From contig OX381709.1 of NCBI GenBank assembly GCA_947462335.1, positions 82,026,622 to 82,090,621 on the forward strand: a stretch of DNA of 64,000 nucleotides, read 5' to 3'. Below the pieces are notes generated by a model. It had not been told where the DNA came from. It worked only from the letters and a program-made list of their open reading frames with translations, and made no database searches. The stretch comes from Harmothoe impar. Lineage: Eukaryota > Annelida > Polychaeta > Phyllodocida > Polynoidae. Below are positions 1 to 64,000 of this stretch, piece by piece; the first letter of the stretch is position 1; every line of letters starts with the position of its first letter. A program made the position numbers and the translations under genes.

Positions 1-613
1 GAAATGTTCCTATATATTATCGAGAATTCTTTGATGGCAAACTAATTTAATTGAATAAAAAAAACACGGGTGTAGATAAGAATTCCAACAAAAGTTTAAA
101 TTTTCCAATATACCAGCAAATCTTGCAGCAATCCAGTGAAAAATATAATAAGATTAACGCAAAACATTCAAATTTCTCCCCCCCCCCCTCACAAAGAGAA
201 AAAAAAACATCTCAAGATTCGACTTTTATATCTTTTGAAAATCATAATAAAAAAAGGGTTTGGGTTGGCCTTGTTTTGCTAGTAAGGCCAAATAAAAGAA
301 AGGTGTATTTCAGGTTACCCAACCTTACCTAGCAACATTGGGCCGACCCTAGACATTTTTAACCAATTTTGAGAAAATATTTGGGGCTATTTCAGAGTCA
401 ATTTGATAGTCCACCATTCAATGCCATTGTTTGCGACACAGTGCTGAAGTTTGAGAGTCAACTCTTGGGGGTTTTTCAGGCCAAAGTAAAAGAGAAAGGA
501 AAAAAAGAAAGAAAAAAATCCGACCTACCCTACCTAGATTTTCAGACTATTTAACCTGAAACCCACCTTTTACTTTTTTGGCCTAATGTAAGCTTGATGT
601 GCTGCCCTTGTAG
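1..613 (+). other. Intron sequence, 5' edge of window
   Basis: AT-rich sequence upstream of the first visible exon. It contains one copy of the AGGCC-ended MITE at 285-584. I see no other exon with good splice signals. Confidence 0.5.
285..584 (+). repeat. MITE, AGGCCAAA-ended family, copy 1
   Basis: It begins AGGCCAAATAAAAG, reads GGTGTATTTCAGGTTACCC, and ends with the inverse arrangement (TAACCTGAAACC...TTTTTTGGCCT). Related copies lie at 11367-11782, 26664-26916, 38399-38565 and 42970-43285, with remnants near 58750 and at both ends of the 41.6-47.9 kb duplication. No coding capacity. Confidence 0.7.
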
Positions 614-689
614 GGGAGAAGGAAGACTGTGACATCAAACTGAGGGCAACAGAAGAGAAGTGTAACCAGGCTGCGGTACCACAACAAGC
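614..689 (+). CDS. Internal exon of Gln-rich, probably secretory-pathway protein gene
   Basis: This 76-bp exon follows a pyrimidine-rich tract ending in TAG and is followed by a strong donor, GTGAGT. Only one frame is open: two bases complete a codon, 24 codons follow, and GC is left over to join the next exon in phase 2. The peptide is charged and Cys-containing (EKEDCDIKLRATEEKC), which suits the end of a coiled coil. The same gene continues through the five exons downstream. The 5' part of the gene lies before the window. The exon is inferred from splice signals and phase agreement, not from a transcript. Confidence 0.72.
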
Positions 690-1044
690 GTGAGTAAAGC
701 AAGTTTAATTAAAGTGGGTATATCCGATTTTCGCCAAATTCTAAAGCCTACATAAATGTGTTCCAAATACTGTAAAAGTGTATTATTTATGGGTTGGAGT
801 ACATTAAAATGGTCCCATGGGGTCTAACCATTGTCTTTTCTAGTTTTTTTACAATGGCGCATTAAAATCGTGCACAATTGTATTTTAAAATGTCCATATT
901 TTAGGAAATCAAATCAAATTTGGACAATATCGGTGGAAGTCCAGGGGAATTGAGTAGATAGGAAGTTAAGTATGATATTTGGGAACATCCTGACTCATTA
1001 TTAGGGGAAAAAAATCATTTGTCCCACACATCGGATATACTCAC

Positions 1045-1390
1045 TTTAACCTTTTAAGCACGTATGTCGCTAAAAGATGACATTTGTCATCATGATGCAC
1101 CAATGCAGCCCCGGCAAGTAACTCGCTGGTGCTGCATTGGTGCAACATGCCCACCCTCCGGCAGTATAGAAACACCATAGAGTTGGTATTATGCTTGAAT
1201 ACAGCCGTGCCGTGTTATTCGCCAGGGCTGCATTCATTCATCAAGACGACCAAGGGCATGATGCATTAAGGCATCATGCCGCCCTTAATACTAGTATAAT
1301 GTTTTAATGCATTATGCCCTTCTGTTGTCATGACGCATGTAGTACCATATTCAACGTAATAAGCGCCCTGGGCACTTAATATGTAATATT
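1045..1390. repeat. Palindromic repeat family (GCTGCAT type), copy 1
   Basis: It begins TTTAACCTTTTAAGCACG and holds nested palindromes around ATGCAGCCC...GGGCTGCAT and repeated CATGATGCA. The same family recurs at 5485-5935, 14635-14830 and 37680-38190. It lies in an intron and is non-coding. Confidence 0.6.
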
Positions 1391-1723
1391 GTGTCATTTA
1401 GTACTTCTCTTTAAAAAATAAAAGTTCAACCGACTCGAGAAATCGTAAAAATATGGACCTTTTCTAATCTAAAAAAGCCCCAAAAGGTACCGTAAAACCC
1501 CTTCTATTGGGCTACTTATAACCCCCAATTTGAAAAGAAAATTCGGCCTATATAAAAAAAAAGGTTTGAAAATCGTTTTCTTCTTAACCTCATGTATTAA
1601 ACCCCGCCTATAAGCTGAATCCCCAATTCGAGAGAAAAGAAATTGGCTCTTAGAAATTAAAAAAACGCTGAAAAAATATGTGTTATAGGAGGGGTTTTAC
1701 GGTATATGCTTTTTGTGTTGCAG

Positions 1724-1852
1724 CTGCACGAAGCTGATAGACAGTGAGCGTGTGCGTATACTGACGGCCATCTACACGGCGCTGGGGGTCAACGCCATCA
1801 ACACTCTGCAGCAGGCCGGAGTCAACACCCAGGGGCTCATCCAGGGCTCCCA
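1724..1852 (+). CDS. Internal exon, helical segment of the Gln-rich protein
   Basis: The exon lies between a TTTTGTGTTGCAG acceptor and a GTAAGT donor. Its first base completes the GC left by the previous exon (GCC, Ala). The open frame reads CTKLIDSERVRILTAIYTAL and on to a Gln-rich end, and finishes with CA, which the next exon completes to CAG. Base composition is clearly more GC-rich than the AT-rich introns on either side. Phase agreement at both ends makes this a confident exon. I do not recognise the domain; it looks alpha-helical. Confidence 0.8.
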
Positions 1853-2173
1853 GTAAGTACAACACTAGGCCAGACCCAAAAAGAAAGTTAGTCAATGGAT
1901 TTCGCTCACCTAATTTTTCGGAAATGACTTCTTTTAAAAAAAAAAAATTGTCAATGTATTTTACTCACCTCATCTTTTTTTCACAAAAACTGAAGTGTTT
2001 ATGTACCTTCTTTTTTCTCTTGATTTCTGCTGATCAACCAATTATATATTTTTTTAAACAAGTGTGACTGGGTAGCTCAGATCACTCCTGTTGAATTTTA
2101 CATCACCTACAATTATGGTTGTTGACCTATTGTAAAGGGGGCCTGATTTATTCCAGTTTTAGATAGTTACGGC

Positions 2174-2213
2174 TGTAACTCTCAGATGGGGCCATGGGCT
2201 GTCTGAGAGTTAC
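2174..2213. repeat. Short perfect hairpin in intron
   Basis: GTAACTCTCAGA and its exact inverse TCTGAGAGTTAC are separated by 16 bases. It may be the remains of a MITE; no other function is visible. Confidence 0.6.
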
Positions 2214-2794
2214 GGACCGAAGGGTCAGTTTTCTATTGATTGTCTTTGTGTCAACCAATCATGTACATCTCTCCACCCAATCAAGACAGGCCATGAGTGG
2301 CTGTTATGCTACTTGGGGCCTTAAGTGGGTGAGGTGAAATGTACAAATTACTAATTATAGTCATGTCTAGACCAATCAACAGGGGATACAAGAGGCTGAA
2401 GATTGTTTGCCTCTATACAGATTACCTCCATCAAATTGCCCAAATGTGTGGAAATGAAATAACATCCATAATTCAATTCATGAATCAACTATAGTATACA
2501 TATGTAAGATACCACACATGCATTTTTAAGTTTGTATAGTGTATATTAAAGCCAGGGGAATGCGAGGCAGTTTCACCTCGCAAATGGTACCGATTTCCCA
2601 AAGCTTTCTTGACACTTGCATCCTATACCCACAACGCTACTGTCCGTGGGTATTGCAGGCTATACTAGTTTTAGGGGGGTTTCCCACCACAAGGGCTGTC
2701 TTTTGGTAGACGCGGTCAGAGACATTAGCCAGTCATAGATTTTGAACCTGTATTGATTCGATGAGACTGAGTCATAAATCCTTGCTCTTTTCAG

Positions 2795-4065
2795 GGGCGA
2801 AGCACAGCAACAGGTACAAGGTCAAGACAGACCGGTCGGCGGTTTTGGGAACCATCAGACGAGCGGCCCCAATGTCAACCCAGCCTTCAATAGGATAACC
2901 GTCGGTGTCCCCGGCGGGAACGCCTTGCCAACACCTATCCCATACCAGGGAAACCAAAACCAGGGAAATGAAATTCCAAACCAGCAACAGCAACCTAACC
3001 AGTGGCAGCAGCCACAGCAACAGCAACAACAACAATGGCAGCAGCCACAACAACAGCAACAACAACAACAGTGGCAGCTCCAGCCAACACCAAAATACAA
3101 GCAGCCTCTGCCAACTTCCCAGTACCAAGCTCAGCAGCAACAGCAGCAACCACAAGACCAACAACAGCAGCAACAACAGCAACAACAACAGCCTCAAGAG
3201 CAACAACAGCAGCAGCAACAGGGACCAGCAGCCACAATGGCCCCTGGATTTGGTGCCCAGCAACAACAGGCAGCTGGAGCAGCTCCTGCAGGTCAGGAGC
3301 AGCCCCAGGCACTCCAAGGTCAAGGTCAGGGTCAAGGTCAAGGTCAGCAACAGGTCCAAGGTCAAGAGCAGCAGCAACCACAGGTCCAAGGTCAAGACCA
3401 GCAGCAGCAGCAGCAACAGCAAGTCCAGGAGAAGCCTCTGGAACAGCAGCAGCAGGTCCAAGGTCAAGAACAGCCACAGCAACAGGTCCAAGGTCAAGAA
3501 CAGCAACAGCAACAGGTCCAAGGTCAAGAACAGCAGCCGCAACAACAGCAGCAAGTCCAGGCCCCACAGTTGAACCAGAACCCTGGTGGTTCCTCCGACC
3601 AAGGTGTGTCCAACCGCACCGCTACAGCCACCACCAACTCCTCCATTACCAGTCTGCTGCATCCACAAGGACCTGCCAACCTCACCGCTACTACTAATCT
3701 GTTGGCTGGTCGCATCAACAGCAGCACAAACCTTACAAATGCCAATGTTTCTGAGTTGTCACACCCTCTGTCACTCAATAGGTCCACCAATGCTCTTGTA
3801 GTGAATAATGGGACTGGGTCCCTCTCGGTAGGGAACCAGTCTCAGACTGCCCCCCTCCCTCCAGTAAAGTCAGACAGTCCAAACACAGGGGCTAAACGCT
3901 CCATGTTCGGGAGTATATTTAATAAGGTGTCTAGGTTTGTGTCGGGTGGTGCGCCAGAGGGTGGTAGACGTGATTCAGGAGCCACCGACCAATCACAAGC
4001 CAGCGCTCGTGGGGCGGATACTAGAAATACTAGCATGCCTACTGGGGTCACGGGTGGTGCGCAGG
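2795..4065 (+). CDS. Large Gln-rich exon with N-glycosylation cluster
   Basis: This exon starts after CTCTTTTCAG, with one base completing a Gln codon, and keeps a single frame for 423 codons. The first two thirds are Gln-rich, with a repeated unit of the type VQGQEQQ. The rest holds nine N-X-S/T sequons between about 3612 and 3845 (NRT, NSS, NLT, NVS, NRS, NGT, NQS among them), as expected of a lumenal or secreted chain. It then becomes Ser/Gly-rich. The donor chosen is at 4066 (GTATGT). It leaves one G, which joins GT of the next exon to make Gly. If that donor is skipped, the frame runs on to a TGA at 4113-4115, a possible alternative short end. A charged, Gln-rich lumenal tail resembles Golgi proteins such as GOLIM4 or GOLM1, but I see no diagnostic motif. 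Confidence 0.85.
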
Positions 4066-4744
4066 GTATGTATCTAATGCCAATTAACCAGAGCCAGAGT
4101 AACTCTATTGAGTGACAGTTTCATAGATATAGCTAACATAGCAGCACAACTAACCTAAATTGTAATGATTTTCTGATTTGCTCTTAGCTTGGGAAGCTTC
4201 AATTGAGTTCATGTACAAGCCCTCAGTTTTCACTTTCATGTTTTTTTGCAAAGCACCAATAGAGTTGCTCAGGCCTTTCTTTTTCATCTTTACTTTGGCA
4301 TAAAGTGTCTTCAACTATATTAAAAGTACTGTTGATTGTATCAAACTGGTACAGTATCAAGTATCAAGTTTGTTATTTTAAGACGTAACTGGAAATTTGA
4401 AAATTGTGATGGGCGGCAACTCCTTTCTTGATACTTTGCGAAATCTAACTAATACAAACATTGTAAAAAGATTCATATACATAGCACCATTAGTTGGGAC
4501 AGGCAGTTATCTGTAAATTAAAAAGATCTAACAAATGTATGTAAGTAAATATCACATTTCTGTACATAATTCTCATATAGGAAAATACTAACTTCCCTTT
4601 CATTTCACACATATATATATATTTTATTTTTAATTCAAAATTTTAAGATTCATCAACATGTTGGTAACACATTTATTCATTTCTAATTTTAGAATTAAAA
4701 ATTCATCCACCTGTTATCAGTGTAAGCCCTGTTCATGCCTGCAG

Positions 4745-5358
4745 GTGCGCCGATAGGAAAGCCGATCACCGGCGTGCAGAACCCCAAACCGGCTGAGATG
4801 CAGGGGGCAGCACCTGGCGGTGGGGCAGCGGGAGTCGGCGGCAACAACAACGTCGGCGACAGCCCAGCCCTCCCAGAAGGCATCAAACGTAACACCCAAC
4901 AGGGGGTCGAGGGTCAACTAGGCGCCGGGGCCTACAACGGGCCTCGCCTCTCAAACCAGGATAAGCCCCTGGAGAACAACCCTCCTGAGCAAGGAGCCCT
5001 CCAGGGTCCCCCAGGGCAGCAGAGTGCCCAGCAGCAACAACAACCCCGGGAAGGGGTCGTGGCAGGTCGAGTCGACGGAGATGCGAATCAGGAACAACTA
5101 GAGCAGCAACAGCAGGTTCGTGAAGCGCAGAATGATATGGCGGCTGACCGTCTGTCCCCAGTTAGGGGGGACTCGGACACACTAAGGGATAGAGGGTTGG
5201 AGACCGGAGGGCCGGATGAAGTGATAGATCATGACCGCAGGGGAAGTGTGCTAGACGGAGACGTGAATGCACATGAGACGAACTTGCCGGCCGATGATGG
5301 TCAGGAGGAGCGGGAGCTGGAGAGGCATGAGCGACCCAGGGGGAATTCTCTCCTGCAG
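4745..5358 (+). CDS. Exon encoding acidic, Gly/Gln-rich tail
   Basis: The acceptor is TTCATGCCTGCAG. Two bases complete a Gly codon and 204 codons follow in phase, starting APIGKPITG. The peptide is rich in Gly, Pro and Gln, then turns acidic and Arg-rich (VIDHDRRGSVLDGDV, QEERELERHERPRG). A CAG|GTAGTG donor sits exactly on a codon boundary. Without splicing the frame would run to a stop at 5448, but that extension looks unlike the rest, and the codon-boundary donor matches two phase-0 exons further on. Confidence 0.8.
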
Positions 5359-5484
5359 GTAGTGCGACTCAGTCATGGTAGTCTGCATCCTAGCGGTGTA
5401 GCGTCTGCTTTGTTATCCTCGTTCCCAGTCCATGCACGCGGCGCTTAGTGCCTGAGTTTTAGGTTGTTACCGTCTGTTGGCTCT

Positions 5485-5935
5485 TTAACCCTTTAAGGAT
5501 GGCATGATGCATTAATGTGTCATGCGCTTGGTTGTCATGATGCATGAATGCAGGCCTGGCGAGTAACTCACCAGGGCTGCATTCAAGTATCATGCCGACC
5601 CTTCGGGGTTGAGACACTCCCGGGGGGTCAGCATGATGCACCAATACAGCCCTGGCGAGTTAGTCCCCGGGGCTGCATTGGTGCATCATGAAGACAAATG
5701 TCATCTTTTAGCGAGATCCGTCCTTAAGGATGAAAGATGACATTTGTCGTCAAGATGCATGAATGTACCCCCAGGGAGTGACTCGCTGGTGCTGCATCGA
5801 GGTATCATATTGACCCTTCCGGAGCGTCTCAACCCTGCAGGGTTGGCATGATGCTTAAATGTAGCACTGGCGAGCTACTCGCCAGGGCGTTACAACATTA
5901 CGGCATCATACGTCTTTAAAAGGTTAATACTTATT
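5485..5935. repeat. Palindromic repeat family (GCTGCAT type), copies 2-3
   Basis: It starts TTAACCCTTTAAGGATGGC and ends near TTTAAAAGGTTAA. Several internal palindromes are built from GGCGAGTTAC/GTAACTCGCC and GGGCTGCAT. Two units lie head to tail, with the sequence CATTTGTC at their junction. Located at the start of the 5.4-kb intron. Confidence 0.6.
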
Positions 5936-6898
5936 CTCGTCTCCTAGGTTTTATTGGGGTTTGATTTATTTACATTAGTACACTTGAAATTTATTCAATT
6001 CTATTTCAATTCTATTCCGGTAACATTTTGCACGATATATCATTTCACATGGTATATTGTGGCAATATTCTTCTTCTTCCTGCATCATATTTTATCTATA
6101 TGTTTATTATCAATGCATGCTCTCACAATGTTAACATAAATATTATGTTAAATTGTGTTAATAGATAAAAAAAGCATGATTTCATCAAGTAAGTACACTG
6201 TTCATCTACTTAGTACCTGCAAGATGGATTATGTCAGATCTAACTGAGTGTGCACAACTGAGTAGATCACATGGTGTAGCCAAGTTGACTAAACTTTTGT
6301 TCCCAGAACCTTCCACTCAGTCTTTGTGAAAACCTGCAGGACAGTGGCAATGTCCTCCTAAAATGCCACCGGTCCACCAGATTTACAAGTCACTCCTAGG
6401 CATACCAGATGAGGATTGACCTGAGCTGGGTAAAGGAACCTGACACCCAGAGCGTCTGTGGTGACCAGAACACTGAGAAAGAGAGGGGTACAGGAGTCCA
6501 GTGTAGGTTATGTAACCGGCTGATGTAAGAGATGGGAAAGATAGACGCCTGCTATGCCTAGGAGTGAAGTGTAGCAGGACCGAATGTCCAGTCACATGTT
6601 GGGATATTCTGAAAAACTATGTATATAACTATGTATCTATCCTAATTTGGCCATAAATTATTACAAATATCATGTACAATACTAATTTCTAGTTTAAATG
6701 CATAAATTATCCGATATGTTGAATATCTGGTCCTTCAAAAAGGGAGCCGGTCCTGCAACATTGAAAATCTGCAGGACCAAATGTCCTCTGGGGTTAAAAT
6801 GTTTTCACAAAGACTGGATTCCACAAAAAGGCTCTGGTTACAACCACTATGATCTTGAATTTGAATTTTGCTGGGTTTTGCAATCTCTGCTGGTAGCC

Positions 6899-7232
6899 TG
6901 GAACCCACAGGCTGTAACTGAGTCCTGCTGTTATTGCATTATGTATGTATAGTGTATGTAAAGGTCTGATACTCCTAGTCCCCGGTCATCTATCCACTTA
7001 AGGCGGCAGCACTGTACATGGGATTGTAGGTAGACCGTGGCACCATCTAGTAGAAAGGTAGGAACTACAAATTTCTGTACTCCAGATGGTGCCACGGTCT
7101 ACCTACAATCCCATGTACAGTGCTGCCGCCTTAAGTGGATAGACGAATGGGGACTAGGAGTGTCAGACCTTTACATACACTATACATACATAATGCAATG
7201 GCAGCAGGACTCAGTTACTGCCTGTGCTGGAA
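6899..7232. repeat. Foldback element with ~150-bp arms
   Basis: The left arm (about 6899-7049) and right arm (about 7080-7232) are near-perfect inverses, including CACTTAAGGCGGCAGCACTG and its complement. A spacer of about 30 bases separates them. It would form a long hairpin in the pre-mRNA of the host gene. Non-coding. Confidence 0.8.
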
Positions 7233-7309
7233 CCGGTGATCACGAACCTGGATGTATGATGGGTGTTCTCCCATCACACATTCTGGTTCCTGTTTGATGG
7301 TTCCAAGCT

Positions 7310-7625
7310 AAGAACAGGGATACTCTTGTTCCCAAATCCTTCCGAAGGAAGGCTCTGGTAACTGCCAAATGTTAGGATTTTGCTGGGTCTGGGCAACCCC
7401 TGCTGGTAGCTTGGAACCAGCGAACAGGAACAGGAAATGGAACCAGAAAGGCTGATGGTAAAACTACCTAAAACTACCATCATACATTCTGGTTCCTGCC
7501 CACTGGTTCCAGCCTACCAGCAGCGGTTGCCCAGACCCAGCAAAATCCAAAGTTCAAGGTTAATTGGCTGTTACCAGAGCCTTCCTTCGGAAGGATTTGG
7601 GAACGAGAGTAAGAACAGGGATTGC
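7310..7625. repeat. Second foldback element
   Basis: AATCCTTCCGAAGGAAGGCTC near 7337 has its inverse GCCTTCCTTCGGAAGGATT near 7580. Between them, inverse copies of GGGTCTGGGCAACC and GGTTCCAG flank a centre at about 7460. Probably a nested MITE pair. Confidence 0.65.
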
Positions 7626-8918
7626 CCAGACCCAGCAAAAGTCCAAGTTCAAGGTCATAGTAGCATTTACAAGCGGCATGCCATGTCTATACAGTGTGAA
7701 CATCAGTTAAGATCTGAAATAAATTTAAATCAATGCAGCATGTACTTTCTATGGTAAATCATTGGGATTCTCTGTCATGTAGTAAATATACAAAGGCCAT
7801 GACATGGAGTGTGGTACTTCTATACTCATTCTAGGACCTGCTGGCGAGCCCCCCAACTGTGAGGTCATTATGGTGCACATTGATGATATCAATTAAAATA
7901 TAGATAACATCTACCATTAGTGTCATTTACAGGCACTATCAGTAAACTCAGCATCCTCATGGTTACCACATTTACCACCAGTTGTACAACTCATAGTAGA
8001 AACCAGTCCTACCCCACTTTTTATTGCCCTGCTAATTTCCCAAAGACATGGGCTATCCTGTCCAGCTGTGAGCTCATTAGCGAGGCCCTTTGTCGGCCTC
8101 GCCAGCAGGTCCCGGATTCAGTATACATACTTCATATAAGTTAAAAGTGGTGAAGGGACTAAGATGAGATGTAGATTAGATTAGTTCTCCCAGTATGTCT
8201 ATGAAGCCCCTTTGGTGTTTGGGACTACTCTGCAGATATATGGAAAGCCAAACTTGTATTTCCACTGTCCCCTTGTCCTGTTTATTGACCCAGGGGACCT
8301 GGGTCTCTGTGAGACGGTTTTCCAGCAAAAAACTAAGATTGGTCAGCTGACTTTGAAGAGTTCCGCTGCATTTCTTCTTTTGTTTATCTGATTGAAATAA
8401 ACACATGCATATAGATTGAAACAAACTGTACCTCCCTCTTTTTTTCAGTTTGTAAAAAAATAAATATTTGTAGCAGAAAAATGCTCTTGAAAAAAAGTCA
8501 AAAACAGCCCGAAAACGGAGTCTGTGTGAACTAATGCTGAAGATAGGCCAGTGACCTTGAATCCTGACTTTAAAAGAGGCACGTTCACACAGACACCCAT
8601 AGAGCTCAGTGTTGAAGGGAGGGTGAGACGCTTTTGTGAGACGCTTTTGGTGCTATTTCCACTCTAAAGAAAGGTCAGTGGGTACCAGGTGATCTGTAAA
8701 GGCCAGGGGACAAATGTTTCCCGTAATAGATATGGTGGCGCCACTAGCAGTTCTCGTACTCCGCAAGAAGTCAACAAGACAGCACAACAGTCCCACAGCG
8801 GCAGCATAAAAGGAGTGCAGAGCGAAATTGTACCACCCGTATCTCCGCCGTTTATCATCCGATTGACTCGCTTTTTGATAGGGACAAAAGGCGGTACATG
8901 CCCGCAGCCTGCAACTGT

Positions 8919-8995
8919 CGCCCACACCCACCTGCACACCCACACCCACCTGCTCTCCCACACCCACCTGCTCACCCACACCCACATGCTGGCCT
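8919..8995 (+). repeat. Minisatellite (CCCACACCCACCTG)
   Basis: Four to five imperfect units of CCCACACCCACCTG with short variable linkers. Intronic. Confidence 0.8.
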
Positions 8996-9123
8996 GAAAT
9001 GGAATAACATACATGTATGACACATGACTTGAGGGTACTTTTTAACAAGGAATTCATTTCTGATACCAGAACTGACCAATGAATGATTATAAGGGAGTAC
9101 TATATCTAAGTACATGATAAGAT

Positions 9124-9160
9124 CCAGCTTCAGCTCCAGCTCCAGCTCCAGCTCCAGCTT
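9124..9160 (+). repeat. Hexanucleotide repeat (CAGCTC)n
   Basis: About six units of CAGCTC/CAGCTT in a row. Intronic simple repeat. Confidence 0.85.
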
Positions 9161-9365
9161 ACCCTGACTTTGGGTTGGGACTTTGGGTTTGGACTTTGGA
9201 CTGGGACCCTGGGTCACATGTGATGTATATCACACAATCCATCTTTTTCATTTCATTTTCCATAGGGGGTAACTTACCCATTTCCCTGCACCCCTGGCAA
9301 AGTTAACCCAGTCTAGAATTGCATGTTATAGTATAAGTATATGTTGATGGTAGTCTACCCAAAGG

Positions 9366-9562
9366 AGTGGTCACTATCAAACAACAGGGAGGTTGGTAGT
9401 TTGGGGGAAGGGGGGGGGGGGCTAGAAAATGGCAGGGTCAGAAATAACACCCCTTTTCAGTAAAAAATAATTGCGCGTTACCATAGGTCAAAGACGAGGG
9501 GGGGGAGACAAATTTTTGTATGCTTGCATGGAAACCTAGCAACCCCCCTGTTGACCACTCTC
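9366..9562. repeat. MITE, GAGTGGTCA-ended
   Basis: GGAGTGGTCACTATCAAAC and a G-rich run at the left are mirrored by CCCCCTGTTGACCACTC at the right. It belongs to the loose family that includes 12965-13254, 43595-43764 and 47078-47400. Confidence 0.5.
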
Positions 9563-10773
9563 TAATAATCATCAATACATTACCTAGTTTATCCATAAGT
9601 AAACTAACACTTCCACTGAAAGCCCAGGAGATCTGGAGATGATGTTTTGTATAGTGTTTCACTTTTTTGGTGAAATTTTCTCACCCTCAACCAGCCTAAT
9701 GTGTTTAACTCTCTCTGTATAGGGTATAAAGGTAAACTTTGAATGAGTACTTTTAAAACACATCCAACAAATATTGAAAGCCGGTTAGAGGAACCTTTTA
9801 AAATAAAGCCGCTATTTTTGTAGAGTGAAGATTAAAGCGTTTAGAAATGAACCGCTTCCCAAATTGAAATAATGTGAAGACTATTATTACCAGGTACTTA
9901 GAGATTTTAGTTTTTTTGATGAAAATAGATAACAACCAAAGTTAAGGTTGCTTTATACTGTTGAAAACATTGGCAGTAATTTTTTCTGTATTATCCTCCA
10001 GATCTTACGTAAGTTACAATTTTGAAACCCGTGTGAACTAGTCGTGTCTTGTAGCCGGATGGAGGGGGCTAGTCTGCCATCCTGTGTTATACGGGCAGTA
10101 TAGGAACTAATTCTATATAGTTAACACACTAGATAGAATACCAGTAGTACTAGTGGGAGAATCAATTGGTTTTATATTGAGGATTTCAGGGTCCTAATTA
10201 CTCTTTGTAAGTAAATTTGATAAAGACATTTATTAATGAAAATATCCAAGATTGATGTAATATATCAACAATCTTTTAGAAAGTAATTTAATAATGAAAC
10301 TGTGTCAACCATGCAAGCATGTTTGTGTAGTTTAGGCAGTGCTAAAAGCTAAAAGTGAAAATATCTAATGACTGAAAAGTACAAATCATTTATGCATATA
10401 TAAACAATATATCCCTATGTCTGTGGCATGTTTTTGATAAAAAGTGAAGTAATGTTTGAATTCCCTATTGCATATAACATGGGTTTTAACATTATAAAAA
10501 ACAAGTGCCTTTAAATAATTGTAATTGCTGTTTATTATTCACAGTATATCACTTATCACATTGGCCTCACATGTCCTTCGTACTCCAGATAAGCCTAAAA
10601 TTGCTGTATAAAGAAAGGAAAGTGTAAAAACTGTTCAAATTAACCAGTGTTTCAACACTAAATATGGCTATATCATTCATGAGTCAATCAAATTAATCTA
10701 CATATGAAAGTGCAATTATACATATGTTTGTATGAATTAACACAGTTTTCACTTAACATCTGTTACCTTTCAG

Positions 10774-10809
10774 GGTCTAAGATCGGATACCGACCTTAGA
10801 TTTAATCAG
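10774..10809 (+). CDS. 36-bp micro-exon of the Gln-rich protein
   Basis: A perfect acceptor (TTACCTTTCAG) and donor (CAG|GTATGT) enclose 36 bp in phase 0 at both ends, encoding GLRSDTDLRFNQ. It follows a 5.4-kb intron packed with repeats. It is too short to detect by frame length, but splice quality and phase agreement with both neighbours support it. Confidence 0.7.
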
Positions 10810-10891
10810 GTATGTTAAAGTCTTTATCTTGATTTTAGAAATGTTTGCTTTTGCATAGTCTACATGTAGAGATGAATGACTGAACTTACTA

Positions 10892-11104
10892 GGGTAGATT
10901 CACCTTAAGTCGGACACATACCTTGAGACGGACACTTGATTTTGTGGTCACTTAAGCATTTTAAGCTCTTCATTTTTGAATAAGGGTAAAGTTTAAGTGT
11001 TATTCTTTCCAAAACACATACACTAGAAGTAGTAGTTTACATGAATACCCTCAAATGTCACTGTCCGTCTCAGGGTATGTGTCCGACTCATGGTGAATCT
11101 ACCC
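10892..11104. mobile_element. Tc1/mariner-type MITE, 213 bp, copy 1
   Basis: The terminal inverted repeats are GGGTAGATTCACC and its complement, flanked on both sides by TA. Copies of the same length lie at 12460-12672 and 33256-33469, also with TA duplications. The TA target duplication is the hallmark of Tc1/mariner transposition. No coding capacity. It lies in the last intron of the host gene. Confidence 0.85.
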
Positions 11105-11366
11105 TACTCCTGTCCAAGGCAGAAGTAGAAAGGAAGAAGGCTTAAGATTTGTAGCATTGATTTTGTCGTCAACTATTCCAAGAGGAAATGTTTACGATGG
11201 AGCTAGGGAGGAATGCAACTTTTGGGCACAACGCTACCACTTATATTGAGAAGAAAAATTTATTCCAAGAAGAGTCAAAGTAAATGTCAAGTTCTGATTT
11301 TTGTTGAGATGCATAGAGTATAAACCCCATTTAAGAGTCCCCCAAAAAGTTTTTCCAATGTATCCA

Positions 11367-11782
11367 AGGCCAAAAATAAAAGAGGTGTGTTTCAGGTTAT
11401 CCGACCCTACCTAACAAAACAGGGCTGACCATAGAAATTGTTTTCCAATTTCGAATTCTTTTTTTATTTTTAAGTGATTTTAGGGCTATTTCAGGGTCAA
11501 TTTGATAGTCTACAAGTCAATGTCATAGACAGCAAGAAACTTTTATCCAATATTGAAAAAATATTAATGTTTTAAGTAATTTTGGGCCTATATTAGGGTC
11601 AATTTGATAGTCTCAGAGTCAACACTGTTGTTGGCGAGTCGGCTCTGTTTGCGAGTCAATTTTGGGGTACTTTTCAGTCCAAAGTAAAAAAAAGAAATAT
11701 CAAAAAAAAAAAAAAAAATCCGACCTACCCTACCTAGATTTTCAGACTATATAACCTGAAACACACCTTTTTTTTTTTGGCC
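11367..11782 (+). repeat. MITE, AGGCCAAA-ended family, copy 2
   Basis: It begins AGGCCAAAAATAAAAG followed by GGTGTGTTTCAGGTTA, and ends TAACCTGAAACACACC plus a T-run and GGCC. At about 416 bp it is the longest copy seen, with an internal repetition of GGTCAATTTGATAGTC. It ends 41 bp before the terminal exon. Confidence 0.7.
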
Positions 11783-11823
11783 CAACTGTCATTTATTTAC
11801 TGACGATTATTACTTCCACACAG

Positions 11824-11952
11824 GTGGATCGGCGTGATGAGGGACGTCGTCTGGGTGATGGGGACGAGACGGTGGAGAGGATGAAACAGAAGGAGCAGCT
11901 CGACACGTTCCGACAGGAGGAGGCACTCCGAGCTAACCCCCCTAACGTCTGA
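11824..11952 (+). CDS. Terminal exon of the Gln-rich protein, with stop codon
   Basis: It follows TTACTTCCACACAG and is in phase 0. It encodes 42 residues, starting VDRRDEGRRLGDGDE and ending EEALRANPPNV, then TGA. The composition (acidic, Arg/Glu/Gln) continues that of the previous exons. The last base of the stop codon is also the first base of an AGGCC inverted-repeat element (11952-12319), so the whole proximal 3' UTR is transposon-derived and the element may supply part of the stop codon. Confidence 0.8.
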   Translation: MDRRDEGRRLGDGDETVERMKQKEQLDTFRQEEALRANPPNV

Positions 11953-12319
11953 GGCCACTAAAAAATATAAATTGGTTTCTCATCACCCCGCGCATCATAA
12001 GAATCAGGTTTTGAGAAAAACTCTTTGTTTTGGGGCAAATCTCTATGAAAAACATGATAGAAATGGGCAAATAATGGCAATTTCGGTATTAAATTGAGGC
12101 AAATAGTGCCAGTAATACAGCGGGATAAAAATAACAAAACATTTTACCACACTTCCCCATTTTAAAGATCAATAGATTCTTAACCACTGAAATATTGACG
12201 GAAAGCTAATGTCCTATGCATTTTAGCACGCAAGTTTAAAAAAAGCCTCTTTTCCCCTCAGTCAGATATTTCAGTCCTTGGTGATGAGAAACCTTTTTAA
12301 AATTTCTTTTGAGAGGCCT
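11952..12319. repeat. MITE abutting the stop codon (3' UTR)
   Basis: It begins AGGCCACTAAAAAATATAAA and TTGGTTTCTCATCACC, and ends with the inverse GGTGATGAGAAACC...GAGGCCT. The first A is also the A of the host TGA. I could not find a clear target duplication, so the exact left border is uncertain by a few bases. Confidence 0.65.
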
Positions 12320-12459
12320 AAGTGCTGCTCTCTGGTGGCCACTTCTGACACCACTAGAGTCAGCACAGATCTATGCTTGGGGTTAGCTTCAAGGGCTGGA
12401 TGCAATGCTCTTCAGGGATGCTTGGAACTATTTCTGGTATGAAAGATGTGTGGGATATA

Positions 12460-12672
12460 GGGTAGATTCACCTGAAGTCGGACACATACCTAGAGACGGA
12501 CACTTGATTTTGTGGTTATTCAACCATTTTAAGCTCTTCATTTGTGAACTATAGTAAGGTCTAAGTGTTATTCTTTCCAAATAACATGCACTAGAAGTCA
12601 TAGTTTACATGAATAACCTCAAATTTCACTGTCCATCTCAGGGTATGTGTCCGACTCATGGTGAATCTACCC
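12460..12672. mobile_element. Tc1/mariner-type MITE, 213 bp, copy 2
   Basis: GGGTAGATTCACC ends with TA on both sides. It is closely similar throughout to the copy at 10892. Confidence 0.85.
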
Positions 12673-15657
12673 TAACACAGCGACCATCGTACTATATATA
12701 GCATAATCATATACCCGAGACGGCTTCATACATTCCACATTTCTCACCGCCGTAGAACATGGTATCGCTGGGTTAGGATGGAAACTAAACTTGGGTGTTT
12801 GTCTTTGACATATTTTACATGCGGCTGTTTTCAGCTAAAAGGAAAAAGCAACCCCATCCATCAGAGTCCCTTTTTGTAGTAGTGTGAACTGCACATGCAA
12901 ATTATGTAGATTAAGCTCAATTATATACTGTAGAGGATGAAGTAAGGATTAATATAGGTGATTTAGGGAGTGGTCATTTTGAACAACTGGGGGGTGGTGG
13001 AATTTCGCTTAGGCACACCAACATTTTTGTCGTCCCCCCGCGAGAGTGGTCCAAATCTTTTTCCCTCCCTCAAAGAGGATTCAAATTTATGACAGCCAAC
13101 CCCTTGTAATGCTAAAAAGTGGTGAAAATTTCCCCCCCACCCTCAAGAGGGGTCCAATTTTTTTTGGTCCTCTCCCCTTCAAGGGGTCTAATTTGTCTTG
13201 GTTCTCCCCTCAAAATCCACCCCTCCTTCTGTTGTTATAAAATGAGCACTCCCTTAGGTGAGGCCGGAGGGCTGTTACTGTTTTGTACTGAAGGAGGTGT
13301 AAATGTACATATATTGGGGAATGTGTAAAAGGGGAGGTAACTCATATTTATTAGCTACCACTGCTTGCAGCTGTTCTAGCTGTCACACAGCTAATTAAAG
13401 GTAATGTGAGAAATCATGTTGTTGGTGATATGGCCACACTGAAAAAAAGGTTGGTCAATAGATTCCCTTATTATCGAGAAATTTTTTAATTTAAATTTAA
13501 TCTAAAATTTTAATCTCTGGATTTACCTGTATATCAACAAAAGTTTTGCTATGGGTTCACTTAAGATTATTGTGAGAAAGAAAAAGTTGGTCGCTTCACT
13601 TTTCCATGAGGAAAATGCATTGACGAAAAAATAATTCGCTTGCTCACTCCCTTTTCATCGAAATTGAGATCCATTGACCAATTATTTCTTTAGTGTGGCC
13701 TAACTATTATATTCACTAGGTTGTAGGCCTAGAATGACTGAGTGATTTAATATCAAAAGAGTGATCCTTTATGACGGGAACACTTGTCTGTGATGGAAAT
13801 TAGCAATCGTCCCACCGCTTTAGCTTTTCTATTGACCCTTCCTTTTACTTGTCTTACAAGGTAGAGTGGTAGATAGAATATCAAGTATCAACTCCGCCAC
13901 GTTGTATGATATAAATACTGTTGGTCGTTTCGTATATACGAAAATGTAAATTTCATTCTAGCGATACAATTTGTTTTAATTATATAGAATTGTCCTGGTA
14001 AGCTTCTATGATATAACCACCAACTTCTCATATTCCTCATTTTCTTACTCAAAACTTGGCCACCTTGTGGTTCACTTGAAACAAATGAGAGAACTGATGT
14101 GAAAGATAAAACATGTAACATCAAATGGGGAATTAGAAAGCTACACAGAATGTGCGAAAACATGTCTGAATAGGACCTGACGTATCTTTCTCAGCTCAGA
14201 GTTGGAAGGTACCATAGATTCTCGCGTCAAAGCTGCATTTGTTCAAACTGAGGTTGCGGAGGTTTATACAAGGGTTAGCCTTATACCGGAAAACCTCATG
14301 TATAAGCCTAACTCTCGTATAAGCCGCACCGGGAATATCCTTAAAGCCTCACAGAAAGCCTGATCATGGTGATAAGCGAGGCTTTAGGGTGTAGTTTATG
14401 CAATGGTTAGGATTCAATACTACATGATGTTAGCGAGGTAATCAGTTTCATGGACAGTTGTGCAAAAAGAAAGCGGCATGTAGCGCTTTGAAGGAAAGTA
14501 ACACATTGATTAAGAATACAATTACTGCTGAAATGGTAACTGGTATACCTTTAACCCCCCTAGATGGCAAGGCATTAACAGAACCTTGGTTGAATGGCCC
14601 ATTATGAGCAATGTCACATTGCAATTTAACCCTGTAAGGGCCACATACTGCTTTAATCTCTGACGTCATGAATACAGCCCGGTGAGTAACTCGCCGGTGC
14701 TACATTCAGCCATTATGCCGGCCCTTTGGGAGTGTATCAACCCAATGCATTCGTGCAGCCCTGGAAAGTTACTCGCCAGAGCTGTATTCATGCATGATGC
14801 ATGAATGCATTCTGTGACCCGTTGGGGTTAAAGATGGTGTATCAGCTAATAGACTTCCCAAACCTTTTCTTCAAAATGGATATAATTTTAATGTCAAGGG
14901 TTTTGTTATTATTTTAGCTGATATGCAGTGCTCAATGTTAAATATATTTGTCTATAAATGCATGATTTGAAATAGAAAACAATGTTGCTTATTCACCTCA
15001 CTGACTCAGTCACTCCCCCAGGTGAGTACAGGGTAAACTAGCCTGGTAGAGAATGCACTGAGCCATGCAGTACCACAACATAGGGGGTTTTAGTGTCGAC
15101 CTACAGCAAAAAGTATTGCACTACATGTGCTAATTTTATAGATTTAGAGACTTTCAATCCTTTTAAGAGTTAGGGAGTATTTATAGGAGACCTTATACAA
15201 TAGTAATATGGCATGAGTAAGAATCCCTCGAATTATAGCTGATATACCATCTTTAAGCCATACCCATACATATAAGTATATTACTTGGTATGCCTCACCA
15301 TTGAGTGGCGTGGCTTCGTTACACGACTTGTTACTTACACAGTTTTTAAAGTGTCCGGGGCGCTTATTATGTCGAATACGGTACTCTCAATGCTTTATCG
15401 TTAATGCGGATGAGTAAGATAGAGCGCTTGGCTGTACATTGACACATTGTATCACATTGACTTGCAAAGCATATTGGAAAAAGATCCTCCGCCTGTCTGA
15501 TAGATTGATTTTAATTGGTTTAAATCCGTATGACTTTTAGAAATAATGAACATCTATGTGGAGTATTTTTGAGAGAACACAATTTGTTACGTTATTGGGC
15601 ATTTTAAACACCAGATCATGAAGGGGTCATATAGACAACTAATCATAGGTGCCACTA
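12673..15657. other. Intergenic stretch with scattered repeats, no gene seen
   Basis: It contains a MITE of the GGGAGTG type (12965-13254, AGGGAGTGGTCATTTTG...GAGCACTCCCT) and a GCTGCAT palindromic copy (14635-14830). The rest is AT-rich and unrecognised. No open frame with splice support. Confidence 0.5.
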
Positions 15658-16040
15658 CCCAGCCAACATTGCTTAGTGGGACCCATATGTGTTTTTATGT
15701 GGGCAAGCTGATTTGCCCATATCTGGGTTATGGTCCTTTTTGTCCAGGGCTACCAGTGGGATTCCAGGTGGGCCAGCCCAGATTCAAAGTGCCCAGCTCA
15801 AGCCCAGAATATATATATTCTATAAAAGTGTACAATAAATGGTTATTTCCGGAGGAAAATCAGATGTCAGCATGTTTTGAAATATTTACAATGTATTCAT
15901 GGGAAAAAAAGTTTTCCTGGGCTAGCCCATCTGGGCTCCCACTGGTAGCCCTGGACAAAAAGGACCCTAACCCAGATATGGGCAAGCCCAGCTGGCCCAA
16001 GGAAAACACATATGGGCCCCAGGGACCAATGCTGGTTGGG
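15658..16040. mobile_element. CCCAGCC-ended MITE, 383 bp, copy 1
   Basis: It starts CCCAGCCAACATTGC and ends CCAATGCTGGTTGGG, flanked by TA on both sides. Internally it is an imperfect palindrome built on GGGCAAGCTGATTTGCCC, TATCTGGGTTATGGTCC and CCAGGGCTACCAGTGGGA. Copies occur at 18006-18384 and 37293-37673, with a diverged one near 39243-39500. Confidence 0.8.
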
Positions 16041-16986
16041 TAGGCTCTCCTCAGCTGACTTAGGGGACTGCAAGAATTACAGTAATACTTTAGTATTGTA
16101 TAATTTTGATAGTCGCAAAAACAACTAATGAACAAACTTTACAAACATTTAAATTCGATGTAATTTAACATTTTTCATATTTTAATTAGTTGCCACATTA
16201 AATAAAGCCCATGTGAACAATGATTCTGTATTTAAGACATAGCAGGTATTGTAGGACCAGCTGGACACAGTCCATACACTTTATTGTGAGTTGTATATTA
16301 ACACCACAATTCTATTAGCCCTTCCAGGGGCTCGAACAATTCATCACTATGCATATGTATCGTACAGCTTGTTTGCATAATGAAATATCTGTATTCATCT
16401 ATATAGGGGGATGAAAAACTTTATCTCGGCTATTTTCTCACCACCACAGCTTGGGTCTTCTAAAGGCAGTTGAACTTGTCAGTAAAATCTGACTGACATC
16501 TTTGTTTTTTGCTTCAAGTACAGCGGATGAAATACTTTGGTCATACTTTTATTTCGCGGGGTATATATTTTCTCGGAATTTGCTGAAATGAAAAAATTGC
16601 TGAAATTAAAGAAAAACAAACTTACGCTATAGTGTGCAATAAATACCTGCGGAATTGCCGATTTTCACTTTATCTGAAAATGTTGATTTTCCCTTTTTCC
16701 CACAAATGTCGATTTTCCCTTTTTCGTGAAAATGTATACCCGTGAATATAAAAACTTTCACAGTATCTGTGTACATTGTTAATCATGTTTATGCATGTGT
16801 GTATTTTTTGGTTTTGTTGTTAACAATGAAAGTAGGTTCGGCATATCTCAGCATGGGTTGTACATACTTGTTGGGGGTTAGGATTTCTGGTATCATCAAA
16901 CTTCACGTGCACATCATGTGTTGTGGAAAATAAAGGCTCACAAAATGAAGACTGTGTTTCCCTTTCTTTTAACCTTCTAGTACACT

Positions 16987-17219
16987 AAGGCCCAAAATCC
17001 ACGGCGACAAGAACCTGCGCTAAAACGGTATCGCCCCTCTGCCGCCGCTATTTCGCCGCTATTTCAACCTGCCCGCGCCGATTTCGCCCCTATAACACCG
17101 TGGACTTTGGCGGCACAGGCGCGAAAAGGGCGTGGCAGGGCGAAACAGCGGCGAAATAGCAGCGGCAGAGGGCGATACTGTTTTAACGCAGGTTCTTGTC
17201 GCCGTGGATTTTGGGCTTA
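16987..17219. repeat. GC-rich foldback MITE
   Basis: AGGCCCAAAATCCACGGCGA at the left is mirrored by TCGCCGTGGATTTTGGGCTT at the right, with GCCGCTATTTCGCC motifs in between. It is strikingly GC-rich against AT-rich surroundings. Almost the whole length is inverted repeat. Confidence 0.75.
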
Positions 17220-17601
17220 AGGCCCCACCAAAAAAGAATTGGTCTATCAATTTCACTTTGAAAAAAAAGATGTTTGGTTGAGGTTTCAGATGAAATCAGT
17301 AGGTTAATTCGTAAGTGAGAACTAGGAACTTCTTAACAGTGTAGACCAAAAATGGTGCAATGTGATGCAATTTGGCACACAATTTATTACGACTCAGACT
17401 TGTATCTATCCTCTGCCATTAGTGTTGGGAAATAATGTCCGGGGGTATAAATGAGTTCAGATTGGGTTTGGACAGGGCAAACTTGCCCGTTAGTTCTGAA
17501 TCGTGACACTAGATGGCCCTACTATACCATGTGCAGACTGCTCCCCAACAACTACCACAGATGTACTCCATATGGCCAGTGATATCAGTTTATGGAAATA
17601 C

Positions 17602-17979
17602 GGGATAGCTCTCCCAGGTGAGAGGACAAACGTTTTGAGCGTTATCTTAATCTTAATATCTTAATTCTGTGTCTTATTTTGGGGCAACTATGTTTTGTAT
17701 TGAGACACTGTCAGTATATACCCTCGGCTTACAAGAAAAGATAGTTAAAGATAGGATTGAAATAGAAGAAAAAGAATTAAGATAGGATTGAAATAGAAGA
17801 AAAAACGGGGGTTGGAGGGCAGAGCTCCCATAACATACTTGATAGTAATAGTAATACTTTTGAGGTAAGGTGGCGACCTCCAAGTTCAACTTCAGGTACT
17901 AAAGTTAAGACAAATAATATCATCTTTGATTAGGATAACGCTCTACACCTTTGTCCTCTCACCTGAGAGAGCTATCCCG
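17602..17979. repeat. MITE with GGGATAGCTCTC ends
   Basis: CGGGATAGCTCTCCCAGGTG and GAGAGGACAAA at the left are mirrored by TTTGTCCTCTC and ACCTGAGAGAGCTATCCCG at the right. The interior has a direct repeat of GATAGGATTGAAATAGAAG. It ends 26 bp before the next MITE. Confidence 0.65.
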
Positions 17980-18005
17980 TGCATGCTCAGTTTATACCAT
18001 GGGTA

Positions 18006-18384
18006 CCCAGCCACCATTGGTCCTTGGGGCCCATATGTGTTTTACTTGGGTCAACTGGGATTGCCCATATCTGGGTTATGGTTCTTTTTGTCCAGGGCTA
18101 CCAGTGGGAGCCCAGATGGGCCATACCAGGATTTTTTTCCCATAAATAAATTGTAAATGTTTCAAAACATGCTGACATCTGATTTTCATCCAGAAATCAC
18201 CATTTATTGTACATTTTTATAGTTGATATTTAATCTGTCCTTGAGCTGGGCACTTTGAATCTGGGCTGGCCCATCTGGAATCCCACTGGTAGCCCTGGAC
18301 AAAAAGAACCATAACCCAGATATGGGCAAATCAGCTTGCCCACATAAAAACACATATGGGTCCCACTAAGCAATGCTGGCTGGG
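18006..18384. mobile_element. CCCAGCC-ended MITE, 379 bp, copy 2
   Basis: CCCAGCCACCATTGG begins it and CAATGCTGGCTGGG ends it, with TA on both sides. Same internal palindromes as the copy at 15658. Confidence 0.8.
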
Positions 18385-18569
18385 TAGAGCTTTCTCCCAA
18401 AGGAGAAGTAAAATTCCTTTACTCTATTAAACCAAATTAGGTTACTTAGTTGTAAAATAGGAAAGCATGAAACAGTTTCACTTGTTGATTTTAAGAAATG
18501 CCAATGTCCCTTGTTGATTTTCAGAAGGCGTCTCTGACTTGATGACTGTAGTTGGCAGCAGCAGTTGGC

Positions 18570-18727
18570 CAGGGGCGTGGCCACTGGGGGGGACGGGGGG
18601 GACATGTCCCCCCCACTTTTGACCAACCCCAAAAAAGGTCAAACCAAAAAGGTCAAGTAAAAAAGGGTCAAAAGGGTCAAAATACCCCTCAGTCTCCCCT
18701 ACTTTGAAACTGCTTACCACGCCCCTG
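18570..18727. repeat. Short MITE, CAGGGGCGTGG ends
   Basis: CAGGGGCGTGGCCACTGG at the left and CCACGCCCCTG at the right enclose GGGGGGACATGTCCCCCC and repeats of AAGGTCAAA. Confidence 0.6.
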
Positions 18728-21700
18728 AAGTTGGTGCAGGAGGCTGGAGAGAGCTGGTTGTGTCACAGGAATATTTCCCCCCATTCTCTGACACACTGAA
18801 GCCGGTACAACCACCGCCCCTGTCAAACCTGTACAAAAATCCAGATTCTTTTGGGTTTTTTAAACAAAATTCTTTACTTTATTTGCCATAGGTTTTCCTA
18901 GGGTTTGTACAATGTATGACATTGGTAATAAATGAAATATATCAAACATTGACAGTTTATAAACCTTTATGGACGATGTTGGTATGTTATGGAAATATTG
19001 GTGACAAAATAAAGCTATGGTAAGTGCCTTATGCCATGATAATCTAAATGTATTTAGTCTGTGTTGGATTTGACAATGAAAGGTAAATGATGGAGACAGT
19101 AATTGCTAATTTGAATTTCATCTGGATCATTATTCTGCCTTTTACTTTGAGTTCTGACAATGGAGGTCTGGCTTATTCCAGGTTCAATGTTTCATTTCCT
19201 AATTCAATTTACATCTCATGACTAAAATACGGCTCAAGTTATGTTGGAGGAAAATGCAAAATGCATAGTGACAGATTCCATTTTTGATTCCCATGACAGA
19301 ACTCAAATGCTCATGCTTGCTATTCATGGCTATATAAACTAATATTTCACTGAAACCAACATCCATAACAGGTTTTCCATTATGATTAGTCTCCAACATT
19401 CTCGTGAAATACAGTAATCTCTCAATAAGTACACGAGAAGGGAAACTCAAGTATTAGTCAATGGTGACAAAAGAAGATCAAATCTCCTATCTTCTTGGAT
19501 GGAGAAAAAGAACCTGAATATATGGTTAATCCCATGCTCTTTAATATACATACTGGAAGGCAGCTCAAGTATGAATGTATATACAAGGTGGACATGGTCT
19601 GTCTGACGTCTAGGGCTTTTAGAGTTAACTTCTGTATATAAAGTACATGTAGCATGTCTGGATGTGTACTCTGGTCAATATCTGGCTGTATATATAGTGG
19701 ACATAGGAACTCTGAATGTCTGCTTTGGTTACCCTCTGTATATAAAGTAGATATAGAATGTCTGATAGTCTGGTCTTGCTAGTGGACAAAGTCTGTTATG
19801 ATTAACAGACATTTCTGTATAGAGGATGGTTTGTGCGTCTGCCTGCATGTGTTATCCAAGATGCCTAAGGCTGTACATAGGGAGCGATGTGCCCAGAATC
19901 GGGTGCCATTTTCTTAGTGGACAGATTATCAGATAACATTGTTTATTGTACGGAAGCACCCTGTAAGTTGCTGAATGTAGCTGAATATGGTCAAGTGGGG
20001 CATCCTAAATGCTCAATCTATCAAGTCACATATTTCCAGATTTATCTGAGAATTTTTACTAGTACATGTATTTAGAAGGTAGTATTAAGCAGCTCTTTTA
20101 ATTCATAAACAACATGTTCATGCTGCGTCCAGACACACACAGTAGAATTACATGTCCCTCCACAAAATGGCGGCTAGATGACAGATGTAAAAGTGGTGGG
20201 AACATATTACCAGAGTTGGAGAGTTCTTATCAAATAGTTACCTGATACCTCACCAATGTCTTTTGGTGTAGAAAGGCAACAAGGTGGTTTAGAAGCAGGA
20301 CAGGTCTGGAGTAGTGTGTTATGGGTATTGACAATGGTAAAACAACACAATGTAAAGAAGGCAATCTGACTAACAGAGTCAAGATTACAGACATTAATCA
20401 TGGAGAGAGTTAGGCCCACCCAGAAAGATACCCGCTTTATAACGGAGATAGGAACCTCCTGCTCAGAGGAGGGCTGGTAGTTTATGCTTTAATCTCAGGA
20501 TGAACAGCACCCATAGGCCTACCTTGTTGAAGAGACTTACAATGCCTGCCCCTCAGAAGTGTGCTTTATTTGACAAAAATCACAGACATTAATTAGGACC
20601 TGCCCAGAAAGATACAAGCTTAATAACGGAGATAGGAACCTCCTGCTCAGTGGTGGGCTGGTAGTTAATGAGAGGGTTTAATCTCACAGGATAAACAGCA
20701 CCCATAGGCCTACCTTCTTGAAGAGACTTACAATGCCTTGCATTCAGAAGTGTGGTTTATTTGATAATTACTGCCACTTTTTCATGTGGAAAGAGATTGA
20801 AACATTGGTATCTCAATGCTTGTATTAGAGGCAGTGGAAATCTTTTTGTCTCACACCCAGCCACCAGCTTGACCACAACTCACAAGGAGGGGGATTGTGA
20901 AGATGCCCAAAACTGTCATTCCCCTCTAGTTACCTTTCATCTATTCTGAGACATTATAGTCATACAAAATCCTACTGCCTCTTATCAACACAGAGAAAAA
21001 AGTGTCCCCCGAGCTGCTCCCCTTGTACTGCCAGGTAGTACGGATACAGTATTAATAATGCTCCTTTTATCTAACAAAATGACATCACTATCCATCCTCC
21101 CCGCCCACCACTATTTACAAAACACTTGGACCCAGAGACAGGCCTAATTGTAGCAGCAGCTGGTGCATGAGAACTAATCAATCTAGACGGCTTGTCATTT
21201 GTTTCTTTCACAGTACTTTAGGGAGTGTTCATTTATTAATTACAAGGGCTGTGGTGAAATATCGCTCCTCCACCTATATAGATGAGTGTGCGGTTGGCAA
21301 GGTTACATTTTGTGCAAGATCCCCCTTAGGGCCTACCAAGAGTCCGCTTTTTCACCAGAATTCCCCTCACCAAGGGTAAATTTTCACCAAAACCTCCCTC
21401 ACAAAGTTTCACTTTTCAGAGATTTCAACAAAACCTGTCAAAACAAAGGTCACTTTAGAGTTCTCACCAAAATAACTTGCAATCAAGGTCACTATTGACT
21501 AAAATGCCTTTTACCAAGGCTCACTCCTCAGAGAATCTGCTTAAACCTAGACACTGTACTAGCGGTCACTTTTCTCCCTCACCAAGGAAAAGGATAGCTG
21601 GAGGGCCAGCGGCACACCCATGTTGAAATAAAATTGAGGCCCCTTCCTTAGGTAGCAGTTCCAGCCCACCTTATATTCCTTTGAAAACAGACAAGAATCC

Positions 21701-22950
21701 ATGGATAGAGGCCAGAAAAATCGAGGGTGCCACCGATACACGTGTGATTTTGTTAATGCCTCTTTGAACAGTTGTAATCTGAAAGGGTTCTGGTCGATAA
21801 AATCCATTATTTTCCTGTCTAGGAGGATTTGAAGGATTTGACTGATATCTGATGTCATACTTTCAACACTTTAGTACCAATTTAATTGTATTAAACCTGG
21901 TTTACAATTTATATTCAATATAATGATAGGCCTTATTGCACTGCTTATCACAATATGTGCATGGTCTTTTATATGATACGGTACTGAGGGGGGGGGGTGT
22001 CAGCAGATTTGTGACATACTTTTCTAGGGGGTGGTTGGGAAAGTGTGACAAAGTGTGACATGGGGGTGGGGGGGTCTTCAAAATGGCCAAAAAAAGCGTG
22101 ACATACTTAATGGATCACCCCTAAATGGGCTGGGTTTTTCAATAGACAGGGGCATAATATCCAGGAGATCCTTATGGACGATTTACAATTATGCATACGG
22201 CATATATAGGCGTCTAGCTGGATGCATTATCAACCAATGAGATAATTCCCTGGCCTTCACTGCGGAATTTTTAGGGTGCATTATGTAACAGCCTGTACCC
22301 ATTGTGATTGCTGTATCAGTGCTTATCTTGCCGGTTACCAGATCAAGCAATGGATGCGCCCACAGGGCGACCAGACTGACCCCTATTATATACAATTGCA
22401 AATCAAATGGGTACATCATCCTTTTTATTTGAAAGACATTGAAAACAGAAAAAGGGAAGGGGTGGGAGATAAAATTTCCTTGTCTGTGAAACATCAGGTA
22501 GTTCACAATTCTGTGAAGATTGTTAGAAAAGTTGCCATTTGAAATATTTATATGTTCTGCTTATCATATACATAACCCTACATTTTCAAGGCAGCAAATG
22601 TTGAAAAAGTAAAATTTTAGCAATTAATACTATAAATAAATTATATTAGAACTATCCAATCAAGTCCACATCCATCACACTTTTATTTAGATCCTACGTA
22701 CACAAAATTACATTTTGATGCAACTGTCAGTTGCTTAAAACAATGAAGTGAGAATGGGACTAATTGCTAAGATTTTACTTTTCAACATTTACTGCCTTGA
22801 AAATGTGGGGTTGTATAACGTTTTTTTGTTTGTTGGGTGGCTTATATAATGTGCAGTTGGTAAGTAACTTTTAAGGAATTAGCAGTGTATGGAAAGGTAT
22901 CTTAGTGGTGCTCCACTCTTTGATACCTCCTCTATCAATACCTCCTGCCG
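18728..22950. other. Intergenic, no gene seen; one tandem duplication
   Basis: AT-rich, without open frames that have splice support. At 20390-20765 two units of about 180 bp lie in tandem, each with GGAGATAGGAACCTCCTGCTC and ACAGCACCCATAGGCCTACC. A GGGAGTGTTCATTTATTAAT end of the MITE family lies at about 21220, with loosely repeated CTCACCAAG words after it. Confidence 0.5.
20390..20765 (+). repeat. Tandem duplication, ~180-bp unit, two copies
   Basis: The units share GATAGGAACCTCCTGCTCAG and AGCACCCATAGGCCTACCTT, plus AGAGACTTACAATGCC. They differ by small indels. Confidence 0.75.
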
Positions 22951-23125
22951 TAAAACCTTGGTTATAAGCCAAATTGTATTTGGCATTTCTATTTGCTATA
23001 AGCCGAATTTTAACCGCCAAACTCTCATTAGGCTTATAACCAATTTTAATCACCTTTATTATAAGCCAAATTTTTCCTCTCAAACTTACATTCGGCTTAT
23101 AACCAGCTTATAACCAAGGTTTTAT
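22951..23125. repeat. MITE with TAAAACCTTGGTTATAAGC ends
   Basis: TAAAACCTTGGTTATAAGC at the left is mirrored by GCTTATAACCAAGGTTTTA at the right. The motif TATAAGCC/GGCTTATA is repeated internally. Confidence 0.7.
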
Positions 23126-23199
23126 GGTATTTATGGAAGGAGTCTTGGGAGGACTGAGGCCAGAGGTGCGGTGGGATTTCCTGATAATATAGCTCGTAT

Positions 23200-23640
23200 T
23201 ATGATTCACTACTATTGATACATGGGAGGTATAGAATGATATACACTGGGCTAGATATATCTACCTTAAGGATCTGGACATGGGCTAAAGTGTCAAAGGG
23301 TGAATTGGATAAATGGAACAAGAAGACTCAGACATGGTTATCTGAGCTGAAATCTGGTATCCAGAATGCCTCCTATCTGGGACAGAGGGGACCATAGACT
23401 CATAAACATGCAAACGGTGAAGTCATAAAATACATAAAGCCATGTTATCTGATATTAGGAATCAATATCCAAGACCCATTCTGTGACCATCAAGTTTACT
23501 CTCTCCAATCTCTAATCCTATTACCTTTTTACTGCCTGCCAAGTGTCAGAGGTCCCTTAACTGAACGGCAGATCTATGGACTACACTATTACACTATTCC
23601 TCAGCAGAGTAACCAAACTTTTGATGTAATGTTCACATAT
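23200..23640 (+). repeat. Old segmental duplication, copy 1
   Basis: It shares diverged but collinear sequence with about 33880-34320: ATCTACCTTAA, GGGTGAATTGGATA, TATCCAGAATG. No coding evidence. Confidence 0.5.
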
Positions 23641-25945
23641 AGGAGTATAGGGGAGGGAGGTCAATATCTTAACCTTTTGTCACAATATCTAGCTCGACAG
23701 CCTTTCACAATTTGATGGCTGCGGAATCACTGCTTTACAGAGTGAAGATTTAAGCCATAAGTCTTGAGAGTTAGGACTGGCCAAAGTAATCCAAAGGTAT
23801 GCTTTTATGTAACATTAAAACCCACTTGTATCCACCTCACATAGGATGATGTTTTTACAATGAATCGTAAGACCATAATCATCAGTATTTTGTGCATGTT
23901 TCTATGTGCAACCAATAAAGTTGAGATAAGGGAAATGCTAGTTACTCTTAGCTCTGTCACCAACTTGAGGAATTACATCCTGGCCAGAATTTGAAGACAA
24001 GAAGGGGAGAAAAAGAGAACACACTTTTTAGTTTCACTCTCATCATTTTCCTCATAGCGTCACAATACACAAATCTTACAAGTGTAGTCTAGTCTGAACA
24101 CCAAAACTGCAGCCACTTCTCACTGATATCTAACATGTCCAGTTCCTATTATTTACCTTACAGCTGTGCGGGTGGGTGAGGTGCCAGCAGACTCCAGTCA
24201 CCATTCACTTCTCGCCTCCCCCAATGGCAACACAACTGTGTCTATGCATATATACCAGCTGTGTATACAAGACCTGTCAAGGCATCCATACACTGCTAGA
24301 GACACCAGCCAGCAATGTATGCACGCACACACAGCACAGTGTCTGTTTTCTCTCAGTTTTTTCTTATACTCCTTTTTTCTTTTCATGTTTCTACCCTCAG
24401 GACACAGTGCACCCGGACCTTAGTTAATTGTTTGGCTACCATGCACAAATTGATCCACCTAGGGATGCAGGTGTCTTCATTTTTGTGACCGGGCAAAGTT
24501 ATTTATCCTTTTCATGCCTTTGCACATTGTAGTGTATGTAGATAGTGGATATGTAGATAAGGAGAAAATTTGCACCAACATTGAGCTGCAAGTTTTCCTA
24601 CAAAGAGATGTCAACGTGCTGTATACATTTCTAAGTGGAAATGTGTAACAACTCCATTGAGGCAAACTTTCATGCCTGCTGCAAAACGTGCCATAGCTGG
24701 CCCTATGTAGTCTCCTCTCGAGAGCCCCCACCACTTGCCATCCCAGAGGGGTGACACCATTTGTGAGCATACCCTTTCCATGTGATATGAACAAGTGGAA
24801 GGGATAATGGCAATGACATGCACATCCACGTTGTAAAATGTTGCGCATGAGAAAATTGAGGTGAGTGGTTTCAATATCATTCCTACCAGCCAACCCACTT
24901 CCTTTATAAATGTATAGAATGACAGGTATTGATGTTTGTGGGACTGGGTGGAGCTAGGATAGTGGGGGATTGCTGCCATCTGCCTATGCACATCCTGGGA
25001 TTGATATTGGGTACTGAACTCCTCTGACATTACCATGATATCTATATGTATGGGGCTTGTCAATGGAGGAATCCTTGGTGCAAGTGGGAAAGGAAATATG
25101 TTCAAAGGAAGCTGCTACTTTCATATAGGATTGACTGGGATTTTCTCAAGATGTATACATCATATTAAAATCTGTTATCCAAGGTTTGCCAGTAGATCAC
25201 TGTTTGATATTACATAAAAGGAATACAGATACCTAGTGCGAAAGTAGCCACACCCAAACTTTGACAAATCCTCCAAGCCTAACAGGATGACCTAAACACT
25301 GTTAATCTAGTACTGAAATATACGCATAAGCCACGCCCCGGTGACCTGAGTTGCATACTTCCCTATGCACAAGGTTTTACTGTAGGTTGAGAAATTGATA
25401 AGTACAATTCCTGAACCAGAAATAGTATCATGGGATTCACTAATGTGATGGAAAAACTCATCTCACCACGAACCTATTCAGGTCAAATGGATTTTTTGGG
25501 AAAAGATTTGGGTTATCAGCCTTAATGTATGGGGGTGGATATCTTGAACGCAAAGCTATTCAATATGGGGCAGAGGGGTACCACATCTATCCTGGGTGCT
25601 TATCGGTGGAGGGTGCTAGATATAGATAGGACCCAGGAAGCTATCCCATATTGGTGGTAGGATGGGTATTACAGATAGGATGGCACACCCGGTGATGTGC
25701 TGGCTGGAGGGTCACTGGGTGAAGGCAGTCAAGCAAATGGTTGAAAAATCAGAACCTTGACAGTATGGGTTCCATTGCCTTGGTTTTTCCACTAGTGCGA
25801 ACCCATCTGGAATGTCACTCCAGGTCCCATCTGCTGGACAAGCCGGGCGATAAATCTCATCTAGACCTGTAGCACCAGCTTGCACATTGCCAGGGGTTGG
25901 CCAAGTCTGTGGTTCTCTGGGCCATCTGAGGCCAGACAAACATTG
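23641..25945. other. Intergenic, nothing recognised
   Basis: No splice-supported frame, RNA gene or clear repeat. A pair of loosely matching inverse copies of GAGGTGA and ATCATT is not enough to call. Confidence 0.4.
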
Positions 25946-26064
25946 CCTAGTAAACAAATCAAAAACATTATATAACATTCCTCTATGGCTCCTTACTATG
26001 ACAAACATTATATAACATTAAAAACGTTATTTTGACCTAAAATAATTTATTTTTGTTTGCTGGG
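25946..26064. mobile_element. AACGTTA-rich MITE, 119 bp
   Basis: It begins CCTAGTAAACAAATC and ends TTTGTTTGCTGGG, with TG on both sides. The interior carries TCTATGGCTCCTTACTATG and AACGTTATTTTGACC. It is the same family as 41418-41564 and the host MITE at 27151-28478. Confidence 0.7.
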
Positions 26065-26663
26065 TGGGCAATACCTCACCACCACCCAACACACAAAATG
26101 ATTACCTACCTAGTGTGAAAATGGAGGTTTTGTGACATTGAGGAGGAATATTCTCATTGAACATCAATATTCGATGTGGATATTGGCCCACACAATATCT
26201 GGCCATTGCACGTAATACAGGCTTATGTTAGTACCATAACACAGCCAGCACAAATGTGTACGCATGTATGGAGTAGTGGATGGGACGTAATTGTGTGCAT
26301 TGTATGTGGTCAATGGCTCTATATATCATAGCTTTTACCCTGTTGTGTGGTCAATGGTTCTTTATATCATAGCGTTTACCCTGTCTCCTATCATATCTGC
26401 CTACCAAATTGCTACCACAAAGGAAACCAATGATAGCAGTCCATGTGAATACCTGGTGAGTGGAGAGGCAGAGCACTGTCATTGATGGTTCCCTGAATAT
26501 GCCCAATAAATTACCTTTTTACACAACAGAGACAAACACTACCTATTAATCTTACTCTGGGCAGGATAACATTTGATATTGAATCATGTGTCAGCAGATC
26601 TTTATTCAAATTGATGACAGAGCATAATAATGGAAATCATAAAGGATGGTTTGGTCCTGTGTT

Positions 26664-26916
26664 AGGCCAAATAAAAATAGATGTGTTTTAGGTTCCCCGA
26701 AGTTATATTTCAGCCCATTGTCGGGCTATTTCAGAGTCAATTTGGTAGTCCACAAGTCAAGGTTGTCATTAGCATGTTGGCACTGAAGTTCATGGGTCAA
26801 TTTCTGTGTACTTCTCAAGCCAAAGTTGAAAAATTAATCTTAAAAAAAGAAAATTCTGACATACCTAACCTAGATTTCAGACCATGTAACCTGAAACACA
26901 CCTTTCAGTTTTTGCT
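26664..26916 (+). repeat. MITE, AGGCCAAA-ended family, copy 3
   Basis: It begins AGGCCAAATAAAAATAG and contains TTAGGTTCCCCGA and ACCTGAAACACACC near the right end. The right terminal GGCC is lost. Confidence 0.6.
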
Positions 26917-27263
26917 AAATAATTCAGGGATAGTTGCATTTAAATTCCAGATTCCCCTCTGTTTTTGCTACAGATACAAATCCATTTTGCATCATCTTTG
27001 CTGGTTTGTTCTGGTTTGTTTGTTTTTCATATGTTAACTGTTGCCGCCATCCAATCAATTATTTATGGCTGTCAACTACATGGTGAGTTTTAGGAATAAT
27101 AGACACTGCAAGGAATTAAGTGCTATAGTTTAACATCAGTTAATGCACTGCCCAGGAAACAAAAAACGTTATACAGCATTTTATATGTTTTTTGTTCTTT
27201 AAAGCCTAAGCTCTAAATATACAACACAACTAATTTTTCAACATTAACATAGTAATGGCATTT

Positions 27264-27314
27264 TTATTGCAGTATTGAACCTACAGTTTCGACCAATGTT
27301 GGTCTTCATCAGGG
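27264..27314 (-). ncRNA. Hammerhead-ribozyme-like motif
   Basis: The minus strand reads CTGATGA, then a perfect 4-bp stem GACC/GGTC around AACATT, then CGAAAC: the conserved hammerhead core in order and spacing. After GAAAC, TGTAG can pair with CTGCA (one G-T pair) to close a stem III, followed by ATA as a possible cleavage triplet. I could not find a convincing stem I, so self-cleavage is doubtful. Confidence 0.5.
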
Positions 27315-27614
27315 TTATCATATCTACAAAATCACAGTATGAGGTAGTTTATGAGTCATTGTTTACATAAGTTCTTAAGATGCATTATGGGTAATTCCAT
27401 TGTCACAGTCTATATCAATAGGCAGTATAATAAATAGTAACAGAATAGTCTATAAATAGTAACAAAATCAGTTGTAAAAGTTTCTTCAGTTTGTTGCTGT
27501 ATAGGCAGTTCATAGGTCCTATGTGTTTTGATCAGCAGTGTCCTTAGGAGTTTTTACAATGTAAAAGTAAATATTTTACAACAATAATTTTTTTTATAGG
27601 CATACAAGTATGGT

Positions 27615-28350
27615 TCATTTCCTAGGAGGGGCTATGTAGCCCTCCAATATCATGGCTCTTTTGAGAGCATGGCCGCAGTGCTGCTTTATTTTGGTGACCA
27701 TTATGTGCAGGTCAGCCATTACTTCACAGGCTGGAAGAGTCTGTGTGTTGTAGGTTGGTTTTTTGGGGAATTGTTTTGGTTTTCCCATGGTGTGGGAAAT
27801 AGGCGTTGGTTTGTATGTTGTTGTGTTTTTTTGGGTGGTGTTGGAAGAAGGCACATATTCTTCAATTTTCTGGGTGTTGTTTTAAGTGGGTGTTGACAAG
27901 GGTTTTGTTTCACCAGTGGTCATGGTGTTGTCATCCTCATCGTCACTCAGAGCTAAGTCCTCACTGAGGTCTAGGATTGGAGATAGTGGTCTTAGTTGTT
28001 TTTTCGGTGGTGTTGTGAATCTTGATGATGTTGTGGATGTTGAGGTGGTGCTGGAGCCAGAGTCTGAGCTGGAGATACTCGTGGATGAGTTACTCGGGCT
28101 AGGACTAGGGCTGGTGTTGTTTGAGTGTGGCTCTGGTGTGGTGTCTGTGGGTGGTGGTGGTGTTGAGTTTAGGTTTTTTTCGGGTGTGGTTTTTGTGATG
28201 TTGGGTGTTGTGAATAGTTTTTTTTTTGTTGTATTGGTGTTGTCTTTGGGTTTTATTTTGATTAAAGTGAGAGGGTGTTGCATGCGCGGGCGTTTGCGCA
28301 CAGTTGGGTCCTCCTCGGAGGTTTCAGCTGTTGATGTTGACGGTGTCGGT
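27615..28350 (-). pseudogene. Broken Ser/Thr/Pro-rich retroelement frame
   Basis: The minus strand carries a frame open from about 28350 to 27882 (residues such as VRKRPRMQHPL, then long Thr/Ser/Pro runs and an acidic LALSDDEDDN). It continues in other frames down to 27615, where ITKIKQHCGH-like sequence (exactly MVTKIKQHCGHALKRAMI) occurs. At least one frameshift separates the parts. Low complexity makes family assignment impossible by eye. It lies wholly inside the nested insertion, so it belongs to the element and not to the host. Confidence 0.45.
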
Positions 28351-28478
28351 GTGCAACATTTTATAATGTTATATAACGTTATATAGCATTTCTCTAAGGC
28401 TCCTTACTATGGCATAGCATTATGTAAAGTTTTAAAACATTATTTTGACGTAAAATAGTGTTGTTCTTGTTAGCTGGG

Positions 28479-29369
28479 TGTACATATGCATGTTCCAGTC
28501 TCAGTTCCAAATTTAACAGCTTTTAGTCTTATCAAAGAGTCTGAGAGAAGGCCTTATAAGTTGTAGATGGTAACAGACATATCAAAAGTCTTTAGACATT
28601 AGCCCTTTACAGGCTAAAGGTCTAGATTCATCCTTGAGATTAAATAGCAGAAAGTCAAATGTTTTAAATCTGGGTAATCCATTACACAGAACTGTGCAGA
28701 CGTAGTGAGGCTTTTCTACTTTGTCATGCAGGAAATGCTGACAGGTACCAAAATGGACAAACACGCCTTAGGTGTATTTGGTATAACTAAGAGCGGCAAA
28801 CAGTTCTACATCTACTCACCAGGGGGGCTCACCTCAGAGGCCCACCTGTGTGGTGCTGGTCTAACCGGCACACTTCCTTGGCAGCATTGGGCAGCCACAC
28901 TACTCCGAACTGAACAATTTTATTTTGGATTCTAAACAGAGGAGGTTCTTGGACTTCTTGTCAGATGTTCGAAGCTAGCATTTTTGGCAGTTGTGAATTC
29001 CCTTTGAATTATATATACATATGTTGTCGCAAACTAATAGTATTTCATCCTTCCTTATACTCATTTCCTTTCGCTGGAACTTTGTCTGCTTCTATAAATG
29101 TTTGTGCCAGGTTTCATATCTGACCTGTATGAGTACCAGGGCACTTATACCAGGTGCCAGTAATAGGACTCCTGAGTTGTTGGTATGGGTCGAACGCCAT
29201 ATGCTGGTTAGATGAAGGGATTTGTTGTACTGAGGATATTGCTGCTACTGGCACTATTATGCTGCATGTGCTGTGAAACGTTTATTTATTGTATCCTCAG
29301 GGCAGTCCCTGCCTAACTGCCCTCTATAGTCCTCCATTATAGAGGTAACCATGGCCAGCCATATAACCA
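28479..29369. other. Intergenic, nothing recognised
   Basis: AT-rich sequence with no splice-supported frame. Confidence 0.4.
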
Positions 29370-30495
29370 CAAGTACACAGTTATAGGTGACACTAGACCC
29401 GGAGGTAATATAACTTATATCCCAGGACACACATTTTAGGGCAGCAGTCTAATTCTCATACTCCCGGGTGTGTGCCATAGGCTTTCAGAAAGCACTCAGG
29501 CCCCGGTCTGGTCTGGGCCAGCTCCTGGCCTTCTGGCACTATTGACCAGGGGCTGGCAGCAATTGGACCTGAGGGACGGAGGGGTGTAGCCAGGGTAGAG
29601 GCATGTCCCGGATAAAGTGAGGCATACAAGCAGATACAGAAAGGGGGATTGGACAGAGGGTTGGTCTGTATAGACTTAATATTGATACATGTATAAGGCT
29701 CCTAGGTGTTAGGCCATGGGCGCTGCCATGTCTAACCCCCGGTGCCTCCCTAGGTTGTTTCTAGATGTGGCCTAAGTCGGGATAGTAATTGTTTCAGTCT
29801 GTGTTACCCTGAAGACATGTGAATAGCCAAGGCCTACTCAATGTAGGGCCAAGTTCCGGGGACCACTTCAGACAGAAGCAATGGTGGCCTGTTCTGTGAT
29901 GTCATAACCCCCGGTTAGCTGCTCCACCTACTGCAGGTTCTCAACTTAGCACAAGCAATCAACGGCCAGGTGCCCTATGTAGGTTGATGCAGCAGACTAC
30001 TGGGTCCGTGCTCGGACTGACAGTATTGTGAAGGAGTTAGCCATGAAGGTACAGCTAAACATAATATAATTTGTTGATAATCCCCCTTCCATGACTTTTA
30101 TTTCTCATTCTGTTGAAGAAATGTCAACCTTATATATATTATATCACTACATTAAGGTATCTGCTATAGGGAAACATGAGAAATAGAATAGTTAAAAAAA
30201 GGATGCATGGTAAAATCCTGGATCGATTTAAGAATATTGAATTTTTGGTCCCAGCTATTGGATGTACTCACTTTAATTTAAGAAGCCTGTCACTGGTGCA
30301 TCCCGAGGTGAACACAGCAGGAAGATGTAAATATGTGTGCCTGGGGCGCTGCTCCTTCCTACTGTGGACACACAGCAATGTTAGCCACCACGTGTCATGC
30401 CTTAGGGATAGAGTAATATTGGCAATTACTTTGAGTTTACTTGATAGCCAGGATAAAGTGTGAAGTTTGCTATCAGCAGAAATAGCTATGAGCAG
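29370..30495 (+). repeat. Segmental duplication, copy 1
   Basis: It is collinear with about 32210-33225. Shared stretches include GGTAATATAAC, TTCTCATACTCCC, TTGACCAGGGGCTGGCA, TGGACCTGAGGGACGGAGG and GCCACCACGTGTCATGCC. The distance between copies is about 2.8 kb and divergence is substantial. No coding frame survives in both. Confidence 0.7.
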
Positions 30496-32209
30496 GAGCA
30501 AAATTGTAAAAATATTAAAGCAAGAGAAGTGTTACGTGTCTATGGAAAATCAGGGCAATTTACAACAGATCCTTTAACAGTAGATCACCAAATAATGACA
30601 ACAGATTCCTAAAATTGCAGAAATCCCCCAGCATAAATATGCAACAAGGTTAAATCAAATCAATGCAAGTTCTTGTATTTTTTGGGGCACAATATGCCTC
30701 ACCTATTACTGACTGGTGTTGACTTACGGTGAGGATTATTTGATTCAAAATATCTCATACTACAATGTCATAGACAAAAGGGTTCAAGAAAGCATTATGC
30801 AGGCCTTAAATGATCAACAGTTTCTGTTTAGATTATTTGTTTTAGTTTATGTTCAGTTGTTTTTGTAATAGGGATATTGCAAATAGATCCTGATACTGAT
30901 ATAGTGTGTATTATTAGACTATGAAATAGGCTGATAACGCTAGTGAATGCTCAATGCTGACTATTTATCATGGTGTCTAATATATTACCAATGCTAAAAG
31001 CCTACCCGAAGTCTGCAACAATGAATACCAATGATAGGGATTTGTGTAATAGACGGGTGAGAAGGCAGGGCAGAGCAGTCATTATTGTTTTTGTACTCAA
31101 TAAAAGAACTATTAATCTAACTCCAGGCAGTATCATATTTCCCTATGGAGAGTGGGGCAGCAGGCCTTGATTCAAACTGATTATAACCTTTGTTGAGCAT
31201 TATAAAGGATGACTCTGTATTAGCAGATTAGCAGCTTCAATGCTAAATCATGCTCAAATAATGAGAAATAAAAGCAGACCCAGACCCAGTGGACCCCCCC
31301 CCCCCTGCCTGCCCCCAAGCCCAGCACCAATCTGTTTGATTTATCTTTTGTAGGGACCTAACTTTGTTTTCCAGCTTGCCTTTACAGGCATGGGACAGTT
31401 TGATCACTTCAACTTGAACAGTCCACCACAGACTCCTAATGACTGTCCGCTCCCCACTTGCAATCGCCCACAGTGCCACCAGATACTGTAAATGACTCTC
31501 ACCTTGCCTACAGTGTCAAGGTTTGTGTCAGGAAATTGTATCATGGGTAATGTATGACCACCGTTGGGGGCCAAGTATTGCAGGCCTGTGAAGCTGTATG
31601 ACATCCTGTGAGCTAACTTGATTTTGTTGGTTTATATACTTCCAGCCGGCCCGACCAAAAAGGCCCCAAATTAGTTTCCATGGTGGTTGAAATCTTAAGA
31701 TAAATCTGTCCTCAGATAAGAGGCTTCTCTTGAACAGATCATATGAGAACAAAGATGACGAATATGTCAATGTCATACAGTAATATTACAATATTTATGT
31801 TGCTACTGTTCTGATGGAGCTAACGTTCACAGTACATATATGCACAACCAACTGGATACACACTGTACATCAAGATTTACATCAGTATATGTACACTGGT
31901 ACATGGTGTTCAGAGATAAATAGCTGAGACACCATCCCTGCGGCTGTGAACTTCTTTTGCTCACTTCTGTTTACACAGAGGAACGTCTATAAAAGTACAA
32001 TATATATCTAAGTAGCCATAACGAAAATAATTGTGCTCTAACTACACTCATAGTTACTTGCAGACATTTTCTGTCAATACCTCACACGTAGTACTGAGGA
32101 TGCTGTACCTGCTGCTGTGAAAACCAATTAATCATATCAGAATATATGTATGGACAGTTAACCACCCTCCATACCCACACAGGGGTACTTAGTCACAACT
32201 GTGTGAGCT

Positions 32210-33225
32210 CTCACTCATATTACTGTAACACAAGTACACAGTAACACTGGACCTGGGGGTAATATAACAAATGCCCCAGAACCCACGTTACACAGGCACA
32301 ACCTTATTCTCATACTCCCAGGTGTGTGCAAGAGGCTTTCAGAAAGTACTCTGGTCTTGGATGGATTGGCTCCCGGCCACCTGGTGCTATTGACCAGGGG
32401 CTGGCACCAATTGGACCTGAGGGACGGAGGGGTGTGGCAAGGGTAGAGGCATGTCAGGGACAAAGGGAGGGTTACAGGCAGATGTAGAGAGTGTGATTGC
32501 ATGGAGGTTTGGTCTTTACAACAGATAACAGAGGTCCCTGTGGGTGCTTTCCCCCGTTAAAATTACGGTGAACTTGAAACAACAGTGACCGTTCTATTTA
32601 CAGTGAAAGTCCGGCACCCAGTGGTGCCAGTGAATCTCCGTTATTTTGACGGAATATTTTTCATAGTGCAGTTAATATTGCCAGGTTTATCACTACTGAC
32701 CAACTTACCTAAATCTTCTTCATTTCAATGAGTTTTAAGCTAAGTCATTTTTGAATAGCACTTGGTCATGCCTGGCCAATGTCCCTGTGACGAATCTGGG
32801 ATAGCCACTTCAGACTAAGGGTCGGGGCATTTAGATTCTCTGTGTATGGTCAAACACACTACAGATAATTCAGCTCATCAGTTACATTTATTCAATAATT
32901 CCGGAATGTCTCATGAATGATCTGTGAACCCAATTACCTTTAGAGCAAGAAGACAGTTCAGTACCGCATTTCAACCTTCTGTCAACTGGTTGGTCTCCGG
33001 TGCATCCTCAGGTAAACATGAGCAAGAAGATGTAAATATTGGTGCTTGGGTCCCTGCTCCTTCCTACTGTTGACACAGAGCAGTGTTAGCCACCACGTGT
33101 CATGCCTTAGGGATAGAGTAATATTGGCAATTACTTTGAGTTTACTCGATAGCAAGGATATAGTGTGAGGTTTGCTGTCAGCAGAAGTGACTGTGAGCAG
33201 GAATGAACTTGGTGTTAACATGCTG
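32210..33225 (+). repeat. Segmental duplication, copy 2
   Basis: Second copy of the block at 29370. GATAGAGTAATATTGGCAAT and TACTTTGAGTTTAC are identical in both, near 30410 and 33115. Confidence 0.7.
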
Positions 33226-33255
33226 GTAGGAGGAGTGCAGCAATGATGGGTCTTA

Positions 33256-33469
33256 GGGTAGATTCACCTGGAGTCGGACACATATCTTGAGACAGAACCT
33301 GAATTTGTGGTTATTCAGGCATTTCATGCCCTTTATTTGTGAACAATAGTAAAGATTAAGTGTTTTTCTTTTCAAAAAACAAACACTAGAAGTAGCCGAG
33401 TACATATATTTAACCTCAAATGTCACTGTCCGTCTCAGGGTAAGTGTCCGACTCAGGGCGAATCTACCC
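33256..33469. mobile_element. Tc1/mariner-type MITE, 214 bp, copy 3
   Basis: GGGTAGATTCACC ends (right end CGAATCTACCC) flanked by TA on both sides. It is more diverged than the copies at 10892 and 12460. Confidence 0.8.
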
Positions 33470-33879
33470 TATGTTGATTGTGCTGTATGAGCAGGTCGTG
33501 TCTGTGTCCACTGTAAATGTTAGTGTAGGTACAGAGTAGAATCTGCTGTAGCTACATCAAAATGTAACCTAGGTGAGGTGAACCAGGGCTGGCAGATAAC
33601 TTGGTCAAGGTATAAGAGTTCCTCATTAAGGAAACATATTGGTACAGTCATATCAACCTTGGAAATCCGTGCTGTGATTTTGTGAAAATTCTGTAAGTGA
33701 TGTGATCATTATCTTTGTACTCACAGTGTATTAAATAGTATATTCAGAATATATACAACTTTAGTCTGAATAAAATGGCCGGGGCGTTTGTGAAAGTAGG
33801 CAGGCGTCCTAGTTGGGACCCAAAGGACACAGGACCTTTTATAACTCTACATCATGGATAAAATATAGATATAGTGCTA

Positions 33880-34320
33880 TTGGTGTATTGATAAAGGACT
33901 GCATGTAAAGTGATGGCTATATAGCTATCTACCTTAACGTTGTAGACATGGGCAGAGATGTCAGAGGGTGAATTGGATAGGTGGATATAGGAGGCCATAT
34001 ATGGTTATATAGACATGGTATCTGATATCCAGAATGTCTTATGAGGAACAGCGGCACCCTATAGTCATAAATGAACACTAAAATAAATCGAGTAAATGTA
34101 AGCTAGTTTATGTATGTGTTAGGGAACCATATACTGTTTTCTTTTTACTCTTCCCTCCCATCGCGAAATCTAATATGTCTTGCATTGCAGCGGCTAGCGG
34201 TCTCGGAACAGAGTGTGTAGAAATAATTCAATAGAAAACCGTAAATCTGGATTACTTTTTCTTCAGCTGACTCACAGTAACTAAACTTCTGATATATAGT
34301 GTCCAGGGTACCAGGCAGCA
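33880..34320 (+). repeat. Old segmental duplication, copy 2
   Basis: Diverged partner of 23200-23640. Confidence 0.5.
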
Positions 34321-37292
34321 TGGGTAAGGGGAGACTTGTGGTCCAATCCTTTGTCCAGTTCACAAAGGCTCACCTCAATGCCCACCCCTGTCAATACTAC
34401 TTAATCTTTATCAAAATACTTCAGGCATTGAATTATTTTTTATCTTTATTTTAAAATAAAGGTGCCCCTTTCATAGGCCTGCAATAGGTCTTCATTTCCC
34501 ATTGCCCTGACCCTTTCTAATATATATCCACAACAGGACCTCTTTCTTTACACATCGCCCTCTGACTACCAAATTACTAAACTCAGAATCTATTAGTCAT
34601 CTAGTGTGGGTAGTAATAGCACTTTGGGTGAGTATAATTTGGTTTAAGCCAGTCCAGTTTCTATGACAGCCTTCACTATCCGATTTGATATTTCTTTACT
34701 TTAGCGGATCAAATCATAAGATGGGGACATATTAATCTAGTAATACTCGGTGCCCCCCACCCCCTTTTTGTCCTCCCCCCCCCCCTTACCCCCCACTAGG
34801 CCTATCTTATGAGCAAAACCCAGATTCTACTAACCCTAGTCTTAAGTTTCTAGTAGTCTGCGTTTTGCACGATGCAGCTATCAAGAAAAACATGCAAAGG
34901 TAAATGTTTAATTAGTTATATATTATCTTGGATATATTGAGTTTTGTATGATATCATAACCTTATAGATATGTTCTGAAAATATGTAATCTCAAATTACA
35001 ATGTCACATGGCCCGCCAACATTTTCTTAAAACACTGCTATGAACTATCCTTTAAAGGTCGCTGACCTCAATATTAGCCTTTAAATAGGCTAAGATGCGA
35101 CCCGTCTTTGATAAAGCCATACGATAAAATTGTACAATAGTGTAAAATGTTTATTCAGCAATAAAGACAAATTCAAACTCATTAATCATTTCATATTTAT
35201 TTACGTACCTTTGGATGGTATAATTACTGTTATTTTTTCTTTGTAGGCCTGGATATCGGTGTGCAATTTTGCCATTTAAAAATGAAATATAAAGCAAGTG
35301 TTTGTACTGAGAATGATAATAAATAGGGGTATCTTTACAATTATATTAACCAATTTAATATATAAATTACTGAAGAACATTACAGAAAACATGATTTCTG
35401 TTTATGCTGTAGAAATCTTAATAATGGTCCGATTTACAAGCTCTATTTATTCATTTTCTTTAATTAATGTAAGTTTTCATGTTGTTAAATAACGTTAAGC
35501 ATTAATGTACATTTGCTATATTTAGGTTATTTTTAAGCTGTTTTCTACATAGTCCAACTTTACATTATGGAGATACAATCACCTTGCAGTTACTTAGATT
35601 GCCTCAGAGGAGTGGAAACAAGTTGGAAAGTCTCAAACACAATGACCACGATATTGACAGACCTATTTAAAAAAGATGGTCTGGAAGGAGGCTTTCCCGC
35701 CCTGAACCTTTGTTTACTCCGCTCACTTCATTAGACTCTAATCCCGGGAGGTGCTTATTTTGTTTGGCCTTGTTCACTTACTTGGGAGAACGCTTGGTCA
35801 ATTTCAGCTCCGCCAGTTACACCATCACTATTTACACATCTGTCAGGATTCATGGGGATGGGAATCTGTGATCTAAGAGGGTCTCTAATTGGCAGAGGTC
35901 AAGGTTCAAGACCTGTTGGCTCTTGGAGTTTCCCCATCTACTTAAACCCTGGGCTGCTCTATAGCGAGGAAAGGTGTCACAGTACAAATCCGGCCCCATA
36001 ATATCTGTAAATAGTGCCAATGACAAACGGTAATACTGTGCATATAATCAGTGGTAGGAGGCCTTAATTTGTCACAGAATCATAATCTGCATTGGAGGGG
36101 GTCAATGTTCAAGGTCAAAGGTTGCTGGGCACCTGTAGGATTTCTCCTGTTTGTGTAAGTCTGTTTCCATGGCAACTTTAATTTAAGGGATGAGGGCAAT
36201 AAGCCTCAACACACATGGACAAAAACTACATTGATTTTAGGTGAGTGCCACTAAACATCCAGGTGCTTGCCACAGTTAGTGTGATTGGCCTGATGTTGGC
36301 AGAGGACACAGAGGCGAGGCAGTGGGAATAAACATGGGGCTCTAATGGGGATGTATGGGGCTCTAATGAAATGAGCTCAAAAGGTCGGGGCTGTGCCTGA
36401 AATTAGGATATATAGGTATGGAGTGCTCATACTTGGTATAAGATCATTCTTACCGCCCACCAGAGCAATTCATCTGGAGTGGTAGTCTTAGAAAAGAGTA
36501 AGGAAGCACTATACTGCTATAATTATAGCTATTATATTTGTACACCCAATTTTCAGAGTCTCTAATGTTCCGCTGTTCCGGTGCTCAACATTGAACTTAT
36601 AGAGTGGTCGTTGTCCTATAATGGTTTACAATGATTTGACTGGGCTTGTCTTTTCCCACCTAGCTGTAGGGTGTGTGTGCTGAACTACATTCTTTCCTAT
36701 TCTAAATAATGATCACTCCCTTATAGATAATAGTAAACATACATTTCCAAATGAAGCACAAAACCATTGTGCTGGCTCAGTTGACTGACACTTCCAGATG
36801 ACAGCAGGCACTGTTTGTTTTAATCATTGATCCACCATCCTGGTTTTAAAATCAAAATACCTTTTGCGGATTTAAAAAAACTACCAACTACCCAAGTGTG
36901 AATTTGTTTGTAAAAATGTCACAATTCCCCTACATATTCTAGCCCCCGTCATATTCTTTTTTATTAGCAGGTGATGAAACACATTTTTTTGAGTAGCCAT
37001 AGCTTCCAGAGAAAGGTGCAACTACTGCCGTGCTATAGCCTATAGGCCTGTAAAATATACAGAGATCATTTCAAACGGCAATAAGCCTAATGTGTCCACG
37101 AGACCGAAACAGGTCTATGGCAATAAGGTACAAAACACACAGAGAAACCCCATCTAGATGAGCACCACTAAGCAGCCAGGTACTTAGCACTGTTAGGGAG
37201 ATTGGCCTCATGTTGGTAGAAGCAGTGCGCAGATAGTGGGAATAAACAGGTGTTAGATGGGGCTCTAATGAAATAAGGTCTAAAGGGCGCAA
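34321..37292. other. Intergenic; a short internal duplication only
   Basis: No gene seen. 36236-36375 and 37145-37270 are diverged duplicates sharing GCCACTAA/ACCACTAAG, GATTGGCCT and GTGGGAATAAACA. Block 35700-35770 resembles 38600-38690 (CACTTCATTAGA, TCTAAT, TGTTCACT). Confidence 0.45.
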
Positions 37293-37673
37293 CCCAGACA
37301 GCATTGGTCCCTGGGGCCAACATGTGTTTTACTTGGGCCAGCTGGGCTTGCCAATATCTGGGTTATGGTCCTTTTCATCCAGGGCTATAAGTGGGAGCCC
37401 AGATGGGCCAGCCCAGGAAAACTTTTCTTTTCATAAATAAATTGCAAATATTTCATGCTGACTGACATTTGAATGTCCTCCAGAAATTACCATTTATTGT
37501 ACATTTCTATAGTGTGTGCTAAATCTGGGCTAGGGCTGGGCACTTTGAATCTGGGCTGACCCATCTGGGCCCCAACTGGTAGCCCTGGGCAAAAGGGACC
37601 AAAACCCAGGGTGGGCAAATCAGCTTGCCCAGGTGAAAACACATATGGGCCCCATTAAGCAATGTTAACTGGG
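37293..37673. mobile_element. CCCAGCC-ended MITE, 381 bp, copy 3
   Basis: It begins CCCAGACAGCATTGG and ends CAATGTTAACTGGG. The flanks AA and AG are a mutated or absent 2-bp duplication. The interior matches the copies at 15658 and 18006. Confidence 0.75.
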
Positions 37674-37679
37674 AGGTTT

Positions 37680-38190
37680 GATACACCCAGAAGGGTTAGA
37701 ATGATGCATGAATGCAGCCATGGCGAGTAGACTTGCAAAGAGTACTATGCACCACTCAAAGGGTTAAGCATATCAATATGATACCCCCCCCCCCTTGTTC
37801 TCTATTGACACAAAACCCCGTTAGACCTGTTGTTAATAAGGTCCCACTTCATCACGGCTTGACGTGTGTCATGTTTGCTCCATACCCTGACTAATACATT
37901 GTCTGGCCAATCTTACACTAAAACATCACCCAGGCTTGCTTCCCTCCAGATGCATTCACGCACCTGTTACCTTCTAAGGATGGTATGTAACTAAATTTGT
38001 CGTTGTTATCCACCAATGAGGCCTGGCGAGTAACTCACCGTTGCTGCATTGGTGCATAATGCCGACCCTTCAGGAGTCTCAATTCCGTAGGGCCGGCATG
38101 ATACATAAATGTTATTTGCTAGGGCTGCATTCTAGAATGCAACCGAGGGGCATTGTATTAATGTACTATACCGTCCTTAAAGGGTTGGAC
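37680..38190. repeat. Palindromic repeat family (GCTGCAT type), fragments
   Basis: Two fragments, about 37680-37770 and 37977-38190, carry GATGCATGAATGCAGCC, GGCGAGTAACTCACC and TTGCTGCATTGGTGCA. Confidence 0.55.
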
Positions 38191-38398
38191 AACCCTGATG
38201 CCACTGAGGCTCTTTGCGAGGGGATGATAACATTAAGAAAGCACTCAAATAATTATGATCACCCCAACCCGGCCTTTAAATCATAAAACATGAGGAGATA
38301 AAAGGAAATAAGAATTATTAAGTGCACGCGTAGGTGAATCACAATAGCCCTCATTTTGTCAAATCAAATATTCAGATCACCTCCAATTGTCTCCACTT

Positions 38399-38565
38399 AA
38401 GCCAAAAAAGAAGATGTGTTTCAGGTTACCCAACCCTACCGATCCTAGAAATCTTTATCCAATTTTGAACAAAAAAAAACTTCAAGTAATTCTTTTAGCT
38501 ACTTTGAGCTAGATCCGACTACCCTACCTAGATTGTAACCTGAAACACACCTTTTATTTTGGCCT
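38399..38565 (+). repeat. MITE, AGGCCAAA-ended family, copy 4 (deleted)
   Basis: AAGCCAAAAAAGAAGATGTG with TTTCAGGTTACCCAACCC at the left, and TAACCTGAAACACACC plus TTTGGCCTT at the right. At 167 bp it lacks most of the interior. Confidence 0.65.
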
Positions 38566-39239
38566 TATTGCATTCCAAAAGTATTGTCAGATCGGCTCTC
38601 CATAGCCTCCTCCCCACTCAGCGCACTTCATTAGAGTCTAATTTAAGCCGGTGTTTGTCCTGTTCACTCAGGGCAACATCCGGCCAATCGTTGCTCGACA
38701 CGACAAAGTGACAGACCAATTGTTTTACACATTGATCCAATCTGGCTGAGAGGTCCTTGGGAGTTACATTATTATTCTGCTGTTGAAAGTTTTAACACTT
38801 TCTCGGGGATGGAGATAAATGGCAGATTAGGATGTCTCGGGCTGCTTTTCACAACTAGCAAAGACACCTTTACAAAAGCAGAAATTGAACCAACTTTTAA
38901 GCAATAAACTGTTCATAAAACCACATAATGGCATATATGCATTGCATACACAGTACCATAAGAGTCCCTAATGGAAACATTTCAATCAGACAATTTTATG
39001 AATATTGTATCATCAGCAGAGCCCATAAGTTGACAATTCATCATTTATAATTTGAGTTTGACAGAATCTAATACCAAGTGATCTATTATTGTGAATACCA
39101 CAAGACTTGGCCAACCATTGGTTAAATAAGATTGCTGTCACCGCTCAACGCTAGTTCCTTACGATAAACTGATTGCAGACACATTGAACAGCATTTATAT
39201 TGCATCTAGCCTTTCAGTTCTGACCTACAGATAGAATTG

Positions 39240-39505
39240 CTTATTGGGGCAAATATGTGTCTTACCTGGTCAGGCTGGGCATGCCCACATCCGGGCTTTG
39301 GTACTTTTTGTCCAGGGCTTAACAGTGGGCTACCAGTCTTAAGAACAGTTTTATGATTCAAACTGGGTTAGATTTGGGCTGCATCTGGACATTTCAAATC
39401 TAGGCAAGCCTATATGGGACCATCCACTTAGCCCAGGACAAAACTATGGTGGGTCCCACAGCCCACCGAGAGACCCATACGGATTTACTGGTGGGATTTG
39501 ATGCA
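39240..39505. repeat. Diverged CCCAGCC-type MITE
   Basis: It retains CTGGGCATGCCCACATCCGG and TTTTTGTCCAGGGCTT from the family interior. The ends are eroded. Confidence 0.45.
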
Positions 39506-40912
39506 GTGTTTGAGCTCTACCTATAGACCAATGCAGCAAGAAAGGGTGAATTCTTTATAATAAAGTTATGTTTAAGTTGCTTTTAGCAGAATCCTCATAA
39601 TATTGTCTATAATGGTTGTGTTTTCAAACATCTAATATCAGCAGATTCACAGAGCAATTATCTTTCAAACAGTGAATTTTAGAATGCAAGATTTTGAGAT
39701 TATATTGTGAATTTGTAGGTAATGGTGTCGAAAATGCTCAAAAACTTCATCAACAACCTTTATGAAAAGTTACCCTTTCTTGCTGCATTGGTCTATAGCA
39801 AAGAATCCTTCTAGATATGAGAAGGGGACTCGTGGGAGGCATATTCAATCAGAAGCAGTCTCTCTGCATAACATCTTAGATAGTAGAGGCTAACTGCAAT
39901 AACATGTTAAAAAAACATCAAACAGGAGGGAAGCTATGTTATTGGATTTTTAGATATTGCACGTTAAAGATACTCGTCTGCGTAGGCGTGGAAACTCTTT
40001 CCTTTATATGAACTAGGAAATGAATCTGCAATCTACTTTAGGCAATGCAATGTCAACTAAGTTATTGCAGTTAGGCCAAACCCCAGATGGAAGGAAATTA
40101 ACGACACACTACTTTTTTCTGGCTTTGACTGCTAGACTTACAAATGAGACAGACCCAGAGTGACACACCAAGGCCTGTCAATAGGCCTGTCTCCACTTGC
40201 ATTCCTTGAGCCGACAAAATTCTGGAATATATAAGTAGGAATTGTCCTACTTTTTTTTCTAAAAAAAGTGAACATGGTAAATATTCAAATGCCAAATTTA
40301 ACGTATACTTTGATGCTCACCGATATCTGACAAAAACCAGCATTTTGTTCTCCATCTGCGTCCACAGTAAGGCAAAACATATATTTTCATTTTAGCCCTC
40401 GAATTCAAGTTTTGATGGATGACAAACGACCCAATAAATGCTAGTGGACACAGTCCTAATACTGATGAGAATCTACAACATAATAGACACCAGTAGGGCA
40501 TACTAACAGCTTAGAAGATATTCAATCTGTGTCAAGGAACTATAACCCAAAGCAGGCCCTTTTCCCTAGTTATTCATGAAGGTTTTGCCAATGCATGCAG
40601 TATGTTCATTGAAAGTGTCTTTTTCAATCTCTTTGACAAGCCTAACCCTAAGCCTACTCACTGTGCTTGGGATTTGTTGTAATGAGATTAATTACAGGTC
40701 CTTTATCTATTCCCTCCAGGCAGGTTAGATACACAAGTATATAACACAGTCTATATGTATAACATAGTACAACGGAGAAGTCAGTTTTGCAATCGGCCTA
40801 GTTTTACTGTTGGACCGATTAGGTTCCTCAGGAACAACGTCCCACTAACCTCTCTAAATGCTAATCCTCCTCCTCGTCCTCCCGTCTCCTGCATTGTCTC
40901 CAGTGTCAGGTA
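39506..40912. other. Intergenic, nothing recognised
   Basis: AT-rich sequence with no splice-supported frame and no repeat shared with the rest of the window that I could see. Confidence 0.4.
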
Positions 40913-41271
40913 CACTGATATTCCTAGGCTCCCTATACGCCCAACCTCTCAGTCACTAGTGCCTAACCTAGTTAGTCATTTTTTGGCTCCCTATACAACC
41001 AACCTAGGTCAGTTATTATTGTCAGGTTGGTCAGTACTGACCAACCCACCTTAGTCTTTTTATTTCCAGGGGGAGCCACTGAGTGGTCATGACAGGTGGC
41101 CCCAACTAGTGGTATACAAATACAACACACCAATGATGAACCTAGGTTAGCCACTACTGACTGACCCCTCGGTCATTTTTGAATATAACTTTGCCATTAT
41201 GACTAACACTCATATGACCAACCTAGGATAGTCTGTACTGACTAACCCTTTCAATCTATGGATTTTCAGTG
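40913..41271 (+). mobile_element. CACTG-ended (CACTA-like) MITE, 359 bp, copy 1
   Basis: It begins CACTGATATTCCTAGGC and ends GGATTTTCAGTG, flanked by TA on both sides. CACTG termini with a 2-bp duplication fit the CACTA/EnSpm superfamily, though that group usually gives 2-3 bp and I see no transposase. The interior repeats ACCAACCTAGG and TCAGTACTGACCAACC. Other copies: 45352-45712, and inverted at 46545-46892. Confidence 0.8.
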
Positions 41272-41417
41272 TACAAAGTAGTTACAGCTCACTCAGTCCC
41301 TTATCTACAATACTAATGGACACCCCTGGTCTGTGGTGATTCCTAAAGAGTTTAATCACAGGATTGCAATTAAAGACCTAATTTGTTAAGCGGTAGTCTA
41401 TTTTAGTTCAGAGCATT

Positions 41418-41564
41418 CCCAGCTAGAAAAAAAAACGTTATTTTACGTCAAAATAACGTTCTAAAACTGTATATAACGTTATGCCATAGTTAGGAGCCTT
41501 AGAGAAACGTTATAACGTTAAATAACGTTACAAAATGTTGTATAACGTTTTTTGTTTACTGGGT
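41418..41564. mobile_element. AACGTTA-rich MITE, 147 bp, intact
   Basis: It begins CCCAGCTAGAAAAAAAAACG and ends TTTTTTGTTTACTGGG, with TT on both sides. The interior is a chain of TAACGTT palindromes. It is the reference for the interrupted copy at 27151-28478. Confidence 0.8.
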
Positions 41565-41938
41565 TGAATATATGTAAACCAAGATGATGTCCGAAAGGAG
41601 CGAAGGACATTGACAATTATATTTAAGGAGTGACAGAAGTTTTGCGTAGTTAACCTTGAATATTGTCTTCAACCATTGCTCCTGGTTTGCATTTGTAGAT
41701 CTGTTTTTGATTTACCCCGAAGATATTTGGGAGCAGGATGTTATATGGTTCATATGAGATGGCTCAGGGGTTCAAAATAGTCAAAGATCAATAGAGATGT
41801 ATTGCACTGGTCTAGAGGAATGTAAAAGCAATGACAGGGTCCTAAAGAGCCCAGTTGGTATGTGGGCAGTCCCTGTCTATAGTTAACTGGTGTGATAGGG
41901 CTCATAGGGACGAACTCACCAGGGTGCCTAGACACCTG

Positions 41939-42698
41939 CCCAGCTAACAACAAACGTTTTCCAAACGTTTGCAAACGTTTCCACATGGTTTGGAGGAAAA
42001 CGTTTGAAGCAAACTTTTGCAAACATTTTTCTGAAGTTTGCAAACAAATGTTTGAGAGAGACAAAGTGAGACAGATATATTATGTCTGTTGAGCTTATAA
42101 GATGCAATTTCAACTACATGGGACATATCGTGGTGCATCAATGGCACATTGGTTAATATTGTATGTTTGATTTGTGCATATTATATAGCATTGCAAATTC
42201 CATTTGTATGGATGTAGGCTCGGTGGCCTCATGGTCAGCATGCCTGCCTTCATATCCTATATTAACACATGGTGTAGGTTCGAATCCTGGTGTCAGCAGT
42301 TTTACAAATTGTTAATAAATTATAATAAAATTATAATCTTCTTTCCTTTTGAACAGGTTAGTCCAAATAGTTCATCAAGAGAGTTAGAAAGAGAGTCAGA
42401 AAGAGTCAATCTGGAGGTGAACCTGGACTCTCATCTAATCGTTTCTTTTCTCTATGTACCTATGAACTATGTTCAGAAACGTTTGCAGATCAGTTATGGC
42501 TATTTTGGTATGGTAAACACGTTAAACAAACGTGCATATAACGTTTTACACAAACGTTTGGCTGTAACGTTATCAAAACGGTATTTAGTGTCAACGTTTT
42601 CACGTTAAAAAAACGTTCTGTATAGGTTTTTGCAAACGTTTGCAAACCTTCTGCAAACGTTAAATCCTGGTAATGTAAACGTTATTTTGTTAGCTGGG
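41939..42698. mobile_element. AAACGTTTGC-rich element A with tRNA-like module
   Basis: The ends are CCCAGCTAACAACAAACG and ATTTTGTTAGCTGGG. The other duplication copy shows the site without it (GACACCGGGCTCC at 45781). The flanks TG/CG compared with GG in the empty site suggest a 2-bp duplication with mutations. The interior has dozens of AAACGTTTGC-type words at both ends and a tRNA-like segment in the middle. No transposase. Confidence 0.85.
42216..42297 (+). ncRNA. tRNA-like module inside element A
   Basis: A box TGGCCTCATGG (42224-42234) and a perfect B box GGTTCGAATCC (42277-42287) are 53 nt apart, the geometry of an internal Pol III promoter. A clean cloverleaf is not possible, so this is tRNA-derived (SINE-like), not a working tRNA. 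The same module sits in element B. Confidence 0.6.
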
Positions 42699-42969
42699 CG
42701 GCTCCTGCATAATCACAAAGCATGTGTACCCTGCATAATCTAAGAAGACATGGCAGCGTATGTACACAGTGACTTCAGTTGGAAGATTATGTTGGATGCA
42801 TGAATGGGTTATATGGATGTCTGCAAGACACCTTTGTCTTGGCACCTTGATGAATTGCTCCGTACGTGTCGTGTCAGGGGGCCGGTGATGGTGACCATGT
42901 TTTAGATTCTGGGACTCTAACCGACCCTGACTGCACTGATATTCCTAGGCTCCCTATACCCTAACCCTA

Positions 42970-43285
42970 TACAAAAATAAAAAAAAGGTGTGTTTCAGGT
43001 TACATGGTCTGAAAATCTAGGGTAGGTAGGTCGGATTTTTTTTTTTTTTCTTTTTTTAAATTTTTACTTTAGCCTGAAAAGTAGCTAGAAATCGACTCAC
43101 GAACTACAATGCCGACTCGCCGACGACGCCTCGACTCGTGAACTATCAGATCGACCCTTAAATAGCCCCAAAATGACCCGAAATATAAATATTTTTTCAA
43201 AATTGCATAAAAATGTCTAGGGTCGGCCCTGTTTTGCTAGGTAGGGTCGGGTAACCTGAAACACACCTTTTTTTTTATTTGGCCT
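42970..43285 (-). repeat. MITE, AGGCCAAA-ended family, copy 5
   Basis: In inverse orientation: GGTGTGTTTCAGGTTACATG at the left, and CCTGAAACACACC followed by a T-run and ATTTGGCCT at the right. A truncated CACTG MITE (from 42938) adjoins it. A flanking stretch of about 43 bp (GTGACCATGTTTTAGATTC and on) is present on both sides. Confidence 0.7.
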
Positions 43286-43594
43286 GGTGACCATGTTTTA
43301 GATTCTTGGACTCTAACCGACCCTGACTGCGTGTATGCATGCATACAGAACGGTGAGGCTGTGACAGGCCAGTCTGATGGAGTGTACCAGATCTCTGTAC
43401 TCAGGGATGTATAGCATCTGCCTATATACATAGCATAGCTGATTTTGAGGTTGACAAATGTAGCAAACCGTGTTTGACGTAATAAGCGCACATCCCCTAA
43501 TAAGCACACACCCTATTTTTGGGGTTGACTTTAGATCGTAAAACACATGTCTTCTTTGAGCCCAAATTTAACTTTTAGCTATTGGAAATGCGTA

Positions 43595-43764
43595 AGGGAG
43601 TGTTCATTTATTAATTACAGGGTGGGGTGGTGAGATTTTGTGTGGAGGTGCGAATTTTTTTTACGCCCCCCCCCCCTTGAGAGCGCGTGGAACGTTTCGT
43701 GCCCCCTCTCGCTGAAGGGGGCCAAACCCACCACCCCCCCTGTAACTAATGAATAATCACTCCT
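43595..43764. repeat. GGGAGTGTTCATTTATTA MITE, duplication copy 1
   Basis: AGGGAGTGTTCATTTATTAA and TTACAGGG at the left face CCCTGTAACTAATGAATAA and CACTCCT at the right, with TA beside both ends. Its counterpart in copy 2 (47078-47400) is longer by about 150 bp. Confidence 0.7.
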
Positions 43765-44159
43765 TAATAGAATACTTTGAAAGTGTGCTTGTCACATTAA
43801 ATACAGGACTGCAACAGTAAAATAATAATAAAAAAAGTTTTTTTATATCATACCTGTCAATGGGGCTGGCAAAGGCTGCCTATGGTCAGTCACTGGCTTC
43901 TTGGTAAGATCATCAAAGCCTGAATTCCCAAAGGCAGACCGAAAACTGAGTATAGCAGAAAAATAATTCAAACAAAAAAAAACAAGTCAGATCGGCCAGG
44001 CCTGCTTTATCAAATCATGTCACTGGAAACCAACCTTTATATTTTATTTGGCCTTGCATCAAAGAGACAGAGATGTTGTTGTATACTGCATTGCACTGAG
44101 GCACGGCACTGAGGCACGGAGAGGCAAAAAGTGAATGGAGATCAGCTCACATAGAGCAG

Positions 44160-44939
44160 CCCAGCGAACAACAAACGTTTTCCAAACGTTTGCAAATGTT
44201 TCTACATGGTTTGGAGGAAAACGTTTGAAGCAAACGTTTGCAAACGTTTTTCTGAAGTTTGCAAACAAACGTTTCAGAGAGACAAAGAGAGAGAGAGAGA
44301 GAGATAAAGAGAGAGAGAGAGATGATGTCTGTTGAGCTTATGAGATGCAATTTCAACTGAACATTGGGACATAACGTGGTGCATAGATGCACATTGGTTT
44401 ATATTGTGTTTGATAAATGTGTATTAGGCCTATATAGCATCGCAAATTCCATTTGTAGATATGTAGACTCGGTGGCCTCATGGTCAGCATGCCTGCCTTC
44501 GAATCCTATGTTAACACTAGTGTAGGTTCGAATCCTGGTGTGAGCAGTTTTATGACAAGTTAATAAATTATAATAAAATTATAATCTTCTTTCCTTTTGA
44601 ACAGGTTAGTCCAAACAATTAGTTAGAAAGAGAGTCAGAAAGAGTCATTCTGAAGGCAAACCTGCGTGGACTCACCTGATGGTTTCTTTTGTCTATGTAC
44701 CTATGAACTATGTTCAGAAACGTTTCCACATCACTTATGGCCATTTTGGTATGGTAAAAACGTTAAGCAAACGTGCATATAACGTTTTACACAAACGTTT
44801 GCCTGTAACGTTATTAAAACGTTATTTAGTGTCAACGTTTTTACGTTAAAAAAACGTTGTGTATAGGTTTTTGCAAACGTTTGCAAACCTTCTGCAAACG
44901 TTAAATCCTGGTAATGTAAACGTTTTTTTGTTAGCTGGG
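44160..44939. mobile_element. AAACGTTTGC-rich element B with tRNA-like module
   Basis: It is flanked by AG on both sides. The other duplication copy has the exact empty site CATAGAGCAGTTCCTGACC (47805 region) with a single AG, proving a 2-bp target duplication. Ends CCCAGCGAACAAC and TTGTTAGCTGGG. It is closely similar to element A but carries a (GA)n run near 44290. Confidence 0.9.
44465..44545 (+). ncRNA. tRNA-like module inside element B
   Basis: A box TGGCCTCATGG (44473-44483) and B box GGTTCGAATCC (44525-44535). Collinear with the module in element A. Confidence 0.6.
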
Positions 44940-45351
44940 AGTTCCTGACCAATACAGAGCAGAGCAGCAGACACAGAATGGCTCAGGCCAAAAAAGACGT
45001 GTGTGTTTCAGGCAGCCAAACCCCGGACAGATGATTTGCGAAGTTAACCTTGAATATTGTCTTCAACCATTGCTCTTGGTTTGCATTTGTAGATCTGTTA
45101 ACAAAACATACACACCCATGCAATCATCATATTCCCCACTACAAGAAAAAGAAAACCTATTCCTCTACTATTTGCAGATATTCAGCAGGAGTTTTGATTT
45201 ACCCCGAAGATACTTGGGAGCAGAATGTTATATGGTTTATATGAGATGGCTCAGGGGTTCAAAATAGTCAAGGATCAATAGAGATGTATTGCACTGGTCT
45301 AGAGGAATGTAAAAGCAATGACAGGGTCCTAAAGAGCCCAGTTGGTATGTG

Positions 45352-45712
45352 CACTGATATTCCTAGGCTCCCTATACGCCCAACCTCTCAGTCACTAGTG
45401 CCTAACCTAGTTTTTCATTTTTTGGCTACCTATACAACCAACCTAGGTCAGTTATTATTGTCAGGTTGGTCAGTACTGACCAACCCAGCTTAGTCTTTTT
45501 ATTTCCAGGGGGAGCCACTGAGTGGTCATGACAGGTGGCCCCAACTAGCGGTATACAAATACAACACACCAATGATGAACCTAGGTTAGCCACTACTGAC
45601 TGACCCCTCGGTCATTTTTGAATATAACTTTGCTATTATGACTAACACTCATATGACCAACCTAGGATAGTCTGTACTGACTATAACCCTTTCAATCTAT
45701 GGATTTTCAGTG
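45352..45712 (+). mobile_element. CACTG-ended MITE, 361 bp, copy 2
   Basis: Flanked by TG on both sides. The empty site GGTATGTGGGCAGTCC survives in the other duplication copy near 41862. Nearly identical to 40913-41271. Confidence 0.9.
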
Positions 45713-46032
45713 TGGGCAGTCCCTGTCTATAGTTAACTGGTGTGATAGGGCTCATAGGGACGAACTCACCAGGGTGCCTAGACACCGGGCTCCTGCATAA
45801 TCACAAAGCACGTGTACCCTGCATAATCTAAGAAGACATTGCAACGTATGTATACAGTGACTTCAGTTGGAAGATTATGTTGGAATGCTTGCAGGATATA
45901 TGGATGTCTGCAAGACACTTTTGTCCTGGCACCTTGATGAATTGCTCCGTACGTGTCGTGTCAGGGGGCCGGTGATGGTGACCATGTTTTAGATTCTGCG
46001 ACTCTAACCGACCCTGACTGCGTGTGTGCATG

Positions 46033-46470
46033 TGTAATAAACGATACTTTGTCCTTCATAATATTGTTATATTATTAAGTAAATAACCAAAGTCGACACA
46101 GTTTGGATCAAGTGTACAGGTTGCGAATCACAGGTTTATTCAGGAACCTAGACAGGCAAAGCTATATCAGTGTGAACTCCCTATAGAGTTTGGAGCGGGT
46201 TAGTAGGCTCGTAGCCAATACGATCACAGGGCCTCTGTCCTAGCGTGGATCCAGAGTGACCGACGAGTCCCATCGGATGCCGGCTATATATATAGGCAGC
46301 CAGCCTGCGCGCGCACACGCAGACCGGAAGCCTATAGCGACCTCTGTCCATACCCCAAGCCCGGGGCAGGTGCTGCCACCTGCCGTTGGGCTGAAGGGTT
46401 CGGACGGAGTTCGCAACACAGCATCCAACAGAACCCGTCATATAAACCCCATATAACCCTAGCCCCTACA
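46033..46470 (+). mobile_element. Solo LTR, 438 bp
   Basis: It begins TGTAATAAACG and ends GCCCCTACA, so it has TG...CA (TGTA...TACA) ends. It is flanked by CATG on both sides (46029-46032 and 46471-46474), a 4-bp target duplication. The other duplication copy lacks it (GTATGCATGCATACAG near 43335). A TATA box (CTATATATATAGG, about 46284) precedes a GC-rich start region, as in an LTR promoter. The internal retroelement region is gone, probably by LTR-LTR recombination. Orientation is taken from the TATA box. Confidence 0.85.
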
Positions 46471-46544
46471 CATGCATACAGAACGGTGAGGCCGTGACAG
46501 GCCTGTCTGATGGGGTATACCAGATCTCTGTACTGAGGGATGTA

Positions 46545-46892
46545 CACTGAAAATCCATAGATTGAAAGGGTTAGTCAGTACAGACTATCCTAGGTTGGTC
46601 ATATGAGTGTTCGTCATAATGGCAAAGTTATATTCAAAGATGACCGAGGGGTCAGTCAGTAATGGCGAACCTAGGTCCATCATTGGTGTGTTGTATTTGT
46701 ATACAACTAGTTGGGGCAACCTGTCATGACCACTCAGTGGCGCCCCCTGGAAATAAAAAGACTAAGGTGGGTTGGTCAGTTCTGACCAACCCGACAATAA
46801 TAACTGACCTAGGTTGGTCCAAAAAATGACTAACTAGGTTAGTCACTAGTGACTGAGAGGTTGGGCGTATAGGGAGCCTAGGAATATCAGTG
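46545..46892 (-). mobile_element. CACTG-ended MITE, 348 bp, copy 3 (inverted)
   Basis: It begins CACTGAAAATCC and ends GGAATATCAGTG, with TA on both sides. The empty site GGGATGTATAGCATCTG is in the other duplication copy near 43405. Confidence 0.9.
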
Positions 46893-47077
46893 TACAGCAT
46901 CTGCCTATATACATAGCATAGCTGATTTTGATGTTGACAAATGTAGCAAACCGTGTTCGAAATAATAAGCGCACATCCCCTAATAAGCACACACCCTATT
47001 TTTGGGGTTGACTTTAGATCGTAATACACATGTCTTCTTTGAGCCCAAATTTAACTTTTAGCTATTGAAAATGCGTA

Positions 47078-47400
47078 AGGGAGTGTTCATTTATTAATTA
47101 CAGGGTGGGGTGGTGAGATTTTGAGCGGAGTCGCGAAATTCTTTTACGCCCTCCCCCCCTTGAGAGCGCGTGGAACGTTTCGCGCCCCCTCTCGCTGAAG
47201 GGGACGAAAAAATTTTGCCCACCCCCCTTTTGAACTATAGTAACGCGCAGGCTTTTTTGCTAAAAAGGGGCTACATTTTTTACGCCCCCTCCCCTCAAGA
47301 GGGGGTAGAATTTTTCATTCCCCCCCTCAGGAGGGGTCGGAAATCTTTGCACCCCCCCCCAAACCCACCACCCCCCTGTAACTAATGAATAAACACTCCT
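47078..47400. repeat. GGGAGTGTTCATTTATTA MITE, duplication copy 2
   Basis: Same ends as 43595-43764, with additional interior that includes ACGCCCCCTCCCCTCAAGAG. Confidence 0.7.
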
Positions 47401-47983
47401 TAATAGAATACTTTGAAGGTGTGCTTGTCACATTAAATACAGGACTGCAACAGTAAAATAATAATAAAAAAAGTTTTTTAATATCATACCTGTCAATGGG
47501 GCTGGCAAAGGCTGCCTATGGTCAGTCACTGGCTTCTTGGTAAGATCACCAAAGCCTGAATTCCCAAAGGCAGACCGAAAACTGAGTATAGCAGAAAAAT
47601 AATTCAAACAAAAAAAAACAAGTCAGATCGGCCAGGCCTGCTTTATCAAACCATGTCACTGGAAACCAACCTTTATATTTTATTTGGCCTTGCATCAAAG
47701 AGACGGAGATGTTGTTGTATACTGCATTGCACTGAGGCACGGCGAGTTACAGCCATATGCTTTGAGTCCAGGAGAGGCAAAGAGTGAATAGAGATCAGCT
47801 CACATAGAGCAGTTCCTGACCAATACAGAGCAGAGCAGCAGACACAGAATGGCTCAGGCCTAAAAAGACGTGTGTGTTTCAGGCAGCCCAACCCTGTGGG
47901 GTGTTTCACAAGGAGAAAATAGATACAATTAATTTTACATGTTTTCTAAGACCAACTTGATATCACCCGATGTTAATCTTATC

Positions 47984-48067
47984 TTGGTGTTTCACAAGTT
48001 TCAATTGTATCTATGGTCATATACTTAGATACAATTGAAGATAATAATGCGGCTTGTGAAACACCAA
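47984..48067. repeat. Hairpin inside the outer transposon
   Basis: TTGGTGTTTCACAAG and its exact inverse CTTGTGAAACACCAA bound an 84-bp foldback, with TCAATTGTATCTA/TAGATACAATTGA nested inside. The GTTTCACAAG end motif equals that of the outer element, so this may be a MITE of the same family inserted into its relative. Confidence 0.75.
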
Positions 48068-48360
48068 CATAAGACTAACATTTGGTAAAAGTAAGTCAAC
48101 CTTAATTAATCTTAAATACGGCCCCTTGTATGATGATCACATAGGATCAACATAAGTGTTGTTTAAATGTGTATAACCAGTTTATTTTCATCCTGAATAA
48201 ACAGATATTTTCAGGGATTCTTGTGTGTAGTATGACACATATATTGCATGAAAAAAACGTGAAAAAATATGTATGGAAAATATTAGCGAGCATGGTATGA
48301 GCTCCACGCTAATATGCATTGTGAAACACTTATACATTACTTGTATCTAGATTGTAGGCC

Positions 48361-48442
48361 AGTAGTATAGTATGTATCGGAACGGGACTATAGTTAAGTA
48401 CTGTTTATTACTCAATCGACATGCAGCCAATCAGAGGCCTCC
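48361..48442 (+). repeat. Left terminal inverted repeat, 82 bp
   Basis: It matches the complement of 58141-58222 at 80 of 82 positions; the mismatches are at positions 9 and 61. Its inner part contains GCCAATCAG, an NF-Y-type CCAAT box. Confidence 0.93.
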
Positions 48443-48810
48443 ATTTGACCGGAAGTGACGTCACATGCCCATATAAGGGCATACCGGAAGTGACGTCACG
48501 TGACCTTGACCTAGTTAGAGGTCAAGGTCATGACTCAGCCAATCAGAGGCTTCCATTTGACCGGAAGTGACGTCACACGCCCATATAAGGGCATACCGGA
48601 AGTGACGTCATGTGACGTCACACGCCCATATAAGGGCATACCGGAAGTGACGTCATGTGACCTTCACATGTACATATAAGGGCATACCGGAAGTGACGTC
48701 AAGTGACTTTGACTTAGTTAGAGGCTTCTGATTGGCTGGTACACCGGAAGTGACCCATTTATGCAAATGAGGGGCCTACTTCTGGTCAAATGGAGACCTC
48801 TGATTGGTTG
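48443..48810 (+). promoter_or_regulatory. Left subterminal array of ETS-CRE sites
   Basis: The 15-mer CCGGAAGTGACGTCA, an ETS site fused to a full CRE, occurs six times (48449, 48484, 48561, 48596, 48641, 48687), with a seventh TGACGTCA at 48613. Between them CCATATAAGGGCAT (or CATATAAGGGCAT) is repeated four times, offering TATA-like boxes. Further in come GATTGGCTG CCAAT boxes and an octamer ATGCAAAT at 48761. It looks like an enhancer or promoter array. Whether it drives transcription or also serves replication is not shown. Confidence 0.7.
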
Positions 48811-49125
48811 GGTCATGAAGAAATGTGTCTCTTAATTTAATTTTGTTTAGGAAGTGATCGATTTTAGGATCACGCGACCGGAAGTGACCTGATGAGTCAC
48901 GTGACTAGAAGTGACGACGACACATACCTTAATTAGACGATTCAGCAGCGACCGGAGGAAGTGTCACTTTAAGAGGACACGCTAGTTAATTGTTATAATT
49001 GTTTTACTTACTAATAAAAGAAGACGTATGAAAATAAACACAACAATAATTTTATTTTATTTTTTTATTTTCTTTTTTTTTCAATTCTAATAACACTCTA
49101 TTTTTGAAAAGATGCGCTCAATCAA

Positions 49126-49305
49126 TCAATAACACACTTTTTCATATTTTAAAGGACTCGTTGTCACACCGTTAGAATGCACGCGACGCTTATAATACAA
49201 GTAGCGCACGTCATCTTTCTCTATGGTGTAAGTGGCCATTTTTGGTTCGTACCACTTTTGAAATTTATATTTACCGCAAGGAGAGTTTTTCGTTTTCGAA
49301 AACAT
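49126..49305 (-). CDS. Small 59-residue frame of unknown function
   Basis: The minus-strand frame begins MFSKTKNSPCGKYKF, contains TIEKDDVRYLYYKRR, and ends at TGA. Its composition (Lys, Tyr, Asp) is protein-like and it is followed by AATAAA-type signals at about 49050 on the same strand. It may be the last part of a decayed Polinton gene or a real small gene. I cannot name it. Confidence 0.3.
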   Translation of the reverse strand: MFSKTKNSPCGKYKFQKWYEPKMATYTIEKDDVRYLYYKRRVHSNGVTTSPLKYEKVCY

Positions 49306-49469
49306 TTAAGAAGACGACTACTTCTGTACACTTTTTTTGAGATTTTCTTTCACTGGTGCCGCTGATTTGATCGTAGCAAATGTAAGTCTTAGGGTTGACA
49401 CTTGGGATCCCGTCACCTTCTCACGCCGCTTTCTTTTCTTTCTGAAGTATGTCTCTCTCAGGCGAGGTT

Positions 49470-49870
49470 TGACTACACACAGGCAAACATCAGAGGCACC
49501 CAATAGCGCTAATTCTACCTTCAGACAAAGGTCAGGCACGGCTGGCCTATAATAGATGGGTCAAGGGCTATTCTAGTGAGGGTCAGGCTGCGCCGGACAT
49601 TCAATAAAAAGCTGGAGTTTGGCAAACTTGCTTTTGAAAGTCTGACCATGCGGGATCCTCATGCCATAGTCTGACAATGCTGAACTCTTGGGAGAGTATG
49701 CCGGACTCTTGCTGGCCAGACTTTCAAGCAAATTTGCCAAAGTCCAGCTTGTTATTGAATTTCCGGCGTAGCCTGACCCTCAGTAGAATAGTCCTTGACT
49801 CATCTATTATAGGTCAGCAGCGCCTGACCCTTGTATGAGAGTAGTATTGGCGACATTGGCCGACTCTGAT
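49470..49870. repeat. Local palindrome at the left arm's outer edge
   Basis: CTATAATAGATGGGTCAAGG (49548) and its inverse near 49795, with GCCGGACATTCAATAA and the inverse TTATTGAATTTCCGGC, fold on a centre near 49680. A third copy of the sequence lies at the end of the right arm (57490-57594). Amplification of this segment may reflect a recombination hotspot. Confidence 0.75.
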
Positions 49871-50066
49871 ATTTACCCGTGTGTACGGCGGGAGGAGGGG
49901 GTTCACAGCCACTGCTTGCGCTTATAGAGCGCTACTAGCGGAGGTCTGGATGAGGAGACTACGGCGTTTGTCTTTTGCTTGTGCAGCTGCTGCTGCTGCT
50001 GCTGACGATGTCACGGATGCCGCTATTACTAATGCTACTAATACTAGTATGAGAAAATACATTTAG

Positions 50067-50849
50067 TCAATTGATTAAATCAAGGAGGTTTTCTGACTTC
50101 AGTGGATCGTTTAGCCATCGGCCACGGGCAAAACTTGAAACCATTTTATACATGGGACAATTGGCAGAGTCGAAACGTGTTGGTACCATAGGGTCGATCA
50201 TGTTCATCATCAGTTCAGGCAAAGGAAGTGTGTCGACAGCACGCGAAAACTTCATGTCTGAATGTTTCAACACAAGACTTTTTATCACACTCACACAGCT
50301 GCTTTGAAGAGTGAATCCTTGACCAAACTTGTGCTTTTCCAACACAGCTTTGGCCTCTTTCTGTGCAGTAAGGGATCTCTCTTTCGGGTTCATCTCAGTG
50401 CTGTCTAGCATGTCCTCAAAGTCTTTAACATAATGTTCCAACGGACTACAAATGATGGACTCCAGATCATCGTCCGCATATGTCGTCTCCTCGCACCATA
50501 TTGTGTCTTCGCCTGTTTCGAATTCCGTCATTTTCCTGACAATCTCCTCCTGAGTGCCTTGCATATATCGAAGCTCCTTCAAGGAGTTGATAACTTGTAT
50601 GGCGAAGACTGACAAACTTGAAGGAATTTCACCACAGTCAGGCCAAGTATACGGAGCTAAGAAAAATAGCTCTAACAAAATCTTCTCCCTCTGTCCAAAT
50701 GAAACTACTGTTCCGATGAAGTTGAAGCATGCTTCTATCCATTGCTCTTTGGTGACGTCCTTCCAATGTTTCTTTACCTCACATGCATCATAGGGCACCG
50801 TTTCTCTTCTTGCTTCAAGTGGGAGTTGCTTTTTCTTTCTTGGACTCAT
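50067..50849 (-). CDS. Polinton-cargo protein of unknown function, paralogue 1
   Basis: 260 residues, starting MSPRKKKQLPLEARRE. I chose this ATG because the frames of the two copies agree from here on and disagree upstream, although this copy stays open for a further 118 codons. The N terminus is basic (possible nuclear signal PRKKKQ). The rest is predicted mostly helical, with an acidic centre (TTYADDDLE) and the conserved stretches AVDTLPLPELMMNMIDP and WLNDPLKSENLLDL. About 88% of residues match the copy at 55915. Length differences are whole codons. No known family recognised; it is not an obvious Bcl-2 or capsid protein. It is transcribed toward the left end, behind an upstream region shared by both copies with a TATA-like GTACATAAG. 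Confidence 0.85.
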   Translation of the reverse strand: MSPRKKKQLPLEARRETVPYDACEVKKHWKDVTKEQWIEACFNFIGTVVSFGQREKILLELFFLAPYTWPDCGEIPSSLSVFAIQVINSLKELRYMQGTQEEIVRKMTEFETGEDTIWCEETTYADDDLESIICSPLEHYVKDFEDMLDSTEMNPKERSLTAQKEAKAVLEKHKFGQGFTLQSSCVSVIKSLVLKHSDMKFSRAVDTLPLPELMMNMIDPMVPTRFDSANCPMYKMVSSFARGRWLNDPLKSENLLDLIN

Positions 50850-50959
50850 TTCGAGAGGGTTTCGATGCTCTGTAGCGTCAACACTTTCATAAACAAAGAA
50901 AATAGCAGAACTAACCATCGTAACGTGCTGAGCGAGCGTAGAGTGGACGATGCTACGAA

Positions 50960-51030
50960 GATGAAGGGCGGGTGGAGAAAGTGTGACTGGTGACAGCGGC
51001 GTTTCACTCCTTATGTACCCTGTCCTAGAT
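50960..51030 (-). promoter_or_regulatory. TATA-like promoter of paralogue 1
   Basis: The minus strand has GGGTACATAAGGAGTGAAAC about 165 bp before the chosen ATG. In the right copy the same motif (55741-55752) is followed after about 22 nt by TCACTCATCAC. The death-domain gene shows the same layout: TATATAAG, then about 22-25 nt, then TCACTCA. Confidence 0.5.
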
Positions 51031-51203
51031 AAGCCTCTTAAACGGCTGAAAAGACTCTCTAAGTACAGAGCTTCTACCGCAGGTGGGTTTAGACTTAAGC
51101 AGCTTAGTTCACACACATGTCTGTTAGAAAAAGCTACTTGCACACGCGCCTTCCTTTTTTCACTAGTATTCACCCTCTGCCGACTTATAAGACACCTATA
51201 CAC

Positions 51204-52180
51204 TCTTTCTCGTGAAATCTATGGAAGATGATGGAAGGACCACTGACTACATTTTCTTTGATCAGAGCGTGGAGGACGGCGTCGAACGGAGGGAACGTTG
51301 TGAACACAGCTTATAGGGTTTTTGGAAGAGGTCTTGTAAAGTCAAACTGGCGAGAGAGATGGCGTCTTTCAACATGACAATGCTGCTATGTTGGAAAAAA
51401 ATAGCGTGATTTTTTCAAAAAGCTTCTATGAAAGATTTGACGTCTTCGTTGTTGTAGTGGATCAAGTAATCTGTCATAGTTTGCTTCTTCTTGTCATACT
51501 AAACTTTCTGACATGTGGCGTAGTCGGATTTCGGCCATTTTGACGCCCGTCAGTTCGCTGTCAAAAGTCGATCTCGGTGGCAGGGGTTTTTTGTTTACTA
51601 GTTTCTTGGTATACGTCATCCATTCGTAAGTAAAGCAACCTTTCTCTTCGTTTGTAGTGAAAGCTCGCAAATAATTCGCGTAGCTGTAACCAAGTGCTAA
51701 AAAAGTTGACTACTACGTCAACTATTGATTGCTTTTCTTTATGACGCTGAATTGTTGGTTTCTTCGGTCTCCGGAGGCAAATAACGAGTGAAGGCGTATT
51801 TTTTGATCAGGTTCAAGTCGTAACTCTCCGAGTTGAAGCGTACGACTGGAGCTTGACGGATGTATCTCAGAAGCCGCTTCTTCAGTTGAACTAACGGTTG
51901 TCTGGTGTGAGCTGCAGCGAAGCCGCCTGGAGAAGGGGTGAATGTCGCTTCCTCTAGCAGGAGAGCTTCACCTATCGCTACATGTAACTTCGCTAAGGTT
52001 GGTCGGTAAACTTCTAGCACAGCTTTCTCGATGACTTTGGCGTTCTCGTTTATGTGATTTTAAACTCGGTCTAACAAGGGGTCGGAATCTGCGTCGGATT
52101 CTCTGACGTACGCTGCCCCTCCTACCCCGGAAAGTCGTATGCGACGCTAGCCGACATCGCTGCATAGAGGGCAAAACTTA
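51204..52180 (-). pseudogene. polB: Decayed protein-primed DNA polymerase B, exonuclease region
   Basis: Polintons replicate with a protein-primed family B polymerase. Here, fragments of its N-terminal half appear in correct order on the minus strand but in different frames. An exonuclease-type segment has RFNSESYDLNLI (near 51805-51840). A conserved YEWM segment lies near 51610. YNNEDVKSF near 51450 corresponds to the WYNN-DV motif of the family. GPSIIFHRFHE near 51210-51240 lies close to the polymerase domain. At least three frameshifts or stops interrupt it. It is cut at 51204 by the inverted-duplication arm, so fingers, palm and thumb are missing. It cannot make a polymerase; it is a fossil marker of the element's ancestry. 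Confidence 0.85.
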
Positions 52181-52436
52181 GGTATCGTTCTTCATTTTTC
52201 TACGGGTCGCTCGTGATTGTACGGTCTTTTAAAAATTTTGAAACACTTTTCGCAAACGTCCTGCGGCATGTTTTTCTTTTTTTTGTTTTTTTCACTTATT
52301 TACCAAATATTAAAAAAATAAACGTTGTTTATCACTTCGAATACTAGACGCCTCTTACCACACGATGCTATTAGCATAGTGAAAGACGTCTGTAGTGTAG
52401 GATCGATTTCAACAGATGTCCATCTTACTGCAGGGA

Positions 52437-54014
52437 TCAGACGAGAGTCGTCAACACTGGTGTGTCACAGCTCACTTTTATTTCTTTGGGTACAGCTGCA
52501 TACAACCCTTGAACATACATTGCGACGTCGCCGCGTCCCATGTAGTCTTCCAACACTTTCATCAGAGCCATAGGCTCAGACGTCTCGTTGTACTTCCAAG
52601 CTTTCAGCACTTCATAGACAGGGTTCTTCACAGTCCTGTCAGAAGGCACAGGTTGAGAGATGGAAGTTACTTCATGAGAAGTCAACCCTAAGTAGATCCC
52701 TATGGTCTTCCAGTCTCTAGGGCAGAGCTCAGCTAAAAGAGAGAAATATTTCTGCACTTTCCACTCCATGTCTCCACTCTCTAAGCCATCCCACATGTCA
52801 TGCTTGTCCATGTACTCACGTGAGAATTTGATGAGGTCCATACGGTAAGATTCTTCCAAGGCGGCGGCTAGGTCCTTCCACCTACTAGTACAACTTTTCT
52901 GGTACCAAGTAGTGAACATTTCTCTAGCTTGAGTTATGACACTTGTCTCACAACTGAGATATCCCATATCCTTCAAGTTCACTTCAAGGAATGAACCTAA
53001 CCGTATGTAATCTGATGTCGGCAACTTACCGCTTATTTTCAGTAGCATAGCGTCTGACAAGTATCCTAACGGCTCTGCTTTGAAGTATGATGATACAGGT
53101 ACTACTGCAGCAGAACCAATAACAGGAGCAGCGTCTGCGCTGGTATCAGACGACTCGTTGTCGGAACAGGGCAACCACATGACTTCGTAAGGTATTGGTG
53201 AGGGCAGTCGCCACGGACCGGACGCACTACCAGTGGAAATGAGGTCGAAAAACGGACTGTGCGCCCGTGACCCTTCGGGTTCCTCGTACGCCTCGTCGTC
53301 AGCGTCGTTCTCTGTTTCACCCTGTTGCTTTAGGACATGTATGTCTACTACGCGCTGCTGGGGCTGAGTGTCCGAATAGCTGTAAGTCTCAGCGCGAGCA
53401 GCGTTGATGGCGTCGGTTGATGAAGCGGTGGAGAGGTTCTGTGCAACGTACTGCGTGTCAGTACTAGTAGCGGTAGTCGCAGCAAGAGGTGTAGCAGCAG
53501 CAGCAGTAGCAGCAGCAGCAGGAGCAGCAGCAGCAGCAGCAGCAGGAGCAAGCGCAGCGCTAGCAAGTGCAGCAGTAGCAGGCGCAGCAGTAGCAGGCAC
53601 AGCAGCAGCAGGCACAGCCGCCTCAGCAAGCGCAGCAGTAACAGGCGCGGCAGCAGCAGCAGCAGCAGCAGCAGCAGGCACAGCAGTAACAGGCGCGGCA
53701 GCAGCAACAGCAGCAGCAGCAGCAGTAGCAGCAGCACTAGCAGCACGAGGATCACTAGCAGCCGCAGCAGGCGCAGCAGTAGCAGCAGCAGCGTGCTCAG
53801 CAGCAACAACCGTCGCGAGTGTAACAACGTCGCTACTACTGCTGTGTGCGCTCGCTACAGCGGGAGGGTGATAAGACCAAGCGGTTGCGGCGGTAGTCTC
53901 AATTTCAGTAGCAAGAGGAGACGCTGACAGTAAACGATCACCGTTCTGCGTATTCTTCTTGTTGTTGAACTCGATTAGATCCTTGGACGACAGTAGTTGT
54001 TGTGTTTTGCTCAT
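52437..54014 (-). CDS. Tandem death-domain protein with poly-Ala region (Polinton cargo)
   Basis: 525 residues from ATG at 54014 (context CACCACCATGA); an in-frame ATG eight codons upstream is possible but has a weaker context. Layout: a short polar N terminus; an Ala-rich tract (about residues 75-190, encoded by GCA/GCT-type repeats); an acidic, Ser-rich linker; then two helical modules. Module 1 (about 325-415) has LLKISGKLPTSDYIRLGSFL and FTTWYQKS and RWKDLAAALEE, a death-domain pattern. Module 2 (about 430-510) has CPRDWKTIGIYLGLTSHEV, VLKAWKYNE and LEDYMGRGDVA, a better match. Death domains mediate homotypic assembly in apoptosis and innate immune signalling. No caspase, kinase or membrane segment is seen, so it may act as an adaptor or decoy. 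A TATA box stands about 60 bp upstream. Confidence 0.8.
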   Translation of the reverse strand: MSKTQQLLSSKDLIEFNNKKNTQNGDRLLSASPLATEIETTAATAWSYHPPAVASAHSSSSDVVTLATVVAAEHAAAATAAPAAAASDPRAASAAATAAAAAVAAAAPVTAVPAAAAAAAAAAPVTAALAEAAVPAAAVPATAAPATAALASAALAPAAAAAAAPAAAATAAAATPLAATTATSTDTQYVAQNLSTASSTDAINAARAETYSYSDTQPQQRVVDIHVLKQQGETENDADDEAYEEPEGSRAHSPFFDLISTGSASGPWRLPSPIPYEVMWLPCSDNESSDTSADAAPVIGSAAVVPVSSYFKAEPLGYLSDAMLLKISGKLPTSDYIRLGSFLEVNLKDMGYLSCETSVITQAREMFTTWYQKSCTSRWKDLAAALEESYRMDLIKFSREYMDKHDMWDGLESGDMEWKVQKYFSLLAELCPRDWKTIGIYLGLTSHEVTSISQPVPSDRTVKNPVYEVLKAWKYNETSEPMALMKVLEDYMGRGDVAMYVQGLYAAVPKEIKVSCDTPVLTTLV

Positions 54015-54044
54015 GGTGGTGCCTGTAGAGAGCAGCAAAAGACT

Positions 54045-54085
54045 GAGTGAGTGAACGGGTGTTTCCAGGCCTCTTATATACGCCT
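54045..54085 (-). promoter_or_regulatory. TATA promoter of the death-domain gene
   Basis: The minus strand reads GCGTATATAAGAGGCC, then about 25 nt later TTCACTCACTCAGTC, then the ATG about 30 nt on. That gives a short leader without the need for an intron. TCTCTACAG just before the ATG resembles a splice acceptor, so a 5' intron is the alternative. Confidence 0.65.
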
Positions 54086-54096
54086 TCTCGCTTCTA

Positions 54097-54480
54097 GAGC
54101 TAAGCTACTTACAGCTCTCTTCAGCTGCCGCCGGCTGACCGGTGACCATTCACAAAGAGAAACAAAAAGTCATAAGGTATGACGTTTTCAGCTGGATCCC
54201 TTTCCCCCGCCCCTTTGAGAGATCGACTGACACGAGCTAAGCTACTTACTGCCTTGTTCAGCAATTCAACGTGCGTTAGCTGTATAAAGGATTAAGCAGT
54301 TGCTGCCGCCAGCTGACCGGCGGACATTCCCAAAGAGAAACAAAAGACATAAGTCATGACGTTTTCAGCTGGATCTCTTTCCCCCCTCCCTCTTTTTTTT
54401 TGAGAGATGGACTGCCATGAGCGGGCGGTGTACCGACTGTACTAATTCAACGCGCATTAGCTGTATAAAGGATTAAGCAG
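54097..54480 (+). repeat. Tandem subunits upstream of the death-domain gene
   Basis: Two diverged units share GAGCTAAGCTACTTAC, GCTGACCGG, AAAGAGAAACAAAA, TGACGTTTTCAGCTGGATC and CTTTCCCCC. TGTATAAAGGATTAAGCAG occurs twice (54281, 54462) and could be a plus-strand TATA box. Probably the divergent control region. Confidence 0.65.
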
Positions 54481-54636
54481 TCATGAGCTTAGAGTGTGTA
54501 TACAAAAAAACTACAGGAGGCGTGTAGTGTGAAGCAGGACCCCCTAAGACGGGAGTGTCTGTCTGTGAGTAGAGTCGTGTGCATGTGGTGAGCGACTTAA
54601 GTGTAAAACAAAAAAAAATCACCGCCTCCTGCCGTG

Positions 54637-55196
54637 GTGAGTAGACTGGCCGGCGGCGGCCGGCTAGTTCAATAGGGGTGACAGCTGACTAAGGCTGTGC
54701 ATGAAAATCCGATTTTCACCTGACTTCTGACGTTTGTTACAATGAATGCCAAAGGGGGAGAGAGTTGTCCTCAGGTAGGGGGTAGGAGGTAAGGCTAATG
54801 GATAAGGAAAAAAAACACCATTTTCAGCTGGCCACCACAGATGGCGATGACATACCCCTCGGCATCTAAGCTCTTAAGAAGCTCTTACGGAGCGGAGCGG
54901 CTGCTGGACAGCTGGGGTGAGTAGACCGGCCGGCGGCGGCTAGCTAGTTCAATAGGAGTGACAGCTGACTAAGGCTGTGCATGAAAATCAGATTTTCACC
55001 TGACCTCTGACGTTTGTTACAATGAATGCTAAAGGGGGAGAGAGTCGTCCTCAGGTAGGGAGTAGGAGGTAAGGCTAATGGATAAAGAAAAAACACCATT
55101 TTCAGCTGGCCACCAAAGATGATGATGACACGCCCCTCGTCATCTAAGCTCTTAAGAAGCTCTTACGGAGCAGAGCGGCTGCTGGACAGCTGGGGT
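54637..55196 (+). repeat. Tandem duplication, ~277-bp unit, two copies
   Basis: Each unit begins GTGAGTAGAC(T/C)GGCCGGCGGC and includes GTGACAGCTGACTAAGGCTG, CACCTGAC and GGGGGAGAGAG, and ends GCTGCTGGACAGCTGGGG. Closely similar copies. No coding frame is shared by both. Confidence 0.85.
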
Positions 55197-55914
55197 GCTG
55201 TTGGAAATAGGATTAAACTCCCTCTGTATAAAAGCTCTGATTTCTGTTGGAAAAAAACCATATCACCTTTGACCACAGTAACGTCTACTACCACCACCAC
55301 CAGCACCACCGCCGCTGCCACCGCCGCTGCCGCCGCCAGTCACAGCTGATCACCTCATTAAAAGCATGTGACGTCGTCGCTTCTAGTCACTTGCTTCATC
55401 AAGTCGCTTCCAGGCACGTGATCTTAAAGACCCTCACTTCTTAAACAAAAAAAACGAAGAGACACGCTTCTTCCTCTCGAGAGGAAGAATGACGTATATA
55501 AGGAGGCTGACACGTGTATAGGTGCCTTATTAGTCGGCAAGGGGTAAATACTAGTGAAAAAGGAAGGCAGGTGTGCAGGTAGCTTTCTAACAGACACGTG
55601 TGTGCACTAAGCTGCTTAAGTCTAAACCCCCCTGCAGTAGTCAAGTAGCATGTGAAAACTTACTTAACAGATCACTTAATTGAGTAGAGACTCTGTACTG
55701 AGAGAGTCTTTTCAGCTGTTTAAGAGGATTATCTAGGACAGGGTACATAAGGAGTGAAACGCTGCTCTCACTCATCACACTTTCTCGACTCGCCCTTCAT
55801 CATCGTAGCATCGTCCACTCCACGCTCGCTCAGCATGTTATGAGGGTTATTTCTACCTTTACAGCTTCTTTTCTTATCGAAGTGTCGACGCTACAGAGCA
55901 TCGAAACTCTCCAA

Positions 55915-56697
55915 ATGAGTCCAAGAAAGAAAAAGCAACTCCCACTAGAAGCAAGAAGAGAAACAGTGCCCTATGATGCATGTGAGGTAAAGAAACATTG
56001 GAAGGACGTCACCAAGGAGCAATGGATAGAAGCATGCTTCAACTTCATCGGAACGGAAGTAGTTTCATTTGGACAGAGGGAGAAAATTTTGTTGGAGCTA
56101 TTTTTCTTAGCTCCGTATAGTTGGCGTGACTGTAGTGGTGAAATTCCTTCAGGTTTTTCAGCGTTCGGCATACAAGTTATCTGGTCTTTGAAGAAGCTTC
56201 GATATATGCAACGCACTCACGAGGAGATTGTTCAGAAAATGACGGAATTCGAAACAAAAGAAGTATGGTGCGAGGAGACGACATATGCGGACGATGATCT
56301 GGAGTACATCATTTGTAGCCCGTTGGAACATTATGTTAAAGACTTTGAGGACATGCTAGCCAGCACTGCGATGACCCCGAAAGAGAGATCCCTTACTGCA
56401 CAGAAGGAGGCCAAAGCTGTGTTGGAAAAGCTCAAGTTTGGTCAAGGATTCACTCTTCAAAGCAGCTGTGTGAGTGTGATAAAAAGTGTTGTGTTGAAAC
56501 ATCCGGACATGAAGTTTTCGCGTGCTGTCGACACACTTCCTTTGCCTGAACTGATGATGAACATGATCGACCCCATCGTACCAACATGTTTCGACTCTGC
56601 CAATTGTCCCATGTATAAAATGGTTTCAAGTTTTGCCTGTGGCCGATGGCTAAACGATCCACTGAAGTCAGAAAACCTCCTTGATTTAGTCGACTGA
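55915..56697 (+). CDS. Polinton-cargo protein of unknown function, paralogue 2
   Basis: 260 residues, same length as the copy at 50067, starting MSPRKKKQLPLEARRE and ending NLLDLVD. Compared with its twin it has whole-codon insertions (TEVV for TVV, DCSGE for DCGE) and a compensating two-codon shortening (ETKEV for ETGEDTI). No internal stop occurs in either. That pattern suggests selection on the protein after duplication. It is transcribed outward, toward the right end. The function is unknown: basic start, helical body, acidic centre, conserved C terminus. Confidence 0.87.
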   Translation: MSPRKKKQLPLEARRETVPYDACEVKKHWKDVTKEQWIEACFNFIGTEVVSFGQREKILLELFFLAPYSWRDCSGEIPSGFSAFGIQVIWSLKKLRYMQRTHEEIVQKMTEFETKEVWCEETTYADDDLEYIICSPLEHYVKDFEDMLASTAMTPKERSLTAQKEAKAVLEKLKFGQGFTLQSSCVSVIKSVVLKHPDMKFSRAVDTLPLPELMMNMIDPIVPTCFDSANCPMYKMVSSFACGRWLNDPLKSENLLDLVD

Positions 56698-56764
56698 CTA
56701 AATGTATTTTCTCATACTAGTATTAGTAGCATTAGTAATAGCGGCTACTCGGTCTCGTGCAGCA

Positions 56765-57070
56765 TCCGTGACATCGTCAGCAGCAGCAGCACGATCAGCA
56801 CAAGCAGCAGCTGCTGCAGCAGCTGCACAAGCAGCACAAGCAGCACAAGCAGCAGCATCTGTCAGCAGCATCCGTGACATCGTCAGCAGCAGCAGCAGCA
56901 GCAGCTGCTGCACGAGTAGCACAAGCAGCAGCATCTGTCAACAGCATCCGTGACATCGTCAGCAACTGCAGCAGCTGCACGAGCAGTACAAGCAGCAGCA
57001 GCTGTCAGCAGCTGCAGCAGCTGCACGAGCAGCACAAGCAGCAGCACCGACAGCAGCAGCAACAGCAAAT

Positions 57071-57111
<41 letters not shown>

Positions 57112-57115
57112 GCAA
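56765..57115 (+). repeat. GCA-rich tandem block after paralogue 2
   Basis: The unit GCATCCGTGACATCGTCAGC followed by a variable run of AGC/GCA repeats occurs three times (about 56763, 56866, 56944), ending in a pure (CAG)n run of about 14 units. The left arm has only one unit (about 49984-50020). The block lies 3' of the stop codon. Its open frames are low-complexity artefacts. Confidence 0.85.
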
Positions 57116-57899
57116 TGTGGACCGCTAAATTCGAGATGGTGACATATCTGTTTCTTAGAATCGACATTCGACATGAGGTCTAGTGACATTTGACATGAAG
57201 CTTGAAAAACATAGTGACAGGTGACATGAGCAATTCTTAAAATCGACACGAGATATGAGCATAATTAAGCGACATCGACATGTGCCATGGCTATTTTTTA
57301 TTTTTTTTGAAGACAACCGCCATAGCTTCCTTATCCAGACCTCCACTAGTAGTGCTCTATAAGCGCAAGCTTTGCCTTAAGAGAGCTGTGGCTGTGAACC
57401 CTCTCCTCTCTCCGTACACACAGGTAAATATCAGAGTCAGCCAATGTCGCCAATACTACTCTCATACAAGGGTCAGGCGCTGCTAGACTATAATAGATGG
57501 GTCAAGGACTGTTCTACTGAGGGTCAGGCTAGGCCGGACATTCAATAACGGGCTGGACTTTAGCAAATTTGCTTGAAAGTCTAGCCAGCAAGAGATGCAC
57601 ATCATCATAAACGCGATCATGATACCTTTCATTGTAAGTAGACTCGCCTCTCTGCCCTCTCTTTTAGAGAGGGCAGAGAAGCGAGTCTCACTCTTAAAAA
57701 ACCCTTCCCCTCCCCCCCTCCCCCCCTCCCCCCCCCCATGCATCTTAAAGAGTGCCCCCCAGAGTGCCCCTCCCCCCCTAGAAAAAAAGAGCCGTATTTT
57801 TAAATTATTTTTTAGCAAGCTTTCAGCTTGCTTTTTTTTTCTTTTTTTAAATTTATTTATCCATCAAAATCTCAAGTGACTTATTTTGAAAGCCAACCT

Positions 57900-58140
57900 A
57901 GTAGTCACGTGACCCCCTTAAGTAGGTCACTTCCCGTCACGTGACCTATTTGAATTTCCCGCCAACATGGTGGTCACGTGACCCTCTTAAGTAGGTCACT
58001 TCCGGTCACGTGACCTATTTGAATTTCCCGCCCAAAGGTCACGTGACCGGAAGTAGGTCACTTCCGGTCACGTGACCTATTTGAATTTCCCGCCAAAAGG
58101 GAGGCCTCTCATTGGCTGCTTTTGAATTTCCCGCCAAAAG
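57900..58140. promoter_or_regulatory. Right subterminal array of E-box and E2F-like sites
   Basis: The palindromic E-box GTCACGTGAC occurs six times and the E2F-type site TTTCCCGCC four times (57955, 58024, 58086, 58127), in units of about 65 bp with CCGGTCACGTGACCTATTTG. CCAAT boxes (ATTGGCTG) lie next to the terminal repeat. ETS-type CCGGAAGT occurs once. E2F, CCAAT and E-box sites together are typical of S-phase promoters in animals. Confidence 0.65.
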
Positions 58141-58222
58141 GGAGGCCTCTGATTGGCTGCAGGTCGATTGAGTAATAAACAGTACTTAACTATAGTCCCG
58201 TTCCGATACATACAATACTACT
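58141..58222 (-). repeat. Right terminal inverted repeat, 82 bp
   Basis: Partner of 48361-48442. The words CCTCTGATTGGCTG and CCAATCAGAGGC recur in the subterminal arrays next to both repeats. Confidence 0.93.
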
Positions 58223-58400
58223 TAGGCCAAAGACCCTGACTTAACATCTTGGTTGTAGACCTTTGTGAAACACTTTTTATAAGCAGTATACAATTGATAC
58301 AACCAAATGTCGGTCTTAGTGGTTATATACAATTAACACCTCCTATAGAAACACTTATTCTACAACTAATTGTATGTCCCCCTTGTGAAACATCCCACTG

Positions 58401-58893
58401 GACAGATATTTTGTCTTTCAGTATCTTCTTGGCATTGCATTGAAAAACATCATGTGTAATAAGATTTCGCAACAAAAACAACCCTAGATTCATAAAATTA
58501 GCATCTATTTCCTGTTTATAAGAATTATTGTTTTTATATATTTTTTATCTTGTTGTAAAATGTTCATATTCTTCGAGATTTAAGCTTTTTTACTGGCTGG
58601 GGATAATAATCTCCCATGCCTGACTAATTGGCTGATCTCAGGAAACTACTTTTTAACAAAAACATCCAACAATTTCATGATATATCTAATTACTGTAAGA
58701 AGCAGTGGCCCACTGGCCAATGTGGAAATTCGCTACTCATTCCAGTCACCTTCAACCTTAAAAAAAGAAAGATTCGACCTAGCTACCTATCTTTTGGACC
58801 ATGTTGCCTGAAACACACCATTTCTAAGCCTCAGTAGATGATTGGCTGCTTTGGAGGCACACAGCCTCCTGCCGGACGGTGGTACACATCTAG

Positions 58894-58929
<36 letters not shown>

Positions 58930-59866
58930 TGGGATCAAGCATCAAAGCAGCCAATAATAGTCCAGCATTGCCAGACTGGAATACAGGCCTTTCATTCCAG
59001 AGTCTACAAATGTTGGATTCCTTCAGCCATCAAACAGGGTGAGGCAAAGCTCTGGAAAGAGAATGCAGTATTGTCAGACTAACTCTGAAAATGTCTTTCC
59101 TCTGAACAAGGCTGAACTCTCCCTCTAGAGTCTGCAGAGAGTAGTTATGGCGATACTCTCACCTCTTTTATATGTAGTAGTTATAGGACGAGTACCGAGA
59201 TGTACACGAAATACAGTGAAGCGAGCCTTATACAACTAGCTGTATGCAGTATACAAGAGGTGTGACATGCCTTGTTCTCTGTGCTCGCTGTGCTATAAGT
59301 GATGTTTACACAAACGTTCACAACAGGTGAATGGAACCAACCACAGTACACTACTGTACAACCAACATCATGCACACACAAGGCAAGGTATGGGGGTATA
59401 TATAACTTATTAGCCAAACATCACAGTACAATTAAGGTACGAAGAACTCTGCGTTTATTGGAATTGCCTAAGTGTTGTAATTTAGATAAGGTCAAATATC
59501 AAAACATTTAGATATTTCTTGCTGAAAACGCTAGAAATCTCTGTGGTTTACAATATTGCATAGAGGTGGGCAAATGTTAAAATATAGGCAATAAGGGTGG
59601 AATAAGCAACGGTGGGCCCTTGCCACTTGGAACAGCAAGACCTTGCAGAAGTTTCAGGCCCATAAATCCTACTGTAAAGCTTGGCTATTCCGCACTAGCT
59701 GGATGTCCACTGGACAGCGCCATATTGGACTGGTCCCAGTATGCACCCTCTCCCTTCCAGTCACTAGCTTCAGCAAATCATGTGGACCAGATAAGGGGGC
59801 TAAAGCTCTGCTTGGAGAGTGGAACTACTACATTCCCTGCATGCTAGGACACCTGCAATTTTTTAC
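58401..59866. other. Right flank of the nested insertion, no gene seen
   Basis: GGACAGAT next to 58401 continues the site where the outer transposon landed. An AGGCC-family remnant lies at about 58750-58825 (CCTGAAACACACC) and a (GT)n run at 58897-58928. No splice-supported frame. Confidence 0.5.
58897..58928 (+). repeat. (GT)n microsatellite
   Basis: About 15 uninterrupted GT units. Confidence 0.9.
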
Positions 59867-59879
59867 CTGTCCAATATAG

Positions 59880-59942
59880 GGTTGTGGTTAGGACAATGGA
59901 CTCATGACTAGCAGTACCTAAGTTCAAATCCCCTCCAGGCTA
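59880..59942 (+). ncRNA. tRNA-like module, left arm outer
   Basis: A-box-like TGGTTAGGACAATGG and B-box-like AGTTCAAATCC are spaced as in tRNAs, with CTCATGA in the anticodon-loop position (anticodon CAT). The mirror copy is at 61071-61132 on the minus strand. The arms do not pair cleanly, so it is tRNA-derived rather than functional. Confidence 0.55.
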
Positions 59943-60098
59943 AGTGTGGTGACCATTTTAACCCCATTGGTTGCAAAAGCTTGCACCAAAAGTTTTGGCA
60001 AAACGTTTTTGTAAAACATTTTATGAACCTTTGCAAAAGGTTTGGGTATAGTCTTTTGGTAACCACTTTTGGTAACCAACTATGTTACACTAAAAGCC

Positions 60099-60173
60099 AC
60101 ACCAAGGACCGAACCCGGGACCCTTAGATTGGGAGTTCCAGGCTCTCCTGGTTGAGCTATGGAGGCTGCTGGT
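60099..60173 (-). ncRNA. tRNA-like module, left arm inner
   Basis: The minus strand reads GCCTCCATAGCTCAACCAGG, then CTCCCAA in the anticodon-loop position, and a B box GGGTTCGGTCC. It is close to a tRNA in length and spacing, but the anticodon stem has mismatches. Confidence 0.55.
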
Positions 60174-60843
60174 AGATCAAGGTACAATAGGTAAACATAA
60201 ACTTTGTTATTGATAACCTCATTAATGATCAATTCTATTAGGGACCTTTAGCAACTACGTAAAAGCTCATTAGGGACCTTTAGCAACCATGTAAAAGCTC
60301 ATTAGACTTATCCTATGTCTTCAGCACTGCTACGTCTGCGTTTAATGAGCTTTTATGTGGGTTGCTAAAGGTCCCTATTAAATGCAGATGTAGCAGTGCT
60401 GAAAGGATAGGATACGTCTGCATTAAATGAGCTCCGTCGGGTTTGCTAAAGGTCCCTAAATAATGGTCCATTGTGATAGGGAACTTGAACAACCAATGGG
60501 GTCGAACCCAGGCTAACAGTGTGGACTAGACCATTCACAAATAAATCTTGTTTATTTTGGGTCTGCCCCTGATCTGTTAGGGAACATGCCTTTGAGTTTA
60601 TTACCTTGGGTTCGACCCCATTGGTTGTTCAAGGTCCCTATTACAGTGTAGGCTTACCATTAGGGACCTTTAGCAACCACGTAAAAGCTCATTTAACGCA
60701 GACGTAGCAGTGCTGAATGCATAGGATACGTCTGAGTTAAATAAGCTACGTCGGGTTTGCTAAAGGTCCCGATTATTTAGCATATATCATTAATGAGGAT
60801 AATCAATAACAAAGTTTACCTATTGTACCTGGACCTACCAGCA

Positions 60844-60917
60844 GCCTCCATAGCTCAACCAGGAGAGCCTGGAACTCCCAATCTAAGGGTCCCGGGTTTG
60901 GTCCATGGTGTGGCTTT
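60844..60917 (+). ncRNA. tRNA-like module, right arm inner
   Basis: Mirror of 60099-60173. Its B box is GGGTTTGGTCC, one change from the other arm. Confidence 0.55.
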
Positions 60918-61070
60918 TAGTGTAACATAGATGGTTACCAAAAGTGGTTACCAAAAGACTATACCCAAACCTTTTGCAAAGGTTCATAAAATGTTTTACA
61001 AAAACGTTTTGCCAAAACTTTTGGTGCAAGCTTTTGCAACCAATGGGGTTAAAATGGTCACCACACTTAG

Positions 61071-61132
61071 CCTGGAGGGGATTTGAACTTAGGTACTGCT
61101 AGTCATGAGTCCATTGTCCTAACCACAACCCT
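61071..61132 (-). ncRNA. tRNA-like module, right arm outer
   Basis: Mirror of 59880-59942; same boxes. Confidence 0.55.
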
Positions 61133-61143
61133 ATATTGGACAG

Positions 61144-62799
61144 ATAATAAATGGTGTGTCCAGGTACAACCAATGCATAATACACATGTAGAGGCCTAGT
61201 GTAATCATTGCTCCACTCTCCCCCTGATGTTTGGCCCCCCCTGAGACCCACACTGCTAGTTCTAAGTGTCCCCAATTGTGGCAGCACTGGTATCCCGCTA
61301 GTGAGGAATAGCGTACCTGTGTATTACTATTCCACAGGTACATGCACATAATAATCAATAATGGCGTGTCATGTACCCACATAGTATAGACACACTCTAT
61401 AACACACAGTGTTTTGTCTGCATACATTGTGCCACAATAGAGGACTGCACTGTATACACAAACGGAGGGTTACTGCATTGCTGAGGGAACAATTGAATTC
61501 CATGTGGGAATCCAGAGTATGTGCACTGGTATGTGACTGTAACAGCGGGGCTGTTATGAATCAAACTCTGGGACAGGTTTGTCATTCCCATTTCTACTTT
61601 GCATCAACCAATGGGCATCGTGGAACGGCACTGCCCAGGGGCCCCGAAGACCTCGAAATGCATGATTGTATGATTCAAATAGTATAGAAAATAGAAAGAC
61701 TATCCAGCTACTATAATTCAGAACCCCACTGGTCGTGTATAGATCCGAGTATAGATGTGTACATGCACTGCGCTGCACAAAATATAACTATACTGAATAT
61801 AACTGATCGTCATGTAAAGTATCATGTAAAGTATCATACAGTCCTATGCAAAAGTGACCAGGAACCGGCGACCCTCGCCCAGCCCCCAGTGTTTTGATGT
61901 TTAGATTAGGCCGGAGTGAGGCTCCCTATGTCTACCCCTCACACATATTTTACACTAATCAGTGCTCTGACCCAGTTGTGTCAACCTTCTCCCTTTAGTA
62001 GTACCAGCTGTCATTACGACATAAGGTCATAAGAGCCCCACACCACTAGCCACCAGCTGTCCACGGGATACTTTCTGAAATACTTGTTTTTAGGACTGCA
62101 TACAGGTAGTGTCTTATTTGTACAAAATATACAGAATATAACTGATCGTCATGTAAAGTATCATACAGGTAGTGTCTTATTTGTACAAAGTTGAGAAACA
62201 AGCCCCTGGTGTTGCCTGCTACAAACTCCTGTTCTCCACTACTACTCCTGATGACGGTCCTTCTCCTTTAGACATGGTCCCCTGTATATCTCCAGGAACC
62301 GACCTTTGTAGTGAGTAGTATACGTAGTAGAAGTAGCCAGGGGTTTGCAGCAGGCTATACCTGCACCGTCCCACAGTCCCCAGTCCCCAGACCATGCATG
62401 TAAGGGACAGAGATGTGCCAGGGACACTCAGCCTGGCATACAGCACTCACCAGACCCCCAAACAACATGTTGTGCTGCTGGACACGACAAGAGGTCTACA
62501 GCCACACACTTAGGAGATTTAAATGCCTTTGTGTCTACTGACACCTTCCCAGTAATAGGAGATTGACATGGCAAATAGTTAGCAGTGACCACCTAGGAAG
62601 GTCTAGCCTAGCTATGGGGAGGAGAGGAGATCCTGCATAGAGCTGAGTAGAGCCATGGGCGTGGAACAGCTCCTCCCCCTAGAAGCGGCTGTGCCCCTGC
62701 ATACCCTGGAGTTCTCTACACGGAGGCGGGGCCTGTGGAGGGAGGTGTGTGGCTCTGTAACCAATGTTAGAGCGGGAGGTTCTGTCAGAGCACGTGATC
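61144..62799. other. Intergenic, nothing firm
   Basis: TGATCGTCATGTAAAGTATC occurs at about 61804 and again at 62144, with GGTAGTGTCTTATTTGTAC also repeated nearby (62105, 62166). The sequence becomes GC-richer after 62600. No exon with good splice sites found. Confidence 0.4.
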
Positions 62800-64000
62800 C
62801 ATGTACAGACCACGTGGTCGTGTTGCCACACTCAGCAGCAGCGGAGTGCCGTGCAGTTTAATATAGGATATCAGGGGCAACAGAGAGGAGTGGAGACAGT
62901 CGGCTCTATGACACTGGTGGGGACAGTATACCTACCCTGCATCCCTATACCCTGCAGGCTGCTTCACACACTCTAACCGCATTCCAGGACAGTTGGGGAG
63001 AAAGGTGTGACGTCCCGGGAGTTAGGCGGTATGGGACACCGGAGGTGCACTGAATGACGCCATTTCTGCCCAGTGGTTGGCTCTGGGTCACTGGAGGAGA
63101 GAGCTATAGAGACCTATTCAGCCTGCTGCAGCTATGCTCGGTCAGGCACTCCCAACCCTAACTGTCTCACAGCGGCTTTAGAGCCCAATCCAGGACAGTT
63201 GCGGAGAAAGGCGTGAGATCCCATAGCTCAGACTTTGAGGCATAAAGGAGAGAGCTGTTGCTCACAACACATGGTCGTATTGCCATGCTCTGCAGCCTGC
63301 GGGCGACCCAGGCGGGTCTAGGACAGCACGAAAAGCACTGAATGACGCCATTTCTACTCAGTAGAGCACTGAGCTGAATAGAGCGTGATAAAACTGGGAG
63401 CACAACAACAGGAGGGTAGTCGGCTCTGTGACACTGGAGCAGACATTAAGGCTTTGGGGAGGAGACAGTTACAGGCTTACTCAGGCTGCTGCATCCATGC
63501 TCAGTGAGGCTGCGCTCATTGCTCTCACTGCGGCTTTACAGTGCTATCCAGGTTATGTGAGGAGGGAGACCCTCGTATAGGAGAGAGCTGCTCACAACAC
63601 GAGGTCATAGTGCCCTACTCGGCAGCTAGTGGGAGGCCATGCTGCTCTGGGACACTGGATGACCCACTCTTATTCTGGCATCCAGTTAACAAAAATACAT
63701 TATTTTACGTAAAATAATTTAAACGTAATATAACGACTTTTCCGAACTGAAAGGGGGAGGGGGCACCCTCTACACCTGCCTCTGGGACACTGGAGCTACG
63801 AACCTACTCATACTCAGTAAGGCTGCTCCCGAATCTGTCACTGCGGCTTTACAGTCCCATGCAGGGCAGCGGCTGAGGAGAGAGGCGTGAGCTGCTCTCA
63901 GACTCAGACTCAGGACAGAGCTGCTCGCAACACGTGGTGGTAGTGCCAGGCAAACCTGAGACACTAGAGATGTACTGAATGAGGCCATTTCTACTCAGTA
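62800..64000 (+). repeat. Degenerate tandem array, ~290-330-bp period, runs off window
   Basis: Recurrent words in constant order: GGACAGTTG(G/C)GGAGAAAGG, GAATGACGCCATTTCT (63053, 63342, and GAATGAGGCCATTTCT at 63977), GTCGGCTCT(A/G)TGACACTGG, GCTGCTCACAACACG, and CGGCTTTACAG. The units are much diverged and interrupted by half of an AACGTTA-type MITE near 63688 (AGTTAACAAAAATACATTAT). No coding frame is kept across units. Confidence 0.65.

What the first reader, a model, noticed from the sequence alone, without database searches (positions are those of the whole stretch)
48361..58222. A 9.86-kb Polinton-derived element carrying death-domain cargo
Exact 6-bp target duplication, AG ends, 82-bp terminal inverted repeats and a fossil protein-primed DNA polymerase place this element in the Maverick/Polinton lineage. 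Its replication and capsid genes are gone or decayed. It keeps three intact frames: a tandem death-domain protein and two copies of an unknown protein. A virus-like element that has lost its own machinery but preserved apoptosis-type cargo suggests a satellite strategy: mobilised by a full Polinton or adintovirus while carrying genes that act on host cell death. The satellite role is inference; the borders and gene content are seen directly.
Basis: partly seen in the sequence, partly recalled or inferred. Interest (0 to 1): 0.93.

Follow-up and report, generated by a model that had tools for sequence, protein, structure and literature searches.

The report
Split Maverick elements, one death-domain member
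The window holds one copy of a young, very abundant family of virus-like elements, apparently in an animal genome, whose replication genes and integration/capsid genes seem to sit on separate ~10-kb elements with the same ends; this copy is a patchwork member that lacks both toolkits but keeps a death-domain gene.

Summary
The borders are real: TAGGCC duplication, AGTAGT...ACTACT ends, 86-bp inverted repeats. So are the tandem death-domain frame, two orphan-gene copies and a dead polymerase piece. It is no lone relic. Its end occurs 7217 + 7252 times in the 1.51-Gb genome, control 0. Of 45 pairs among the first 100 places, 43 span 8.7-10.5 kb; 12 of 14 checked have exact 6-bp duplications. Copies with the same ends carry different genes. 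Class B (~9.5 kb): PolB, PC4-like protein and its own tandem death-domain protein, mostly under purifying selection. Class M (~10.5 kb, one interior read): RVE integrase, packaging ATPase, adenain-type protease, probable capsid genes. None of 22 copies compared holds both sets. The window copy is a B/C/D2 mosaic. Best reading: a Maverick split into complementary elements plus defective passengers, this being one. The satellite idea holds in outline, but the likely helper is a pair, and class B has death domains too. Class M was not counted genome-wide; a monolithic helper is not excluded.

The parts
48355..48360 (.). left target-site duplication TAGGCC
58223..58228 (.). right target-site duplication TAGGCC
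48361..48446 (+). left terminal inverted repeat, begins AGTAGT
   Evidence: 33-base end pattern 7217+7252 genome-wide, control 0
58137..58222 (-). right terminal inverted repeat, ends ACTACT
48567..48707 (.). subterminal tandem array, 45-bp unit x 3.1
49006..49433 (.). stretch shared with class B element L031 (79%)
49474..51203 (.). class-C-like stretch (85-90% to L035); its part from 49976 on is the left arm of the inner inverted repeat
50067..50852 (-). orphan 261-aa ORF, left copy (283 aa from an earlier Met)
   Evidence: relatives
51207..52278 (-). dead, truncated protein-primed DNA polymerase B: 5' start joined to a middle piece, rest missing
   Evidence: 84.8-85.2% DNA identity to the PolB gene of L031; pieces without Pfam match
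52437..54014 (-). 525-aa tandem death-domain protein with Ala-rich N-terminal half
52815..53039 (-). first death domain (E 0.0011 alone, below Pfam cut-off)
52512..52751 (-). second death domain (PF00531, 6.6e-7)
53185..55337 (.). stretch shared with class B element L031 (75-81%, with a short break at 54883-54915), including the PC4-like gene's 5' part
55474..57594 (.). class-C-like stretch (89-90% to L035) with the right arm of the inner inverted repeat
55912..56697 (+). orphan 261-aa ORF, right copy (285 aa from an earlier Met)
57594..58222 (.). right end shared with class D2 element L037 at 97.8%
57892..58096 (.). subterminal tandem array, 69-bp unit x 3.1

Best explanation
The window element is a defective mosaic member of a Maverick/Polinton family whose gene set is split over elements of about 9-10.5 kb with the same ends. 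Shown: class B carries PolB, a PC4-like protein and a tandem death-domain protein; class M, in the copy read, carries RVE integrase, packaging ATPase, adenain-type protease and probable capsid genes; classes A (window), C, D1 and D2 carry neither set. Inferred: the ~80-bp common end is the origin recognised by the class-B protein-primed polymerase; the class-M integrase joins ends to host DNA with 6-bp duplications; the class-M capsid limits element size to about 10.5 kb; all classes are copied, packaged and inserted in trans, so B and M behave like two parts of a multipartite virus and A, C, D1, D2 like satellites or defective genomes. The window element arose by recombination between classes. 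Its death-domain fusion protein, like the class-B one, probably engages host death-domain signalling to alter cell death or innate signalling while elements replicate.
For: Ends: 7217+7252 genome-wide, control 0; 43 of the 45 adjacent +/- pairs formed from the first 100 places span 8.7-10.54 kb; exact 6-bp duplications in 12 of 14 pairs, the 12 all different. Gene content: class B (L031) PF03175 3.7e-7, PF00531 9.1e-8, PC4 1.2e-4 just under cut-off; class M (L051) rve 3.5e-13, Adeno_IVa2 1.6e-5, Peptidase_C5 3.7e-4 just under cut-off. No copy of 22 compared holds both gene sets. The ends of class-M copies share 128 bp at 89.8% with class B. Selection: PolB dN/dS 0.19-0.29 in 10 of 10 pairs of the 5 copies with one frame (2 of 7 class-B copies are broken and were left out); PC4-like 0.20-1.16 in 21 pairs; class-B death-domain 0-0.57 in the 17 of 21 pairs where it is defined. 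PolB marker 1606+1591 copies, control 0; in the stretch covered by both lists 11 of 13 PolB markers fall in a paired element, 8.97-9.75 kb long, and 2 of 13 beside unpaired ends. Class-A copies share the polymerase truncation: 99.8% (L034) and 98.4% with 3 gaps (L041). Mosaic structure.
Against: Only one class-M interior (L051) was read, without its outermost 300 bp at each end. Besides its own ends, three other end pairs match it, at 93-100% over about 1.2 kb per end; their integrase and capsid genes were not read. The class-M genome-wide count did not complete. The capsid proteins are named by gene order and by eye; they have no confident Pfam or PHROGs match, and the 439-aa one no significant PDB match. 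Two of 45 pairs are 13.2 and 15.9 kb and were not read; one could be a monolithic element. All copies read come from the first 2.7 Mb of contig C1, 20 of 21 chosen for a span under 10 kb. No RNA, particle or extrachromosomal DNA data. DD-A selection rests on few changes: dN/dS 0.00, 0.48 and 0.55 in 3 pairs. The two window ORF copies differ with dN/dS about 0.5-0.75. One of 21 PC4-like pairs exceeds 1.
Confidence: 0.6

Rival explanations
1. A conventional monolithic Maverick with the same ends exists or existed, and classes A, B, C, D1, D2 and M are all its non-autonomous deletion derivatives, B and M having lost complementary halves.
For: Two of 45 pairs are longer, 13.2 and 15.9 kb, and were not read. 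Vertebrate Mavericks are single 12.7-24.6 kb elements (PMC8097293 section 7). Class A is plainly a deletion and recombination product.
Against: B keeps a replication set under purifying selection and is present in thousands of copies by marker. M keeps integrase, ATPase, protease and other long frames open in the one copy read. Sizes are narrow, not scattered. No copy of 22 carries both sets.
Confidence: 0.25
2. One reading: class A is a death-domain-bearing satellite of a separate full Polinton or adintovirus, and its death-domain gene is the reason it persists.
For: Class A has no intact mobility gene among those sought, yet has the common ends. The death-domain frame is open in 3 of 3 class-A copies.
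Against: Class B has its own death-domain gene, so this is not satellite-specific cargo. Classes D1 and D2 (4 and 6 of 20 fetched) show no match to it, so the gene is not needed for amplification.
Confidence: 0.1
3. A mere burst of non-autonomous transposons in which internal genes are passengers without function.
For: Class D2 has no Met-initiated frame of 120 aa or more in 6 of 6 copies. dN/dS between the two window ORF copies is only weakly below 1.
Against: PolB, PC4-like and class-B death-domain genes show dN/dS mostly well below 1. The orphan ORF has 13 relatives in the protein collection, down to 37% identity.
Confidence: 0.05

Closest known systems
Maverick/Polinton (vertebrate Mavericks, PMC8097293: passages and section 7 seen)
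   Same: (AGT)2//(ACT)2 end motif, 6-bp target duplication, terminal inverted repeats, protein-primed PolB, RVE integrase, packaging ATPase, adenain-type protease
   Different: Intact vertebrate Mavericks carry both modules in one 12.7-24.6 kb element; here the modules lie on separate ~9.5 and ~10.5 kb elements with shared ends, with defective classes beside them
Bidnaviridae
   Same: A Polinton-derived PolB (PMC11071308 passages); the silkworm member's genome is called bipartite in the title of a cited reference there
   Different: Described there as linear single-stranded DNA viruses from insect parvovirids; here integrated DNA with Maverick ends, integrase and an adenovirus-type protease
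Adintoviruses / Eupolintoviridae
   Same: Retrovirus-like integrase with chromodomain, and PolB; [quoted passage not shown]
   Different: Single genomes (recalled); the word 'death' does not occur in that paper; OTU domain and hexon match not tested here
Virophage/helper systems (recalled)
   Same: Mobile elements that depend on another element's machinery
   Different: Here the putative helpers share the same ends and appear to be two elements of the same family

Membership tests
Maverick/Polinton (family as a whole) | 6-bp target-site duplication | tested here: met
   TAGGCC at the window copy; 12 of 14 other pairs exact
Maverick/Polinton (family as a whole) | AGTAGT...ACTACT ends with terminal inverted repeats | tested here: met
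   motif from PMC8097293 section 7
Maverick/Polinton (family as a whole) | protein-primed DNA polymerase B | tested here: met
   class B, PF03175 3.7e-7 in L031; in the window copy only a dead piece
Maverick/Polinton (family as a whole) | RVE integrase | tested here: met
   class M copy L051, PF00665 3.5e-13; no match in the 21 other copies compared
Maverick/Polinton (family as a whole) | packaging ATPase and adenain-type protease | tested here: met
   L051: Adeno_IVa2 1.6e-5 above cut-off (an RNA_helicase P-loop model also passes); Peptidase_C5 3.7e-4, 0.6 bits under cut-off
Maverick/Polinton (family as a whole) | double-jelly-roll major and minor capsid proteins | tested here: inconclusive
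   L051 has 439-aa and 404-aa frames at plausible places, without confident Pfam or PHROGs match; 439-aa one without significant PDB match
Maverick/Polinton (family as a whole) | all core genes in one element | tested here: not met
   0 of 22 copies compared hold both gene sets; two longer pairs unread
Maverick/Polinton (window copy alone, as an autonomous member) | own intact polymerase, integrase and capsid genes | tested here: not met
Death-domain proteins (PF00531) | match above Pfam cut-off | tested here: met
   41.6 bits against 22.6
Multipartite virus | complementary gene sets on separate nucleic acids with common ends | tested here: met
   polymerase and integrase on separate integrated elements with common ends; rests on one class-M interior
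Multipartite virus | parts separately encapsidated and jointly needed for spread | not testable with these tools
   needs particle and expression data
Adintovirus | PolB with OTU-like N-terminus and hexon recognisable by BLASTp | not tested
   definition from PMC11071296 passages
Bidnaviridae | parvovirus-type capsid and single-stranded DNA | not tested
   no search for a parvovirus capsid was made

The most novel reading that the evidence does not exclude
This is a multipartite Maverick: a double-stranded DNA virus-like element of an animal whose replication module and integration/capsid module live and move as separate ~10-kb integrated elements with a common end, amplified to roughly 7,000 copies together with recombinant and palindromic defective members, with death-domain genes on the polymerase class and on a defective class.
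Probability: 0.55. Interest if true: 0.95.

Novelty: new variant of a known kind. Interest (0 to 1): 0.88.

Why it matters
Mavericks/Polintons in the papers seen here (PMC8097293 section 7; PMC4028283 passages) are single elements carrying both modules. A family split into complementary halves with common ends, at thousands of young copies, would show how a multipartite DNA virus can start and persist inside a genome. It offers a natural system to test trans-replication, packaging-size limits and the rise of defective members. Purifying selection on a death-domain gene beside the polymerase points to interference with host cell death or innate signalling as part of the core life cycle rather than incidental cargo.

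Tried and rejected
No result: viral contigs (IMG/VR) gave no relative of the orphan ORF, a polymerase piece, the death-domain protein, the end sequence, the class-B PolB or the class-M 439-aa protein. The death-domain half (residues 280-555) had no relative at E 1e-3 among 1664 candidates. The orphan family has 13 proteins and no confident Pfam or PDB match. Its AlphaFold model is poor (mean pLDDT 41), so no fold search was made. A 100-base DNA query with the end returned nothing, not even the window itself; the tool says it skips very common words, so that was not read as absence. Rejected: 'ancient single relic', because the copies compared differ little and CpG o/e is 0.79 inside against 0.37-0.41 outside; 'assembly artefact', because the 12 exact duplications all differ.
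Full report
What was claimed and what is there. The window copy spans 48361-58222 (9,862 bp). Its flanks carry TAGGCC on both sides, its ends read AGTAGT and ACTACT, and its terminal inverted repeat is 86 bp at 97%. Vertebrate Mavericks have (AGT)2//(ACT)2 as their commonest end motif and 6-bp duplications (PMC8097293, passages and section 7). Inside are a 525-aa tandem death-domain frame, two inverted copies of an orphan 261-aa frame, 90% identical, and a truncated polymerase. Pfam did not recognise the polymerase pieces (0 of 5), but they are 84.5-85.9% identical in DNA to the polymerase gene of seven related elements. CpG o/e is 0.79 inside the element and 0.37-0.41 in the rest of the window, which fits a recent arrival.

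How many copies. The 33-base end pattern with up to 3 mismatches occurs 7217 times forward and 7252 times reverse in the 1.51-Gb genome; the backwards control gives 0 and 0. If every element has two ends, that is about 7,200 elements; at about 9.6 kb each, about 69 Mb or 4.6% of the genome (my arithmetic). From the first 100 places, all on contig C1, 45 adjacent +/- pairs can be formed (10 ends stay unpaired); 43 of 45 span 8,697-10,537 bp and two span 13,245 and 15,926 bp. Exact 6-bp duplications, all different, flank 12 of the 14 pairs whose ends were fetched; of the other two, one matches 5 of 6 and one 3 of 6.

Different contents behind the same ends. Twenty copies under 10 kb were fetched from the first 2.7 Mb of C1, plus the interior of one 10.5-kb copy. 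By mutual coverage the 20 fall into A (2, plus the window), B (7), C (1), D1 (4) and D2 (6). The first 50 bases are 98-100% identical to the window's left end in the nine A-D copies compared, falling to 77-82% over 130 bases in all but L041, which stays at 100%. For class M the end loci contain the end pattern by construction, and share 128 bp at 89.8% with class B.

Class B carries a 1372-1375-aa polymerase in one frame in 5 of 7 copies (broken in L038 and L045), a 523-531-aa protein with a PC4-like C-terminus in L031, and a 246-312-aa death-domain protein. Matches for L031 are PF03175 3.7e-7, PC4 1.2e-4 (21.9 bits against a cut-off of 25) and PF00531 9.1e-8. The polymerase holds a Vsr-endonuclease-like stretch at about 866-942. 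A class-B marker occurs 1606+1591 times, control 0. On the stretch of C1 covered by both lists, 11 of 13 markers fall inside a pair, 8,967-9,747 bp long; 2 of 13 lie beside an unpaired end.

Class M, read in one copy (L051), has on one strand a 244-aa packaging-ATPase-like frame (Adeno_IVa2 1.6e-5; an RNA_helicase P-loop model also passes its cut-off), a 399-aa RVE integrase (3.5e-13) with a weak chromodomain (0.0019), frames of 404, 147 and 439 aa, and an adenain-type protease in a 263-aa frame (3.7e-4, just under cut-off); lengths are stop to stop. I call the 439-aa and 404-aa proteins probable major and minor capsid proteins by gene order and by eye, from recalled knowledge; no library confirmed it. 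Four of the 14 end pairs match L051's flanks, at 93-100% over about 1.2 kb; one of the four is L051's own element, so three are independent. Spans are 10,446-10,537 bp. In all four pairs whose own copies were not fetched (three M, one D1) both ends fell in one class; for the other ten pairs that agreement is trivial, because the copies themselves were in the comparison.

No copy holds both sets. In a tblastn comparison of ten class-M, class-B and class-C proteins with 22 copies (20 fetched, the window, L051), class-M proteins matched only L051; class-B proteins matched the seven B copies and, in part, the three A copies; the class-C protein matched C and A. Ten copies (D1 and D2) matched none.

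Selection. Among 5 class-B copies with a single polymerase frame, dN/dS is 0.19-0.29 in 10 of 10 pairs; L038 and L045 were left out. For the PC4-like protein it is 0.20-1.16 in 21 pairs; for the class-B death-domain protein 0-0.57 in 17 pairs, with 4 of 21 undefined because dS is zero. The class-A death-domain protein gives 0.00, 0.48 and 0.55 in three pairs with 1 to 20 differences. Pairs are not independent. The sign is clear for the polymerase and weak for class A. The two ORF copies in the window give about 0.48, 0.75 and 0.64 by three methods.

Where the window copy comes from. It is a mosaic. 49006-49433, 51207-52278 and 53185-55337 match class B (L031) at 75-85%. 49474-51203 and 55474-57594 match class C (L035) at 85-90%. 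57594-58222 matches class D2 (L037) at 97.8%; L037 also matches parts of the class-C-like stretches, mostly at 70-84% and over 250 bp at 94%, so the exact junctions are uncertain. The polymerase has lost about 1.2 kb after its start and everything after the middle piece. The death-domain protein matches the class-B PC4-like protein over residues 1-51 and 186-303 (58-59%) and the class-B death-domain protein over 320-501 (25%, E 2.5e-8), as a fusion would. Class-A copies L034 and L041 show the same truncated polymerase at 99.8% and 98.4%, so class A multiplied after losing it.

Mechanism. Shown: shared ends, 6-bp duplications, split gene content, narrow sizes, purifying selection on class B. 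Inferred: PolB primes at the shared ends of all classes in trans; the class-M integrase inserts them; the class-M capsid sets an upper size near 10.5 kb. Class C copy L035 has 99% of its length in inverted repeats, and the window has a 1.3-kb inner inverted repeat; both would follow from strand switching during end-to-end, protein-primed copying (recalled from adenovirus biology, not tested). The death domains would act on host death-domain signalling; the direction of the effect is unknown.

Literature. 'Polinton' with 'death domain' gave 0 papers in the held library; 'adintovirus' with 'apoptosis' gave one, on a birnavirus. Searches joining Polinton or Maverick with non-autonomous, satellite, accessory genes, apoptosis, multipartite, bipartite, Bidnaviridae, segmented genome or multiple segments (listings only, the top 12-20 of 24-112 papers each) showed no paper whose title or abstract start describes a split Maverick. 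That is not proof of absence; most subscription papers are not held.

Limits. One class-M interior; no class-M, A, C, D1 or D2 genome-wide counts (requests not answered or not made); sampling at the start of one contig and mostly under 10 kb; two longer pairs unread; host unnamed (animal is my inference from the death domains and the Maverick lineage); no expression or particle data.

Noticed in passing
G000 contig C1 (one search list): The first 100 listed class-B markers crowd toward chromosome ends: 51 in 0-20 Mb, 9 in 40-60 Mb, 4 in 60-80 Mb, 8 in 100-105 Mb. The list stops at 105 of 124 Mb.
   Followed up: partly
L035:1-8934: A class-C copy with 99% of its 8.9 kb in inverted repeats, practically a palindrome, with an orphan 288-aa ORF in each arm.
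   Followed up: partly
L037, L039, L042, L044, L047, L050: Class D2: 9.3-9.7 kb copies without any Met-initiated frame of 120 aa or more, with 0.7-kb terminal repeats, seemingly non-coding passengers.
   Followed up: partly
L033, L043, L046, L049: Class D1: a 366-466-aa frame in three copies (shorter frames in L049) that is 42-47% alanine in the three measured; the first 57 residues and a 22-residue patch match between copies at 86-98%.
   Followed up: partly
L031:673-4800: The class-B polymerase contains a Vsr-endonuclease-like stretch at about residues 866-942.
   Followed up: no
L040:1-8967: Alone among the seven class-B copies, L040 showed no terminal inverted repeat of 80 bp or more, though both ends carry the 33-base end pattern.
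   Followed up: no
window 41277-59355: A second AGTAGT...ACTACT pair with identical flanking 6-mers encloses the element; 128 pairs were tested, so it may be chance.
   Followed up: no
G000:C1:3921638-3934882 and C1:4267525-4283450: Two end pairs of 13.2 and 15.9 kb, either nested insertions or longer elements.
   Followed up: no
P0005 and P0006: Two relatives of the orphan ORF whose longest contig is 91,410 bases in each case, possibly one contig with two copies.
   Followed up: no
window 2778-4115: A 445-aa glutamine-rich open frame with tandem repeats outside the element, no Pfam match.
   Followed up: no
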